In this document: one piece after another, positions 1-33,821 of the stretch | Layout: every line of letters starts with the position of its first letter | Position numbering within the stretch: position 1 is the first letter of the stretch | NCBI GenBank assembly: GCA_944372075.1 | Contig: CALVYJ010000002.1 | Location: 1-33,821 of the forward strand | Reading direction: 5' to 3' | Origin: an uncultured Clostridia bacterium | GTDB lineage: Bacteria; Bacillota; Clostridia; Christensenellales; Borkfalkiaceae | Length of the DNA: 33,821 nt | The notes under the pieces: model-generated | What the model saw: the letters and a program-made list of their open reading frames with translations, nothing else | What the model was told of the DNA's origin: nothing | Databases searched by the model: none | Translations under genes and position numbers: made by a program

Positions 1-75
1 CGGCGTAGCTTAGTTGGTTATAGCGATCGGTTCATACCCGATAGGTCGTAGGTTCGAATCCCACCGCCGCTACCA
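1..75 (+). tRNA. tRNA-Met (anticodon CAT), 5' end cut by window edge
   Basis: The sequence folds as a tRNA. The visible acceptor bases CGGCG pair with CGCCG before the discriminator A and an encoded CCA at 73-75. The D arm is GCTT..TAGC, the anticodon stem is ATCGG/CCGAT, and the anticodon loop TTCATAC reads CAT. The T arm carries TTCGAAT. The first two acceptor bases lie outside the window. The anticodon stem lacks the GGG/CCC pairs of initiator tRNA, so this is an elongator Met; an Ile tRNA with modified CAT is less likely. It is probably co-transcribed with the Glu tRNA 40 bp downstream. Confidence 0.95.
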
Positions 76-114
76 AATATAACAAATCCCGCAGCAATGC
101 GGTTTCTATAACGA

Positions 115-189
115 GGCCCCGTGGTCAAGCGGTCAAGACATCGCCCTTTCACGGCGGTAACACGAGTTCGATTCTCGTCGGGGTCACCA
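115..189 (+). tRNA. tRNA-Glu (anticodon TTC)
   Basis: This is a full cloverleaf. Acceptor GGCCCCG pairs with CGGGGTC, the anticodon stem is TCGCC/GGCGG around loop CTTTCAC (anticodon TTC), the T arm is ACGAG/CTCGT around TTCGATT, and CCA is encoded at 187-189. The CCA is followed with no gap by a structured GC-rich repeat at 190-321. The last 16 bases of the tRNA recur at 325-340. The gene itself looks intact and functional. Confidence 0.97.
174..189 (+). repeat. Direct repeat, left copy (tRNA-Glu 3' end, att-like)
   Basis: The last 16 bases of tRNA-Glu (CTCGTCGGGGTCACCA) are repeated exactly at 325-340, on the far side of the structured repeat. A duplicated tRNA 3' end flanking an insertion is the usual footprint of site-specific integration. 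The identity is seen directly; the integration reading is inference. Confidence 0.8.
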
Positions 190-321
190 CGAAAAGAGAG
201 AGGTTTTTTAACCTCTCTCTTTTCGCGGTATCCTATGCAAGAAGCGAACGGGCGCGGCGAAGCCGCGGCTGTTCGCGCGAGCAAAGCGCCGCCCTGCCGA
301 CCCTTTTCGGGGCTTCGGCAG
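190..321 (+). repeat. Structured interspersed repeat, copy 1 (tRNA-abutting)
   Basis: This 132-bp GC-rich segment matches 29936-30069 with about nine substitutions and two single-base indels. It contains three successive hairpins. The first (190-225) has a 16-bp perfect stem built on AAAAGAGAGAGG. The second (244-276) has GCGAAC/GTTCGC outside CGCGGC-GAA-GCCGCG. The third (294-321) has CTGCCGA/TCGGCAG around CCC..GGG. Most differences between copies fall in the loop of hairpin 1. Apparent reading frames exist on both strands, but they lack ribosome sites, and an indel shifts the frame between copies. It is therefore more likely a structured RNA or small non-autonomous element than a gene. It lies inside the tRNA transcript, before the terminator at 350-392. 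Confidence 0.85.
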
Positions 322-324
322 ATG

Positions 325-340
325 CTCGTCGGGGTCACCA
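325..340 (+). repeat. Direct repeat, right copy (partial tRNA-Glu 3' end)
   Basis: This is an exact 16-base copy of the 3' end of tRNA-Glu (half of the T arm, acceptor strand, discriminator, CCA). It is not a tRNA gene, since nothing upstream can form the remaining arms. Together with 174-189 it brackets 135 bp that are almost entirely the structured repeat. Confidence 0.8.
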
Positions 341-349
341 AATGCGAAT

Positions 350-392
350 AAATCCGAACCTTGAGGAATATCTGAAGTTCGGATTATTTTTT
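350..392 (+). terminator. Rho-independent terminator of the tRNA operon
   Basis: Inverted repeat AATCCGAAC (351-359) and GTTCGGATT (377-385) is followed by a T-rich run at 387-392. It lies 10 bp after the duplicated tRNA end and would terminate the tRNA-Met/tRNA-Glu/repeat transcript. Confidence 0.8.
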
Positions 393-674
393 GCCGGCGA
401 TTTTTTCGGGAGGATAGTCTGTTTTGAATGATTGCATTTTTTTGCTCTCTGAGTTTGTGTTTATTCGGGAAAGCAGGTTAACATAGTACCTCGCGGAAGA
501 GGGCGGCTGCTAAATCGTTGCTGAAAACATCCATAGAAAAAATCGGACATTTACGGCAAAGGCCGTATAAGGAAAAGGAATTGCATTCAATTTGTCTGCT
601 GCCGGGGAAAGGATAATGAACAGAAGTGTTACCGCAGAAAAATGGAAAAGGCGTTTATTTTTTGTTAAAATTGC
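393..674. other. Intergenic stretch with no supported gene
   Basis: No convincing gene is visible between the tRNA terminator and the transporter promoter. There is a small TACGGC/GCCGTA hairpin near 552-567. A 28-codon frame starts with ATG at 616 behind GGGGAAAGG, but it runs into the downstream -10 box and has no recognisable product. Confidence 0.5.
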
Positions 675-703
675 TTTTCATTTTTTGGGTTTTAAGATAT
701 AAT
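675..703 (+). promoter_or_regulatory. Probable promoter of the DMT transporter
   Basis: A consensus TATAAT lies at 698-703. The -35 region at 17 bp spacing is only TTTTCA, so recognition rests mainly on the -10 box. The start codon is 55 bp downstream. Confidence 0.5.
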
Positions 704-757
704 GCAGACCGTGTATCAGAATGTGAAAATTTTGCGCGAAAACGGAGTGAGAATAAG

Positions 758-1690
758 ATGGAATACGCAATGATTATAGCAGCGGCGGTTGCTATTGCAG
801 GTCAATTTTCGTGGAATAAAGTTTATGAAAAGCGGATTGTGCGCGACACAAGTCATTTATTTGTTTTTCCCGTAATCGTGGCGGCAGTTTCGGTTTTTCT
901 GTTTCTGGTATTGAACTTATTTGCGTTGCGCATAACGGCATACGGGGTTAGTATGGCTGCCTGCAGTGCGGTAATTTCTGTTGTGTCGGCTATTTTAGGT
1001 ATTTTAATAGTGCGGATAGGCAGAGTTTCTGTATATACTACGTTTATGATGCTCGGTGGAATGTTGCTTCCATATTTGTACGGAATTATTTTTTTGAAAG
1101 AAGAGTTGTCGGCATTTCGCATGGTCGGTTTAGGAATTTTGATTTTTATTTTAGTGTTTTCGGTATGGGGCAAGGCAGAACAAAAAAAGCATGACGATCG
1201 AGTGATATTTTATATTTTATGTATCTTGGTTTTCTTTCTTAACGGAAGCCTTGGGATCGTGTCGAAAGTGCATCAGATAAGTCCTCAGGCATTGCCTACG
1301 TGTGATTTTCTGATATGGAATTATTTTTTTCAATTTATTTTATCTTCTGTTCTTTTTATTTTGTATCGATGTATATTTGCGAAACGAGTCGAAAAGAATG
1401 TGAAGGAGGAAGGCATACGGCAAGGAGAAAAGCCGGCTTCAAAATTAAAAAGCTATTTGCTTGCTTTTTTGATTGCGACAATGTATGCTTTGTTTTCCGG
1501 CGGCGGATTTCTTTTGCAGTTGTTGGCGGCAATTAAATTGCCTGCCTCGATGCAATATCCTTTTGTAACGGGCGGATCAATTGTTTTAACCACGCTTGCG
1601 GCAGCATTATTTTTCAAAGAAAAGATCACGATAAAGGGATGGTTTATTCTTTTGCTTACGTTGTCGGGGACGGTACTTTTTGTTTTTTGA
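758..1690 (+). CDS. DMT-superfamily (EamA-like) transporter
   Basis: This is a 310-residue integral membrane protein with about ten hydrophobic segments in two halves, the arrangement and length of drug/metabolite transporter family permeases. Features typical of the family include the Lys-Glu pair after helix 4 in the first half (FLKEELSAFRMVGLGILI) and its counterpart near the C-terminus (FFKEKITIKGWFILL). A basic cytoplasmic loop separates the halves. The frame opens further upstream, but ATG at 758 is chosen because it has a ribosome site (GGAGTGAG) and begins directly before helix 1. It is a single-gene unit followed by a bidirectional terminator. The substrate cannot be told from the sequence. 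Confidence 0.8.
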   Translation: MEYAMIIAAAVAIAGQFSWNKVYEKRIVRDTSHLFVFPVIVAAVSVFLFLVLNLFALRITAYGVSMAACSAVISVVSAILGILIVRIGRVSVYTTFMMLGGMLLPYLYGIIFLKEELSAFRMVGLGILIFILVFSVWGKAEQKKHDDRVIFYILCILVFFLNGSLGIVSKVHQISPQALPTCDFLIWNYFFQFILSSVLFILYRCIFAKRVEKNVKEEGIRQGEKPASKLKSYLLAFLIATMYALFSGGGFLLQLLAAIKLPASMQYPFVTGGSIVLTTLAAALFFKEKITIKGWFILLLTLSGTVLFVF

Positions 1691-1697
1691 TTCGGGC

Positions 1698-1744
1698 AAA
1701 AAAATGTGCTTGAACAGGAATTTTCTGTTCAAGCACATTTTTTT
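1698..1744. terminator. Bidirectional terminator
   Basis: A 17-bp perfect stem (ATGTGCTTGAACAG and its complement) has an A run on the left and a T run on the right. It can therefore terminate both the transporter gene (plus) and the EEP lipoprotein gene (minus), which converge on it. Confidence 0.9.
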
Positions 1745-1844
1745 CAAACGCAAAAGGGGAGACTGTCATTCATTGAATTCACGGACGGCTCTGCTTTTAA
1801 TGAAGAGATAGTTTGAAAGATATTGTTCTCTTATTGCCAAATTA

Positions 1845-2738
1845 TCAAGTAAATTCGATCGTTGCCTGCAGGGCGAAATGATCGCTTAAAGCGAGTGTTC
1901 CGGCCAAACAGGCCGCGGTATGCTTTCCGCTTGCGGAATAAAAGATGTGATCAATGGCTGAGTTTTCAAAAGTTTTAAGAGAAGCATCCGTATTGACTCC
2001 TTTATACATGGCAGGGTCAAACGCGGAAATGTTTTCGCCGTTGAAATCTCCGCCGAATATCACTTTTGACTCCGGATAGTACTTTTGTGCAATTTCAATT
2101 TGTTCGGCTAAAACTTTTAAGCCTTCTTGGTTCCAGTTGACGCCGTTGTCGTTTGTTATCCATTGGGCGTGGGCACAAACTGCAAGGATTTTTGTCTCGG
2201 TAGATTTATGAGAGAGCAAAGCCCATACGGCAGAGCGCGGCCGACCTTCTTCATTCCATAGGGCATTGTAACTCATTCTAGAAAAAGGCGCGTGCGGATC
2301 GGAAGGGTTGTCGGAAAGAGAAAAAGACGAGGTATCTTGCAAGGTGAATTTATCCTTGCGAAAGAGTATGTAATTGCAAAATCGGGCAGAATAGAGATCG
2401 GCTTTTGTGCCGTTGTAGTTGGCAACTCCATCGGCGAAGTCGGATTCGCGCACAAAACCGTACCCCAGACTTTCTGCTTTTTCCTGTAAGATTTCATCCT
2501 GATATTTTGCTGCCTCATTCAAAAAAATGATATCGCAGTCGGCCGATTGCAAAAAATCAAGTTCGTCGGACATTCGTTCGTCTGCTCGTCTGTCGCCGTA
2601 ATCGGTATCTGCGGCATTGTAGGAAAAACGAAGATTGTGCGTCATAACGCGAAACGTCAGTACTTCTTGTTCGGAAGAGCATCCCGCAAATCCGATAAAA
2701 AAAAGGGTTGAAAGTAAGCATGCTAAAAGTTTTTTCAT
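1845..2738 (-). CDS. EEP-fold (endonuclease/exonuclease/phosphatase) lipoprotein, copy 1
   Basis: This is a 297-residue exported lipoprotein with a lipobox ending at Cys20 (GFAGC). The body carries the motif series of the EEP metal-dependent phosphodiesterase fold: Asn35 in THNLRF, Glu75 in FLNEA, Asp231/Asn233 in GGDFN, Asp263-His264, and the terminal Ser-Asp286-His287. The family includes nucleases, sphingomyelinases and inositol-phosphate phosphatases, so the bond cut is a phosphodiester or phosphomonoester but the substrate is unknown. ATG at 2738 has GAGGA at good spacing. It is divergent from the surface-protein operon, and its promoter lies next to operator O1. A paralogue at 27715-28716 closes the far end of the locus, so the enzyme is probably part of the glycan programme rather than DNA metabolism. 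Confidence 0.8.
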   Translation of the reverse strand: MKKLLACLLSTLFFIGFAGCSSEQEVLTFRVMTHNLRFSYNAADTDYGDRRADERMSDELDFLQSADCDIIFLNEAAKYQDEILQEKAESLGYGFVRESDFADGVANYNGTKADLYSARFCNYILFRKDKFTLQDTSSFSLSDNPSDPHAPFSRMSYNALWNEEGRPRSAVWALLSHKSTETKILAVCAHAQWITNDNGVNWNQEGLKVLAEQIEIAQKYYPESKVIFGGDFNGENISAFDPAMYKGVNTDASLKTFENSAIDHIFYSASGKHTAACLAGTLALSDHFALQATIEFT

Positions 2739-2760
2739 TTTAAGTCCTCGTTTTTGTTTA

Positions 2761-2790
2761 ATTATATAAATAAAAAAACTGTTTTGTCAA
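2761..2790 (-). promoter_or_regulatory. Promoter of EEP lipoprotein 1
   Basis: Read on the minus strand, TTGACA (2785-2790) and TATAAT (2761-2766) are separated by 18 bp. Operator O1 begins 7 bp upstream of this -35 box, so the same regulator could touch this promoter. Confidence 0.75.
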
Positions 2791-2796
2791 ACATAA

Positions 2797-2808
2797 AAAC
2801 ACGTGTTT
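2797..2808. promoter_or_regulatory. Operator O1 (AAACACGTGTTT)
   Basis: This perfect 12-bp palindrome recurs exactly at 2916-2927 and 14180-14191 and with one change at 14259-14270. Even-length palindromes with a central CG are typical LacI-family operators, and two LacI genes lie in the locus. O1 sits between the divergent EEP1 and surface-protein promoters. Its centre is 119 bp from that of O2, suitable for loop formation. Confidence 0.75.
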
Positions 2809-2848
2809 ATAAAATTAAAATATTTTTATACAAATTTGAAAAAACATA

Positions 2849-2877
2849 TTGACAAAATGCATTACTTAAAGTATAAT
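2849..2877 (+). promoter_or_regulatory. Main promoter of half-operon A
   Basis: TTGACA (2849-2854), 17 bp and TATAAT (2872-2877) give full consensus in both boxes and spacing. The predicted start is near 2884. O1 lies upstream and O2 at about +33 to +44. A promoter this strong needs repression, which fits the operators. Confidence 0.9.
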
Positions 2878-2915
2878 GACGGCGAAAACCTTAAAAAAAA
2901 TTTTTTAAGCATTAA

Positions 2916-2927
2916 AAACACGTGTTT
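2916..2927. promoter_or_regulatory. Operator O2 (AAACACGTGTTT)
   Basis: This is an exact copy of O1, inside the untranslated leader just downstream of the predicted transcription start, where a bound LacI protein would block elongation or loop to O1. An AT-only palindrome (2890-2909) lies between promoter and operator. Confidence 0.75.
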
Positions 2928-3019
2928 CTATTTATAAAAAATTTTATTAAGGGAAAAAATTTCCGCGCGGATTAAGTTAAAATTTATAAAAAGCGTTGGA
3001 AAGAAGGGAGGAGGGAAAT

Positions 3020-6000
3020 ATGAAGGCAACAATTATAAGAAACAGACTGGCGGCGATTGTATGTATTGCTCTGTTGTTCTTGGGTAGTATGGTGTTTTCG
3101 GTCGTATTGGCGGCACCGCCTGCGGATTGGCAGGGGGAAAATATGCTTACATCGGAGAGCGAATACGATGCGAACGGCTGGTTGGTTACGGAAGGCTGGA
3201 CGGCGGATGGCGGTGGGTTTTCGGTCTATAATTTTGGTGTATCTACACAATTTCAACTAATCAATTCGACAAAAATTGATTTGACAAAGCCTTTCCGGTT
3301 TCAAATGTATTTTAACGGAAGCGGGAACGTGGGCGGAATAAATCTTGTGCCGGAGCTGGAGATGTTCAAAGGTACGGATTTTACCGATGTAAAAGAAAAT
3401 GAGAATTATAAAGGAACGGATATGCGCAATCATGGTTCGCTGTTTCCGTTTGCGGGGTATTTGACGGCACCCAATACGTGGGTTGTATCCGGAGGGTTGG
3501 ACAATTCGGAGAGTGGCAACCCGTTTAATATTTCGGCAGCGAAAGACATGCCCGCGGATGTAGATTGGAGCAAGAATTTTACGACGGTAGAAATGTATGT
3601 GGGTACAGATTCTGCAAAGGCGGTTCCGGACGGCGATGTTTCCTGGATCAAAGTCAACGGGGAAGAGATCGTTTATGAAGTACCGCTTACGTTGACGCGA
3701 GCGGATTTTGCAGATGACTTTGCGTATTTGAACATTCAATACAATGCGGTCGGTGCGGCGACGGATGTTGTTTTCAGTGCTATTGAGCAGGAAGATATCA
3801 GTCGAGAAGCGAGGTTGCCTTATATCGGCGCCGTGGAGGATCCCTGCACGGTAGTTTATACGGCGCAAGATTTGGCGGACAAACAGGGATATACTTTCTC
3901 TGTTCGTCCGAACACGACGGCGGCGGAAAAAATCGAATATTACGGTGCTGACGGAACGTGGAAGGCTGTCGATGCGAAATACATAGACGGTGAAGTCGAA
4001 ACGGAAAACTCTGTATCGATCGGATATTCTTACACGGTGTTGCCTTCCTTTTTTATGGAAAACTATGCAGAGATTTATCGCAGCGGGCTGACGACGTTGT
4101 TTAGAGTGACATATGAAGGCGGTGACGCCGTTACGGGGAGTGCCTATGCAATGATCGGATACCGGTCTTTTAACGCGCCTGTTTTTGAGGGAGACGGATA
4201 TGCGATCGTTGATGAGGGAAGCGCTTTGCAGGATATTGTTTTCAAGGTCGATCAAGAGGAAGGGGTCCCTTATGATGCGGACGATGTTTCGCTGGAGGTA
4301 ACGGATCATCCGAATTTGGCGTACAGCGCTCTTTCAGCCGAGGATTATTCGGTATCTTTTGCGGACGGAAAATATACGATCACATTGTATAAAGAATTTA
4401 TACAGAAGCAACAGGAAAGCGGTTCGCCGTATTTGTTCCGTTTCCTGCGCGTTAAAATAGGAATGGACGTGCTGACATACAGAATACAGTTCAAAGATGC
4501 GTCGGACGGTTGGGTAGTTGTAGATGAGCGGTTGGCAGAGGGTAGTGAAGTTCGGGCCGAAAACGGATATTTATCCTTCGAACTGGGACAATATGTGGAA
4601 TCGGCGACGGATTTTGCGGGATCGGGTATTTTCTACAATCGTCCGTTTGGGCAGGCAGACGATTATACGATTGCTTTTGAAATGGATTACCCGTACTATA
4701 CGTGTTGGGCGCAATTTATAATAAGCGATTCGCCTTTCAATGCGCAATACGCATCGCATATGAGTCCCGCAAAGATGCATATGTTGCTTCGCGGTTATGG
4801 TTCTACGCCCGCTAATTTCCCTTCGGCTCACGGTTTGATCGGGTTCAAAACAGGTGCGCAGGTAGATATAAGCGACGTCTATACCCTACGCAATAAGGCA
4901 CTCGTGGAGATACATGTAGGGAAGACGGCGGAAGAAGGATATTATAAAATCAACGGAAAGCTGATTGATACTCCCAATTTTACGCAGAGTGATTTCCCTG
5001 ACGGACTTTATCTCAGTATGCTGTGGAACAATACAAACGGAGAAAATACGGAAGATGTGAGCATTCAGAATAAAATTTCTGTAACGACGGTCAGTTCCGT
5101 AGTCAACGGAGTATATCTCAAATCTGCACGTACGGATGATGTGATGTCCTATTCTTTGAAATCCGGTGAGGATATTGTTGTAGAATTGGGCAATGTAAAG
5201 AGCGGTGTTGAGGTTTGGCAAGGCGAAAGCGAACTCGGAGAAAATGATTTTTCCTATGAAAGTTCTTCGGGTAAACTTACGATCAAGGATTCGTATCTGA
5301 GCAGCCTTTCTTTTGCCACGGAATATGTCTTTAATGTCATAGAAGAAGGAAACGGCGGAACGAGTTTAACGTTTGGCACGAAAGTGGAAGGGAAAGGAAA
5401 TATTCCCATGCAGTCGTTTTCTTTTGCGGCGCCCGCGGATCTCAAATTTGATTTGAGCGGAAGCGTTACCGAGCTTATTCTTGACGCGGCGATAGTCGAT
5501 GCATCCGATTATACGGTAAACGGAAACTCGTTGACGCTGAAGAAGGAATATTTGAGTTCTCTTAAAACTGGCAAGTATGTGTTTTATGCAAACGTAGGCA
5601 GTGCTTACGATGTAGTGCGGGTAGTTATCGGATATTCTTCTGACGAAACGGGCATTATAGTGGGCGACAATTACACTTTGCAGACAGATGAGGACGGAAA
5701 CATTGTTTTAGGCGGCGGTGCGGCATTCCAGTTGCACGGCACAAAAGATCTGACGGCAGGTTTTTCTTTGACGTTGCAATCGTTGTATGCGGCAAAATAT
5801 TTTGAAGACGGATTGTATAGCGACGGCGCGGCGTTCGATATCGTATTTGACGATTTGAACAGCGGAACGAAAATTGCATATACATTGTTTGCGAATTTTG
5901 ATGAAAGCATGGAAGATAAAGCGTGGGTCACGGAGCGAATTTGCGTATATGGTGCAGACGGTACTTTGCTTGCGAGTACGTCCGACCGCAAACTGACGGT

Positions 6001-6298
6001 CAAGTTGAGCGAAGGCATTTCGATCGATTTCAAAGTAACCGATACTGAGTTTGTGGCAACGATCGGTGATCAAAGAGCTTCGACGTTGGCATTGCCGGAG
6101 ATGGATGTCAAGAGCGTCGCCGTGGCGGTAGAGAGTAACGAGCACATGTTCGGCTTGATAAAAACGGCGGCCGAGCAGACAGACGGTGAAAAAACAGGTT
6201 GCGGAGGGATCGTTTCGGCGAACGTGGTTTTGCCCGGAATGGCGTTGACGATGCTGTGCGCGTGTATGTTTTTGGCAAAAAAACGCAGTGCAAAATAA
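3020..6298 (+). CDS. Large secreted surface protein A, membrane-tailed, probable glycan binder
   Basis: The protein has 1092 residues. An N-terminal signal peptide is followed by AAPPADW (cleavage near residue 31). The body is long and beta-rich, with segments like concanavalin/laminin-G-type domains (about 45-250 and 490-690). Short modules near the C-terminal half carry the pattern DYTVNG-xLTLKKEYL-xxL-xxGKYVF, resembling X2-type beta-sandwich modules of carbohydrate-active proteins. The C-terminus has Cys1061 in TGCGG, a hydrophobic segment and the basic end KKRSAK, the form of a surface-sorting or anchoring signal. ATG at 3020 follows GGAGGAGGG; an in-frame TTG at 2996 is rejected because it would extend the signal peptide with charged residues. 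It is the first gene of half-operon A and paralogous in plan to 16432-19638. A substrate-binding role is inferred; no catalytic motif was recognised. Confidence 0.75.
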   Translation: MKATIIRNRLAAIVCIALLFLGSMVFSVVLAAPPADWQGENMLTSESEYDANGWLVTEGWTADGGGFSVYNFGVSTQFQLINSTKIDLTKPFRFQMYFNGSGNVGGINLVPELEMFKGTDFTDVKENENYKGTDMRNHGSLFPFAGYLTAPNTWVVSGGLDNSESGNPFNISAAKDMPADVDWSKNFTTVEMYVGTDSAKAVPDGDVSWIKVNGEEIVYEVPLTLTRADFADDFAYLNIQYNAVGAATDVVFSAIEQEDISREARLPYIGAVEDPCTVVYTAQDLADKQGYTFSVRPNTTAAEKIEYYGADGTWKAVDAKYIDGEVETENSVSIGYSYTVLPSFFMENYAEIYRSGLTTLFRVTYEGGDAVTGSAYAMIGYRSFNAPVFEGDGYAIVDEGSALQDIVFKVDQEEGVPYDADDVSLEVTDHPNLAYSALSAEDYSVSFADGKYTITLYKEFIQKQQESGSPYLFRFLRVKIGMDVLTYRIQFKDASDGWVVVDERLAEGSEVRAENGYLSFELGQYVESATDFAGSGIFYNRPFGQADDYTIAFEMDYPYYTCWAQFIISDSPFNAQYASHMSPAKMHMLLRGYGSTPANFPSAHGLIGFKTGAQVDISDVYTLRNKALVEIHVGKTAEEGYYKINGKLIDTPNFTQSDFPDGLYLSMLWNNTNGENTEDVSIQNKISVTTVSSVVNGVYLKSARTDDVMSYSLKSGEDIVVELGNVKSGVEVWQGESELGENDFSYESSSGKLTIKDSYLSSLSFATEYVFNVIEEGNGGTSLTFGTKVEGKGNIPMQSFSFAAPADLKFDLSGSVTELILDAAIVDASDYTVNGNSLTLKKEYLSSLKTGKYVFYANVGSAYDVVRVVIGYSSDETGIIVGDNYTLQTDEDGNIVLGGGAAFQLHGTKDLTAGFSLTLQSLYAAKYFEDGLYSDGAAFDIVFDDLNSGTKIAYTLFANFDESMEDKAWVTERICVYGADGTLLASTSDRKLTVKLSEGISIDFKVTDTEFVATIGDQRASTLALPEMDVKSVAVAVESNEHMFGLIKTAAEQTDGEKTGCGGIVSANVVLPGMALTMLCACMFLAKKRSAK

Positions 6299-6330
6299 AT
6301 CTTGCGTAAGATTGAAGAGGAAGGAAATTT

Positions 6331-6363
6331 CGTGCAACGCGGGGATATATCTCGCGTTGCGCG
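6331..6363 (+). other. Intercistronic hairpin before propeller-permease A
   Basis: GCAACGCG (6334-6341) and CGCGTTGC (6353-6360), extendable to 11 pairs, lie in the 96-bp gap between the surface-protein and permease genes. A T-rich stretch follows about 10 bases later, so partial termination is possible. The equivalent gap in half B also holds a strong hairpin. Confidence 0.65.
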
Positions 6364-6394
6364 AAAATCTTTTTTGAAAAGAAGGGTAATACGC

Positions 6395-8428
6395 ATGCCG
6401 ATCAATAAAATAAAAAGGTTGCCGCTCATAATGTCGATCGTCTTGTTCGCCATATTTCTTGCGGGAATCGTATTCAGTTGTATTTTTACCGCGCTTCGGA
6501 ACGAAAAATCGGAATTTAGCGCCGATATTTCTTACTATGCGGGGAATATCGGTCAGATGTATGAGCATGAGGACATCTCTTATCTCGGAACATTGGACGG
6601 GAGGGTCGTTGCGTTTGACAAAACGGGCGAAAAACTCTGGGAGAACGTGAGCGGGGAGGAAGATAAGTCCGCCGTACGGGTTATTTCGGCGGAGGGGAAC
6701 CGCATTTACGCAGCTTATTCAAATTGCAGGATCGTCGTTTTTGACAGCATTTCGGGAGAAATTGTCAATGTGTATTTGGCCCGCAGCGCAAGCGATATAC
6801 AGATTATTCCGGAGGCGCTGAAGTTCTGTCGGGATTCGGAATGGTTTGCGGTGTGCGGTGCGTATGGGCAAAGGCAGGCGATCGCTCTGTTTGAAACGAG
6901 TGCAAAAGGGACGATGCAGACTCCGCAACGTATGCAAGACGATATGATCTGTGAGGCGGCAAACATTGAATGTTTTGCCTTTGGCGACAAAGCGGATATA
7001 TATTATGCAAATTCAACGGGGCGTATTTATCGGGTATCGGCGGATAATTTTACTTCTGCGAAGCTGGTAGGAAAAACCGAGAGCGGAAATGCGCTGAAAG
7101 CATTGGCGGGGACGGAAGAGAACGGTTTTATCGGCGTGGATGACGGCGGCATACTGTATACGTTTGACGACGAATGGAACGTTGCGGAAAAAAAAGATTT
7201 ACATACGGATATTTCCACTGCGATTGAATGCGGGGATGATTTTCTCTGCAAATCTCCGAACGGCGGCGTATTTTTAATTAAGACGGAGACAAAGAAGATA
7301 GCGTTTCGGATTGAAACGGATGCGGACGCATTGATTTTGTTTTCGTCGTTGCAGATGTTTGCGGTTTCGTCCGAGGGGAAGATTTCTTTCTATGATGTAA
7401 AATTAGCCGGGCGGATAGAGACATATTCCGCGTTGGTATGGGTCGGAGCCGTTGCGGGCGCGCTCGCGTGTTTGGCGGGTATCTGTTGCGTATTGAATGT
7501 TACGCAAAACGGCAGCGAAAAATTCAGGGCGTTTTTTGCGGGAGTCGGAAGAGCATTTTGGAAAAATCGTCTGGTTTATTTTAGTTTGATCCCGGTGGTG
7601 GCTGTGATCGGCGTATTCTGTTACGTGCCGATGGTATGGAGCATTATTCTGTCGTTTTGGGACTATTTGCCCGGGGTGCGTTCGGTATGGGTAGGATTTG
7701 AAAATTTCAAATTGGTTGTACAGACGCAAAGTTTTTGGCAATCGTGCATTCCGATGTTCGTATTTCTTTTGGCGGATCTGATAAAGGCGCTGGTGCCGCC
7801 TATTGTTTTTGCGGAATGTTTGATTGCGATAAAGAGGAAGATGTTTTCGTTTTGGGCGCGGTGTCTGTTGTTTATACCGGGAATATTGCCCGGGGTTGCT
7901 ACGACGTTGCTGTGGATTAACGGAATATTCGGTGAGTACGGACTTGTCAATCAAGTGGCATCGATATTTGTACCGGAATGGGTATCGTTTAACTTTTTGT
8001 CGAGATCGTCCACATCGCTGGCGTCCATAATAATGTTCGGGTTGCCTTGGGTGGGTTCCTATCTTATTTTTTACGGGGCGATCATGGGTTTGCCGACGTC
8101 GATGTATGAGGCGGCGAAACTGGACGGATGCGGATGGATCAAACGTATTTTTTCTTTGGATCTGCCTCTCATCTTGCCGCAGATCAAATATATTGTGATC
8201 ACTACTTTCATTGCCTCGGTGCAAAGTTATACCAATATGTATATAGTATCCAACGGCAGTTTGCCTATGGCAAACGAATTAGGGATCGGAACGCCGGCTT
8301 ATCATATGTATTATGAACTGATGCACAACATGAATTATGGTACGGCAAGCGCGATGGGTGTATTTTTGTTCCTGTTTCTGTTGGTCGCGACGATCATCAA
8401 TTTTCGCATGCAGTCGGATAAATCCTGA
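6395..8428 (+). CDS. Sugar ABC transporter permease (MalF type) with fused extracellular beta-propeller-like domain
   Basis: The protein has 677 residues, about twice the usual MalF-type length. After one N-terminal membrane helix (about 10-33), residues about 40-340 form a soluble beta-rich domain with repeated VVAFD.TGE / IVVFDSISGE strands like PQQ/WD40-type propeller blades. A second helix (about 345-370) leads to a standard binding-protein-dependent permease core. The EAA loop starts at residue 572 (EAAKLDGCGW) and would contact the ATPase. By topology the propeller faces outside. ATG at 6395 is chosen for its AAGAAGGG site and its position just before helix 1; the upstream TTG at 6302 is unlikely. 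It pairs with the next gene as a heterodimeric importer. No ATPase gene is nearby. Confidence 0.85.
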   Translation: MPINKIKRLPLIMSIVLFAIFLAGIVFSCIFTALRNEKSEFSADISYYAGNIGQMYEHEDISYLGTLDGRVVAFDKTGEKLWENVSGEEDKSAVRVISAEGNRIYAAYSNCRIVVFDSISGEIVNVYLARSASDIQIIPEALKFCRDSEWFAVCGAYGQRQAIALFETSAKGTMQTPQRMQDDMICEAANIECFAFGDKADIYYANSTGRIYRVSADNFTSAKLVGKTESGNALKALAGTEENGFIGVDDGGILYTFDDEWNVAEKKDLHTDISTAIECGDDFLCKSPNGGVFLIKTETKKIAFRIETDADALILFSSLQMFAVSSEGKISFYDVKLAGRIETYSALVWVGAVAGALACLAGICCVLNVTQNGSEKFRAFFAGVGRAFWKNRLVYFSLIPVVAVIGVFCYVPMVWSIILSFWDYLPGVRSVWVGFENFKLVVQTQSFWQSCIPMFVFLLADLIKALVPPIVFAECLIAIKRKMFSFWARCLLFIPGILPGVATTLLWINGIFGEYGLVNQVASIFVPEWVSFNFLSRSSTSLASIIMFGLPWVGSYLIFYGAIMGLPTSMYEAAKLDGCGWIKRIFSLDLPLILPQIKYIVITTFIASVQSYTNMYIVSNGSLPMANELGIGTPAYHMYYELMHNMNYGTASAMGVFLFLFLLVATIINFRMQSDKS

Positions 8429-8442
8429 CGGGAGGCAAAAAG

Positions 8443-9315
8443 TTGAGAAGTGTAAAAAGAGCGGAGAACAATGTTCGCGGCAGGTGCTCTGCAATGGATA
8501 TCGAGAGCAAATTTCCGCAGATTATTCTGATCGTTTTTATGGTTTTGCAGTTGGCTTTGGCGCTTTTGCCGATTTTTATTACCGTAAATCTTTCTTTTAA
8601 GGATGCCGTCGGTATTCAGGCTACGACAGTCTGGTCTTTTCCGCGAACCTGGCTGTTCAGCAATTACGCGAAAGCGTTTGACGGTATGTTCGGATATGAA
8701 TTGAATTCGGTCTTTATTGTAACGGTTACAACGGTTCTGGTAATATTTATATCCTGTTACATAGCGTACCTGTTTGTGCGCAAAAATTTCCCGTTAAAGA
8801 GCGTACTTTTTTTTCTTATTATTCTGCCGATGCTTATTCCTTCGGTTATCACTCTTACGCCATCGTATCTTGTGGTCTTCAATTTAGGATTGAAGGGGAA
8901 CTGGCCAGGACTGATTTTATATTATGTTGCGGGATCGCAAATTGCCAATATTTTTATGTTGCGGGTATTTTTGAACCAGCAACCCGGAGAGTTATACGAG
9001 GCGGCGCGCATAGACGGGGACGGGGATATCGGTATTTTTTTCCATTTATGTCTGCCTCTATCGTATCCGATCATGATGGTGCAGGCGATCGGGATTTTCG
9101 GAGGACTGTATAACGATTATTTATGGCCGCTTTTGATGTTTAACGGCAGCAGCAATTCTACGCTGATGCCCGTATTGCAGCAAGTTTCCGACCGTATGGC
9201 GGACGGATCGAAATATGCGGCATATCTGATCAGCGGCATCCCGTTGGTGATCACGACGGTTATCAGTCTGAAATTTTTTGTCAACGGTGAATTTGCTTCC
9301 GGTTTGAAGATTTAA
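8443..9315 (+). CDS. Sugar ABC transporter permease (MalG type), A
   Basis: This 290-residue, six-helix permease of the carbohydrate uptake 1 family is partner of the preceding propeller-fused subunit. The EAA loop starts at residue 186 (EAARIDGDGD) and is followed by the conserved LPLSYPI. The C-terminus GEFASGLKI matches the closing residues of the paralogue in half B. The TTG at 8443 is preferred because GGAGG lies at ideal spacing and the resulting N-terminus has a length like the paralogue; ATG at 8494 would remove the basic N-terminus and has a weak ribosome site. It starts 14 bp after the previous gene. Confidence 0.9.
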   Translation: MRSVKRAENNVRGRCSAMDIESKFPQIILIVFMVLQLALALLPIFITVNLSFKDAVGIQATTVWSFPRTWLFSNYAKAFDGMFGYELNSVFIVTVTTVLVIFISCYIAYLFVRKNFPLKSVLFFLIILPMLIPSVITLTPSYLVVFNLGLKGNWPGLILYYVAGSQIANIFMLRVFLNQQPGELYEAARIDGDGDIGIFFHLCLPLSYPIMMVQAIGIFGGLYNDYLWPLLMFNGSSNSTLMPVLQQVSDRMADGSKYAAYLISGIPLVITTVISLKFFVNGEFASGLKI

Positions 9316-9337
9316 TTTTGCAAGGAGATCTAAATTT

Positions 9338-11089
9338 ATGAATAAGGCAGTAAAGGCGATAATGACCGCGATGTTATCTGTTTGTTTTCTTATGCCGGCG
9401 GCGTGTAACGGCGGACAAGAGCAGGAAAGCGGCAATACTTTGACGGGAAACATTGAATTTCTCGTACCCATGGCGAATGTAGACAATGCGGCGTTGCAGG
9501 CTATGGCGGACGCCTATCAAGACATAAACCGCGGGGTGAGCGTTAAAATTATCGAAAACAACGGCAACGGATATGCGGAATTGGTACGGAACTGTGTAGC
9601 CGGAGTAAAAGAAGACGTTATTCATATCGTTCGGATCAGTCAGATTTCGCAGTATTACGGCACGGACAGGGTTATTGATTTTTCCGATTATCTGGAAGAG
9701 GAAAACGATTATGCAGAGGGCAGCCCGTCGTATGACGGAACGTGGAAGAGCGTTTTGGAGCAAGACGCGTACCCGCTGGAAGGGAAGGCATATACGATTC
9801 CCGCATTGAGTTATGAATCAAACTATACGGTATGTTTTTACGATAAACGGGCGATGGAGGATTTGAAAGGCGATGCCGATTATGTACCTGAAACGTGGCA
9901 AGATTTGATCGATCTTTTGCAGGCGGCAAAGGAGGACGGGTATCTTTCTCCTCTGGGGCTTGGTTTTACGGGATCGAGTTGTTCGGGAATTTTTATGGGC
10001 TGGTTGATCAAGATGTATGCGGATCAGTATTTCCGTGATTTTACGGACAAAGCGCATTCGCAGGCAGGGGATTACAGTTATATTGCGGCGGATAAAGATT
10101 GGAATTATGAATTGAGCAAGAACGATCCGGATTTTGACCGTAACGATGTTTATACCAGCAATCTGAACCGCGTTATCGATACTTTTTTTAACGACGCTTC
10201 GTTTAATATTGAATCTGCGCGCTATGCAGACATGATGAAAAATTTTCGAGAGCTTTCGCAGTATGCGAGCAGCGCAATGACGGACGAACGTTCCGCAATT
10301 CTCGGCCTGGATGAAACCGCGAACTATTGGAATGACCAAGAGGGAGTAGGCGGAAGTGCGTCCGGATCGAGTTTATTGCGAAAAAATGTTTTTTTGCGTC
10401 CTGCCCGTTTGGATTCCGTGCTCGATTACATCACCCGCTATGCTTTGGACGATGTAAAAAATAACAACAACAACGTCGCAAAAATCATATCCGACCGATT
10501 TGGCTGGTTTGAACTTCCCGCGATGCCGAAAGGGGAGGGTGCAGGCGCTCCGGCGGCCGATACCGTTCGTTCTCTCGGCGGGCCGGTCAACGAACTCGGC
10601 ATTATCAACAACGGCAACAATAAACAGGTGGAAGCGGCGGTGGATTTTCTGAAATTTGTGCTTTCTCCGCAGGGGCAGAAGATCCGGTACGATACGTATG
10701 TTGCCAACGGTTATACGGCGGTCATGCCCTCTTTGGTAAAAGATTGTCAGGTCGATCCCCGCATTGATCTTACGACGGGCCGTTCGTATATGAGCGGCTG
10801 TGAACGCAATCCGATCAACATATTTACGTTGGGATACGGCGACGGGGATATTCGGGTAAGCGGCGGAGGCACGGCAACATTGAACAATGAGGTCGGCTCA
10901 TTATACAGCGATTATTTCTTGAACGGAAAGAGTTGGGAATCCACGGCGGCGGCCATTCAGGGTGCGATCGAAGGAGCTTTCGGACAATGGGCGGAATACA
11001 GGGGGTTAAAGTATTCGGAATATTCGAGTGAAACAATTTATTCAGCGACGAACGGTATGAAAGAAAACCCTGTGAAGGATATTCAATGA
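9338..11089 (+). CDS. Sugar ABC transporter substrate-binding lipoprotein, A
   Basis: This is a 583-residue lipoprotein with a lipobox at Cys23 (LMPAAC). It has the plan of family-1 extracellular solute-binding proteins but is longer than the usual 400-450 residues, which often goes with oligosaccharide ligands. Near the C-terminal third it has GWFELPAMPKGEGAGAPAAD, closely matched in the paralogue at 22664-24397, and later VDFLKFVLSPQGQ, typical of the family. AAGGAG precedes the ATG. Genes for both permeases lie directly upstream. It probably captures the degradation product of the polymer attacked by the GH enzymes of the locus. Confidence 0.9.
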   Translation: MNKAVKAIMTAMLSVCFLMPAACNGGQEQESGNTLTGNIEFLVPMANVDNAALQAMADAYQDINRGVSVKIIENNGNGYAELVRNCVAGVKEDVIHIVRISQISQYYGTDRVIDFSDYLEEENDYAEGSPSYDGTWKSVLEQDAYPLEGKAYTIPALSYESNYTVCFYDKRAMEDLKGDADYVPETWQDLIDLLQAAKEDGYLSPLGLGFTGSSCSGIFMGWLIKMYADQYFRDFTDKAHSQAGDYSYIAADKDWNYELSKNDPDFDRNDVYTSNLNRVIDTFFNDASFNIESARYADMMKNFRELSQYASSAMTDERSAILGLDETANYWNDQEGVGGSASGSSLLRKNVFLRPARLDSVLDYITRYALDDVKNNNNNVAKIISDRFGWFELPAMPKGEGAGAPAADTVRSLGGPVNELGIINNGNNKQVEAAVDFLKFVLSPQGQKIRYDTYVANGYTAVMPSLVKDCQVDPRIDLTTGRSYMSGCERNPINIFTLGYGDGDIRVSGGGTATLNNEVGSLYSDYFLNGKSWESTAAAIQGAIEGAFGQWAEYRGLKYSEYSSETIYSATNGMKENPVKDIQ

Positions 11090-11165
11090 GGCAAAAAGAG
11101 ACGGCGCGATAGATAAAAAGGAATGTTTCGGAGTAAGTACTTGCGGCGATCAAAAGGGATTTTAC

Positions 11166-11194
11166 TTGTCAAAAACATATAAAAGTTGTATAAT
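11166..11194 (+). promoter_or_regulatory. Promoter of LacI regulator A
   Basis: TTGTCA (11166-11171), 17 bp and TATAAT (11189-11194). No CACGTG palindrome lies close by, so the regulator may be expressed constitutively in addition to any readthrough from the operon. Confidence 0.8.
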
Positions 11195-11221
11195 AATCCA
11201 AAAAGCGGAAGGAAGTGAAAC

Positions 11222-12217
11222 ATGGTAGGAAGAAATGAGGTCGCAAAGTTAGCGGGTGTTGCTCCGTCCACGGTTTCCAATGTCATAAACAATACGAGGT
11301 ATGTCAGTGAAGATATTCGGAAAAAGGTATTGTGGGCGATAAACGAGCTCGGCTATGAGCCGAATTACGTTGCCAAAAGTCTGCGCAGCCGCCGCACAAA
11401 GCAGATCATAGTGTTTATCAGTGATTTGCACAATACCTATTATGCGGATCTTTGCCAGGGAATTATCGGCACGCTGACATTGCACGGTTATACGGTTGCG
11501 ATTGCGGTGGTCAGCGATCCGTCTGTCGATTATTATAAAGAATATTTTTCGCGGCAGGTGGACGGCATAATCAATTTATCGCATATATTTTGTGCGGAAG
11601 ATCTTTTTCAGAAGTTTCTCGGGCATAAGGTGGCGATGGTCAACTGTCGTCCGTATGATGAAATCGGTTCCGTATCCATCGATTACTTGGGTGCGGTTTC
11701 GAAGTTTGTGGATAAACTTGTTGCGCGAGGCAGGAAATGCGTTGGCTTTATCAACGGCGGAACGATGGAGAGCGTCGCCGGAGATTCCCGTTATTACGGA
11801 TTGAAAGCGTACTTACAGGGCAAGGGCGTTCAATTTGACGGAAACTTGTTGATCAACGGAAACAATCAGTATGCGAACATGGTGGAATTCGGCTATGAGT
11901 CTATGAAGATTCTGATGCAACGCTCGCCTTGTTTGGACGGGGTATTTTGCATCAACGATATGATCGCTTTCGGCGCGTGGACGTATGCGGCGGAGGCGGG
12001 AAAGGTGATCCCGCGGGATATTTCCATTTGCGGATGCGACAATATTTTCTTTTCGGATTTTGCGGGCAGAAAGATATCGACGATCGCCATAGACAAGGTG
12101 GATTACGGGATACGATGTGCCAAATTATTGTTGGCACAATTAAACGAAGACGGCGAACTTGCCTCCACCATGAGGCAGGATATTTATGCCGAATTTATTG
12201 ACAGGGGTTCAGTTTGA
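11222..12217 (+). CDS. LacI-family transcriptional regulator, A
   Basis: The protein has 331 residues. An N-terminal helix-turn-helix (residues 4-23, with recognition segment APSTVSNVIN) is followed by the hinge YEPNYVAKSLR with the usual intercalating Leu. A periplasmic-binding-protein-like effector domain follows; its motifs include DGVFCINDMIAFGA and DISICGCDNI. The ribosome site is GGAAGGAAG. It has its own promoter and probably binds the AAACACGTGTTT palindromes, with a sugar from the imported glycan as effector; this is inference from gene position. It shares recognition-helix residues Ala-Pro with the second LacI (26403-27401), so the two may compete for or share operators. Confidence 0.93.
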   Translation: MVGRNEVAKLAGVAPSTVSNVINNTRYVSEDIRKKVLWAINELGYEPNYVAKSLRSRRTKQIIVFISDLHNTYYADLCQGIIGTLTLHGYTVAIAVVSDPSVDYYKEYFSRQVDGIINLSHIFCAEDLFQKFLGHKVAMVNCRPYDEIGSVSIDYLGAVSKFVDKLVARGRKCVGFINGGTMESVAGDSRYYGLKAYLQGKGVQFDGNLLINGNNQYANMVEFGYESMKILMQRSPCLDGVFCINDMIAFGAWTYAAEAGKVIPRDISICGCDNIFFSDFAGRKISTIAIDKVDYGIRCAKLLLAQLNEDGELASTMRQDIYAEFIDRGSV

Positions 12218-12224
12218 GATAGAG

Positions 12225-14099
12225 ATGGTCTTAGATTTTTCATTTATTTATGGCGGGATCCGTTATTTTGGGCGCGATTTGCCTTTTATCAATGCAGGCG
12301 GTGAAGAAATTTGCCGTCTGCATTCTTTAATGATCACGCGCAGGCGTCGATATTACGAAAGCGGAGAAGAACGTTGTTATTGGTTTGAAAATGCGGGCGA
12401 GGCGGACAGTTTGCTATTGGAAGGCATCTGTGATGCCGACGGAGTTGTTCCCGTTCCCGACAACGCTTTTCACGGCGGGGAAGCCGGCAGCGTTGTCAGG
12501 CTTTTTGGGGCGAAGGGTTCGGATTGGAGCCGTTTGGAGTTTACGCCCTTTTCAAGCGATCTCGTGCAAGGCGAATCGTCGTATTTTTCCGGTTCCGGAG
12601 GCCGTCCTTCGCAGTCGGTATTGCCCTTCTTTGATATCAACGGCGGTATGGAAGGATATATATTGGCGATCGGTTGGACGGGACAATGGTTTGCGAAGTT
12701 TTCGGGCGAACAGGGCGGAGTGCATTTCAGATGCGGTGTGGAAAATGTAAGTTTGCGCCTGCGCCCCGGGGAAAAGATACGCACGTGCTCCGTCTTTGTG
12801 CTTCCCTACAAAAACGGGCAGAACAACGGGCATAATGCGTTTCGCAGGGCGGTTTTGTCGGCTTTGGGGATGCAGGCGGGGGATTTTGCTCCTTTTTCTT
12901 TGTCTTTGTGGGGCGGAACGACGTCTGCATATATGACGGAAGCGATCAAAAGAGCGCGGGACGCGGGATTTTCGGCGGAATACGTTTGGATCGACGCCGG
13001 ATGGCAGGGGGAGAGCTCAAACGATTGTCCGGACGAATTTACGGACGAATGGTCGAAACACACGGGGGATTGGCGGATCAATAAACGCATACATCCGGAC
13101 GGTTTGCAGAGCGTGGCGCGGGAGGCAAAGGAGAACGGAAGCAAACTGCTGCTTTGGTTTGAGCCGGAACGCGCGCATAGCGATACGCCTGTGGTTCATG
13201 AACATCCGGAATGGTTTTTCCGCACCGAACAGGATGAATTTCGCAATCTTTTGCGTTTGGGAGATCCGCAGGCATATGCTTATATCCAGGAAACCCTTTG
13301 CTCGCTGATAAAAAAATTGGAGGTGGCGTGTTATCGGCAGGATATGAATATGGACCCGTTGCCGCTTTGGGAAAAATATGAGGGCGAGGGGCGAAAAGGT
13401 TTTTTGCAGATCGAGCATGTGCAGGCATTGTATGCGTTGTGGGACACATTGAAAACGGAATTCCCGAACTTGATTATCGACAACTGCGCCAGCGGAGGCA
13501 GGCGTCTGGACTGGGAAACTTCCAAACGATCCGTTCCGCTTTGGAGAAGCGATTTTCCGTGCGCGTTTGATGCTCCGTCGGAAGGCGTTCAGATTCACGG
13601 GATCGGGCTTTCCTGGTGGCTGCCGGTCAGCGGAACGGGAACGAAAGCCGAATTGACGGATTTATATGACTTCAGAAGCGCATATGCGGCGGCGCTGAAC
13701 GTGCGCTTTTTTACGTATGAACGCACGGCTGCGCCGTATGCGGAAAAAATTGCCCGATGGATCGACGAATATAAAAAGATCCGATCTTTTTTTACGGAAG
13801 ACTATTATCCGGTATTCGGTTTTGACGGATCGGACAGCGCATGGGGCGGGTGGCAATACCATAGCCCGAAAAAAGGTGCAGGGATCCTCTGTGCGTTCAG
13901 ACGCCCGGAATGCCCCGACGACGGCATGACCGTCGCGTTGGAAGGGTTGGAAAAAGAGGCGACCTATCGCTTCGTGTCTTTTGACGCGCTGCCGCCCGTT
14001 CAATACGGCGGGCAAACGTTGACGGAGAAAGGTTTTCCGGTTTGTATTCCCGAAAAGAAATCCAGCAGACTGTTTTTATATAAAAAAATAAGCGGCTAA
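12225..14099 (+). CDS. GH36-type alpha-galactosidase
   Basis: This 624-residue protein has no signal peptide, so it is probably cytoplasmic. It has the GH36 plan of an N-terminal beta domain and a TIM barrel. Visible barrel motifs are YVWIDAGWQG, LLLWFEPER, the nucleophile Asp373 in CYRQDMNMDP, the DNCASGGRRLDWE segment and the acid/base Asp443 in LWRSDFPCAFDA. The Lys-Trp usually found before the nucleophile is Arg-Gln here, which marks a less common subgroup, so alpha-galactosidase versus alpha-N-acetylgalactosaminidase or another alpha-glycosidase is open. ATG at 12225 is chosen because FIYGG is near the usual family N-terminus; an in-frame ATG at 12186 overlapping the lacI gene, with AGGCAGGA upstream, is a real alternative. 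It is translationally close-coupled to lacI. Confidence 0.88.
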   Translation: MVLDFSFIYGGIRYFGRDLPFINAGGEEICRLHSLMITRRRRYYESGEERCYWFENAGEADSLLLEGICDADGVVPVPDNAFHGGEAGSVVRLFGAKGSDWSRLEFTPFSSDLVQGESSYFSGSGGRPSQSVLPFFDINGGMEGYILAIGWTGQWFAKFSGEQGGVHFRCGVENVSLRLRPGEKIRTCSVFVLPYKNGQNNGHNAFRRAVLSALGMQAGDFAPFSLSLWGGTTSAYMTEAIKRARDAGFSAEYVWIDAGWQGESSNDCPDEFTDEWSKHTGDWRINKRIHPDGLQSVAREAKENGSKLLLWFEPERAHSDTPVVHEHPEWFFRTEQDEFRNLLRLGDPQAYAYIQETLCSLIKKLEVACYRQDMNMDPLPLWEKYEGEGRKGFLQIEHVQALYALWDTLKTEFPNLIIDNCASGGRRLDWETSKRSVPLWRSDFPCAFDAPSEGVQIHGIGLSWWLPVSGTGTKAELTDLYDFRSAYAAALNVRFFTYERTAAPYAEKIARWIDEYKKIRSFFTEDYYPVFGFDGSDSAWGGWQYHSPKKGAGILCAFRRPECPDDGMTVALEGLEKEATYRFVSFDALPPVQYGGQTLTEKGFPVCIPEKKSSRLFLYKKISG

Positions 14100-14136
14100 A
14101 TTTATATCCTTTTGTAAAAATTTTTAAGAATAAGTA

Positions 14137-14165
14137 TTGACAAGTCGGCAAAGTTATATTATAAT
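14137..14165 (+). promoter_or_regulatory. Main promoter of half-operon B
   Basis: TTGACA (14137-14142), 17 bp and TATAAT (14160-14165) are a second full-consensus promoter, start near 14172. Operator O3 covers about +6 to +22 and O4 lies about 80 bp further. Confidence 0.9.
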
Positions 14166-14177
14166 GTAAATACAATC

Positions 14178-14193
14178 AGAAACACGTGTTTCT
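14178..14193. promoter_or_regulatory. Operator O3 (AGAAACACGTGTTTCT)
   Basis: A 16-bp perfect palindrome contains the same 12-bp core as O1 and O2. It sits at the transcription start region, the classic position for LacI repression. Confidence 0.8.
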
Positions 14194-14219
14194 CACCTAT
14201 ACGAACGTCGCTGTGTTTC

Positions 14220-14240
14220 ATTGGTCCGGCATGGGCCGAT
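14220..14240 (+). other. Leader hairpin between O3 and O4
   Basis: ATTGGTCC and GGGCCGAT can pair over 8 positions with two G-U pairs and a 5-base loop, followed by AAAAAATTTTT. It might attenuate transcription or only protect the message. Confidence 0.4.
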
Positions 14241-14258
14241 GAAAAAATTTTTATTCAG

Positions 14259-14270
14259 AAACTCGTGTTT
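14259..14270. promoter_or_regulatory. Operator O4 (AAACTCGTGTTT), imperfect
   Basis: The same palindrome with one central change, in an AGAAA..TTTCC context like O3. Its centre is 79 bp from that of O3. It is probably an auxiliary weaker site. Confidence 0.65.
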
Positions 14271-14315
14271 CCGCGCAAAAAACATGCAACTATACAGGAA
14301 AATGCTGGAGGAATT

Positions 14316-16286
14316 ATGCGGCAAGAGAGGCATAGCAAAGCGAGCAGAATTTTGAGTTGTATCATGGGAGCGGTGCTGATGTTAAGTTTTACGGGGTGTC
14401 AGGTGCAGAACAAAGGGCAAGAGGAAAAGCCGGGGCAGGGCGGAGAAACGGAAGATATTTTGAGTGAGGATACAGAGTGCGCATCCGAGGCGGCGGTTGC
14501 GCTTCTCGGGGCGACGGACGCATTGGGCAGAAAGATTGTGCCGCTGGCATCTTTTAACGCATCCAGGAAGGTAGGCATTTTTTATTTTTTATGGACGGGA
14601 GAGCATGAGAGCACGGGATCGCGGTCGGACGGGCATATGTTGGACATTTCGCGGTTGCCGGAAGCGGAGTTGCGGTCGGCATCCGATATAGGCCGGCATC
14701 ATTATTGGGGTGAGCCGCTGTACGGTTATTATCGTTCGGATGATGAGTGGGTATTTCGGAAGCATCTGGAGCTGTTGACGCTGGCGGGGGTAGATTATCT
14801 TGTATTCGATTATACCAATTCCGATTATGATGCGGCGGCGGGAAAACCTGTCAATTATTATAAGGATGTGACGGACGCATTGTTTCCCGTTGCAGTCGAG
14901 ATGGTTGAACAGGGGTGGAACATTCCGAAGTTTGTTTTTATGCTGAACAAATCGTCGGATCAAACGGTTCGATGTTTGTATGAGGATTATTATACGGTCG
15001 AGGAATACGAACCGCTGTGGTTTCGGGCGGCGGACGGTCTGGGACAGGAACTGAACAGGGAAGGAAAGCCCTGGGTCATTTGCGGCGACACGACGTATTT
15101 GGATCCTGCGATCCGGGATAAGTTTTACATTCGTCAAACGCAGTGGCCGAACGAAGCGGCGTCTTCGGACGGTATATGGGATTATCAATACAAAGAAAAC
15201 GGTTTTCCGTGGATGAGTTGGGAGCGGGTCAAAAACGGTACTCGCAAACAATACTGTCACAACGGGATCATGTCGGTGTCCATTGCGCAGCATGTCAACG
15301 GAGCGTTCAGCGATTCGGTACTGCTGGAAAACGGATACGGTCTGAATTACGGCAGGGGCTTTTCGTCGGCGGATAACGGAGGGTATGGCAGTAACAACAA
15401 AGAGCGTGTGGCATACGGAACAAATTTTCAGGAACAGTGGGATTATGCCATAGCGGAAGCGCAGAAAGGGAATGTAAACAATGTTTTTGTTACCGGATGG
15501 AACGAGTGGGTCGCGCAGAAGCAACCGGCGGGCAACGGGAGGCCGGACAGCTATTTTGTAGATTTATACAACGATGAATTTTCGCGCGACGCAGAGATGA
15601 GCGCGGGGCCGTTGGGCGACAATTATTATATGCAGCTGGTTCGCAACATACGTACGTTCAAGGGGATTCCGGCGTCATCCGCGGCTACGGAGCTGATACA
15701 AAAACAGATAGACATAGACGGCGGACTGTCGCAGTGGGAAGGCATCGCGGGGTTTGCGGATTTCAGGGGCGATACGGCGCCGCGCGATCATGCAAGCTCC
15801 AACGACACGTTGCCGAAGTATAAGGAAACGAGCGGCAGGAACGATATTGTGAACGTGCGGGCGGTATATGATGCGGAGAACCTTACGTTTCTGATCACGT
15901 GCGCGAAAGATATAACGGAATATGAAACCGGCGACAAGACGTGGATGAATATTTTATTGGCGGCGGACGAGGGAAGCTGGAACGGATACCGATACGCAGT
16001 CAACCGAAAGGTCGGCGAAGCGGTCGGTTCGATCGAAAAACTCGGAGAAAACGGTGAAGGGCAGGAATTGTGCGGTTGGGCGGATATTCGCGTGAACGGG
16101 AAGTATCTTACCGTACGGATCCCGCGCTCCGCCGTCGGTATGGAAGGGGATTTTACCTTACAATTCAAGGTTTGCGATCATGTGACGGGGTATACGGACA
16201 TTCTGAATTATTACATAGAAGGCGATTGTGCGCCGATCGGACGGTTCAATTATACCGCTTCGGGTAAAGCAGACGTTAACAGATAG
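14316..16286 (+). CDS. GH99/GH71-like lipoprotein glycosidase with C-terminal carbohydrate-binding-like domain, copy 1
   Basis: The protein has 656 residues. The lipobox FTGC at Cys28 is followed by a polar linker. The main domain begins with VGIFYFLWTGEH, has HHYWGEPLYGYYRSDDEWVFRKH and LAGVDYLVFDYTN, and ends near TGWNEWVAQKQ (Trp395-Trp398). The Trp-Asn-Glu-Trp box with the barrel-like beta strands is typical of the GH99/GH71/WbsX-type TIM-barrel group, in which GH99 cuts alpha-mannosides. A C-terminal beta domain (about 490-656) resembles CBM9/DOMON-type sugar-binding domains. ATG at 14316 follows GGAGG; an earlier in-frame GTG at 14265 lies inside operator O4 and is rejected. It is the first gene after the second operator-flanked promoter. 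The exact linkage cut is unknown, and catalytic residues are not assigned with certainty. Confidence 0.7.
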   Translation: MRQERHSKASRILSCIMGAVLMLSFTGCQVQNKGQEEKPGQGGETEDILSEDTECASEAAVALLGATDALGRKIVPLASFNASRKVGIFYFLWTGEHESTGSRSDGHMLDISRLPEAELRSASDIGRHHYWGEPLYGYYRSDDEWVFRKHLELLTLAGVDYLVFDYTNSDYDAAAGKPVNYYKDVTDALFPVAVEMVEQGWNIPKFVFMLNKSSDQTVRCLYEDYYTVEEYEPLWFRAADGLGQELNREGKPWVICGDTTYLDPAIRDKFYIRQTQWPNEAASSDGIWDYQYKENGFPWMSWERVKNGTRKQYCHNGIMSVSIAQHVNGAFSDSVLLENGYGLNYGRGFSSADNGGYGSNNKERVAYGTNFQEQWDYAIAEAQKGNVNNVFVTGWNEWVAQKQPAGNGRPDSYFVDLYNDEFSRDAEMSAGPLGDNYYMQLVRNIRTFKGIPASSAATELIQKQIDIDGGLSQWEGIAGFADFRGDTAPRDHASSNDTLPKYKETSGRNDIVNVRAVYDAENLTFLITCAKDITEYETGDKTWMNILLAADEGSWNGYRYAVNRKVGEAVGSIEKLGENGEGQELCGWADIRVNGKYLTVRIPRSAVGMEGDFTLQFKVCDHVTGYTDILNYYIEGDCAPIGRFNYTASGKADVNR

Positions 16287-16300
16287 TGCAGATAATTTTT

Positions 16301-16376
16301 CCCCGCACGAAAGCGCGGGGTAAGGGCGAATTTTCGCCATAGGTTTCAATTTGGCTTGCCTGCTCGCAAAGCAGGC
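16301..16376 (+). other. Three small hairpins between GH99-like gene 1 and surface protein B
   Basis: CCCCGC/GCGGGG (16301-16320), GGCGAA/TTCGCC (16325-16338) and GCCTGC/GCAGGC (16358-16376) lie in the 145-bp gap. None is followed by a T run and no convincing promoter is present. Readthrough into the surface-protein gene, with stabilised or processed message, is the simplest reading. Confidence 0.55.
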
Positions 16377-16431
16377 GCGGTAATGTCGGTCGGTTTACAA
16401 AAAGAAATCAAACAGTTTCAGGAGGAAATGT

Positions 16432-19400
16432 ATGAAACAGAGAAGCAAATGGATCACATGCCTGATTCTCGGGTTCATGATGATTCTGTCCGTGTTCGGC
16501 TACGGGATGCTTGCGCTTGCGGCAGAACCTGCGGGACACGGCAAACAGGCGGACGCGCCGGCAGAATCTTTCGATTCCAACGGTTGGTTCACGCAGAATG
16601 CGTATAATGCCATGGCGGATAAAAATGACGTACTCGCAAGCGGGCCTGCATTGATAGCGCAGCCGGGCGCCGGATATCTCGGCTATATTGCCCCCGAAGC
16701 CGCGGGCGGGTATACGAAGATGGCGTCTTTTGCGCAGGGCAAGCTGCTCAACGACAAAGTTTTGCCCGTATCGCAGGCAATCAATTTTCAGATCGGTATC
16801 ATGCCGAGCGCAGGCGGACACGCGCAGAGGCTCGTTCATTTTTTTGATAAAGAAAAGGTCGGCACGTATATCGGCGTCAACGAAAACAATACGCCGTTTG
16901 CCATCATGTTCAGCGCGCTGGCGGATACCGTTGAGATTTTCGTAAACGGCACAAAGCAGACTCTTGCCAACGATGCGCAGGTATTCCCGTTGGATACTTC
17001 CAATACGATGGTGCTTACGGAAACCTATGTCATGCATTATGTCAGTATCGTCATGGGTGCGGAAAGCTCGCAGGTCTATATCGACGGCGAAAAGGTCGCG
17101 GATCTGACGGATCTTAAGACGTCGAATTATTCATCGGGCAATGTGCAAATGGTCTTGGATTTCTGGGGAGGCGGCGGCGATCCGTGGGTTGCGTTCAATG
17201 CGTTGGATCCGTTTGTGCTCGTCAACGCTTCGTATAAAGATAAGATCAACGTCAAGACGTTTGAAGAGGATCTTTCCTTTACTTTAAGCAAAGCGGTTGC
17301 GGGTATAAGCGTCGTGAATGCGGCGGCGGAGACGGTCGCGCTCGAAAAAGATAAGGATTACACCGTAGACGGAAACACGGTAACCGTGGCGAATGAATTT
17401 CTGACCGAAAAAGCGGAAGGGTATTTCGATGTCGATACGGTATTCACCTTTACGTCTGCAGAGGAGCCCGCTCGCACGGCAACGTACGGATACGAAGTGT
17501 TGTACTATGCGCCTCCGGTATATGAGCAGGCCGAGACGACGATCATCAAAACGGCGCTTACGGAGGACGTGACCTATGCGGTGGCGTATGAAAACGGCGA
17601 AGAAACGTACGGCATGACCGTAAACGGCGGAGCGCTTGCGGCGGAAAACTATACGGCAACCTTTGAAGAGAGCGGCAAGATCAACGTAACGCTCAAAAAA
17701 GAGTATCTGAACGGACTGTCGCATGGGGTATATACGTTCACGCTGTCTACCCTTGCGGGAAGCGTAGATCATGTCGTTTACCGCAATGAAAAAGATAATG
17801 AATGGATCGTGAAAGGGAACGGTACGACGGGCGATGAGAGCACGGAAGAGGTCGTCAAGGGAGAAAACGGTTCTTCGACTTTGAACGTCGGTTTTTTGGG
17901 CAATGCCTATTATTCGGAAGCTATCGATGTCAGCAAGCCTGTTTATTTAGAAATGGATTTCAACACGGTGCTTTCCGACCCGAATCCGCACGGCTGGTTT
18001 GCGATCGGATTTACGAACGACGTGACGCAGGTGGATAAACTCAACGAATCCAATCCGACGGACAGGCTGACCTTCCTGTATGGGCACGCCAAAGGCGAAT
18101 TCCAATGCGCGGGTGTGCTTGCCAATGCGCTGATCAAGCCGGAATACATCAATCAGAACGGGCCGCAGCTGTTTGAAATTCGTTTTGCGGAAGCGGATGC
18201 GGAAGGAAACACGGTGCAAGGGCAGGAAACGGAGCTGTATTTTAACGGATACAAGATTTTCGGAACGAATACAAAGAATCAGGCTACGTTTGAAAAGGGA
18301 TGTTTCCTCGGCATTTTTTCCGCGTTGGACGTATTGAATTTTACGACGCGCACGGACGTCACGTCGGCGGCGGCGAACACATACGGGTTGGAATATACGT
18401 TGGGAACGGATGCCGATATCAGCGTGCCGGTGTACAACACGGCGTCGGTTGCGGCGGTGGAATATGCAGGGGAAGCGCTTGCGTCTTCCGATTATACGTT
18501 TGCCGACGGCATACTTACGCTCAAAGGCAGTTATCTTAAAACGATTGCCTATGCCGACACGATGACCTTTACGGTGACCGCGGACAACGGTGTGGAACTG
18601 ACTCTCAACGTGAAAGCGTATTGCGAAGCGGACGCATCCAAAGCAGTGATCGCCAAAGTCGGTGCGGAAGGGGCTGTGTTTGAGAAGGGATTTGACGGGA
18701 AAACCGTTTCCGCGGTGATCGATACGGCGACGTCGCAGAAATTATCCTCGGACGATTACGAGGTATCCGCCGACGGTACGTTGACCGTAGCCAAAGCATA
18801 TTTTACGGAGGAAGGGACGTATTCCTTTGCGGTAGTGACAGACGGCGGCCTGTACTTTGCAATGGCGATCAACCGGTCGTATGAAAATGATTGGGCAAAC
18901 AACCTGGATGTTTCCAACGGAACATATGCTGAGGAAACTTTGACCGTGAAAGGCGAAAGCGATTATCTGTACTCGGAACTGGTGGATCTGACACAGGAAG
19001 AGGGCGTCGCGTATACTCTTACCATTCAGAAGCTCAACGGATATTTCAAAAACGGGCAGGACGGAAGTGCGGACGCATATGTGGCGATCTATTTTTACGA
19101 TATGTTCAGCGGAAATACGGTAACGCTTGCGGTTTATGCGAACGATGAAGAGAGCAGCAGCGCGCAACTGGCGTATGTCAAATTGTATATTCGGGACAAG
19201 GACGGAAAGCAGGTCTATGTAAACAATATGCCCATCGCGGACAATCCGAATTTTTACGATGAAAGCGTGATCGGTGCCAACGTCATTCGGTTTTCGGAGG
19301 ATAACGGCTCGCTGAAAGTAGATTTCAACGATTACAGCATCTATTTGGATCTCGGGGAAACCGATTTGTCCCGTTTACAGATGGGTGTATGTTCTACGGC

Positions 19401-19638
19401 CGATATAGAAGGCGTTAAAAATGAGTTTTCCTTCTCCTTTAAGGTAGAGGAGCAAACGGAAGATCCGGGGACGGATCCGGGGACGGATCCGGGAACGGAA
19501 CCCGGCGGGGATACGGACAAGGAAACGGGCAAAGGCGGATGTTCGGGATCGGCAGGAAGCGTTGCCGCATTGGCGGGAACCGTTCTGCTCGGAGTAGCGG
19601 CGTTTGGTTTGATGCGTAAACGCAGAGGCGAGCGTTAA
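16432..19638 (+). CDS. Large secreted surface protein B, membrane-tailed, probable glycan binder
   Basis: The protein has 1068 residues. The signal peptide ends in GMLALAAEP. The body has alternating laminin-G/concanavalin-like segments and at least four X2-like short modules with the pattern DYTVDGNTVTV-xxEFL-xx-F-TF. A final concanavalin-like segment is followed by a Pro-Gly-Thr-Asp linker (PGTDPGTDPGTEPG). Cys1037 (GGCSG), a hydrophobic helix and RKRRGER form the C-terminus. The Cys is 32 residues from the end, exactly as in surface protein A. GGAGGA precedes the ATG. It sits between the GH99-like gene and the permeases in half-operon B. A polymer-binding role is inferred from modules and context; no catalytic motif was seen. 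Confidence 0.75.
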   Translation: MKQRSKWITCLILGFMMILSVFGYGMLALAAEPAGHGKQADAPAESFDSNGWFTQNAYNAMADKNDVLASGPALIAQPGAGYLGYIAPEAAGGYTKMASFAQGKLLNDKVLPVSQAINFQIGIMPSAGGHAQRLVHFFDKEKVGTYIGVNENNTPFAIMFSALADTVEIFVNGTKQTLANDAQVFPLDTSNTMVLTETYVMHYVSIVMGAESSQVYIDGEKVADLTDLKTSNYSSGNVQMVLDFWGGGGDPWVAFNALDPFVLVNASYKDKINVKTFEEDLSFTLSKAVAGISVVNAAAETVALEKDKDYTVDGNTVTVANEFLTEKAEGYFDVDTVFTFTSAEEPARTATYGYEVLYYAPPVYEQAETTIIKTALTEDVTYAVAYENGEETYGMTVNGGALAAENYTATFEESGKINVTLKKEYLNGLSHGVYTFTLSTLAGSVDHVVYRNEKDNEWIVKGNGTTGDESTEEVVKGENGSSTLNVGFLGNAYYSEAIDVSKPVYLEMDFNTVLSDPNPHGWFAIGFTNDVTQVDKLNESNPTDRLTFLYGHAKGEFQCAGVLANALIKPEYINQNGPQLFEIRFAEADAEGNTVQGQETELYFNGYKIFGTNTKNQATFEKGCFLGIFSALDVLNFTTRTDVTSAAANTYGLEYTLGTDADISVPVYNTASVAAVEYAGEALASSDYTFADGILTLKGSYLKTIAYADTMTFTVTADNGVELTLNVKAYCEADASKAVIAKVGAEGAVFEKGFDGKTVSAVIDTATSQKLSSDDYEVSADGTLTVAKAYFTEEGTYSFAVVTDGGLYFAMAINRSYENDWANNLDVSNGTYAEETLTVKGESDYLYSELVDLTQEEGVAYTLTIQKLNGYFKNGQDGSADAYVAIYFYDMFSGNTVTLAVYANDEESSSAQLAYVKLYIRDKDGKQVYVNNMPIADNPNFYDESVIGANVIRFSEDNGSLKVDFNDYSIYLDLGETDLSRLQMGVCSTADIEGVKNEFSFSFKVEEQTEDPGTDPGTDPGTEPGGDTDKETGKGGCSGSAGSVAALAGTVLLGVAAFGLMRKRRGER

Positions 19639-19646
19639 AAGGATGT

Positions 19647-19676
19647 GCGGACAAACGGGATTTCCCGTTTGTCCGC
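19647..19676 (+). other. Strong intercistronic hairpin before propeller-permease B
   Basis: A 14-bp perfect stem (GCGGACAAACGGGA and its complement, 2-base loop) lies between the surface-protein stop and the permease ribosome site. No T run follows, so it is unlikely to be a full terminator. It probably marks an mRNA processing or stability boundary separating abundant surface-protein message from transporter message. Confidence 0.75.
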
Positions 19677-19689
19677 CAAAGGGTAATTT

Positions 19690-21735
19690 ATGGAAAAAAC
19701 AGGCAGAACCGTATCGTTTTTGTGGCTTGCGTTGGCGTTGTTGGCGCTGACGGGAACGATAGTATTTTCCGTGTTTGCGGGAATTTCGGCGGGTGCGTCG
19801 GGGAAAAGTTTTTCCTCGCCCGTAACATTGGAGGCGGGCGCGGAAAGTCTGGCGGAAGATTCCGATTATGTGGTTATTTCGGACAAAGCGGGCGGCGTGA
19901 AGTGTTATGGGAAGGCGGAGTCGAAGCTGTTGTGGGAGTACGGCAAAGTTGCAAGCGGCGGAGCGACGGCAAAAGCTACGGCGGTTGCTCTGTTTGGGCA
20001 AAAGGCATATGCGTTGTTTGACGATCGTACGATCATGCGTTTTAATGCCGAGACGGGCGAAGCGGAAGGCGTGCTGGAAACCAATTACGTACCCAAGAAA
20101 ATCTATTTTTCTCCGGAGGGAGGAACGTTGTTTGCCGTTTACGGAGAAGTTGGGGCGAAGCGTGACGTATATCTTTTGCGGACGGATTTTGGCGGGACGA
20201 AAGAATCGCCCGCAAGTTACAGGGATTACCCGAAGCTGGACAGCGGGGACTATGCCGTAAGTTCGGGTGGCGTGGAAACGGGTGTACAGGGAATACTGAT
20301 CACGGCGGACGAAAGCATTTATATTGCGTCGGATGCGTACACCGTGCGGTTATTTACGGCAAACGGGATGGCGGACGGTTATCGGGAATTTCCGATCGCG
20401 GCGGAGAAATTGGCGGCATTTTGTGAAACGGACGGCGGTTTTGCCGGATTGGGGCTTGACGGATCGTATTACCGTTTCGACAAAGACTTTGTATGCAAAG
20501 AAAGCACACGCATTGCGCAAGCCTTTACATTTGCCGTAAGTGCGGGAAAGACGCTTTACGGGGCGGACGGTCAATCGGTATTTGCCGTATCGGATAAAGG
20601 GGAGAAGCTGTTTGCCCTTTCTTGTGCAGGGGAGACGCTGTTGTTTGCCGATCAGGACACGTTTGTGTTGTCGGGCGCAGAGTTGCGCTGGCTGACTGCG
20701 GAACAGGCAAGGCAAATTTCCTCGATGGGAGGTCTGTTTGCTGTCTTTTTGCCGTTGGCGATCGTATTCGCTCTGTTTTTGTGTTATGCAGGAGTGAGTG
20801 TTTGGAGACCTTTGCGGGCGCGGGTCAATCATTGGTTTGCTGTCGTCGGAAGGACTGCTGTGCGGCATCGTTTTGCGTATTTGGGGCTTATCCCGACGTT
20901 TGCGCTTTTGGCGGTATTTTATTATTGGCCGATCGTGCGCGGGTTCGGGCTCTCCTTTTTCAATTACAACGGAGTAACGTCGAAATTTGTCGGACTTCAA
21001 AACTTTATCGACGTATTGTACAATACGTTATTTTGGGACTCGGCGCTCACGATGCTGATCCTGCTTGTGACGGATATCGTCAAAGCGATAGTGCCTCCGC
21101 TTTTGTTTGCGGAATTTATTTTGGCGGTGCGCAATAAGCAGTTTTCGTTTATCGTGCGGGTATTGCTGTTTATACCGGGGATTTTGCCCGGAGTGGCGGG
21201 AACGCTTGTTTGGGTCAACGGTATCTTCGGATCGGACAGCTATGGCCTGTTGAACAGTATCTGTTCGATCTTTGTTCCCGGATTTATTCAAACATGGATA
21301 GGGCCGTATCTGGAAACGCGGTCGCTTGTATCCATCATTATGTTTGCGTTTCCGTGGGTCGGATCGTATCTGATTTTTTACGGCGGAGTGATGGGAATAC
21401 CGAAATCTCTGTTTGAAGCGGCGGAGCTCGACGGATGCGGATGGTGGAGGCGGATAGCGACCATAGATCTCCCGCTCATATTTGCGCAGATCAAGTACAT
21501 ATTTATCACCTCGTTCATTGCGTCCGTGCAGGATTACGGTAGGCTGTTCATAACCGATCAGTCGACGGGTCACGGGTTAAAAGTTCCGGCTCTTATCATT
21601 TACGAAAATATTTATAAAGGCGGAAGCGAGCCGAATTATGGTTTATCCAGCGCGATGAGCATGTATCTGTTTGCGTTTTTGCTGGTTGCGACGATTCTCA
21701 ATTTCCGCAAACAGACGGATAAGGAGGCGATGTGA
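19690..21735 (+). CDS. Sugar ABC transporter permease (MalF type) with fused extracellular beta-propeller-like domain, B
   Basis: The protein has 681 residues and is laid out exactly like the 677-residue protein of half A. It has an N-terminal helix, an external beta-rich domain (about 40-350, with blade-like strands such as GGVKCYGKAESKLLWEY and IMRFNAETGEA), a second helix (about 352-375) and the permease core with the EAA loop from residue 576 (EAAELDGCGW). The permease part is much more similar to its paralogue than the propeller part, so the outer domain is diverging faster. AAAGGG precedes the ATG. The stop codon overlaps the start of the next gene (TGATG), implying translational coupling. 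Confidence 0.85.
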   Translation: MEKTGRTVSFLWLALALLALTGTIVFSVFAGISAGASGKSFSSPVTLEAGAESLAEDSDYVVISDKAGGVKCYGKAESKLLWEYGKVASGGATAKATAVALFGQKAYALFDDRTIMRFNAETGEAEGVLETNYVPKKIYFSPEGGTLFAVYGEVGAKRDVYLLRTDFGGTKESPASYRDYPKLDSGDYAVSSGGVETGVQGILITADESIYIASDAYTVRLFTANGMADGYREFPIAAEKLAAFCETDGGFAGLGLDGSYYRFDKDFVCKESTRIAQAFTFAVSAGKTLYGADGQSVFAVSDKGEKLFALSCAGETLLFADQDTFVLSGAELRWLTAEQARQISSMGGLFAVFLPLAIVFALFLCYAGVSVWRPLRARVNHWFAVVGRTAVRHRFAYLGLIPTFALLAVFYYWPIVRGFGLSFFNYNGVTSKFVGLQNFIDVLYNTLFWDSALTMLILLVTDIVKAIVPPLLFAEFILAVRNKQFSFIVRVLLFIPGILPGVAGTLVWVNGIFGSDSYGLLNSICSIFVPGFIQTWIGPYLETRSLVSIIMFAFPWVGSYLIFYGGVMGIPKSLFEAAELDGCGWWRRIATIDLPLIFAQIKYIFITSFIASVQDYGRLFITDQSTGHGLKVPALIIYENIYKGGSEPNYGLSSAMSMYLFAFLLVATILNFRKQTDKEAM

Positions 21736-22631
21736 TGAACCGAGTTGCGGAACATTCGAAAAGGATGCGGAAGGGCGGCGTGAACGGTGCGGTTGCGCAG
21801 TCCGTGATCATATTCTATCTCGTTTTGATGGTGTTTTTTACGCTTTTGCCGGTCATTATCACGGTGATTTTGTCTCTGAAAACAGAGCAGGATATTTCCA
21901 CGGGGAGCCTATGGTCGCTTCCTAAAGTTATCCAATGGGAAAACTATTCGTCGGCGATCGTAAAGGCTTTGCCGAATATGGGGATCACATTATTTATCGA
22001 TATCGTGTCGGTGGTCGCGATGACGTTGTTGTCCGCGTTTTCGGCATACATTTTCGTGCGCAAGCGGTTTCCCGGCAGGAACTTTTTGTTTTATCTGGTG
22101 ATTTTGCCGATGCTTGTGCCCGGGGTCGTGTCATTGACGCCGCAATATCTGAACATTGTGCAAATGAATCTGTTGGGAAGTTGGTTTGCCGTGATCCTGC
22201 CGTATATTGCAGGGAATCAGATCGCATCGATATTTCTGTTTCGCACGTTCATGTCTCAGCAGCCTGCGGATATTTATGAGGCGGCGGAAATTGACGGGGC
22301 GGGGGATTTTCGCACCTTTTTTTCGCTTGCGCTTCCGCTCACGTTCGGGATCATCATGGTGCAAGGCGTGGCGATCTTTTCGGCGATCTATAACGACTAT
22401 TTGTGGCCGTTGATGATATTTATGAACAATCCCGAACACGGAACGCTGATGCCCGCGCTGAAAGATCTGGCAACGCGCGCCAGCGAGGCGATCCTCAGCA
22501 ACGGATTGATGGCGGGCAGGGGAGCGACGTACGCTCTGTATTTGGTCAGCGGTATTCCCTTGGTGATTTCGACGGTCATCGGCTTGAAATTTTTTATTGA
22601 CGGCGAATTTGCTTCGGGACTCAAATTATAA
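21735..22631 (+). CDS. Sugar ABC transporter permease (MalG type), B
   Basis: This 298-residue permease has six helices, an EAA loop from residue 182 (EAAEIDGAGD) and the closing residues GEFASGLKL. ATG at 21735 shares its A with the stop codon of the preceding gene and has AAGGAGG inside that gene at good spacing; a GTG one codon earlier is less likely. It is partner of the propeller-fused subunit, and together they should form the membrane pore of importer B, driven by an ATPase encoded elsewhere. Confidence 0.92.
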   Translation: MNRVAEHSKRMRKGGVNGAVAQSVIIFYLVLMVFFTLLPVIITVILSLKTEQDISTGSLWSLPKVIQWENYSSAIVKALPNMGITLFIDIVSVVAMTLLSAFSAYIFVRKRFPGRNFLFYLVILPMLVPGVVSLTPQYLNIVQMNLLGSWFAVILPYIAGNQIASIFLFRTFMSQQPADIYEAAEIDGAGDFRTFFSLALPLTFGIIMVQGVAIFSAIYNDYLWPLMIFMNNPEHGTLMPALKDLATRASEAILSNGLMAGRGATYALYLVSGIPLVISTVIGLKFFIDGEFASGLKL

Positions 22632-22663
22632 CTTTACCTCAAAAATAAAAAGGAGAGATAAGT

Positions 22664-24397
22664 ATGCGATCGATCAAAAAATTATTTTTGGTGTTGTTGG
22701 CGTGTGTGTTTTTGATTTCGTCTGCGGCTTGCGGCGGAACTCCCGGCGAAAAAGATCCGGGCGGTACGGATAACCCGGGCGGATCGACAGGGCAACTGAA
22801 AGACGGAGAGATCAATATTTTTCTGCCGATCGATTCAGACAGTGAAACGGCGTTCAAGAACGTCGGAAATTCCTATACAAAGATGATGAAAGCGAAGGGG
22901 ATCACGGTACGCGTGAATGTCCGTTCTTCGCAGGATCCGCAGGGGTACATCACTTCCGTAGACGGACTTTTGAAAAATCCGGACAAACAGACGGGGGATA
23001 TTATACAGGCAAACACGGTCACGCAGTATTACGGATCGGGCAAACTTGTGGATTTTACGCCGTATCTGAATACTACCAATGCGTACAACGACAATAAAGT
23101 CTGGAAATCGACGTTGCGGGAGGATGCTTACCGCACGGACAACAAGACGCAGCAGATCTATAATTTGTCGATGGAAGGAAATGCGTTTGTTGCTTTTTAT
23201 AACAAAGACATTTTTGAAGAGTATGGCATTGCGGTGCCGACGGACTGGACAAGTCTGATCGCGGCATTGGACGCGCTGAAGGAGGCGGGTTATACGGCGC
23301 CTCTCGGTCTCAATTTTGACGCAGCGGGTCTGGAGGGAAACAATTTCTATTGGGTAATGCGGATGTATATGGATCAATATTTCAGGGACATGATCCGCGA
23401 CGTTCATTCCCAGGACGGCGATTACAGTTATATTTCCGAAATTGATGAAGTTTGGGAATATGATCCTTCCGATCCTCTGAATGATTCTGCGAGCGTGTAT
23501 ACTTACAATTTTACGCGTGTGGTCAACGAATATTTCAAAGAGGGCAGTAAATACAATGCTATGTCCGCGCGGTTTGCGGACATGATGGCAAACATGAAGA
23601 AGCTGGCTTCCTATGCGTCGACCGATTATTCCAACAGCGTGATCCGGCAGAGATTTCAAAACGATGCGCTTACGGCGGCAGGGACGCAGGAATATGAACT
23701 GAACAACCGCGTAGCCGTCTTTTTATTGCGTTTGGATTATATAACCGATCATCAAAAGTCTTTGGGGCTTGCCATGAATAAGCCCAACGGCATCGTGCCG
23801 ATTCAAGAACTTTCGGATATGCTGGGGTGGTTTGAATTGCCTGCGATGCCGAATAACGGAGGAGAAGGTGCGCCGGCGGCGGATAATCTTCGCACCATGG
23901 GCGGACCGGACCATCATCCGCTTGCGCTGGTCAACCGCGATGCGGATAAAACGGCGCTATGTATAGATTTTCTGAAGTATCTCTTTTCGCCTACCGGATT
24001 TGACGAATACTATAAGCATTATAAAAACCTCGGAAAAGTATGCGCAATGCAGTGTTATTTGAAGGACTATACATTGCCTGAAGAAGTTACGATCGAGGGG
24101 AAGACGTCCTTTGACGGGGATTGTTCGACAAATCCGTATGCACTTTTTGCAAATTACTTTACGGAGAATGCCGGTTTAAGCACGACGGGCGGAAAGATCC
24201 AGACGCTTGTCAATAACGAGATTTCGGAATATCTGCGGACGAAAGATGCGGACTGGGCTTCCTACGGAGAAAAAATACACGGCATAATTTCTTCCGGCTT
24301 TGGCAACTATGCGCAATGGCGGGGGTTAAAGTGGACGTCGTTGTCCGATTATACGTCTGCGAACGTAAATTATGCTACAGATCCGATGAACGGATAG
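22664..24397 (+). CDS. Sugar ABC transporter substrate-binding lipoprotein, B
   Basis: This 577-residue lipoprotein has lipobox ISSAAC (Cys23) followed by a Gly/Pro-rich linker (GTPGEKDPGGTDNPGG). It is collinear with the half-A protein, sharing a near-identical segment VHSQDGDYSYI / AHSQAGDYSYI, GWFELPAMPN.GEGAPAADN and a C-terminal W.GLK end. AAGGAGAG precedes the ATG. The shared segments suggest related ligands; differences elsewhere may tune it to another chain length or decoration. Confidence 0.9.
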   Translation: MRSIKKLFLVLLACVFLISSAACGGTPGEKDPGGTDNPGGSTGQLKDGEINIFLPIDSDSETAFKNVGNSYTKMMKAKGITVRVNVRSSQDPQGYITSVDGLLKNPDKQTGDIIQANTVTQYYGSGKLVDFTPYLNTTNAYNDNKVWKSTLREDAYRTDNKTQQIYNLSMEGNAFVAFYNKDIFEEYGIAVPTDWTSLIAALDALKEAGYTAPLGLNFDAAGLEGNNFYWVMRMYMDQYFRDMIRDVHSQDGDYSYISEIDEVWEYDPSDPLNDSASVYTYNFTRVVNEYFKEGSKYNAMSARFADMMANMKKLASYASTDYSNSVIRQRFQNDALTAAGTQEYELNNRVAVFLLRLDYITDHQKSLGLAMNKPNGIVPIQELSDMLGWFELPAMPNNGGEGAPAADNLRTMGGPDHHPLALVNRDADKTALCIDFLKYLFSPTGFDEYYKHYKNLGKVCAMQCYLKDYTLPEEVTIEGKTSFDGDCSTNPYALFANYFTENAGLSTTGGKIQTLVNNEISEYLRTKDADWASYGEKIHGIISSGFGNYAQWRGLKWTSLSDYTSANVNYATDPMNG

Positions 24398-24403
24398 AAT
24401 TTC

Positions 24404-24430
24404 TGTGCGGGCGGATTCTCCGCCCGCACA
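24404..24430 (+). other. Strong intercistronic hairpin between binding protein B and GH99-like gene 2
   Basis: A 12-bp perfect GC-rich stem (TGTGCGGGCGGA and its complement, loop TTC) starts 7 bp after the stop codon. No T run follows, and the next ribosome site is 10 bp downstream. Such hairpins after binding-protein genes usually protect the upstream message from 3' decay, giving excess binding protein; this role is inferred. Confidence 0.75.
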
Positions 24431-24446
24431 AATAAAAAGGGGAATT

Positions 24447-26387
24447 ATGAAAATTCGGCAGAAAATAATTTCGTTGCTGATTGCGGCGTCGCTCGGGATG
24501 TCGTTTGCGGCATGTGCGCCGCAGCAATCGGGTATCGGAAAGTTGGAAGAAAGGGAAGAAGGATTTTCCAACGGGTTTACGCAAACGGCGGCAACAGACG
24601 ACGTCGGCCGTGCTTTTTCGCCTGTTTCAGGGTACGATGAGCAAAAATTTGTGGGGATCTTCTATTTTCTTTGGAACGGTTCCGATCAAAGCCCGATCAA
24701 GGATGTGAGTAACAATTATGAAAAAAACCATACGGTCATGACAGAATTGCTGGCGCGTCAAGCTGCGGGGGGAACGCCCGAAATGAATTCTTTTCATTAT
24801 TGGGGCGAGCCGCTGTACGGGTATTACAATGCGGAAGACGAGTGGGTGATCCGCAAGCATATTGAACTTTTCATTCATGCGGGATTGGATTTTATCGCTT
24901 TTGACACGTCGAACGCGCGGATTTATGATTATCAGGTCTATACTTTTTTGGATATCTTGTTGGAGTATTACGAACAGGGGTTCGATGTTCCGAAGGTCAT
25001 GTTCCTGACCCCCGTAAATCCTGCCGATTCGGTTACGACGGTACAGAGCATATATAACAGTTTTTATGATCCGGACATGTATCCGGAGTATGCGCCGCTA
25101 TGGTTTTGCGGAAAGCGCAACAAACCTTGGATCATCGGCAGTCAAACGGGCAATGCGGCGGTGGATTCCTATTTTTATTTCAAACTTCCGCAATGGCCGA
25201 ACGCCGCGATCGAAAAAGCAAGGTTTCCCTGGATAGATTGGAATTATCCGCAAGACATTTATACGGACACGCAGGTCGGGAACATTATGAGTGTATCGGT
25301 TTCGCAGCACGTGGGGTTGATGGGAAAATCAAACGGGATATATGCGGATTTCAGCGATTCCGGGTTGTTTGCGCCTGAAAATCGCAGTGAACTTTCAACA
25401 AACGGCTATAATTTTGATGCAAATTACATTGATTTGGTGTATAATGCAAATTGGGGGCGCGGATTTGATCATGCAAGCGGAACGAATGACCGCAGCCGAG
25501 CAATCGCGGAAGGCACCAATTTTCAGCAACAGTGGGAAACGGTGTTGGAATACGATTCGGACTCGGACGAATCGAACGATATCGATCTGGTATTTGTAAC
25601 GGGGTGGAACGAATGGATCGCGCAAAAGCAGGCAAACAGCGTCATACTCGGCGATAATTATTGTCATTTTGTAGATACCTTTAATATGGAGTTTTCCCGT
25701 GACATTGAAATGAATGCGGAGTATTTGGACAATTACTATCTTTCTTTGGTTCGCAATGTGCGGGCTTATAAAGGAGAAGGAACGGCGATTGCGTATGAAG
25801 AGGGAGAGGATCTCTCGTCGCTTATGCAGGGATCGGACGGCTGGAATGCGGATAACGTTGCCGTATACCGTGATTTTTCGGACGAAACGATTGCGCGCAA
25901 TGCAATGGATACTTCGGGACAGAACGTGCTAACCAACGATACGGGAAGGAACGATATTTATGAAATTCGCGTGACTGCCGATGCGGAAAGGATATATATT
26001 TTGGTACGAACGGCACAGCCGATCACGGCGCATGAAAGCGGAGACAATCATTGGATGAACGTATATTTGGGCGTAGAAGGGAGAACGGAAGGCTGGCAGG
26101 GACTGCAATATGTATTGAACCGTGAACCGAACGGAAAGACCACTTCGTTGCATCGTCTGGAAGGTACTGCGTTTGTCTATGAAGGGGATTGCGAATGTTT
26201 TGTGGGCGAAAGCGTGATAGCTTTTGCGGTAGATAAGGAACTTTTAGGGATCGGAGCAGGGGAATATACGCTGTCGGTGAAAGCGGCGGATAATCTGCAA
26301 AAGGACTACAACATAGCGGATCTGTATGTGAGCGGCGACACAGCGCCTATCGGCAGATTGCGTTATTTATATAAAGTTTCAAAGTAG
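24447..26387 (+). CDS. GH99/GH71-like lipoprotein glycosidase with C-terminal carbohydrate-binding-like domain, copy 2
   Basis: The protein has 646 residues, with a lipobox at Cys23 (SFAAC). Its domain plan matches 14316-16286: VGIFYFLWNGSD, HYWGEPLYGYYNAEDEWVIRKH, AGLDFIAFDTSN, then TGWNEWIAQKQ (387-390) and a C-terminal domain sharing GRNDIYEIRV, the HESGDNHWMN segment and GDTAPIGRL. The invariant aromatic and acidic residues between the two copies outline the probable active site. Substantial divergence elsewhere suggests different specificity rather than a recent duplicate. ATG at 24447 follows AAGGGG. It lies between the binding protein and LacI B. Confidence 0.7.
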   Translation: MKIRQKIISLLIAASLGMSFAACAPQQSGIGKLEEREEGFSNGFTQTAATDDVGRAFSPVSGYDEQKFVGIFYFLWNGSDQSPIKDVSNNYEKNHTVMTELLARQAAGGTPEMNSFHYWGEPLYGYYNAEDEWVIRKHIELFIHAGLDFIAFDTSNARIYDYQVYTFLDILLEYYEQGFDVPKVMFLTPVNPADSVTTVQSIYNSFYDPDMYPEYAPLWFCGKRNKPWIIGSQTGNAAVDSYFYFKLPQWPNAAIEKARFPWIDWNYPQDIYTDTQVGNIMSVSVSQHVGLMGKSNGIYADFSDSGLFAPENRSELSTNGYNFDANYIDLVYNANWGRGFDHASGTNDRSRAIAEGTNFQQQWETVLEYDSDSDESNDIDLVFVTGWNEWIAQKQANSVILGDNYCHFVDTFNMEFSRDIEMNAEYLDNYYLSLVRNVRAYKGEGTAIAYEEGEDLSSLMQGSDGWNADNVAVYRDFSDETIARNAMDTSGQNVLTNDTGRNDIYEIRVTADAERIYILVRTAQPITAHESGDNHWMNVYLGVEGRTEGWQGLQYVLNREPNGKTTSLHRLEGTAFVYEGDCECFVGESVIAFAVDKELLGIGAGEYTLSVKAADNLQKDYNIADLYVSGDTAPIGRLRYLYKVSK

Positions 26388-26402
26388 CGGGAAAAGAGAA
26401 AA

Positions 26403-27401
26403 ATGGAGAGATCGATCAATCGGAACGATGTAGCGAAGAGAGCGGGTGTTGCGCCGTCAACGGTGTCGCACGTGATCAACGGTACGAAATATGTGAGCGA
26501 CAGCGTAAAAGAGCGCGTTTTGCGCGTCATTGAAGAGCTGGATTATGAACCGAATCTGCTGGCGCGCAGTTTTAAGACAAATTCAACCAAGCAGATCACT
26601 GTTTTGATCAGCACGCTCGACAATTTTGACGAATTGTATCGCGGTATGTATGAGATCGCTTTTGAAGCGGGATATTCTTTGAACATAATTATCGCGAACG
26701 ATAATCGAGTCAACTATTACAGCAGTTGCTATGCGCACAGGGCAGAGGGGATCATAAATCTTTCGCGGTTTTTTTGCGACGACAAAGAGTACAATAAACT
26801 GATTGCGCACAATGTGGCGGTTGTGAACATTCATCCGGGCAAGGAAAATTATGAAGTGAGTATCAACTATGTCAACGCGGTTGACGCATTTGTAAACGAG
26901 TTGATACGAAAGGGCAGGACAAAAGTCGCTTTTTTGGCGGATACTTCGCGGGCGGAGATCGAACCGGATACGCGATTGATCGCTATGCGTTATTTTTTGG
27001 AGAAAGCCGGTTTTCCGTTTAATGAAAATTTGCTGCGCTGTTTTGAGGACAATACCGTAACATTGAACGCATCGGAATTCGGATACAATGCTATGGCAGA
27101 CGTGTTGGCAAAATATCCGGATACGAATGCGGTGTACTGTGTAAACGATTATGTTGCATTGGGCGCCTATAAATACATATGTAAGCATGGTTTGAGAGTC
27201 CCGGAAGATATATCCATTTGCGGCTGTGATGACATCCTTGTAAGTCGGTATATGAGCCCGTCTATAAGTTCTATGGGAATTGACAAAACAGAGTTTGGCA
27301 AAAACTGTATGATCAATGTCATGGAACAACTCAAGGGAAATAAAGATAAGGAACGCAAGATCATTCTGTATGCCGTGTATTTGGCTCGGGAATCGGTTTA
27401 A
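26403..27401 (+). CDS. LacI-family transcriptional regulator, B
   Basis: The protein has 332 residues. The helix-turn-helix (NRNDVAKRAGVAPSTVSHVING) is followed by the hinge YEPNLLARSFK, where Phe replaces the usual DNA-intercalating Leu. The effector domain has DTNAVYCVNDYVALGA and DISICGCDDI. It begins 15 bp after the GH99-like gene as last gene of half-operon B, so it would be self-regulated through that promoter. Its recognition residues match LacI A, which supports a shared operator. No separate promoter was seen. Confidence 0.93.
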   Translation: MERSINRNDVAKRAGVAPSTVSHVINGTKYVSDSVKERVLRVIEELDYEPNLLARSFKTNSTKQITVLISTLDNFDELYRGMYEIAFEAGYSLNIIIANDNRVNYYSSCYAHRAEGIINLSRFFCDDKEYNKLIAHNVAVVNIHPGKENYEVSINYVNAVDAFVNELIRKGRTKVAFLADTSRAEIEPDTRLIAMRYFLEKAGFPFNENLLRCFEDNTVTLNASEFGYNAMADVLAKYPDTNAVYCVNDYVALGAYKYICKHGLRVPEDISICGCDDILVSRYMSPSISSMGIDKTEFGKNCMINVMEQLKGNKDKERKIILYAVYLARESV

Positions 27402-27468
27402 GATGAAAGGACGTTTTCGGTAAAGCCGGATAAGTTTTGAAAATCGCCGGTCGAGAGAATAAAGAAAA

Positions 27469-27519
27469 AAGCCAAGCGCCCTTGACGCAGGTGAAATCTG
27501 CGTCAAGGGCGCTTGGCTT
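27469..27519 (-). terminator. Long hairpin 1 of 3 (22-bp stem), minus-strand terminator
   Basis: A 22-bp perfect stem (arms 27469-27490 and 27498-27519, loop GTGAAAT) is followed, on the minus strand, by a T-rich run (plus-strand A run 27461-27470). It lies downstream of EEP gene 2 and also just beyond the convergent lacI B gene. On the plus strand it lacks a good T run. Confidence 0.75.
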
Positions 27520-27546
27520 AAAAGAAAGATAGCGTTTGTTTGATTG

Positions 27547-27594
27547 ACACGACCCGCGCAGCCGCAAAATTATTTGCGGCTGCGCGGGTCGTGT
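27547..27594. other. Long hairpin 2 of 3 (22-bp stem)
   Basis: A 22-bp perfect, very GC-rich stem (27547-27568 and 27573-27594) with a 4-base loop and no T run on either side. It is unrelated in sequence to hairpins 1 and 3. It is possibly a decayed terminator, an RNase III site or the structured core of a small RNA. Confidence 0.65.
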
Positions 27595-27607
27595 ACGATT
27601 GAAAAAA

Positions 27608-27648
27608 GACGCGCCGTATGTGCAAACAATATGCCAAAACGGCGCGTC
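27608..27648 (-). terminator. Hairpin 3 of 3, minus-strand terminator of EEP gene 2
   Basis: GACGCGCCGT (27608-27617) and ACGGCGCGTC (27639-27648) are followed on the minus strand by six T (plus-strand AAAAAA 27602-27607). It is the first terminator met by a transcript of the EEP gene, 67 bp after its stop. Confidence 0.75.
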
Positions 27649-27714
27649 GCCGTCGAATTGATTTTCTCGATCCGAAAAGCGGGATTTTCATGCGGCCGAG
27701 GGGTAAAAGCAGAT

Positions 27715-28716
27715 TCAGACATTCAAATTAAAACGGGCCGCCACGGGCTGATGATCGCTCCACCCGAGATCGCCTTTGAGCAGGGCAGGAGAAGAGAGCG
27801 ACGCTCCGGCATACAGGATATGGTCGAGTGCCGCAGTTGCCTCATGCGATTTTAAGGAACCGTCGTTTACGGTCGTAAAAAGATTGCCGCAGGCAGTTTG
27901 CACGTTTTCCGCGTTCAGATCTCCGCCTATGAAAAATGTGTCCTGCGGCCATTTTTCTTTGAGAGCCTTTGCCTGCAGGAAGAGTATTTCCTGACCCGCA
28001 AGGTTGAAATTTGTATGAGCGGCGTCGCTTCCGTTTTCCAACCAAGGCAAGTGCGTACAAAGAGCAATCACGGACTGTCCGGTCGTACGGTCTTGCAGCC
28101 TTCCCCAAACGGCCATGCGAGGTCTTCCTTCAAGGTTGCGAAAATCGTTGTCTGTCATCGCAGAAAAAACGGAATGCAAAATATCCGGCGTGTCGGAGAT
28201 GGCAAAAGCCCCCTGTTCGGTTAAACGAAACCGATTGTTTTTATAGAGAATATAATTACAGAATCGTGCAGAATATAAATCGGCGTTTCCGTAAGAAGGA
28301 TATTGCTGCGGCCCGTCTGCAAAATCGGAAACGCGAAGGCAGGCATATCCCATGTTTGCCGCAAGGGAAGGCAGCTGTTCGTCCTGAAAAGCGGCTGCTT
28401 CATTGAGAAAAACGATATCTGCTTTTTCTGCAAGGATAAAGGCCATCTGTTCTTTCAGCCGCACAGAGTCCGTCAGCGTCAGACCGTTTTGAACGGTGTC
28501 CGCCGAAGTTGCCGCGAGCAAATTGTAAGAAATTGTATATAACGTAGAGTTGTTTTCGGAATCTTTATCATCATCTTCCGGTTGAGCAGGGGATTCCTGC
28601 TCGGTGTTATCGTTGCTTCCGTTGCCTGTTCCCGCCATATGTGTGCCGCAAGAAACAAGCGTGACAAACATGCCCGCAATCAATAAAACAGCAAGCAAAA
28701 TTGCCAATTTTTTCAT
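27715..28716 (-). CDS. EEP-fold (endonuclease/exonuclease/phosphatase) lipoprotein, copy 2
   Basis: This 333-residue lipoprotein has lipobox LVSC (Cys23) followed by an acidic, Asn/Ser-rich linker to about residue 57 that copy 1 lacks. It has the same EEP motif series: Asn65 in SYNLLAA, Glu106 in FLNEA, Asp266/Asn268 in GGDLN, Asp298-His299 and Ser-Asp321-His322. It is paralogous throughout to 1845-2738, with shared phrases such as ADLYSARFCNYIL. Minus-strand ATG at 28716 follows GGGAGA; an upstream in-frame start at 28737 would place charged residues before the signal peptide. It has its own promoter without the CACGTG palindrome, so unlike copy 1 it may escape LacI control. Confidence 0.8.
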   Translation of the reverse strand: MKKLAILLAVLLIAGMFVTLVSCGTHMAGTGNGSNDNTEQESPAQPEDDDKDSENNSTLYTISYNLLAATSADTVQNGLTLTDSVRLKEQMAFILAEKADIVFLNEAAAFQDEQLPSLAANMGYACLRVSDFADGPQQYPSYGNADLYSARFCNYILYKNNRFRLTEQGAFAISDTPDILHSVFSAMTDNDFRNLEGRPRMAVWGRLQDRTTGQSVIALCTHLPWLENGSDAAHTNFNLAGQEILFLQAKALKEKWPQDTFFIGGDLNAENVQTACGNLFTTVNDGSLKSHEATAALDHILYAGASLSSPALLKGDLGWSDHQPVAARFNLNV

Positions 28717-28769
28717 AAAATTTCTCCCTGAAATCACTCCTTTTTTTCGTAATGTGGTCGGTTTATTTT

Positions 28770-28798
28770 ATTATACAATATTTTCTTTTTGATTGCAA
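28770..28798 (-). promoter_or_regulatory. Promoter of EEP lipoprotein 2
   Basis: Read on the minus strand, TTGCAA (28793-28798), 17 bp and TATAAT (28770-28775). No operator palindrome is seen nearby. Confidence 0.75.
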
Positions 28799-28981
28799 TA
28801 AAATCAATAAAAATCTTCGGCTTTAGACTGATTTGCCTCGCATTTTTTGGGGGTGATCAAGACAAAATTTAAGCGGTGATTCATGGTTTTTTATCGCTTC
28901 GATTATCAGTTACAATAAAGAGTGAACAATCAACGAGGCGTCGGATTTCGTGTCGCTATATAAATTCAAAAAAATCATTCC
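28799..28981. other. Intergenic, nothing recognised
   Basis: AT-rich sequence lies between the divergent EEP2 and methyltransferase promoters. No reading frame, repeat or stable hairpin could be supported. Confidence 0.5.
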
Positions 28982-29010
28982 TTGACAAAGACCGCGTTTT
29001 GTGTTATAAT
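28982..29010 (+). promoter_or_regulatory. Promoter of the methyltransferase gene
   Basis: TTGACA (28982-28987), 17 bp and TATAAT (29005-29010): full consensus. Confidence 0.88.
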
Positions 29011-29065
29011 TTTATTAAATTCATGTGAATATAGACAGGAATAAAAAACGGTGGGGGGGAGCTTT

Positions 29066-29812
29066 ATGCCGTCGCGCAAATTCTTCAAATGGTCATGGGA
29101 TTCGGCCGAATCGCAGGAATCTTTTGTAAAAACGGTTGGATTTGATGATCCGCAAAAATCCTATTTGCAGGTTAAACAGATTGAAACTTTGTTGAATTTG
29201 AAACCTTGTAAAATGATTGATATCGGGTGTGGAAACGGGCGTCAAACACAAATTTTCGCGCGGGAAGGATATGATGTTTCGGGAATAGATATCTCTGAAA
29301 AATTTTTACGGGAAGCGTGCGAGAATGCGAAAAAAGAAAATATAAGAGTACATTACCAACGTATGAGAGCAAGTCAATTGCGACAAAGAGAGGAATATGA
29401 CTTTGCTTTAGCCTATCATCACAGTATCGGATTTTTATCCGAAGAAGAACTGCCGTTGCATTTTGCCGGAATTTACGATTGTTTGAAGGCAGGCGGTATA
29501 TTTTTATTTGAAATGGCAGGGCCGAAACTCGACGGAAAGTTTATTCCATGCAAAAGCTGGGAAGAAAGAGAAAACGATTTTATACTCGTGGATAAAAAAA
29601 TAGAACGAGGGTATAGAGAAGAACTTTGCATTCTTATTGATAAAAAGACCGGAAATATTCAGGAATTTCACGAAAAGCAAAGAGCGTTTTCACTTGATGA
29701 GTTAAAAAATATTTTGGGAGCTGCAGGGTTCAAGGACGTACAAACGTATGCTGATTTAGAAAAAACGCCGGCGACGGAATCGGCGTTTGGCGTATTCGTT
29801 TGTATAAAATAA
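29066..29812 (+). CDS. SAM-dependent methyltransferase, substrate unknown
   Basis: The protein has 248 residues. Class I methyltransferase motif I is at residues 52-58 (DIGCGNG), with the acidic end of strand 2 in YDVSGIDIS. Motif IV is represented by the segment DFALAYHHSIGF, and the later strand GGIFLFEMAGP follows. The N-terminal WSWDSAESQESF and the C-terminal LGAAGFKDVQTY are usual for small-molecule methyltransferases of the Methyltransf_11/25 type. ATG at 29066 is chosen because GGGGGGAG lies at proper spacing; the GTG at 29051 would be the first codon of that G run. It is a single gene with its own promoter and has no obvious link to the glycan locus. Confidence 0.85.
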   Translation: MPSRKFFKWSWDSAESQESFVKTVGFDDPQKSYLQVKQIETLLNLKPCKMIDIGCGNGRQTQIFAREGYDVSGIDISEKFLREACENAKKENIRVHYQRMRASQLRQREEYDFALAYHHSIGFLSEEELPLHFAGIYDCLKAGGIFLFEMAGPKLDGKFIPCKSWEERENDFILVDKKIERGYREELCILIDKKTGNIQEFHEKQRAFSLDELKNILGAAGFKDVQTYADLEKTPATESAFGVFVCIK

Positions 29813-29935
29813 AGTTTTTTATGCGATGCGATTTTTTTTGGAAATAGCGCGAACGCAGATCGTCTCCCGGATAGCCTTGCGATATATTTTTTGAAGATGA
29901 AGGCGGTATTCGGGCGATTGGCACGCAATTTGTCG

Positions 29936-30069
29936 CGAAAAGAGAGAGGCTAAAAAACCTCTCTCTTTTCGCGGTACCCCTATGCAAAAGACGAACGGGC
30001 GCGGCGAAGCCGCGGCTGTTCGCGCGAGCAAAGCGCCGCCCTGCCGACCCCTTTTCGGGGCTTCGGCAG
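29936..30069 (+). repeat. Structured interspersed repeat, copy 2
   Basis: This 134-bp copy of 190-321 has the same three hairpins. The first stem here extends outward to 29934 (CGCG..CGCG, 16 bp), the second uses CGAAC/GTTCG (29992-30022), and the third (30041-30069) has a full CCCC/GGGG inner stem. Roughly 60 central bases are identical to copy 1. No tRNA or tRNA fragment is adjacent and no flanking duplication was found. It follows the methyltransferase gene by 123 bp and is followed at once by a terminator. Confidence 0.85.
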
Positions 30070-30079
30070 GACGGCGGAC

Positions 30080-30110
30080 AAAAAGACGGCCGACGTCGGC
30101 CGTCTTTTTT
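30080..30110. terminator. Palindromic terminator
   Basis: AAAAAGACGGCCGA and its complement, with a T run on the right and an A run on the left, give a bidirectional terminator. It closes the methyltransferase transcript, with repeat copy 2 in its 3' untranslated region. Confidence 0.85.
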
Positions 30111-30121
30111 ATCCGATCGAT

Positions 30122-30177
30122 TCAAGAGGCAGTCCCCAAAGGTGACAACCTTCGGGGACTGTTTCTTGGATTTTTTT
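30122..30177 (+). terminator. Second terminator-like hairpin
   Basis: CAAGAGGCAGTCCCC and GGGGACTGTTTCTTG pair around an inner AAGGT/ACCTT stem, then seven T follow (30171-30177). It is oriented for plus-strand termination. On the minus strand it lies just beyond the membrane-protein gene but lacks a T run. Confidence 0.7.
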
Positions 30178-30198
30178 CGGCGGTTCTTTTTTCACGGT

Positions 30199-30732
30199 TT
30201 AAGCGACGGCTTGTTTTGCCGTCGTATGCAGGATGCAATATTGCGCGATTGCCGCCGCAATGTCGACGACGAACACGAATTGCAAGAGGGCGAACAGGAT
30301 TGCGCGTTTGAGGGGAAGCTGTCCCGTCAAGTATGCCCGTACGGAGGCGGCGGTACCGATCAGACCCGTCATGACTATGGTTATGCAGTCGGCAATAAAG
30401 AAAAAAGCGACAAATCCGATGCCGAATATAGTCAGAGAGAATGCGAGACCAAGTATGAATATGGCCGCATATGCGGGTATCTGCACGAGTTTTACGATCA
30501 TCGCGAGTTTGGCGGTCTGCAGGGCGATCCTTTTTTTCAGCAGCAGGTAAATTGCAAGTGCCAGTGCAAACAGCCAGGCGAGCAGTCCGAAAGCCAAAAC
30601 GGAAAGCAATAAAAGATAGCCGTTGTTGCCGAAAACCGTCTCCATGATTTGCGGAGAATACAGGCAAGCGATTGCCGCGAGCAGAGAATAGGGAAAGAGC
30701 ATTACAGGCAGAGCTGCAAGGTATTTGCCCAT
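30199..30732 (-). CDS. Small polytopic membrane protein, function unknown
   Basis: This 177-residue protein has about five hydrophobic helices (roughly 5-25, 35-62, 75-97, 100-125, 143-163), short loops and few charges. I do not recognise the family, and there is no transporter or enzyme motif. ATG at 30732 follows GAGAGGT; an upstream in-frame start at 30747 is less likely. It is a single gene with its own promoter, divergent from the feo operon across about 250 bp, which may be coincidence. Confidence 0.7.
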   Translation of the reverse strand: MGKYLAALPVMLFPYSLLAAIACLYSPQIMETVFGNNGYLLLLSVLAFGLLAWLFALALAIYLLLKKRIALQTAKLAMIVKLVQIPAYAAIFILGLAFSLTIFGIGFVAFFFIADCITIVMTGLIGTAASVRAYLTGQLPLKRAILFALLQFVFVVDIAAAIAQYCILHTTAKQAVA

Positions 30733-30761
30733 TTTTTGACCTCTCAAATGCGTTTTCTTTC

Positions 30762-30790
30762 ATTTTAGCAGGAAAAATCGGCGCTGTCAA
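30762..30790 (-). promoter_or_regulatory. Promoter of the small membrane protein gene
   Basis: Read on the minus strand, TTGACA (30785-30790), 17 bp and TAAAAT (30762-30767). Confidence 0.8.
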
Positions 30791-30918
30791 TCGATGGTTT
30801 CCGATGCAAACGTCCGACCGGCTTTCCGTTTGCGTTTTTCAGTTTATTGCAAAATGACATCGAAAAAAAAGTCGGTACGGAAACGGGGAGAAAAGGGCAA
30901 AAGGGAGGTACGCAGCAG

Positions 30919-30947
30919 TTGACGGCGGCGCGCATGCGTGTTATAAT
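30919..30947 (+). promoter_or_regulatory. Promoter of the feo operon
   Basis: TTGACG (30919-30924), 17 bp and TATAAT (30942-30947). I could not identify a clear Fur-type inverted repeat around it. Confidence 0.8.
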
Positions 30948-30982
30948 ACTAAACTGAAGGAAAGACGGAAGAGGTGGTCATA

Positions 30983-31207
30983 GTGCGATTGAGCGATGCG
31001 AAGATCGGCGAGAGGTACATAGTGGAAGGGATCGATTTGCCGTTTGAAACGCGGAGAAGGTTGGAGGCGTTGGGAATGACGAATTTGACGCAGATTTCTG
31101 TACTGAATCGAAAGGGAAAGGGAATATTGATCATAAAACTGCGAGGAACGCGCCTTGCGCTCGGCTGTACGATCACGCAAAACATACAAGTGAGGGAAGC
31201 GAAATGA
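30983..31207 (+). CDS. feoA: FeoA, ferrous iron transport accessory protein
   Basis: This is a 74-residue SH3-like small protein. LSDAKIGERYIVEGID, the RRRLEALGM turn, a beta hairpin IKLRGTRLALG and a terminal ILV-rich strand are typical of FeoA, which binds FeoB in the cytoplasm and supports ferrous iron uptake. GTG at 30983 is preferred (AGAGGTGG at good spacing; the protein then begins with RLSDAK); GTG at 30974 in the same frame is the alternative. The stop overlaps the feoB start (ATGA), implying coupling. Confidence 0.9.
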   Translation: MRLSDAKIGERYIVEGIDLPFETRRRLEALGMTNLTQISVLNRKGKGILIIKLRGTRLALGCTITQNIQVREAK

Positions 31208-33249
31208 GCGAGCAAGAGATGACCATAGGCTTCATAGGGAATCCGAATTGCGGCAAGACGACGCTGTTCAACGCGTACACGGGAGCGAATCTCAAGGTTG
31301 CGAACTGGCCGGGCGTGACGGTAGAGAAGGTAGAGGGTGCGATTCGCGATCACAATCAGAAGATACGTCTGGTCGATTTACCGGGAACGTACAGTTTGAC
31401 GTCGTACACGATGGAAGAGACGGTATCGCGAAACTTTATACTCAGCGACGAAGTGGACGTAGTGATCAACGTAGTGGACGCTTCGGTATTGGAGCGCAGT
31501 TTGTATTTGACGTTGCAGCTGTTGGAGCTGGGGAAGCCGGTCGTAATGGCGTTGAACATGATGGACATCGTGCAAAAGCGCGGCATGGAGCTGGATCTGC
31601 ACCGATTGCCGGAGATGCTGGGGATACCGGTCATTCCGGTGACGGCGCGCAAGCGGCAGGGGTTGGAATCGCTGTTGCACGCGGCGGTGCATCATAAGGG
31701 GCATCGGCCGTCGGAGGGTCTGGTACACGATCATGCTTATGAGCAAAAGCACGAGCATGACCATCATTCCGAATACGCGATGGTCTATTCGGACGAAATC
31801 GAAGATAAGATCGACAAGATCATAGAGCAGTTAAAGAGTCGGTATCCGAATCTGGAGAATGAGCGTTGGCACGCGTTGAAGCTGTTGGAAAACGACAAGG
31901 AGATCGCGGAAAAATACCCGATCGATTTGCCCGAGACGCTTGATAAAAGTTACGAATCGGAGATCATCAATCAAAAGTACGATTTTATCGGCGAGATCAT
32001 TCACGAAGTTTTGCTGCATAAGCAGGAGCAGGACGTATTTACGGAAAAGATCGACCGAGTGCTCACGCACAGGATCTGGGGGATTCCCGTATTTTTGGGG
32101 ATCATGGCGTTGGTTTTTTTCCTTACTTTTTTTGTGGGGGACTGGATCAAGGGTTTTTTCGAGCTGGGCATAGGCTGGCTGTCCGATGCCGCAAAGAGCG
32201 GTCTGGAGTCGGTAGAGGCAAGTCCGATCATCGTGTCGCTGGTCGTCGACGGGATCATAGGCGGCGTGGGGACGATCATCACGTTTTTGCCCAACATTTT
32301 CATCTTGTTTTTGGCGCTCGCGCTGTTGGAAGACAGCGGCTATATGTCGCGCGTGGCGTACGTAATGGAAGGGTTGATGAGTCGGCTGGGTCTGTCCGGC
32401 AAGGCGTTCATTCCCATGCTGTTGGGGTTTGGCTGTACCGTGCCGGCGATCATGGCATCGCGCGCGCTGGAAAATAAGCGCGATCGGTTCAAGGTCATGC
32501 TGGTGACGCCGTTCATGAGCTGTAACGCGCGGCTGACCATCTATATTCTGTTCGCCGAGATGTTCTTTGCCCGGTATGCAATGCTGGTCGCCTATTCCAT
32601 GTATGTGATCGGAATTTTGGTCGCCCTGGGAGTATCCGCCATTTTGCATCTGATCGATAAGAAAAAGAGCGCAAACTCTTTGATCATCGAATTGCCCGAA
32701 TATAAACTGCCGGACGCGCGCACGGTCGCGATCTATGTTTGGGAAAAGGTCAAGGATTATTTGGTCAAAGCCGGAACGACCATCTTTATCGCGACGATCA
32801 TAATCTGGGTGTTGCTGTATTTCGGCCCGCAGGGGTTTGCCGCCGATATGTCGAATAGTTTTGGCGCCTATATCGGGAAATTCCTGGTGCCGATCTTCGT
32901 TCCCATCGGCTTGGGATTTTGGCAGGTAGCGGTGGCGCTGATCGCCGGCATTTCGGCAAAAGAGGTGGTCGTATCCAGTTGCGCCGTGCTGTTCGGCATC
33001 GTAAACGCCAGTTCGCCGGAAGGCATGCAGCAGTTTTCACAAGTGCTGGGTTCGATCGGGTTCGGCCCTCTCAACGCGTTCTGTCTGATGGTTTTTTGCC
33101 TGCTGTACGTACCCTGTGCGGCGGCGCTCGCCACCATCCGAAAGGAGTCGAAAAGCTGGAAATGGACGGGCTTTGTCACGCTGTTCCAGTTGGTCGTGGC
33201 ATGGCTGATCACGTTTATCGTGTATCAGATCGGCTGTCTGTTCGTATAG
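31204..33249 (+). CDS. feoB: FeoB, ferrous iron transporter
   Basis: The protein has 681 residues, near the short end for the family. The cytoplasmic GTPase domain has G1 GNPNCGKTT (12-20), switch-region NWPGVTVE, G3 DLPG (58-61) and G4 NMMD (118-121). A helical GDI-like region follows, then a membrane domain with the family's gate motifs LGFGCTVPAIMASRALE and TPFMSCNARLTIY. Between the GTPase and GDI regions (about 168-190) lies a His-rich stretch with around nine His residues, which could bind metal in the cytoplasm. It imports Fe2+ and is second gene of the feo operon. Confidence 0.97.
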   Translation: MSEQEMTIGFIGNPNCGKTTLFNAYTGANLKVANWPGVTVEKVEGAIRDHNQKIRLVDLPGTYSLTSYTMEETVSRNFILSDEVDVVINVVDASVLERSLYLTLQLLELGKPVVMALNMMDIVQKRGMELDLHRLPEMLGIPVIPVTARKRQGLESLLHAAVHHKGHRPSEGLVHDHAYEQKHEHDHHSEYAMVYSDEIEDKIDKIIEQLKSRYPNLENERWHALKLLENDKEIAEKYPIDLPETLDKSYESEIINQKYDFIGEIIHEVLLHKQEQDVFTEKIDRVLTHRIWGIPVFLGIMALVFFLTFFVGDWIKGFFELGIGWLSDAAKSGLESVEASPIIVSLVVDGIIGGVGTIITFLPNIFILFLALALLEDSGYMSRVAYVMEGLMSRLGLSGKAFIPMLLGFGCTVPAIMASRALENKRDRFKVMLVTPFMSCNARLTIYILFAEMFFARYAMLVAYSMYVIGILVALGVSAILHLIDKKKSANSLIIELPEYKLPDARTVAIYVWEKVKDYLVKAGTTIFIATIIIWVLLYFGPQGFAADMSNSFGAYIGKFLVPIFVPIGLGFWQVAVALIAGISAKEVVVSSCAVLFGIVNASSPEGMQQFSQVLGSIGFGPLNAFCLMVFCLLYVPCAAALATIRKESKSWKWTGFVTLFQLVVAWLITFIVYQIGCLFV

Positions 33250-33258
33250 GAGGTCGGT

Positions 33259-33438
33259 ATGCTGATCAGTATTCTGGTTGCAGGAGCCATTCTTGTTTGG
33301 CTGGCCGTTGCGTTGGCGGTACTCTTCGCGCGCCGAAATCGTCCGCACTGCAAGGGCTGTGCGCTCGGCTGCCGCCTCGATCGGCAAACGCAGTCCGAAT
33401 GCCGCGCGATAGAGGAAGAGTCCGAAAAACGTTCTTGA
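33259..33438 (+). CDS. FeoB-associated Cys-rich membrane protein
   Basis: This 59-residue protein starts with ATG at 33259, 9 bp after feoB, behind TAGGAGGT. One N-terminal membrane helix (about 3-24) is followed by ARRNR and then CKGCALGC with a further Cys at residue 48. Position after feoB, size, single helix and the CxxCxxxC cluster match the FeoB-associated Cys-rich protein family of Clostridia, which may assist FeoB in the way FeoC does in other bacteria. The exact role is not known. Confidence 0.88.
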   Translation: MLISILVAGAILVWLAVALAVLFARRNRPHCKGCALGCRLDRQTQSECRAIEEESEKRS

Positions 33439-33570
33439 AAACAGCTTTTCAAATGATCGTTGTTCGCGCTCGAACGATCGGGATTTCCAAAACGAGCGCG
33501 CTTTCGTTCGGCGCGAGCCGTTCGGCAAGACTCTCGGCAAGATTCTCGGATCTTTCATTTTGCGAACTCG

Positions 33571-33675
33571 CGCCGCATCGACAAAGACGAACGCTGCGTT
33601 GACAAAGACAAATTCCGCATCGACAAAGGCGAACGCCGCATCGACAAAGACGAACGCCGCATTGACAAAGGCATA
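33571..33675 (+). repeat. 21-bp tandem repeat, five copies
   Basis: Units based on CGCCGCATCGACAAAGACGAA repeat five times with a few changes. Read in one frame they encode RRIDKDE-type heptads. The frame has only a TTG start without ribosome site, so coding is doubtful. Shorter repeats (TCGGCAAGAYTC, twice) lie just upstream at 33522-33545. Confidence 0.8.
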
Positions 33676-33712
33676 TGCGGCGTTTGTTTGCTGTTTTTAT
33701 CGTGAATCAGAT

Positions 33713-33752
33713 CGGGGCGAAACGCAATTTTAATTGCGTTTCGCCCCGTTTT
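33713..33752 (+). terminator. Terminator, probably of the feo operon
   Basis: A 17-bp perfect stem (CGGGGCGAAACGCAATT and its complement, 2-base loop) is followed by TTTT. It is the first credible plus-strand terminator after the FeoB-associated gene, 275 bp beyond it. Confidence 0.8.
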
Positions 33753-33776
33753 GATGGCGGATAAGACGAACCGTAC

Positions 33777-33806
33777 GCCCCTCGCAAAATACTTTGCGAG
33801 GGGGGC
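33777..33806. other. Hairpin and ribosome site of a gene beyond the window
   Basis: CCCCTCGCAAA pairs with TTTGCGAGGGG around ATAC. TAGGAGG at 33813-33819 looks like the ribosome site of a gene starting just past the window edge, so the hairpin would lie in its leader. Confidence 0.5.
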
Positions 33807-33821
33807 GGTGGATAGGAGGCA

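Follow-up and report, generated by a model that had tools for sequence, protein, structure and literature searches.

A probable RtT-like trailer behind tRNA-Glu(TTC) in a family of uncultured Clostridia

Introduction

How does a tRNA gene come to be followed by a second, exact copy of its own 3′ end? This question is raised by a stretch of 33,821 nucleotides from an uncultured Clostridia bacterium (the window), which begins within a tRNA-Met gene and continues with a tRNA-Glu(TTC) gene (115–189, plus strand; assigned by ARAGORN and Rfam). The initial annotation of this DNA regarded the repeated tRNA end as the footprint of an integration event, either of a minimal satellite mobilized by an integrase in trans or of a larger element that left a scar, and alternatively considered a processed small RNA. 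Here, we compare the locus with its relatives and weigh these readings against a local origin of the tail copies.

Results

The T-arm/acceptor strand of tRNA-Glu is present in triplicate

In the host gene, the T-loop GTTCG is located at 166–170, and the 3′ tail T1, corresponding to tRNA positions 61–76, at 174–189. As initially annotated, these last 16 bases recur exactly at 325–340, and the direct repeat extends to 20 bp at 95% identity if started from 170 and 321, respectively. Within 400 bp, a given 16-mer is expected to recur by chance in ~1 in 10^7 tries, and the arrangement is found again at many independent loci (see below). The second direct copy, T2 (322–340), again ends in CCA. The 135 bases separating the two tails are made up of three hairpins, the first base being 190, directly 3′ of CCA. 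Thus, both sequence and fold bear out the ~135-bp structured element described before, with a folding energy of −85.5 kcal/mol for 187–340 (z −6.8 versus shuffles).

All parts of the unit are read on the plus strand. Hairpin 1 (h-l-h′, 190–225) is evident from sequence and fold and forms a terminator-like 16-bp stem from the first base past CCA. It is followed by T′A′ (226–249), which resembles the reverse complement of the tRNA 3′ tail in degenerate form, was detected as an inverted repeat and in an anchored test (see below), and ends in GCGAAC, the complement of the T-loop GTTCG(C). In hairpin 2 (A′-m-A, 244–276; folds and alignment), GCGAAC and GTTCGC enclose the GC-rich segment m (250–270), which is bordered by a second GTTCG (271–275). 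The B module with hairpin 3 (276–321), located between GTTCG and AT, is the conserved part of the family as judged by alignment and covariation. The inverted tail copy at 210–249 was overlooked in the initial annotation; in our repeat search of the window, it mirrors 166–205 with 78% identity over 40 nt. The T-arm/acceptor strand of tRNA-Glu is therefore present three times, in direct, inverted, and again direct orientation, and the plan of the unit past CCA is a terminator-like hairpin, T′, the A′-m-A-B hairpin module, and T2.

Past T2, sequence inspection reveals the apparent tRNA terminator (351–392, plus strand), composed of the arms AATCCGAAC and GTTCGGATT and a subsequent T6. Since this terminator-like stem and T-run come after the second tail, the unit is contained in the apparent tRNA transcription unit, as had been proposed. 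The window holds one tRNA-linked unit, which is not in tandem. A known RNA family was considered and dismissed: at threshold, Rfam returns the tRNA alone, and weak microRNA-type matches are hairpin look-alikes.

Relatives with a single tail reveal the addition of 151 bp

Two genomes of the same genus, G009 (L042) and G002 (L054), contain an empty site, the absence of which from relatives had been named beforehand as evidence against integration. In both, tRNA-Glu(TTC) carries a single tail and is immediately followed by a terminator homologous to the one at 351–392 of the window. Because these relatives combine one tail with the same downstream terminator, something was added in the window. 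In G003, the same tRNA is followed by a different B type, and the flank past its second tail (AAATGCGAACAAATCCGAAC) equals that of the window; with few changes, this flank also matches the empty site of G002. The agreement of the three flanks implies that T2 connects to the ancestral downstream sequence and that the addition measures 151 bp relative to the empty site, as compared with the ~135 bp lying between the tails. Consequently, the footprint is confirmed as an addition at a site with one tail, but its attribution to an integrase-type satellite or scar is not supported, the tails being those of the local gene.

Units recur across the family with tails of the local gene

Within this family of uncultured Clostridia, the same anatomy is found, often in tandem, behind ~13 kinds of tRNA gene and a single tmRNA gene. 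The host tRNAs are Glu-TTC, Glu-CTC, Ala-CGC, Val-GAC, Val-CAC, Arg-CCG, Arg-CCT, Lys-CTT, Tyr, Leu-TAA, Leu-TAG, Thr-CGT, and Met. The search for the element beside other tRNA genes, suggested in the initial annotation, was thus productive, and tRNA-end duplications are indeed present at other genomic copies; their lack would have spoken against its integration reading. Tandem arrays comprise three repeated tails at Glu in G036 and two units each at Ala in G009 and at Val in G001.

In all of the 17 units collected first, hairpin 1 begins immediately past CCA. We anchored the test of T′ at the foot of hairpin 1, replacing a noisy local-alignment test with mixed results. In 21 of the 28 units with a real stem, the tail of the host tRNA was one of the six best matches to T′ out of 34 tRNA species (4.9 expected, P = 5e-11); counted once per isoacceptor, this was the case in 9 of 12 (P = 2e-5), and because the units are related to one another, both P values overstate their independence. 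The clearest T′ is found in the tmRNA unit of G281 (contig C59, locus L221), where the tmRNA 3′ end is mirrored almost perfectly, with TGGTGGAGATGGCGGAGGAGAACC versus the expected TGGTGGAGATGGCGGGAGTCGAACC. In several units T′ is degenerate, the own tail ranking 3rd of 34 in the window, 27th in L093, and 23rd in L100. The terminal copy T2 likewise matches the local gene, with CCA lost in some Glu-CTC and Arg units. No att sequence is constant among copies at different sites; each tail matches its local tRNA. These local tails are hard to reconcile with an element carrying a fixed attP.

To determine the distribution of the interior, we used R1, a covariance model of this part of the element. 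R1 matches were obtained in 35 of the 40 genomes of the genus and, at the level of the family, in 26 of 61 sampled genomes and in 11 of 18 genera, with 1–11 matches per positive genome. Elsewhere in the order, R1 gave two weak matches only. An exact-pattern search had pointed to a restriction of the element to the genus, which the covariance model overturned in favor of a family-wide occurrence. In viral contigs, 26 pattern matches were taken as chance, none of the contexts inspected having a tRNA end before it or hairpin 3 after it. In the genome of the window itself, Ala-CGC has kept a relic (L125), and two more units carry an Ala-GGC tail (C141) and, where a contig begins, a Tyr-like tail (C112), respectively, while the Glu-CTC gene is followed by a terminator-like hairpin alone. 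In the literature searched, we found no earlier reports of such repeats in Clostridia.

Many contigs, including that of the window, start or stop at these tRNA loci, probably due to disruption of short-read assembly by the repeats. Copy numbers are therefore lower bounds. Two further features were observed in the vicinity of such loci. A 6S RNA gene (L048, 379–558; RF00013, 60.6 bits, above cut-off) is located just upstream of the Glu-CTC array of G021, and in three species, another short repeat (GAGGATAAGGGCGCATCTTGCGCCCTTTCT) occurs downstream of either tRNA genes or the elements described here (L120, after tRNA-Arg CCG; L049, near 1050–990; L199, near 400).

T′ and T2 are predicted to close a tRNA-end-like stem

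Folding of the segments from T′ to T2 (the window, two Ala units, one Glu unit, and both E. coli units) yields a closing stem around internal hairpins with z-scores of −2.6 to −3.7; in the Ala unit of L094, this stem does not involve the CCA end of T2. Transitions in T′ keep pairing in 51 cases and break it in 31 (P = 0.005, the units not being independent). Moreover, hairpin 3 carries compensatory changes, as seen by covariation across the alignment. Together, the T′ transitions and the changes in hairpin 3 lend modest support to a constraint at the RNA level, against which speaks the loss of CCA from T2 in some Glu-CTC and Arg units.

The B module is shared between loci

B consists of CGCGAGC... 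and a subsequent CCGAGG ... TTCGGCA hairpin and lies between the T-loop GTTCG and either A58 or the T-stem. The module is also found within the T-loop of tandem, whole tRNA-like copies, at a constant position between G57 and A58 (L202, 460–830; L194, 500–910; L191, 470–1077; L209; L052, 1020–1190; L048, 630–950). These copies have a degenerate 3′ end and adjoin intact Arg-CCT, Gly-CCC, or Glu genes or contig ends.

A long B is common to the Val, Ala, and Arg loci of G001 (84–91% identity). At three tRNA loci of this genome (L053, L097, L098), a longer repeat ending CCCAAAAATCTCGC..GCGATTTTCGGGAGCCC is embedded in B, and a similar sequence occurs between tRNA-Met genes in G015 (L052).

In the window, a dispersed copy of the interior, from hairpin 1 to the end of B, is located at 29936–30069 (plus strand, 92% identical), with neither a tRNA nor a tail copy beside it. 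In the alignment, its two limits fall where CCA and B, respectively, terminate. No target-site duplication was detected at this copy, and a search for its empty site found none. The loop of its hairpin 1 is reversed relative to 190–321 (GG-CTAAAAAA-CC against GG-TTTTTTAA-CC), and on the minus strand the match rises to 94% and continues into the tail, which is suggestive of a flipped hairpin.

The unit behind tRNA-Glu is 92% identical to this dispersed copy but only 81% identical to its counterpart behind the same tRNA in G028. Given the common B of the G001 hosts and the closer match of the tRNA-Glu unit to the dispersed copy than to its G028 counterpart, B has also been copied between loci. 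A purely local origin leaves this sharing unexplained, and some inter-locus copying is needed.

ICE ends abut element tails

ICE-like ends were observed at element tails in L055 (8647–10185, minus strand), L056 (~7810–7964), and L213. Next to an esterase gene, an element copy carries the tail GGGTCACCA, at which a serine-recombinase gene terminates in G019; in G022, the same copy is bordered by foreign DNA including a relaxase-like gene. We had considered these two copies as independent insertions with defined ends; in fact, they represent one common chromosomal locus beside an ICE end. Further, an apparent recombinase C-terminus abuts a tRNA-Leu-type tail in G260. In G019, G022, and apparently G260, the ICE appears to have taken an existing tail as its target. 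Tail copies may thus serve as additional ICE targets or attachment sites.

Discussion

We consider the feature behind tRNA-Glu(TTC) to be probably an RtT-like tRNA trailer, a member of a family-wide set in which the acceptor/T-arm half of the host is duplicated locally to give a putative co-transcribed tRNA-end mimic. The tail copies would arise at the locus itself without an integrase; in the simplest route, replication would switch templates twice between the palindromes that bracket the acceptor strand, namely the terminator hairpin and the T-arm. The element would be co-transcribed with the tRNA, and T′ could pair with T2 to enclose hairpins 2 and 3 in a stem that resembles that of acceptor and T-stem and carries a 3′ CCA. 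By analogy with the annotated rttR of E. coli, the tRNA-processing machinery may then release a small CCA-ended RNA. Among the suggestions of the initial annotation, a processed small RNA transcribed together with the tRNA fits best, and we regard it as putative.

The sharing of B between loci can also be accounted for by a selfish hairpin acting at the DNA level. Such a MITE/REP-like module would target the T-loop at G57/A58 through B and spread in trans between tRNA genes; survivors would leave or regenerate an intact tRNA, and any RNA function would be incidental. The constant T-loop position of B in many tRNA-like copies, its presence in common at the Val, Ala, and Arg loci of G001, and the aligned limits of the dispersed copy at 29936, set where CCA and B terminate, are in line with this possibility. 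Insertion of B alone, however, fails to account for the local T′ and T2, and a linked transposase or integrase, a high copy number (1–11 model matches per positive genome), and a target-site duplication at the dispersed copy are all missing, so that we rate it as possible but rather doubtful. With similar reserve, one may tentatively conceive of a new class of tRNA-parasitic hairpin element, in which the spread of the T-loop module (G57/A58) itself mirrors and re-copies the acceptor half of the host. If true, a parasitic module would leave the tRNA intact while extending its transcript by a CCA-ended tRNA-end mimic; within one family, it would have reached ~13 tRNA species and a tmRNA, and the RtT repeats of E. 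coli would be an independent instance.

We consider it unlikely that the units are plain terminators accompanied by functionless, decaying duplication debris. A T-run is often present at the end of hairpin 1 (Ala, Arg, Lys, and Val units), Glu-CTC in the genome of the window has such a hairpin only, and numerous units have decayed, for example, the Ala-CGC relic in L125. Yet the interior is kept across genera, as documented by R1 matching 35 of the 40 genomes within the genus as well as 11 of the 18 genera, hairpin 3 shows compensatory change, and the apparent terminator of the window is positioned beyond T2.

The satellite or scar placed by an integrase, although in agreement with the empty sites, the direct repeat of the tRNA 3′ end, the junction of T2 with the ancestral flank, and the ICE ends abutting tails in G019, G022, and apparently G260, is largely refuted as the main reading and very improbable, because one tail is expected of a mobile element that has a fixed attP, whereas the tail here differs by site and is always local at ~13 tRNA species and a tmRNA, an inverted local tail lies inside the element, tandem arrays occur, tRNA-like copies carry B in the T-loop, and no integrase gene belongs to the element or was seen beside tRNA-linked units. 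The locus is a warning that a duplicated tRNA 3′ end by itself does not prove integration.

Compared with known systems, the RtT-like trailers share with integrative elements at tRNA 3′ ends (tyrosine/serine integrases, ICEs) the direct repeat flanking an insert and the existence of empty sites, but differ in their size of ~150 bp, the lack of an integrase, the always local tail, the internal inverted tail, and the tandem copies. MITE/REP-like repeats are likewise short, structured, dispersed, and gene-free, whereas the trailers reside at tRNA ends and in T-loops and have no host-independent terminal inverted repeats. An archaeal motif behind many tRNA genes, for which a role in 3′ maturation has been suggested, is also genome-specific and structured; in contrast to the trailers, it is a short palindrome (CGTTA N9 TAACG) with no tail copies reported.

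The closest known counterpart, and the only other locus known to us at which the host's own 3′ end is mirrored and repeated behind a tRNA, is that of the RtT or 178-bp repeats behind tyrT-tyrV in E. coli (RF00391, rttR), which are usually regarded as a one-operon curiosity. There, too, tandem units each end in the tRNA's own tail, and the K-12 order of tyrT-tyrV-rttR, namely tail, spacer, inverted T-arm/acceptor copy, GGTTCG, hairpins, and tail, is like that of the family described here. The inverted T-arm/acceptor copy (22 nt at 86%) corresponds to T′, the segments from T′ to T2 fold into a closing stem as in the Clostridia units, and the CCA of the last tail is precisely where the annotated rttR RNA stops. 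In contrast, the E. coli inverted copy is further from the tRNA, no hairpin directly follows CCA, rttR overlaps a small ORF (tpr), and a single tRNA species is concerned instead of ~13 and a tmRNA. The RtT covariance model (RF00391) gives four matches in the E. coli locus (133–138 bits) and none in the window, eight related loci, or the genome of the window; conversely, R1 has no match in E. coli. Because neither lineage matches the other by sequence or by model, the similarity is one of architecture and does not demonstrate shared ancestry. The direct-inverted-direct anatomy in an unrelated second lineage suggests a general process acting on the acceptor/T-arm half of tRNAs, and the many natural units and empty sites of the Clostridia family make RNA mimicry, template switching, and a T-loop parasite testable against one another.

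What the first reader, a model, noticed from the sequence alone, without database searches (positions are those of the whole stretch)
6395..8428. ABC sugar permeases fused to an external propeller-like domain
Both MalF-type subunits (this one and 19690-21735) carry about 300 extra residues between two N-terminal helices, predicted to lie outside the cell, with blade-like repeated strands. Classical MalF has only a small periplasmic loop. An outside domain held on the channel could dock the binding lipoprotein, hold the polymer, or sense substrate. It diverges faster than the permease core.
Basis: partly seen in the sequence, partly recalled or inferred. Interest (0 to 1): 0.7.

Follow-up and report, generated by a model that had tools for sequence, protein, structure and literature searches.

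The report
Sugar importer permeases carrying outside propeller
Two sugar-import channel proteins in this gut bacterium each carry a seven-bladed propeller domain on the outside of the cell, a design shared by every member found of one branch of importers in gut and digester bacteria and not described in the papers searched, probably used to dock the sugar-binding proteins that feed the channel.

Summary
Both MalF/UgpA-type permeases in the window (6395-8428 and 19690-21735) have the layout TM1, ~300-residue domain, TM2, ordinary six-helix CUT1 core with an EAA loop. AlphaFold2 of the second gives a confident seven-bladed propeller (pLDDT mostly 80-93; Z 21.5 to WD40 proteins); the first shares the domain by profile comparison (99.1%, E 4e-19). 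Charge distribution and the helix count to the cytoplasmic EAA loop put it outside. All 62 relatives of this clade recovered by a core-motif scan are fused; the clade is monophyletic (100/100). Some carry a larger version with a helical bundle inserted into the propeller. The sister clade instead encodes a small one-helix, Ig-like protein just upstream of an unfused permease. The domain diverges far faster than the core (15% vs 45% median identity) and has no conserved polar site, which argues against an enzyme. Binding proteins of fused systems are longer than those of sister loci, without overlap, and share an insertion. Best reading: a docking platform for the binding lipoprotein, working like MalF-P2 but built differently. 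Function is inferred, not shown.

The parts
6395..8428 (+). W1: fused CUT1 permease subunit, 677 aa: TM1 (res 12-30), propeller (~38-340), TM2 (348-366), six-TM core with EAA loop (572-591)
6497..7408 (+). W1 ectodomain (propeller)
   Evidence: profile match to relatives 99.1%, E 4e-19; weak single-sequence hits to PQQ/BamB/WD40 propellers; found by the A5 profile at 4.5e-81, W1 being one of its rows
19690..21735 (+). W2: fused CUT1 permease subunit, 681 aa, same layout; EAA loop 576-595
19798..20709 (+). W2 ectodomain: seven-bladed propeller (strands 51-336 of the protein)
   Evidence: AlphaFold2; PDB comparison
8443..9315 (+). partner permease (MalG/UgpE type) of W1
   Evidence: Pfam PF00528 E 9e-16
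21732..22631 (+). partner permease (MalG/UgpE type) of W2
   Evidence: Pfam PF00528 E 1e-11
9338..11089 (+). solute-binding lipoprotein of the W1 system, 583 aa, with the DYSYI... insertion
   Evidence: SBP_bac_1 E 6e-16; insertion
22664..24397 (+). solute-binding lipoprotein of the W2 system, 577 aa, with the DYSYI... insertion
   Evidence: SBP_bac_1 E 1e-9; insertion
2996..6298 (+). large surface protein with signal sequence, CBM_X2 and C-terminal TM, upstream of W1
16432..19638 (+). large surface protein with CBM_X2 and C-terminal TM, upstream of W2
24405..26387 (+). lipoprotein of unknown family in the W2 cluster; the same slot is filled by a 600-660 aa protein in many relatives of this subclade
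14265..16286 (+). lipoprotein of unknown family in the W1 cluster
11222..12217 (+). LacI-type regulator, W1 cluster
12186..14099 (+). GH36-like alpha-galactosidase (Melibiase), W1 cluster
26403..27401 (+). LacI-type regulator, W2 cluster

Best explanation
The proteins are the MalF/UgpA-type subunits of two CUT1 sugar importers in which the outside loop between the two extra N-terminal helices has become a seven-bladed PQQ/WD40-type beta-propeller. Shown or strongly supported: the fusion, the fold, the outside location, a single origin of the clade, and rapid divergence of the domain. Inferred: the propeller is a fixed docking platform beside the mouth of the channel. It holds the cognate solute-binding lipoprotein, and perhaps the neighbouring surface lipoproteins, near the permease pair, so that loaded binding protein is handed over efficiently and the signal for ATP hydrolysis is set by docking, as MalF-P2 does in E. 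coli. ATP hydrolysis would come from the single MalK/MsmX-like ATPase encoded elsewhere in the genome.
For: Layout and core. Propeller: W2; larger class; W1. Outside: N-tail 4.5 and TM2-core linker 6.6 K+R against 1.4-1.7 at the ectodomain ends, 56 proteins; five helices between the propeller and the cytoplasmic EAA loop. Single clade. No catalytic or ligand signature: best-conserved ectodomain columns are mostly G or hydrophobic, none above 72%. Link to the binding protein: it lies next to the permease genes in most relatives; its length separates fused from sister loci without overlap, and a shared insertion is present in fused, absent in sister loci, also in a distant genome of another class; ectodomain and binding-protein distances correlate beyond the core (partial r 0.40, p 0.001, 23 loci; 0.16, p 0.009, 31 loci). 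The sister clade puts a separate TM-plus-Ig-like protein in the same gene position. One OB_MalK ATPase in the genome. MalF-P2 precedent: PMC3150292.
Against: No complex was predicted or measured. The binding-protein length difference is one phylogenetic contrast, because fused and sister groups are each single clades. The partial correlations are modest; the partner permease shows one as high in the first set (0.54), so they do not single out the binding protein. The trend of higher conservation on the propeller's outer face is not significant (p 0.08-0.14). The permease core of W2 is only moderately confident in the model, so the relative placement of propeller and channel is unknown. Surface lipoproteins are equally constant neighbours in the window's subclade.
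Confidence: 0.5

Rival explanations
1. The propeller is a scaffold that ties the importer to the neighbouring cell-surface glycan-binding proteins and hydrolase-like lipoproteins, forming a surface uptake complex analogous in role to SusCD assemblies.
For: Large surface proteins (CBM_X2, Big_2, InlB-type repeats) and a second ~600-660 aa lipoprotein recur next to the fused permeases. Propellers are common protein-protein platforms; BamB, among the fold matches, is one (role of BamB own knowledge).
Against: The neighbouring proteins differ between subclades, while the propeller is constant. Ectodomain-lipoprotein partial correlation is weak (0.29, p 0.016).
Confidence: 0.25
2. The propeller binds the polysaccharide or oligosaccharide itself, as a lectin or loading site.
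For: Some propellers are lectins (own knowledge); gene clusters include glycoside hydrolases.
Against: No conserved aromatic or polar site; the ectodomain has 15% median identity across the clade. Substrates may however differ between loci, which would hide a site.
Confidence: 0.12
3. The propeller is a sensor or gate regulating transport or signalling in response to cell-wall or substrate state.
For: It sits between two helices that connect directly to the core.
Against: No dedicated signalling partner in the clusters; regulators present are LacI (and AraC-MocA) types.
Confidence: 0.08
4. Artefact: misassembly or an accidental fusion without function.
For: Most records are metagenome-assembled.
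Against: 62 of 62 clade members carry it, including isolate records of Pumilibacter intestinalis and P. muris; strong single-clade support; the fold is kept despite 15% identity.
Confidence: 0.01

Closest known systems
E. coli MalF with its P2 domain (MalFGK2-MalE)
   Same: Eight-helix CUT1 permease with an extra N-terminal hairpin and a large outside domain on the permease; P2 contacts the binding protein
   Different: P2 is a ~180-residue domain between TM3 and TM4 (residues 91-271); here a 300-550 residue propeller lies between TM1 and TM2, before the core; no sequence relation seen
UgpA/SugA type permeases (UgpABCE, LpqY-SugABC)
   Same: The six-helix core (best match SugA, E 2e-9)
   Different: These have no large outside domain
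GlnPQ and OpuA (type I importers with substrate-binding domains linked to the transmembrane domain)
   Same: An outside domain covalently held on the importer's membrane subunit (PMC8025302, PMC11065425 abstracts)
   Different: There the domain is the binding protein itself; here it is a propeller, and the binding protein is a separate lipoprotein
BamB / PQQ-repeat and WD40 propellers
   Same: Fold and weak sequence similarity; PQQ-like repeat pattern
   Different: BamB is a free outer-membrane lipoprotein; none of the matches listed is a transporter subunit

Membership tests
CUT1 (MalFG/UgpAE-type) ABC importer permease | BPD_transp_1 core with six helices related to UgpA/MalF | tested here: met
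   NCBIfam UgpA E 1e-13 and 2e-16; PF00528 over cut-off for W2, just below it for W1 (23.8 vs 26.4 bits)
CUT1 (MalFG/UgpAE-type) ABC importer permease | EAA loop for the ATPase | tested here: met
   EAAKLDGCGW...DLP (W1), EAAELDGCGW...DLP (W2); 52 of 57 relatives by a strict pattern
CUT1 (MalFG/UgpAE-type) ABC importer permease | Partner permease and binding protein in the same cluster; MalK-type ATPase available | tested here: met
MalF-P2 type outside domain | Domain inserted between the first two core helices (MalF TM3-TM4) | tested here: not met
   Insertion lies between TM1 and TM2, before the core
MalF-P2 type outside domain | Contacts the binding protein during transport | not testable with these tools
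   No complex prediction available
Beta-propeller (PQQ/WD40-like) | Seven blades of four strands closed in a ring | tested here: met
   Strand pattern, Z 21.5 over 274 residues; second class Z 22.0
PQQ-dependent dehydrogenase | Conserved PQQ-binding and catalytic residues | tested here: not met
   Best-conserved ectodomain columns are mostly G and hydrophobic, none above 72%; no conserved polar cluster
SBD-fused importers (GlnPQ, OpuA) | Substrate-binding domain fused to the permease | tested here: not met
   Fused domain is a propeller; binding protein is a separate gene

The most novel reading that the evidence does not exclude
An undescribed subfamily of Gram-positive sugar importers in which the outside domain on the permease (propeller, or in the sister clade a separate one-helix Ig-like subunit) is a general docking module that arose more than once and that pairs with a specially extended binding protein.
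Probability: 0.4. Interest if true: 0.7.

Novelty: new variant of a known kind. Interest (0 to 1): 0.55.

Why it matters
MalF-P2 is the textbook case of an outside domain on an importer permease; an unrelated domain in another position doing a comparable job would show that such docking modules evolve repeatedly. The clade occurs in uncultured gut and digester Clostridia and in two named Pumilibacter isolates, so it bears on how these bacteria take up glycans, and it gives a sequence marker for these systems.

Tried and rejected
Enzyme role: no conserved polar site. Stand-alone homologues of this propeller as the source of the fusion: in 41 relatives and 398 phylum-level genomes the strong hits in intact frames were 670-710 aa fused permeases; shorter strong hits lie in truncated frames, and the few weak hits (E above 1e-8) in other frames were not examined. 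Outer-face conservation: same direction in three subclades, not significant. Partial distance correlations: weak and not specific to the binding protein. Other long permeases in the genome (505 and 466 aa) have extra helices, not a propeller. Literature searches for a propeller fused to an importer permease found nothing relevant; the library is incomplete. Whether TM1-TM2 superpose on MalF TM1-TM2 was not tested. The fold search listed no transporter chain for the core because the propeller filled the list.

Full report
What is there. The window holds two neighbouring sugar-uptake clusters on the + strand. Each has a surface protein with CBM_X2, a long MalF/UgpA-type permease, a MalG-type permease, a solute-binding lipoprotein, a lipoprotein of unknown family and a LacI regulator; the first also has a GH36-like alpha-galactosidase. 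The long permeases are W1 (6395-8428, 677 aa) and W2 (19690-21735, 681 aa). Both have eight predicted membrane helices, about 320 residues between the first and second, and a C-terminal six-helix core; the core of W2 matches SugA, UgpA, MalF and AlgM1, that of W1 UgpA and MalF. Both keep the EAA loop.

Fold. AlphaFold2 of W2 with 36 relatives gives strands in seven groups between residues 51 and 336, mostly at pLDDT 80-93 apart from a loop at 184-197, and helices on both sides. VIA-align places residues 33-339 on a WD40 protein at Z 21.5, 3.5 A, 274 residues; Foldseek's first match is a chain of the BAM complex, BamB. A profile of 21 ectodomains finds BamB, PQQ and WD40 propellers and designed propellers by sequence alone. 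W1 was not folded itself; its ectodomain matches the profile of the others at 99.1%, E 4e-19, with shuffled controls at E 0.16-0.84. Strand order suggests that both membrane connections leave from the same face of the ring; this is read from topology, not measured.

Side of the membrane. In 56 relatives the N-tail and the TM2-core linker are rich in K and R (means 4.5 and 6.6) and the ectodomain ends are not (1.4 and 1.7). Five helices separate the propeller from the EAA loop, which is cytoplasmic in this family (own knowledge). Both arguments put the propeller outside; in Clostridia, taken here as single-membrane bacteria, that means the cell surface.

Relatives. A scan of 84,980 species genomes with two core motifs gave 65 loci. 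All 62 that belong to the clade have a domain of this kind before the core (TM-domain-TM-core where the frame is complete; a few are cut by contig ends); the remaining three are distant ordinary permeases. They come mostly from gut and digester Clostridia MAGs, plus Tyzzerella, Bacilli and Oscillospiraceae MAGs and two isolate records, Pumilibacter intestinalis and P. muris. The motifs select this clade, so 62 of 62 describes the clade, not all permeases. In the maximum-likelihood tree of cores the fused permeases are one group (100/100) apart from the unfused ones sampled. In a class-level sample, four genomes outside the window's family have long frames of 666-672 aa matching the fused profile; a phylum-level sample gave one more, in another class, which was read and is fused.

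Two sizes. About half of the clade has 264-345 residues between the helices, the rest 361-548. A member with 519 residues folds as the same propeller with a helical bundle of about 100 residues inserted (Z 22.0). The two classes match by profile (96%, E 3.5e-9).

Sister clade. The nearest unfused permeases fall into two groups. In one, a 139-170 aa protein with one N-terminal helix and an Ig-like domain (weak bMG3/Big_1 matches) lies directly upstream of the permease; nine of ten homologues found in 122 genomes sit beside a permease listed. So an outside domain on a helix next to this subunit appears both as a separate gene and as a fusion.

Divergence. Median pairwise identity is 15% for the ectodomain and 45% for the core, lower in all 666 pairs; W1 and W2 share 19% and 53%. 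No ectodomain column is above 72%, and the best are mostly glycine or hydrophobic. This fits a platform evolving with its partners better than an enzyme or a fixed sugar site.

Binding proteins. Those in fused loci are 543-758 aa (median 587, 56 proteins), those in sister loci 479-530 (median 502.5, 14 proteins), without overlap. Part of the difference is an insertion of about 27 residues (W2 253-279, W1 245-272) seen across fused loci and absent from sister loci, shorter in the large class, and present in the distant genome. This is one phylogenetic contrast, so it suggests but does not prove a link.

Mechanism. I favour docking of the binding lipoprotein (0.5), by analogy to MalF-P2, which is residues 91-271 in E. 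coli and contacts MalE (PMC3150292). A scaffold for surface lipoproteins is the main rival (0.25). No step of the function has been shown.

Comparison. It is a member of the CUT1 permeases by core, EAA loop and gene context. It is not a P2-type domain by position and not an SBD fusion by fold. I found no description of this architecture in the papers held, which is a limited library. Hence: new variant of a known kind.

Noticed in passing
L018 2372-3040, L022 2293-2730, L023 2381-2812, L053 7577-7996, L055 8355-8867: Small one-helix protein with an Ig-like domain directly upstream of the unfused sister permease; possibly a separate importer subunit.
   Followed up: partly
L143 898-2517: Permease of 539 aa with an InlB-type repeat-like stretch and an unknown domain at its N-terminus, before any predicted helix.
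   Followed up: no
window 2996-6298 and 16432-19638: Surface proteins end in a Cys/Gly-rich stretch, a helix and a basic tail without an LPXTG motif; one has a weak C-terminal match to a myxosortase-dependent family.
   Followed up: no
window 14265-16286 and 24405-26387: Lipoproteins of 660-673 aa with no Pfam match and (24405-26387) no PDB match; a 600-660 aa protein fills the same slot in many relatives.
   Followed up: partly
L088 11765-13909 and the same slot in L090, L091, L093, L095, L100, L104: AraC-type regulator fused to a GFO/IDH/MocA oxidoreductase, next to fused permeases of the larger class (domains tested in L088 only; the others by size and position).
   Followed up: no
L121 (G000 contig C8 19602-19781): Only one OB_MalK-type ATPase in a genome with 36 BPD_transp_1 matches, suggesting a shared ATPase.
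   Followed up: partly

Follow-up and report, generated by a model that had tools for sequence, protein, structure and literature searches.

The repeat found in two copies on this contig looks like an undescribed miniature mobile element. Its unit is approximately 115-150 bp in length, carries no genes and no conserved reading frame, and contains a core that, at tRNA loci, is lodged in a partial copy of the local tRNA, with GTTCG (53-57, on the T-loop side) before it and A58 after it; an intact tRNA lies alongside. On balance, the repeat is best regarded as a non-autonomous miniature insertion element that targets the tRNA T-loop, preserves a complete tRNA and builds up in tandem.

The two copies on the contig

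The window analysed is an entire contig of 33,821 bases from a draft genome (1.88 Mb, 155 contigs). Two copies of the repeat were identified on it (Table 1), sharing 92% identity across 134 nt with a long exact central run, a similarity beyond chance (BLAST E 2.8e-48, search within the genome). Their stems were found to fold far better than shuffled sequences, with RNA folding z-scores (flanks included) of -9.6 for copy 2 and -6.7 for copy 1, while copy 2 folded as DNA gave a z of -6.65. An earlier note on this DNA had described two copies keeping all three hairpins, with a diverged loop in hairpin 1 and a hairpin 3 lengthened by an indel. Each hairpin was indeed found to fold in both copies, and both differences were recovered in the alignment of copy 1 with copy 2, the indel being of one base.

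Copy 1 starts at the first base past the CCA of a tRNA-Glu(UUC) gene, and is directly followed by 19 bases of which 18 match the last 19 bases of that tRNA. Copy 2 is the same unit at a site without a tRNA and is itself devoid of tRNA sequence, with no obvious target duplication identified there. Since the identity between the copies begins at the base following CCA and stops at the final core base ahead of A58, these limits are taken to be the natural ends of the unit. A search for an empty site corresponding to copy 2 found homologues of the neighbouring gene in only two relatives, with a different neighbourhood in these, and an orthologue search for the gene after copy 1 gave only distant ones.

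Elsewhere on the contig, two diverged copies of a gene block were observed between positions 6302 and 26387 (6302-8428/19690-21735), the pair including a solute-binding protein gene (9338-11089/22664-24397). Genes with an endonuclease/exonuclease/phosphatase domain flank this duplicated block (1845-2738 and 27715-28737), and a 21-bp tandem repeat, in phase, is situated near the contig end (33571-33681).

Table 1. Features of the two repeat copies and their surroundings (positions in the window)
Feature	Positions	Strand	Basis
Intact tRNA-Glu(UUC); bases 58-76 at 171-189	115..189	+	ARAGORN and Rfam
Copy 1, complete unit between tRNA CCA and repeated tRNA tail	190..321	+	Alignment; empty site in G009
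Hairpin 1 of copy 1, terminator-like, carried by unit	190..225	+	Folding
Decayed inverted copy of tRNA 3' end, GGTATCC for GGTGACCCC	226..233	+	Sequence; more evident in G028 and other genomes
Hairpin 2 of copy 1, ending in T-loop motif GTTCG (271-275)	244..276	+	Folding
Core of copy 1 (hairpins A and B), at G57/A58 position of tRNA T-loop	276..321	+	R1 match 271-325, 60.7 bits; covariation
Direct repeat of tRNA-Glu bases 58-76, 18/19 identical to 171-189	322..340	+	Sequence
Terminator 3' of copy 1; G009 counterpart directly after tRNA	351..392	+	Sequence; G009 comparison
Copy 2, whole unit at tRNA-less site	29936..30069	+	Alignment to copy 1; R1 match
Hairpin 1 of copy 2	29936..29971	+	RNA and DNA folding
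Hairpin 2 of copy 2	29992..30022	+	DNA folding
Core of copy 2	30023..30069	+	R1 match 30018-30072, 56.1 bits
Terminator-like hairpin past copy 2	30080..30109	+	Folding

Distribution and structure of the core

A covariance model of the core (R1, 60 positions), which misses core variants, gave four matches in the source genome, namely the two in the window, one at C141:9648-9710 followed by a tRNA-Ala-like tail and one at C112:60-102 followed by a tRNA-Tyr-like tail. Across the family (gut bacteria, Borkfalkia-type Clostridia), the ~50-nt core was matched in 137 of the 301 genomes sampled, spread over 10 of 18 genera, with a maximum of 18 copies in one genome (R1, E up to 1e-3). No cores were found outside the family among sampled genomes of the order (248) and class (245) with E up to 1e-5, nor in the viral, phage and plasmid collections searched. 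The named records that carry it belong to metagenome-assembled genomes of Clostridia, among them Candidatus Borkfalkia faecavium.

The earlier note had named the existence of only these two copies in the genome as a refutation; this does not hold, as four copies were recovered here and many in relatives. Its expectation of many copies per genome holds for some relatives; in the source genome four were seen, in an assembly of the kind that breaks at arrays. The nearest core was situated within 400 bp of a contig end at 23 of 60 loci, where 3.3 were expected, indicating that arrays break assemblies and that copy numbers are thus underestimated. At the Rfam gathering threshold (cmscan), only tRNA was matched in the window and only tRNA and 6S at 13 loci, with a permissive cut-off adding only weak chance matches, in agreement with the earlier statement that the repeat could not be matched to a named family.

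Other structured cores were observed to fill the same T-loop place in genomes G015, G003 and G036, and similar arrays with other cores, missed by R1, were seen at loci L200, L192, L205 and L010 (e.g. GTTCG-TGCTCGAAGAGC-TTTGCGGC..GCCGCAA). Dispersed cores away from tRNAs were also observed in genomes G271 (L090-L094) and G251 (L098-L099), inside a longer repeat that starts with TGTCATTTCGA or TGTCATTCTG and ends with GAGAATCCC or AAGAATCTC. This longer repeat resembles a palindrome that is widespread in bacteria.

Both core hairpins were found to covary, so that the earlier claim that conservation tracks nucleic-acid structure is supported. Hairpin B gave 65 double-change cells, compared to 14.5 for shuffled data and 2-19 for slid controls, with one of its pairs seen as UA, AU, GC, CG and GU. 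For hairpin A, closure was obtained in 24 of 26 distinct sequences, compared to a mean of 4.5 and a maximum of 10 with shuffling; its stems vary in both length and sequence, and a GNA loop is present in 49 of 68 cases. An initial drawing of hairpin A as TTCGC-GCGA-GCGAA was discarded when a longer alignment favoured the GNA-loop hairpin, meaning that one helix of R1 was poorly chosen. G-U pairs were rare (12 of about 778 paired cells), and a GNA or GNNA loop closed by two or more G-C pairs makes a very stable DNA mini-hairpin (Hirao and colleagues, PMC4686876). As read from the aligned sequences, the scarcity of G-U pairs together with this loop type suggests selection on folded DNA, not RNA.

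Association with tRNA genes

R1 gave 105 matches in 77 sources, from which 97 strong copies were analysed. A tRNA gene was identified within 600 bp of 60 of these 97 cores, a proportion that describes strong matches as loci were picked by score, and in 59 of the 60 it was on the same strand. Nine tRNA species were found adjoining cores (Glu, Arg, Ala, Tyr, Ser, Leu, Gly, Val and Thr), while several strong cores without a tRNA within this distance possess tRNA tails or lie at contig ends. The 12 bases after the core match bases 58-69 of the local tRNA at 9.2 of 12 positions, compared to 5.9 of 12 for other tRNAs, and a match of at least 85% for this flank was obtained for 35% with the local tRNA and 0% with others.

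Two types of organization were distinguished. In the downstream type, represented by copy 1, an intact tRNA is followed by hairpin 1, a stretch of the tRNA 3' end in inverted orientation, hairpin 2 with GTTCG at its end, the core and tRNA bases 58-76. The upstream type consists of tRNA bases 1-57, the core, the start of base 58 onward, an inverted piece, a linker and finally the intact tRNA. Repetition within loci is sometimes seen in either type, and the copies beside tRNAs often form tandem arrays, with unit spacings of 127-347 bp. Both can be read as an insertion at G57|A58 with the tRNA restored. Hairpin 1 varies between tRNAs, the core being the constant part, and where hairpin 1 adjoins the tRNA it resembles a terminator that the unit brings with it. 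The role at 3' ends or terminators put forward in the earlier note was not upheld, the constant link being to tRNA genes, on either side of them, in the orientation described and at a fixed T-loop position; the repeat looks like a tRNA-linked insertion unit and not a 3'-end or transcript-end signal.

Three pairs of filled and empty sites were identified at tRNA-Glu(UUC), namely G000 with G009, G028 with G005 and G016, and G003 (where the filled site holds a core variant) with G039, G006 and G002. In G009, the tRNA is directly followed by the terminator and flank found beyond the unit in the source genome (172 of 235 bases identical, nearly all of the first 110). These comparisons use draft assemblies, in which any single case could be an artefact, and the three agree. 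For a unit at tRNA-Arg(CCG) of G211, no empty site was obtained as its flank matched nowhere else.

These observations also bear on whether the unit may instead be a functional tRNA-linked RNA or 3'-end processing signal, its inverted tail pairing with the tRNA 3' half and its core hairpins binding protein. Covarying hairpins, an orientation that follows the tRNA strand and the apparent location of upstream arrays within the transcription unit of the tRNA would all agree with such a role. It is nevertheless very unlikely given the patchy distribution among genomes of the family, the empty sites of related species, the occurrence of units both up- and downstream of tRNAs, the near absence of G-U pairs and a loop type typical of DNA mini-hairpins.

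Within one genus, cores beside different tRNAs of the same genome had a similarity of 0.810 compared to 0.765 with labels shuffled (p=0.013), and cores at the same tRNA in different genomes had one of 0.796, slightly above shuffling (p=0.022). These core similarities indicate probable spread within genomes and, as same-tRNA cores of different species are slightly more alike, some vertical inheritance as well.

The tyrT rtT repeats of E. coli (Rfam rtT RNA) form a tandem series downstream of a tRNA gene, and every repeat includes a copy of the 3' end of that tRNA. The units described here likewise form tandem series past a tRNA with copies of its 3' end, but the Rfam rtT model was unmatched (cmscan, window and 13 loci), the core is common to many tRNA species and arrays are also present upstream. 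An origin like that at tyrT, in which the palindromic T-arm undergoes local template switching and partial tandem duplication, with cores homogenised by gene conversion and no element as such, would fit a hairpin 1, inverted tail and flanks that are specific to each tRNA, the alternation of direct and inverted tRNA pieces, and the slightly greater likeness of same-tRNA cores between species. We consider this origin improbable, as one core with the same T-loop start and end is found at nine tRNA species with a shared flank of only ~5 bp, cores track the genome too, and copy 2, at an ectopic site, stops precisely at the borders of the unit.

Recombinases and the origin of the units

The 3' end of tRNA-Glu was found to be an integration hotspot in the genus (loci L161-L190), with at least three recurrent non-core tails after CCA that differ by species, and larger integrase islands use the same tail. 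Among the non-core tails observed were AACAAGTTAAAGGCG.., AATGCGAACAAATCC.. and AATTGGAACTATCC.., at least one being the end of a serine-recombinase gene facing the tRNA. At locus L007 (1618-3087, minus strand), the gene of a large serine recombinase (489 aa, with Resolvase, Recombinase and zinc-ribbon domains) was found to end within the tail of tRNA-Glu beside a unit. Its last codons are encoded by this tail and hairpin 1 (..TSKGSPRKKRGF), so that integration alters the C-terminus of the enzyme.

The units could accordingly be passive footprints, i.e. attachment junctions left by larger serine or tyrosine integrase islands reusing tRNA tails, with the core as a conserved junction. The L007 gene end, similar gene ends near L108 and L141, and the at least three other kinds of insert at the tRNA-Glu 3' end are in keeping with this, and such islands are a well-known source of tRNA fragments (PMC9897764). 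This explanation is unlikely, however, as no core was present at the far end of tRNA-Glu islands in the regions examined, the core was not found in the viral, phage and plasmid collections searched, and the units are compact, tandem and conserved in structure at nine tRNA species, unlike decaying junctions.

Two candidate mobilisers were rejected. Y1 transposase was rarer in genomes rich in the repeat, occurring in 7 of 25 that have many or several copies compared to 12 of 25 in which none were detected, and no integron integrase was identified above the TIGR02249 cut-off in 27 genomes. No gene was recurrent beside arrays, with integrases adjoining only a few units and tyrosine or serine recombinases near only some. 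Xer-like tyrosine recombinase genes were observed ~0.5-1.2 kb from a core in two genomes (L090:140-1039 and L154:2075-2959), possibly by chance.

Under the favoured interpretation, that of a non-autonomous insertion element, a recombinase acting in trans, possibly on a folded single strand, would insert the unit at G57|A58, much as integrative elements use tRNA attachment sites. An intact tRNA is retained at tRNA loci because a replacement is present, for its 3' part in the downstream type (as at copy 1) and for its 5' part in the upstream type; unequal exchange between the repeated tRNA tails would then expand arrays. The use of the same tRNA tail by integrase islands was counted in favour of this interpretation. 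Counted against it were the lack of a linked recombinase, the absence of the core from the viral, phage and plasmid collections searched, the partial vertical inheritance of cores and the want of an obvious target duplication at copy 2; no excision product or circular form was seen either. Given that neither hairpin 1 nor the inverted tail is constant from one tRNA to another, mobility may be confined to hairpin 2 and the core, in which case duplication of the tRNA requires a separate mechanism.

The GTTCG|A T-loop motif is near-universal in tRNAs. A more specific and rather unlikely proposal is that of a new kind of structure-guided, site-specific insertion, where a folded single-stranded DNA core (the GNA mini-hairpin and second hairpin) would be placed at GTTCG|A by a recombinase, giving integron-like gene-less arrays; nearly all tRNA genes could serve as sites, and the process itself would restore the tRNA.

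Comparison to known systems revealed both similarities and differences. Tandem accretion, insertion at a tRNA gene that stays intact and a direct repeat that starts inside this gene and runs to the CCA end are shared with tRNA-targeting integrative elements (integrase islands and satellites). Unlike these, the unit is under 160 bp without genes or its own integrase, its folded core lies inside T-loop sequence, and one core family is found at many tRNA species. As in integron cassette arrays (attC), the units of an array each terminate in a folded structure with a fixed point of joining and may be a folded single-strand substrate, but cassette genes are lacking, the T-loop takes the place of attI, no integron integrase exceeded the cut-off as described above, and the GTTCG of the unit does not fit the GTTRRRY box of attC. 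REP/RAYT and IS200/IS605-derived palindromes are likewise short hairpin repeats 3' of a fixed short motif; unlike these, the units have no Y1 transposase link, are tRNA-specific and duplicate parts of tRNAs. Neither Rfam nor the literature searched contained a comparably small unit that lacks genes, adjoins many tRNA species and has a conserved core at a single T-loop point.

Genes for tRNAs are classic docking sites of bacterial mobile DNA, with known guests usually kilobases long and each preferring one or few tRNAs. The existence of filled and empty sites in related species makes the idea of mobility testable. If true, this 130-bp gene-less unit, seen at nine tRNA species and one T-loop position, would rank with the smallest guests of this kind and might lead to a recombinase that places DNA at a motif of nearly every tRNA gene. 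The unit would also account for part of the tRNA pseudogenes and broken contigs in Borkfalkia-type genomes.
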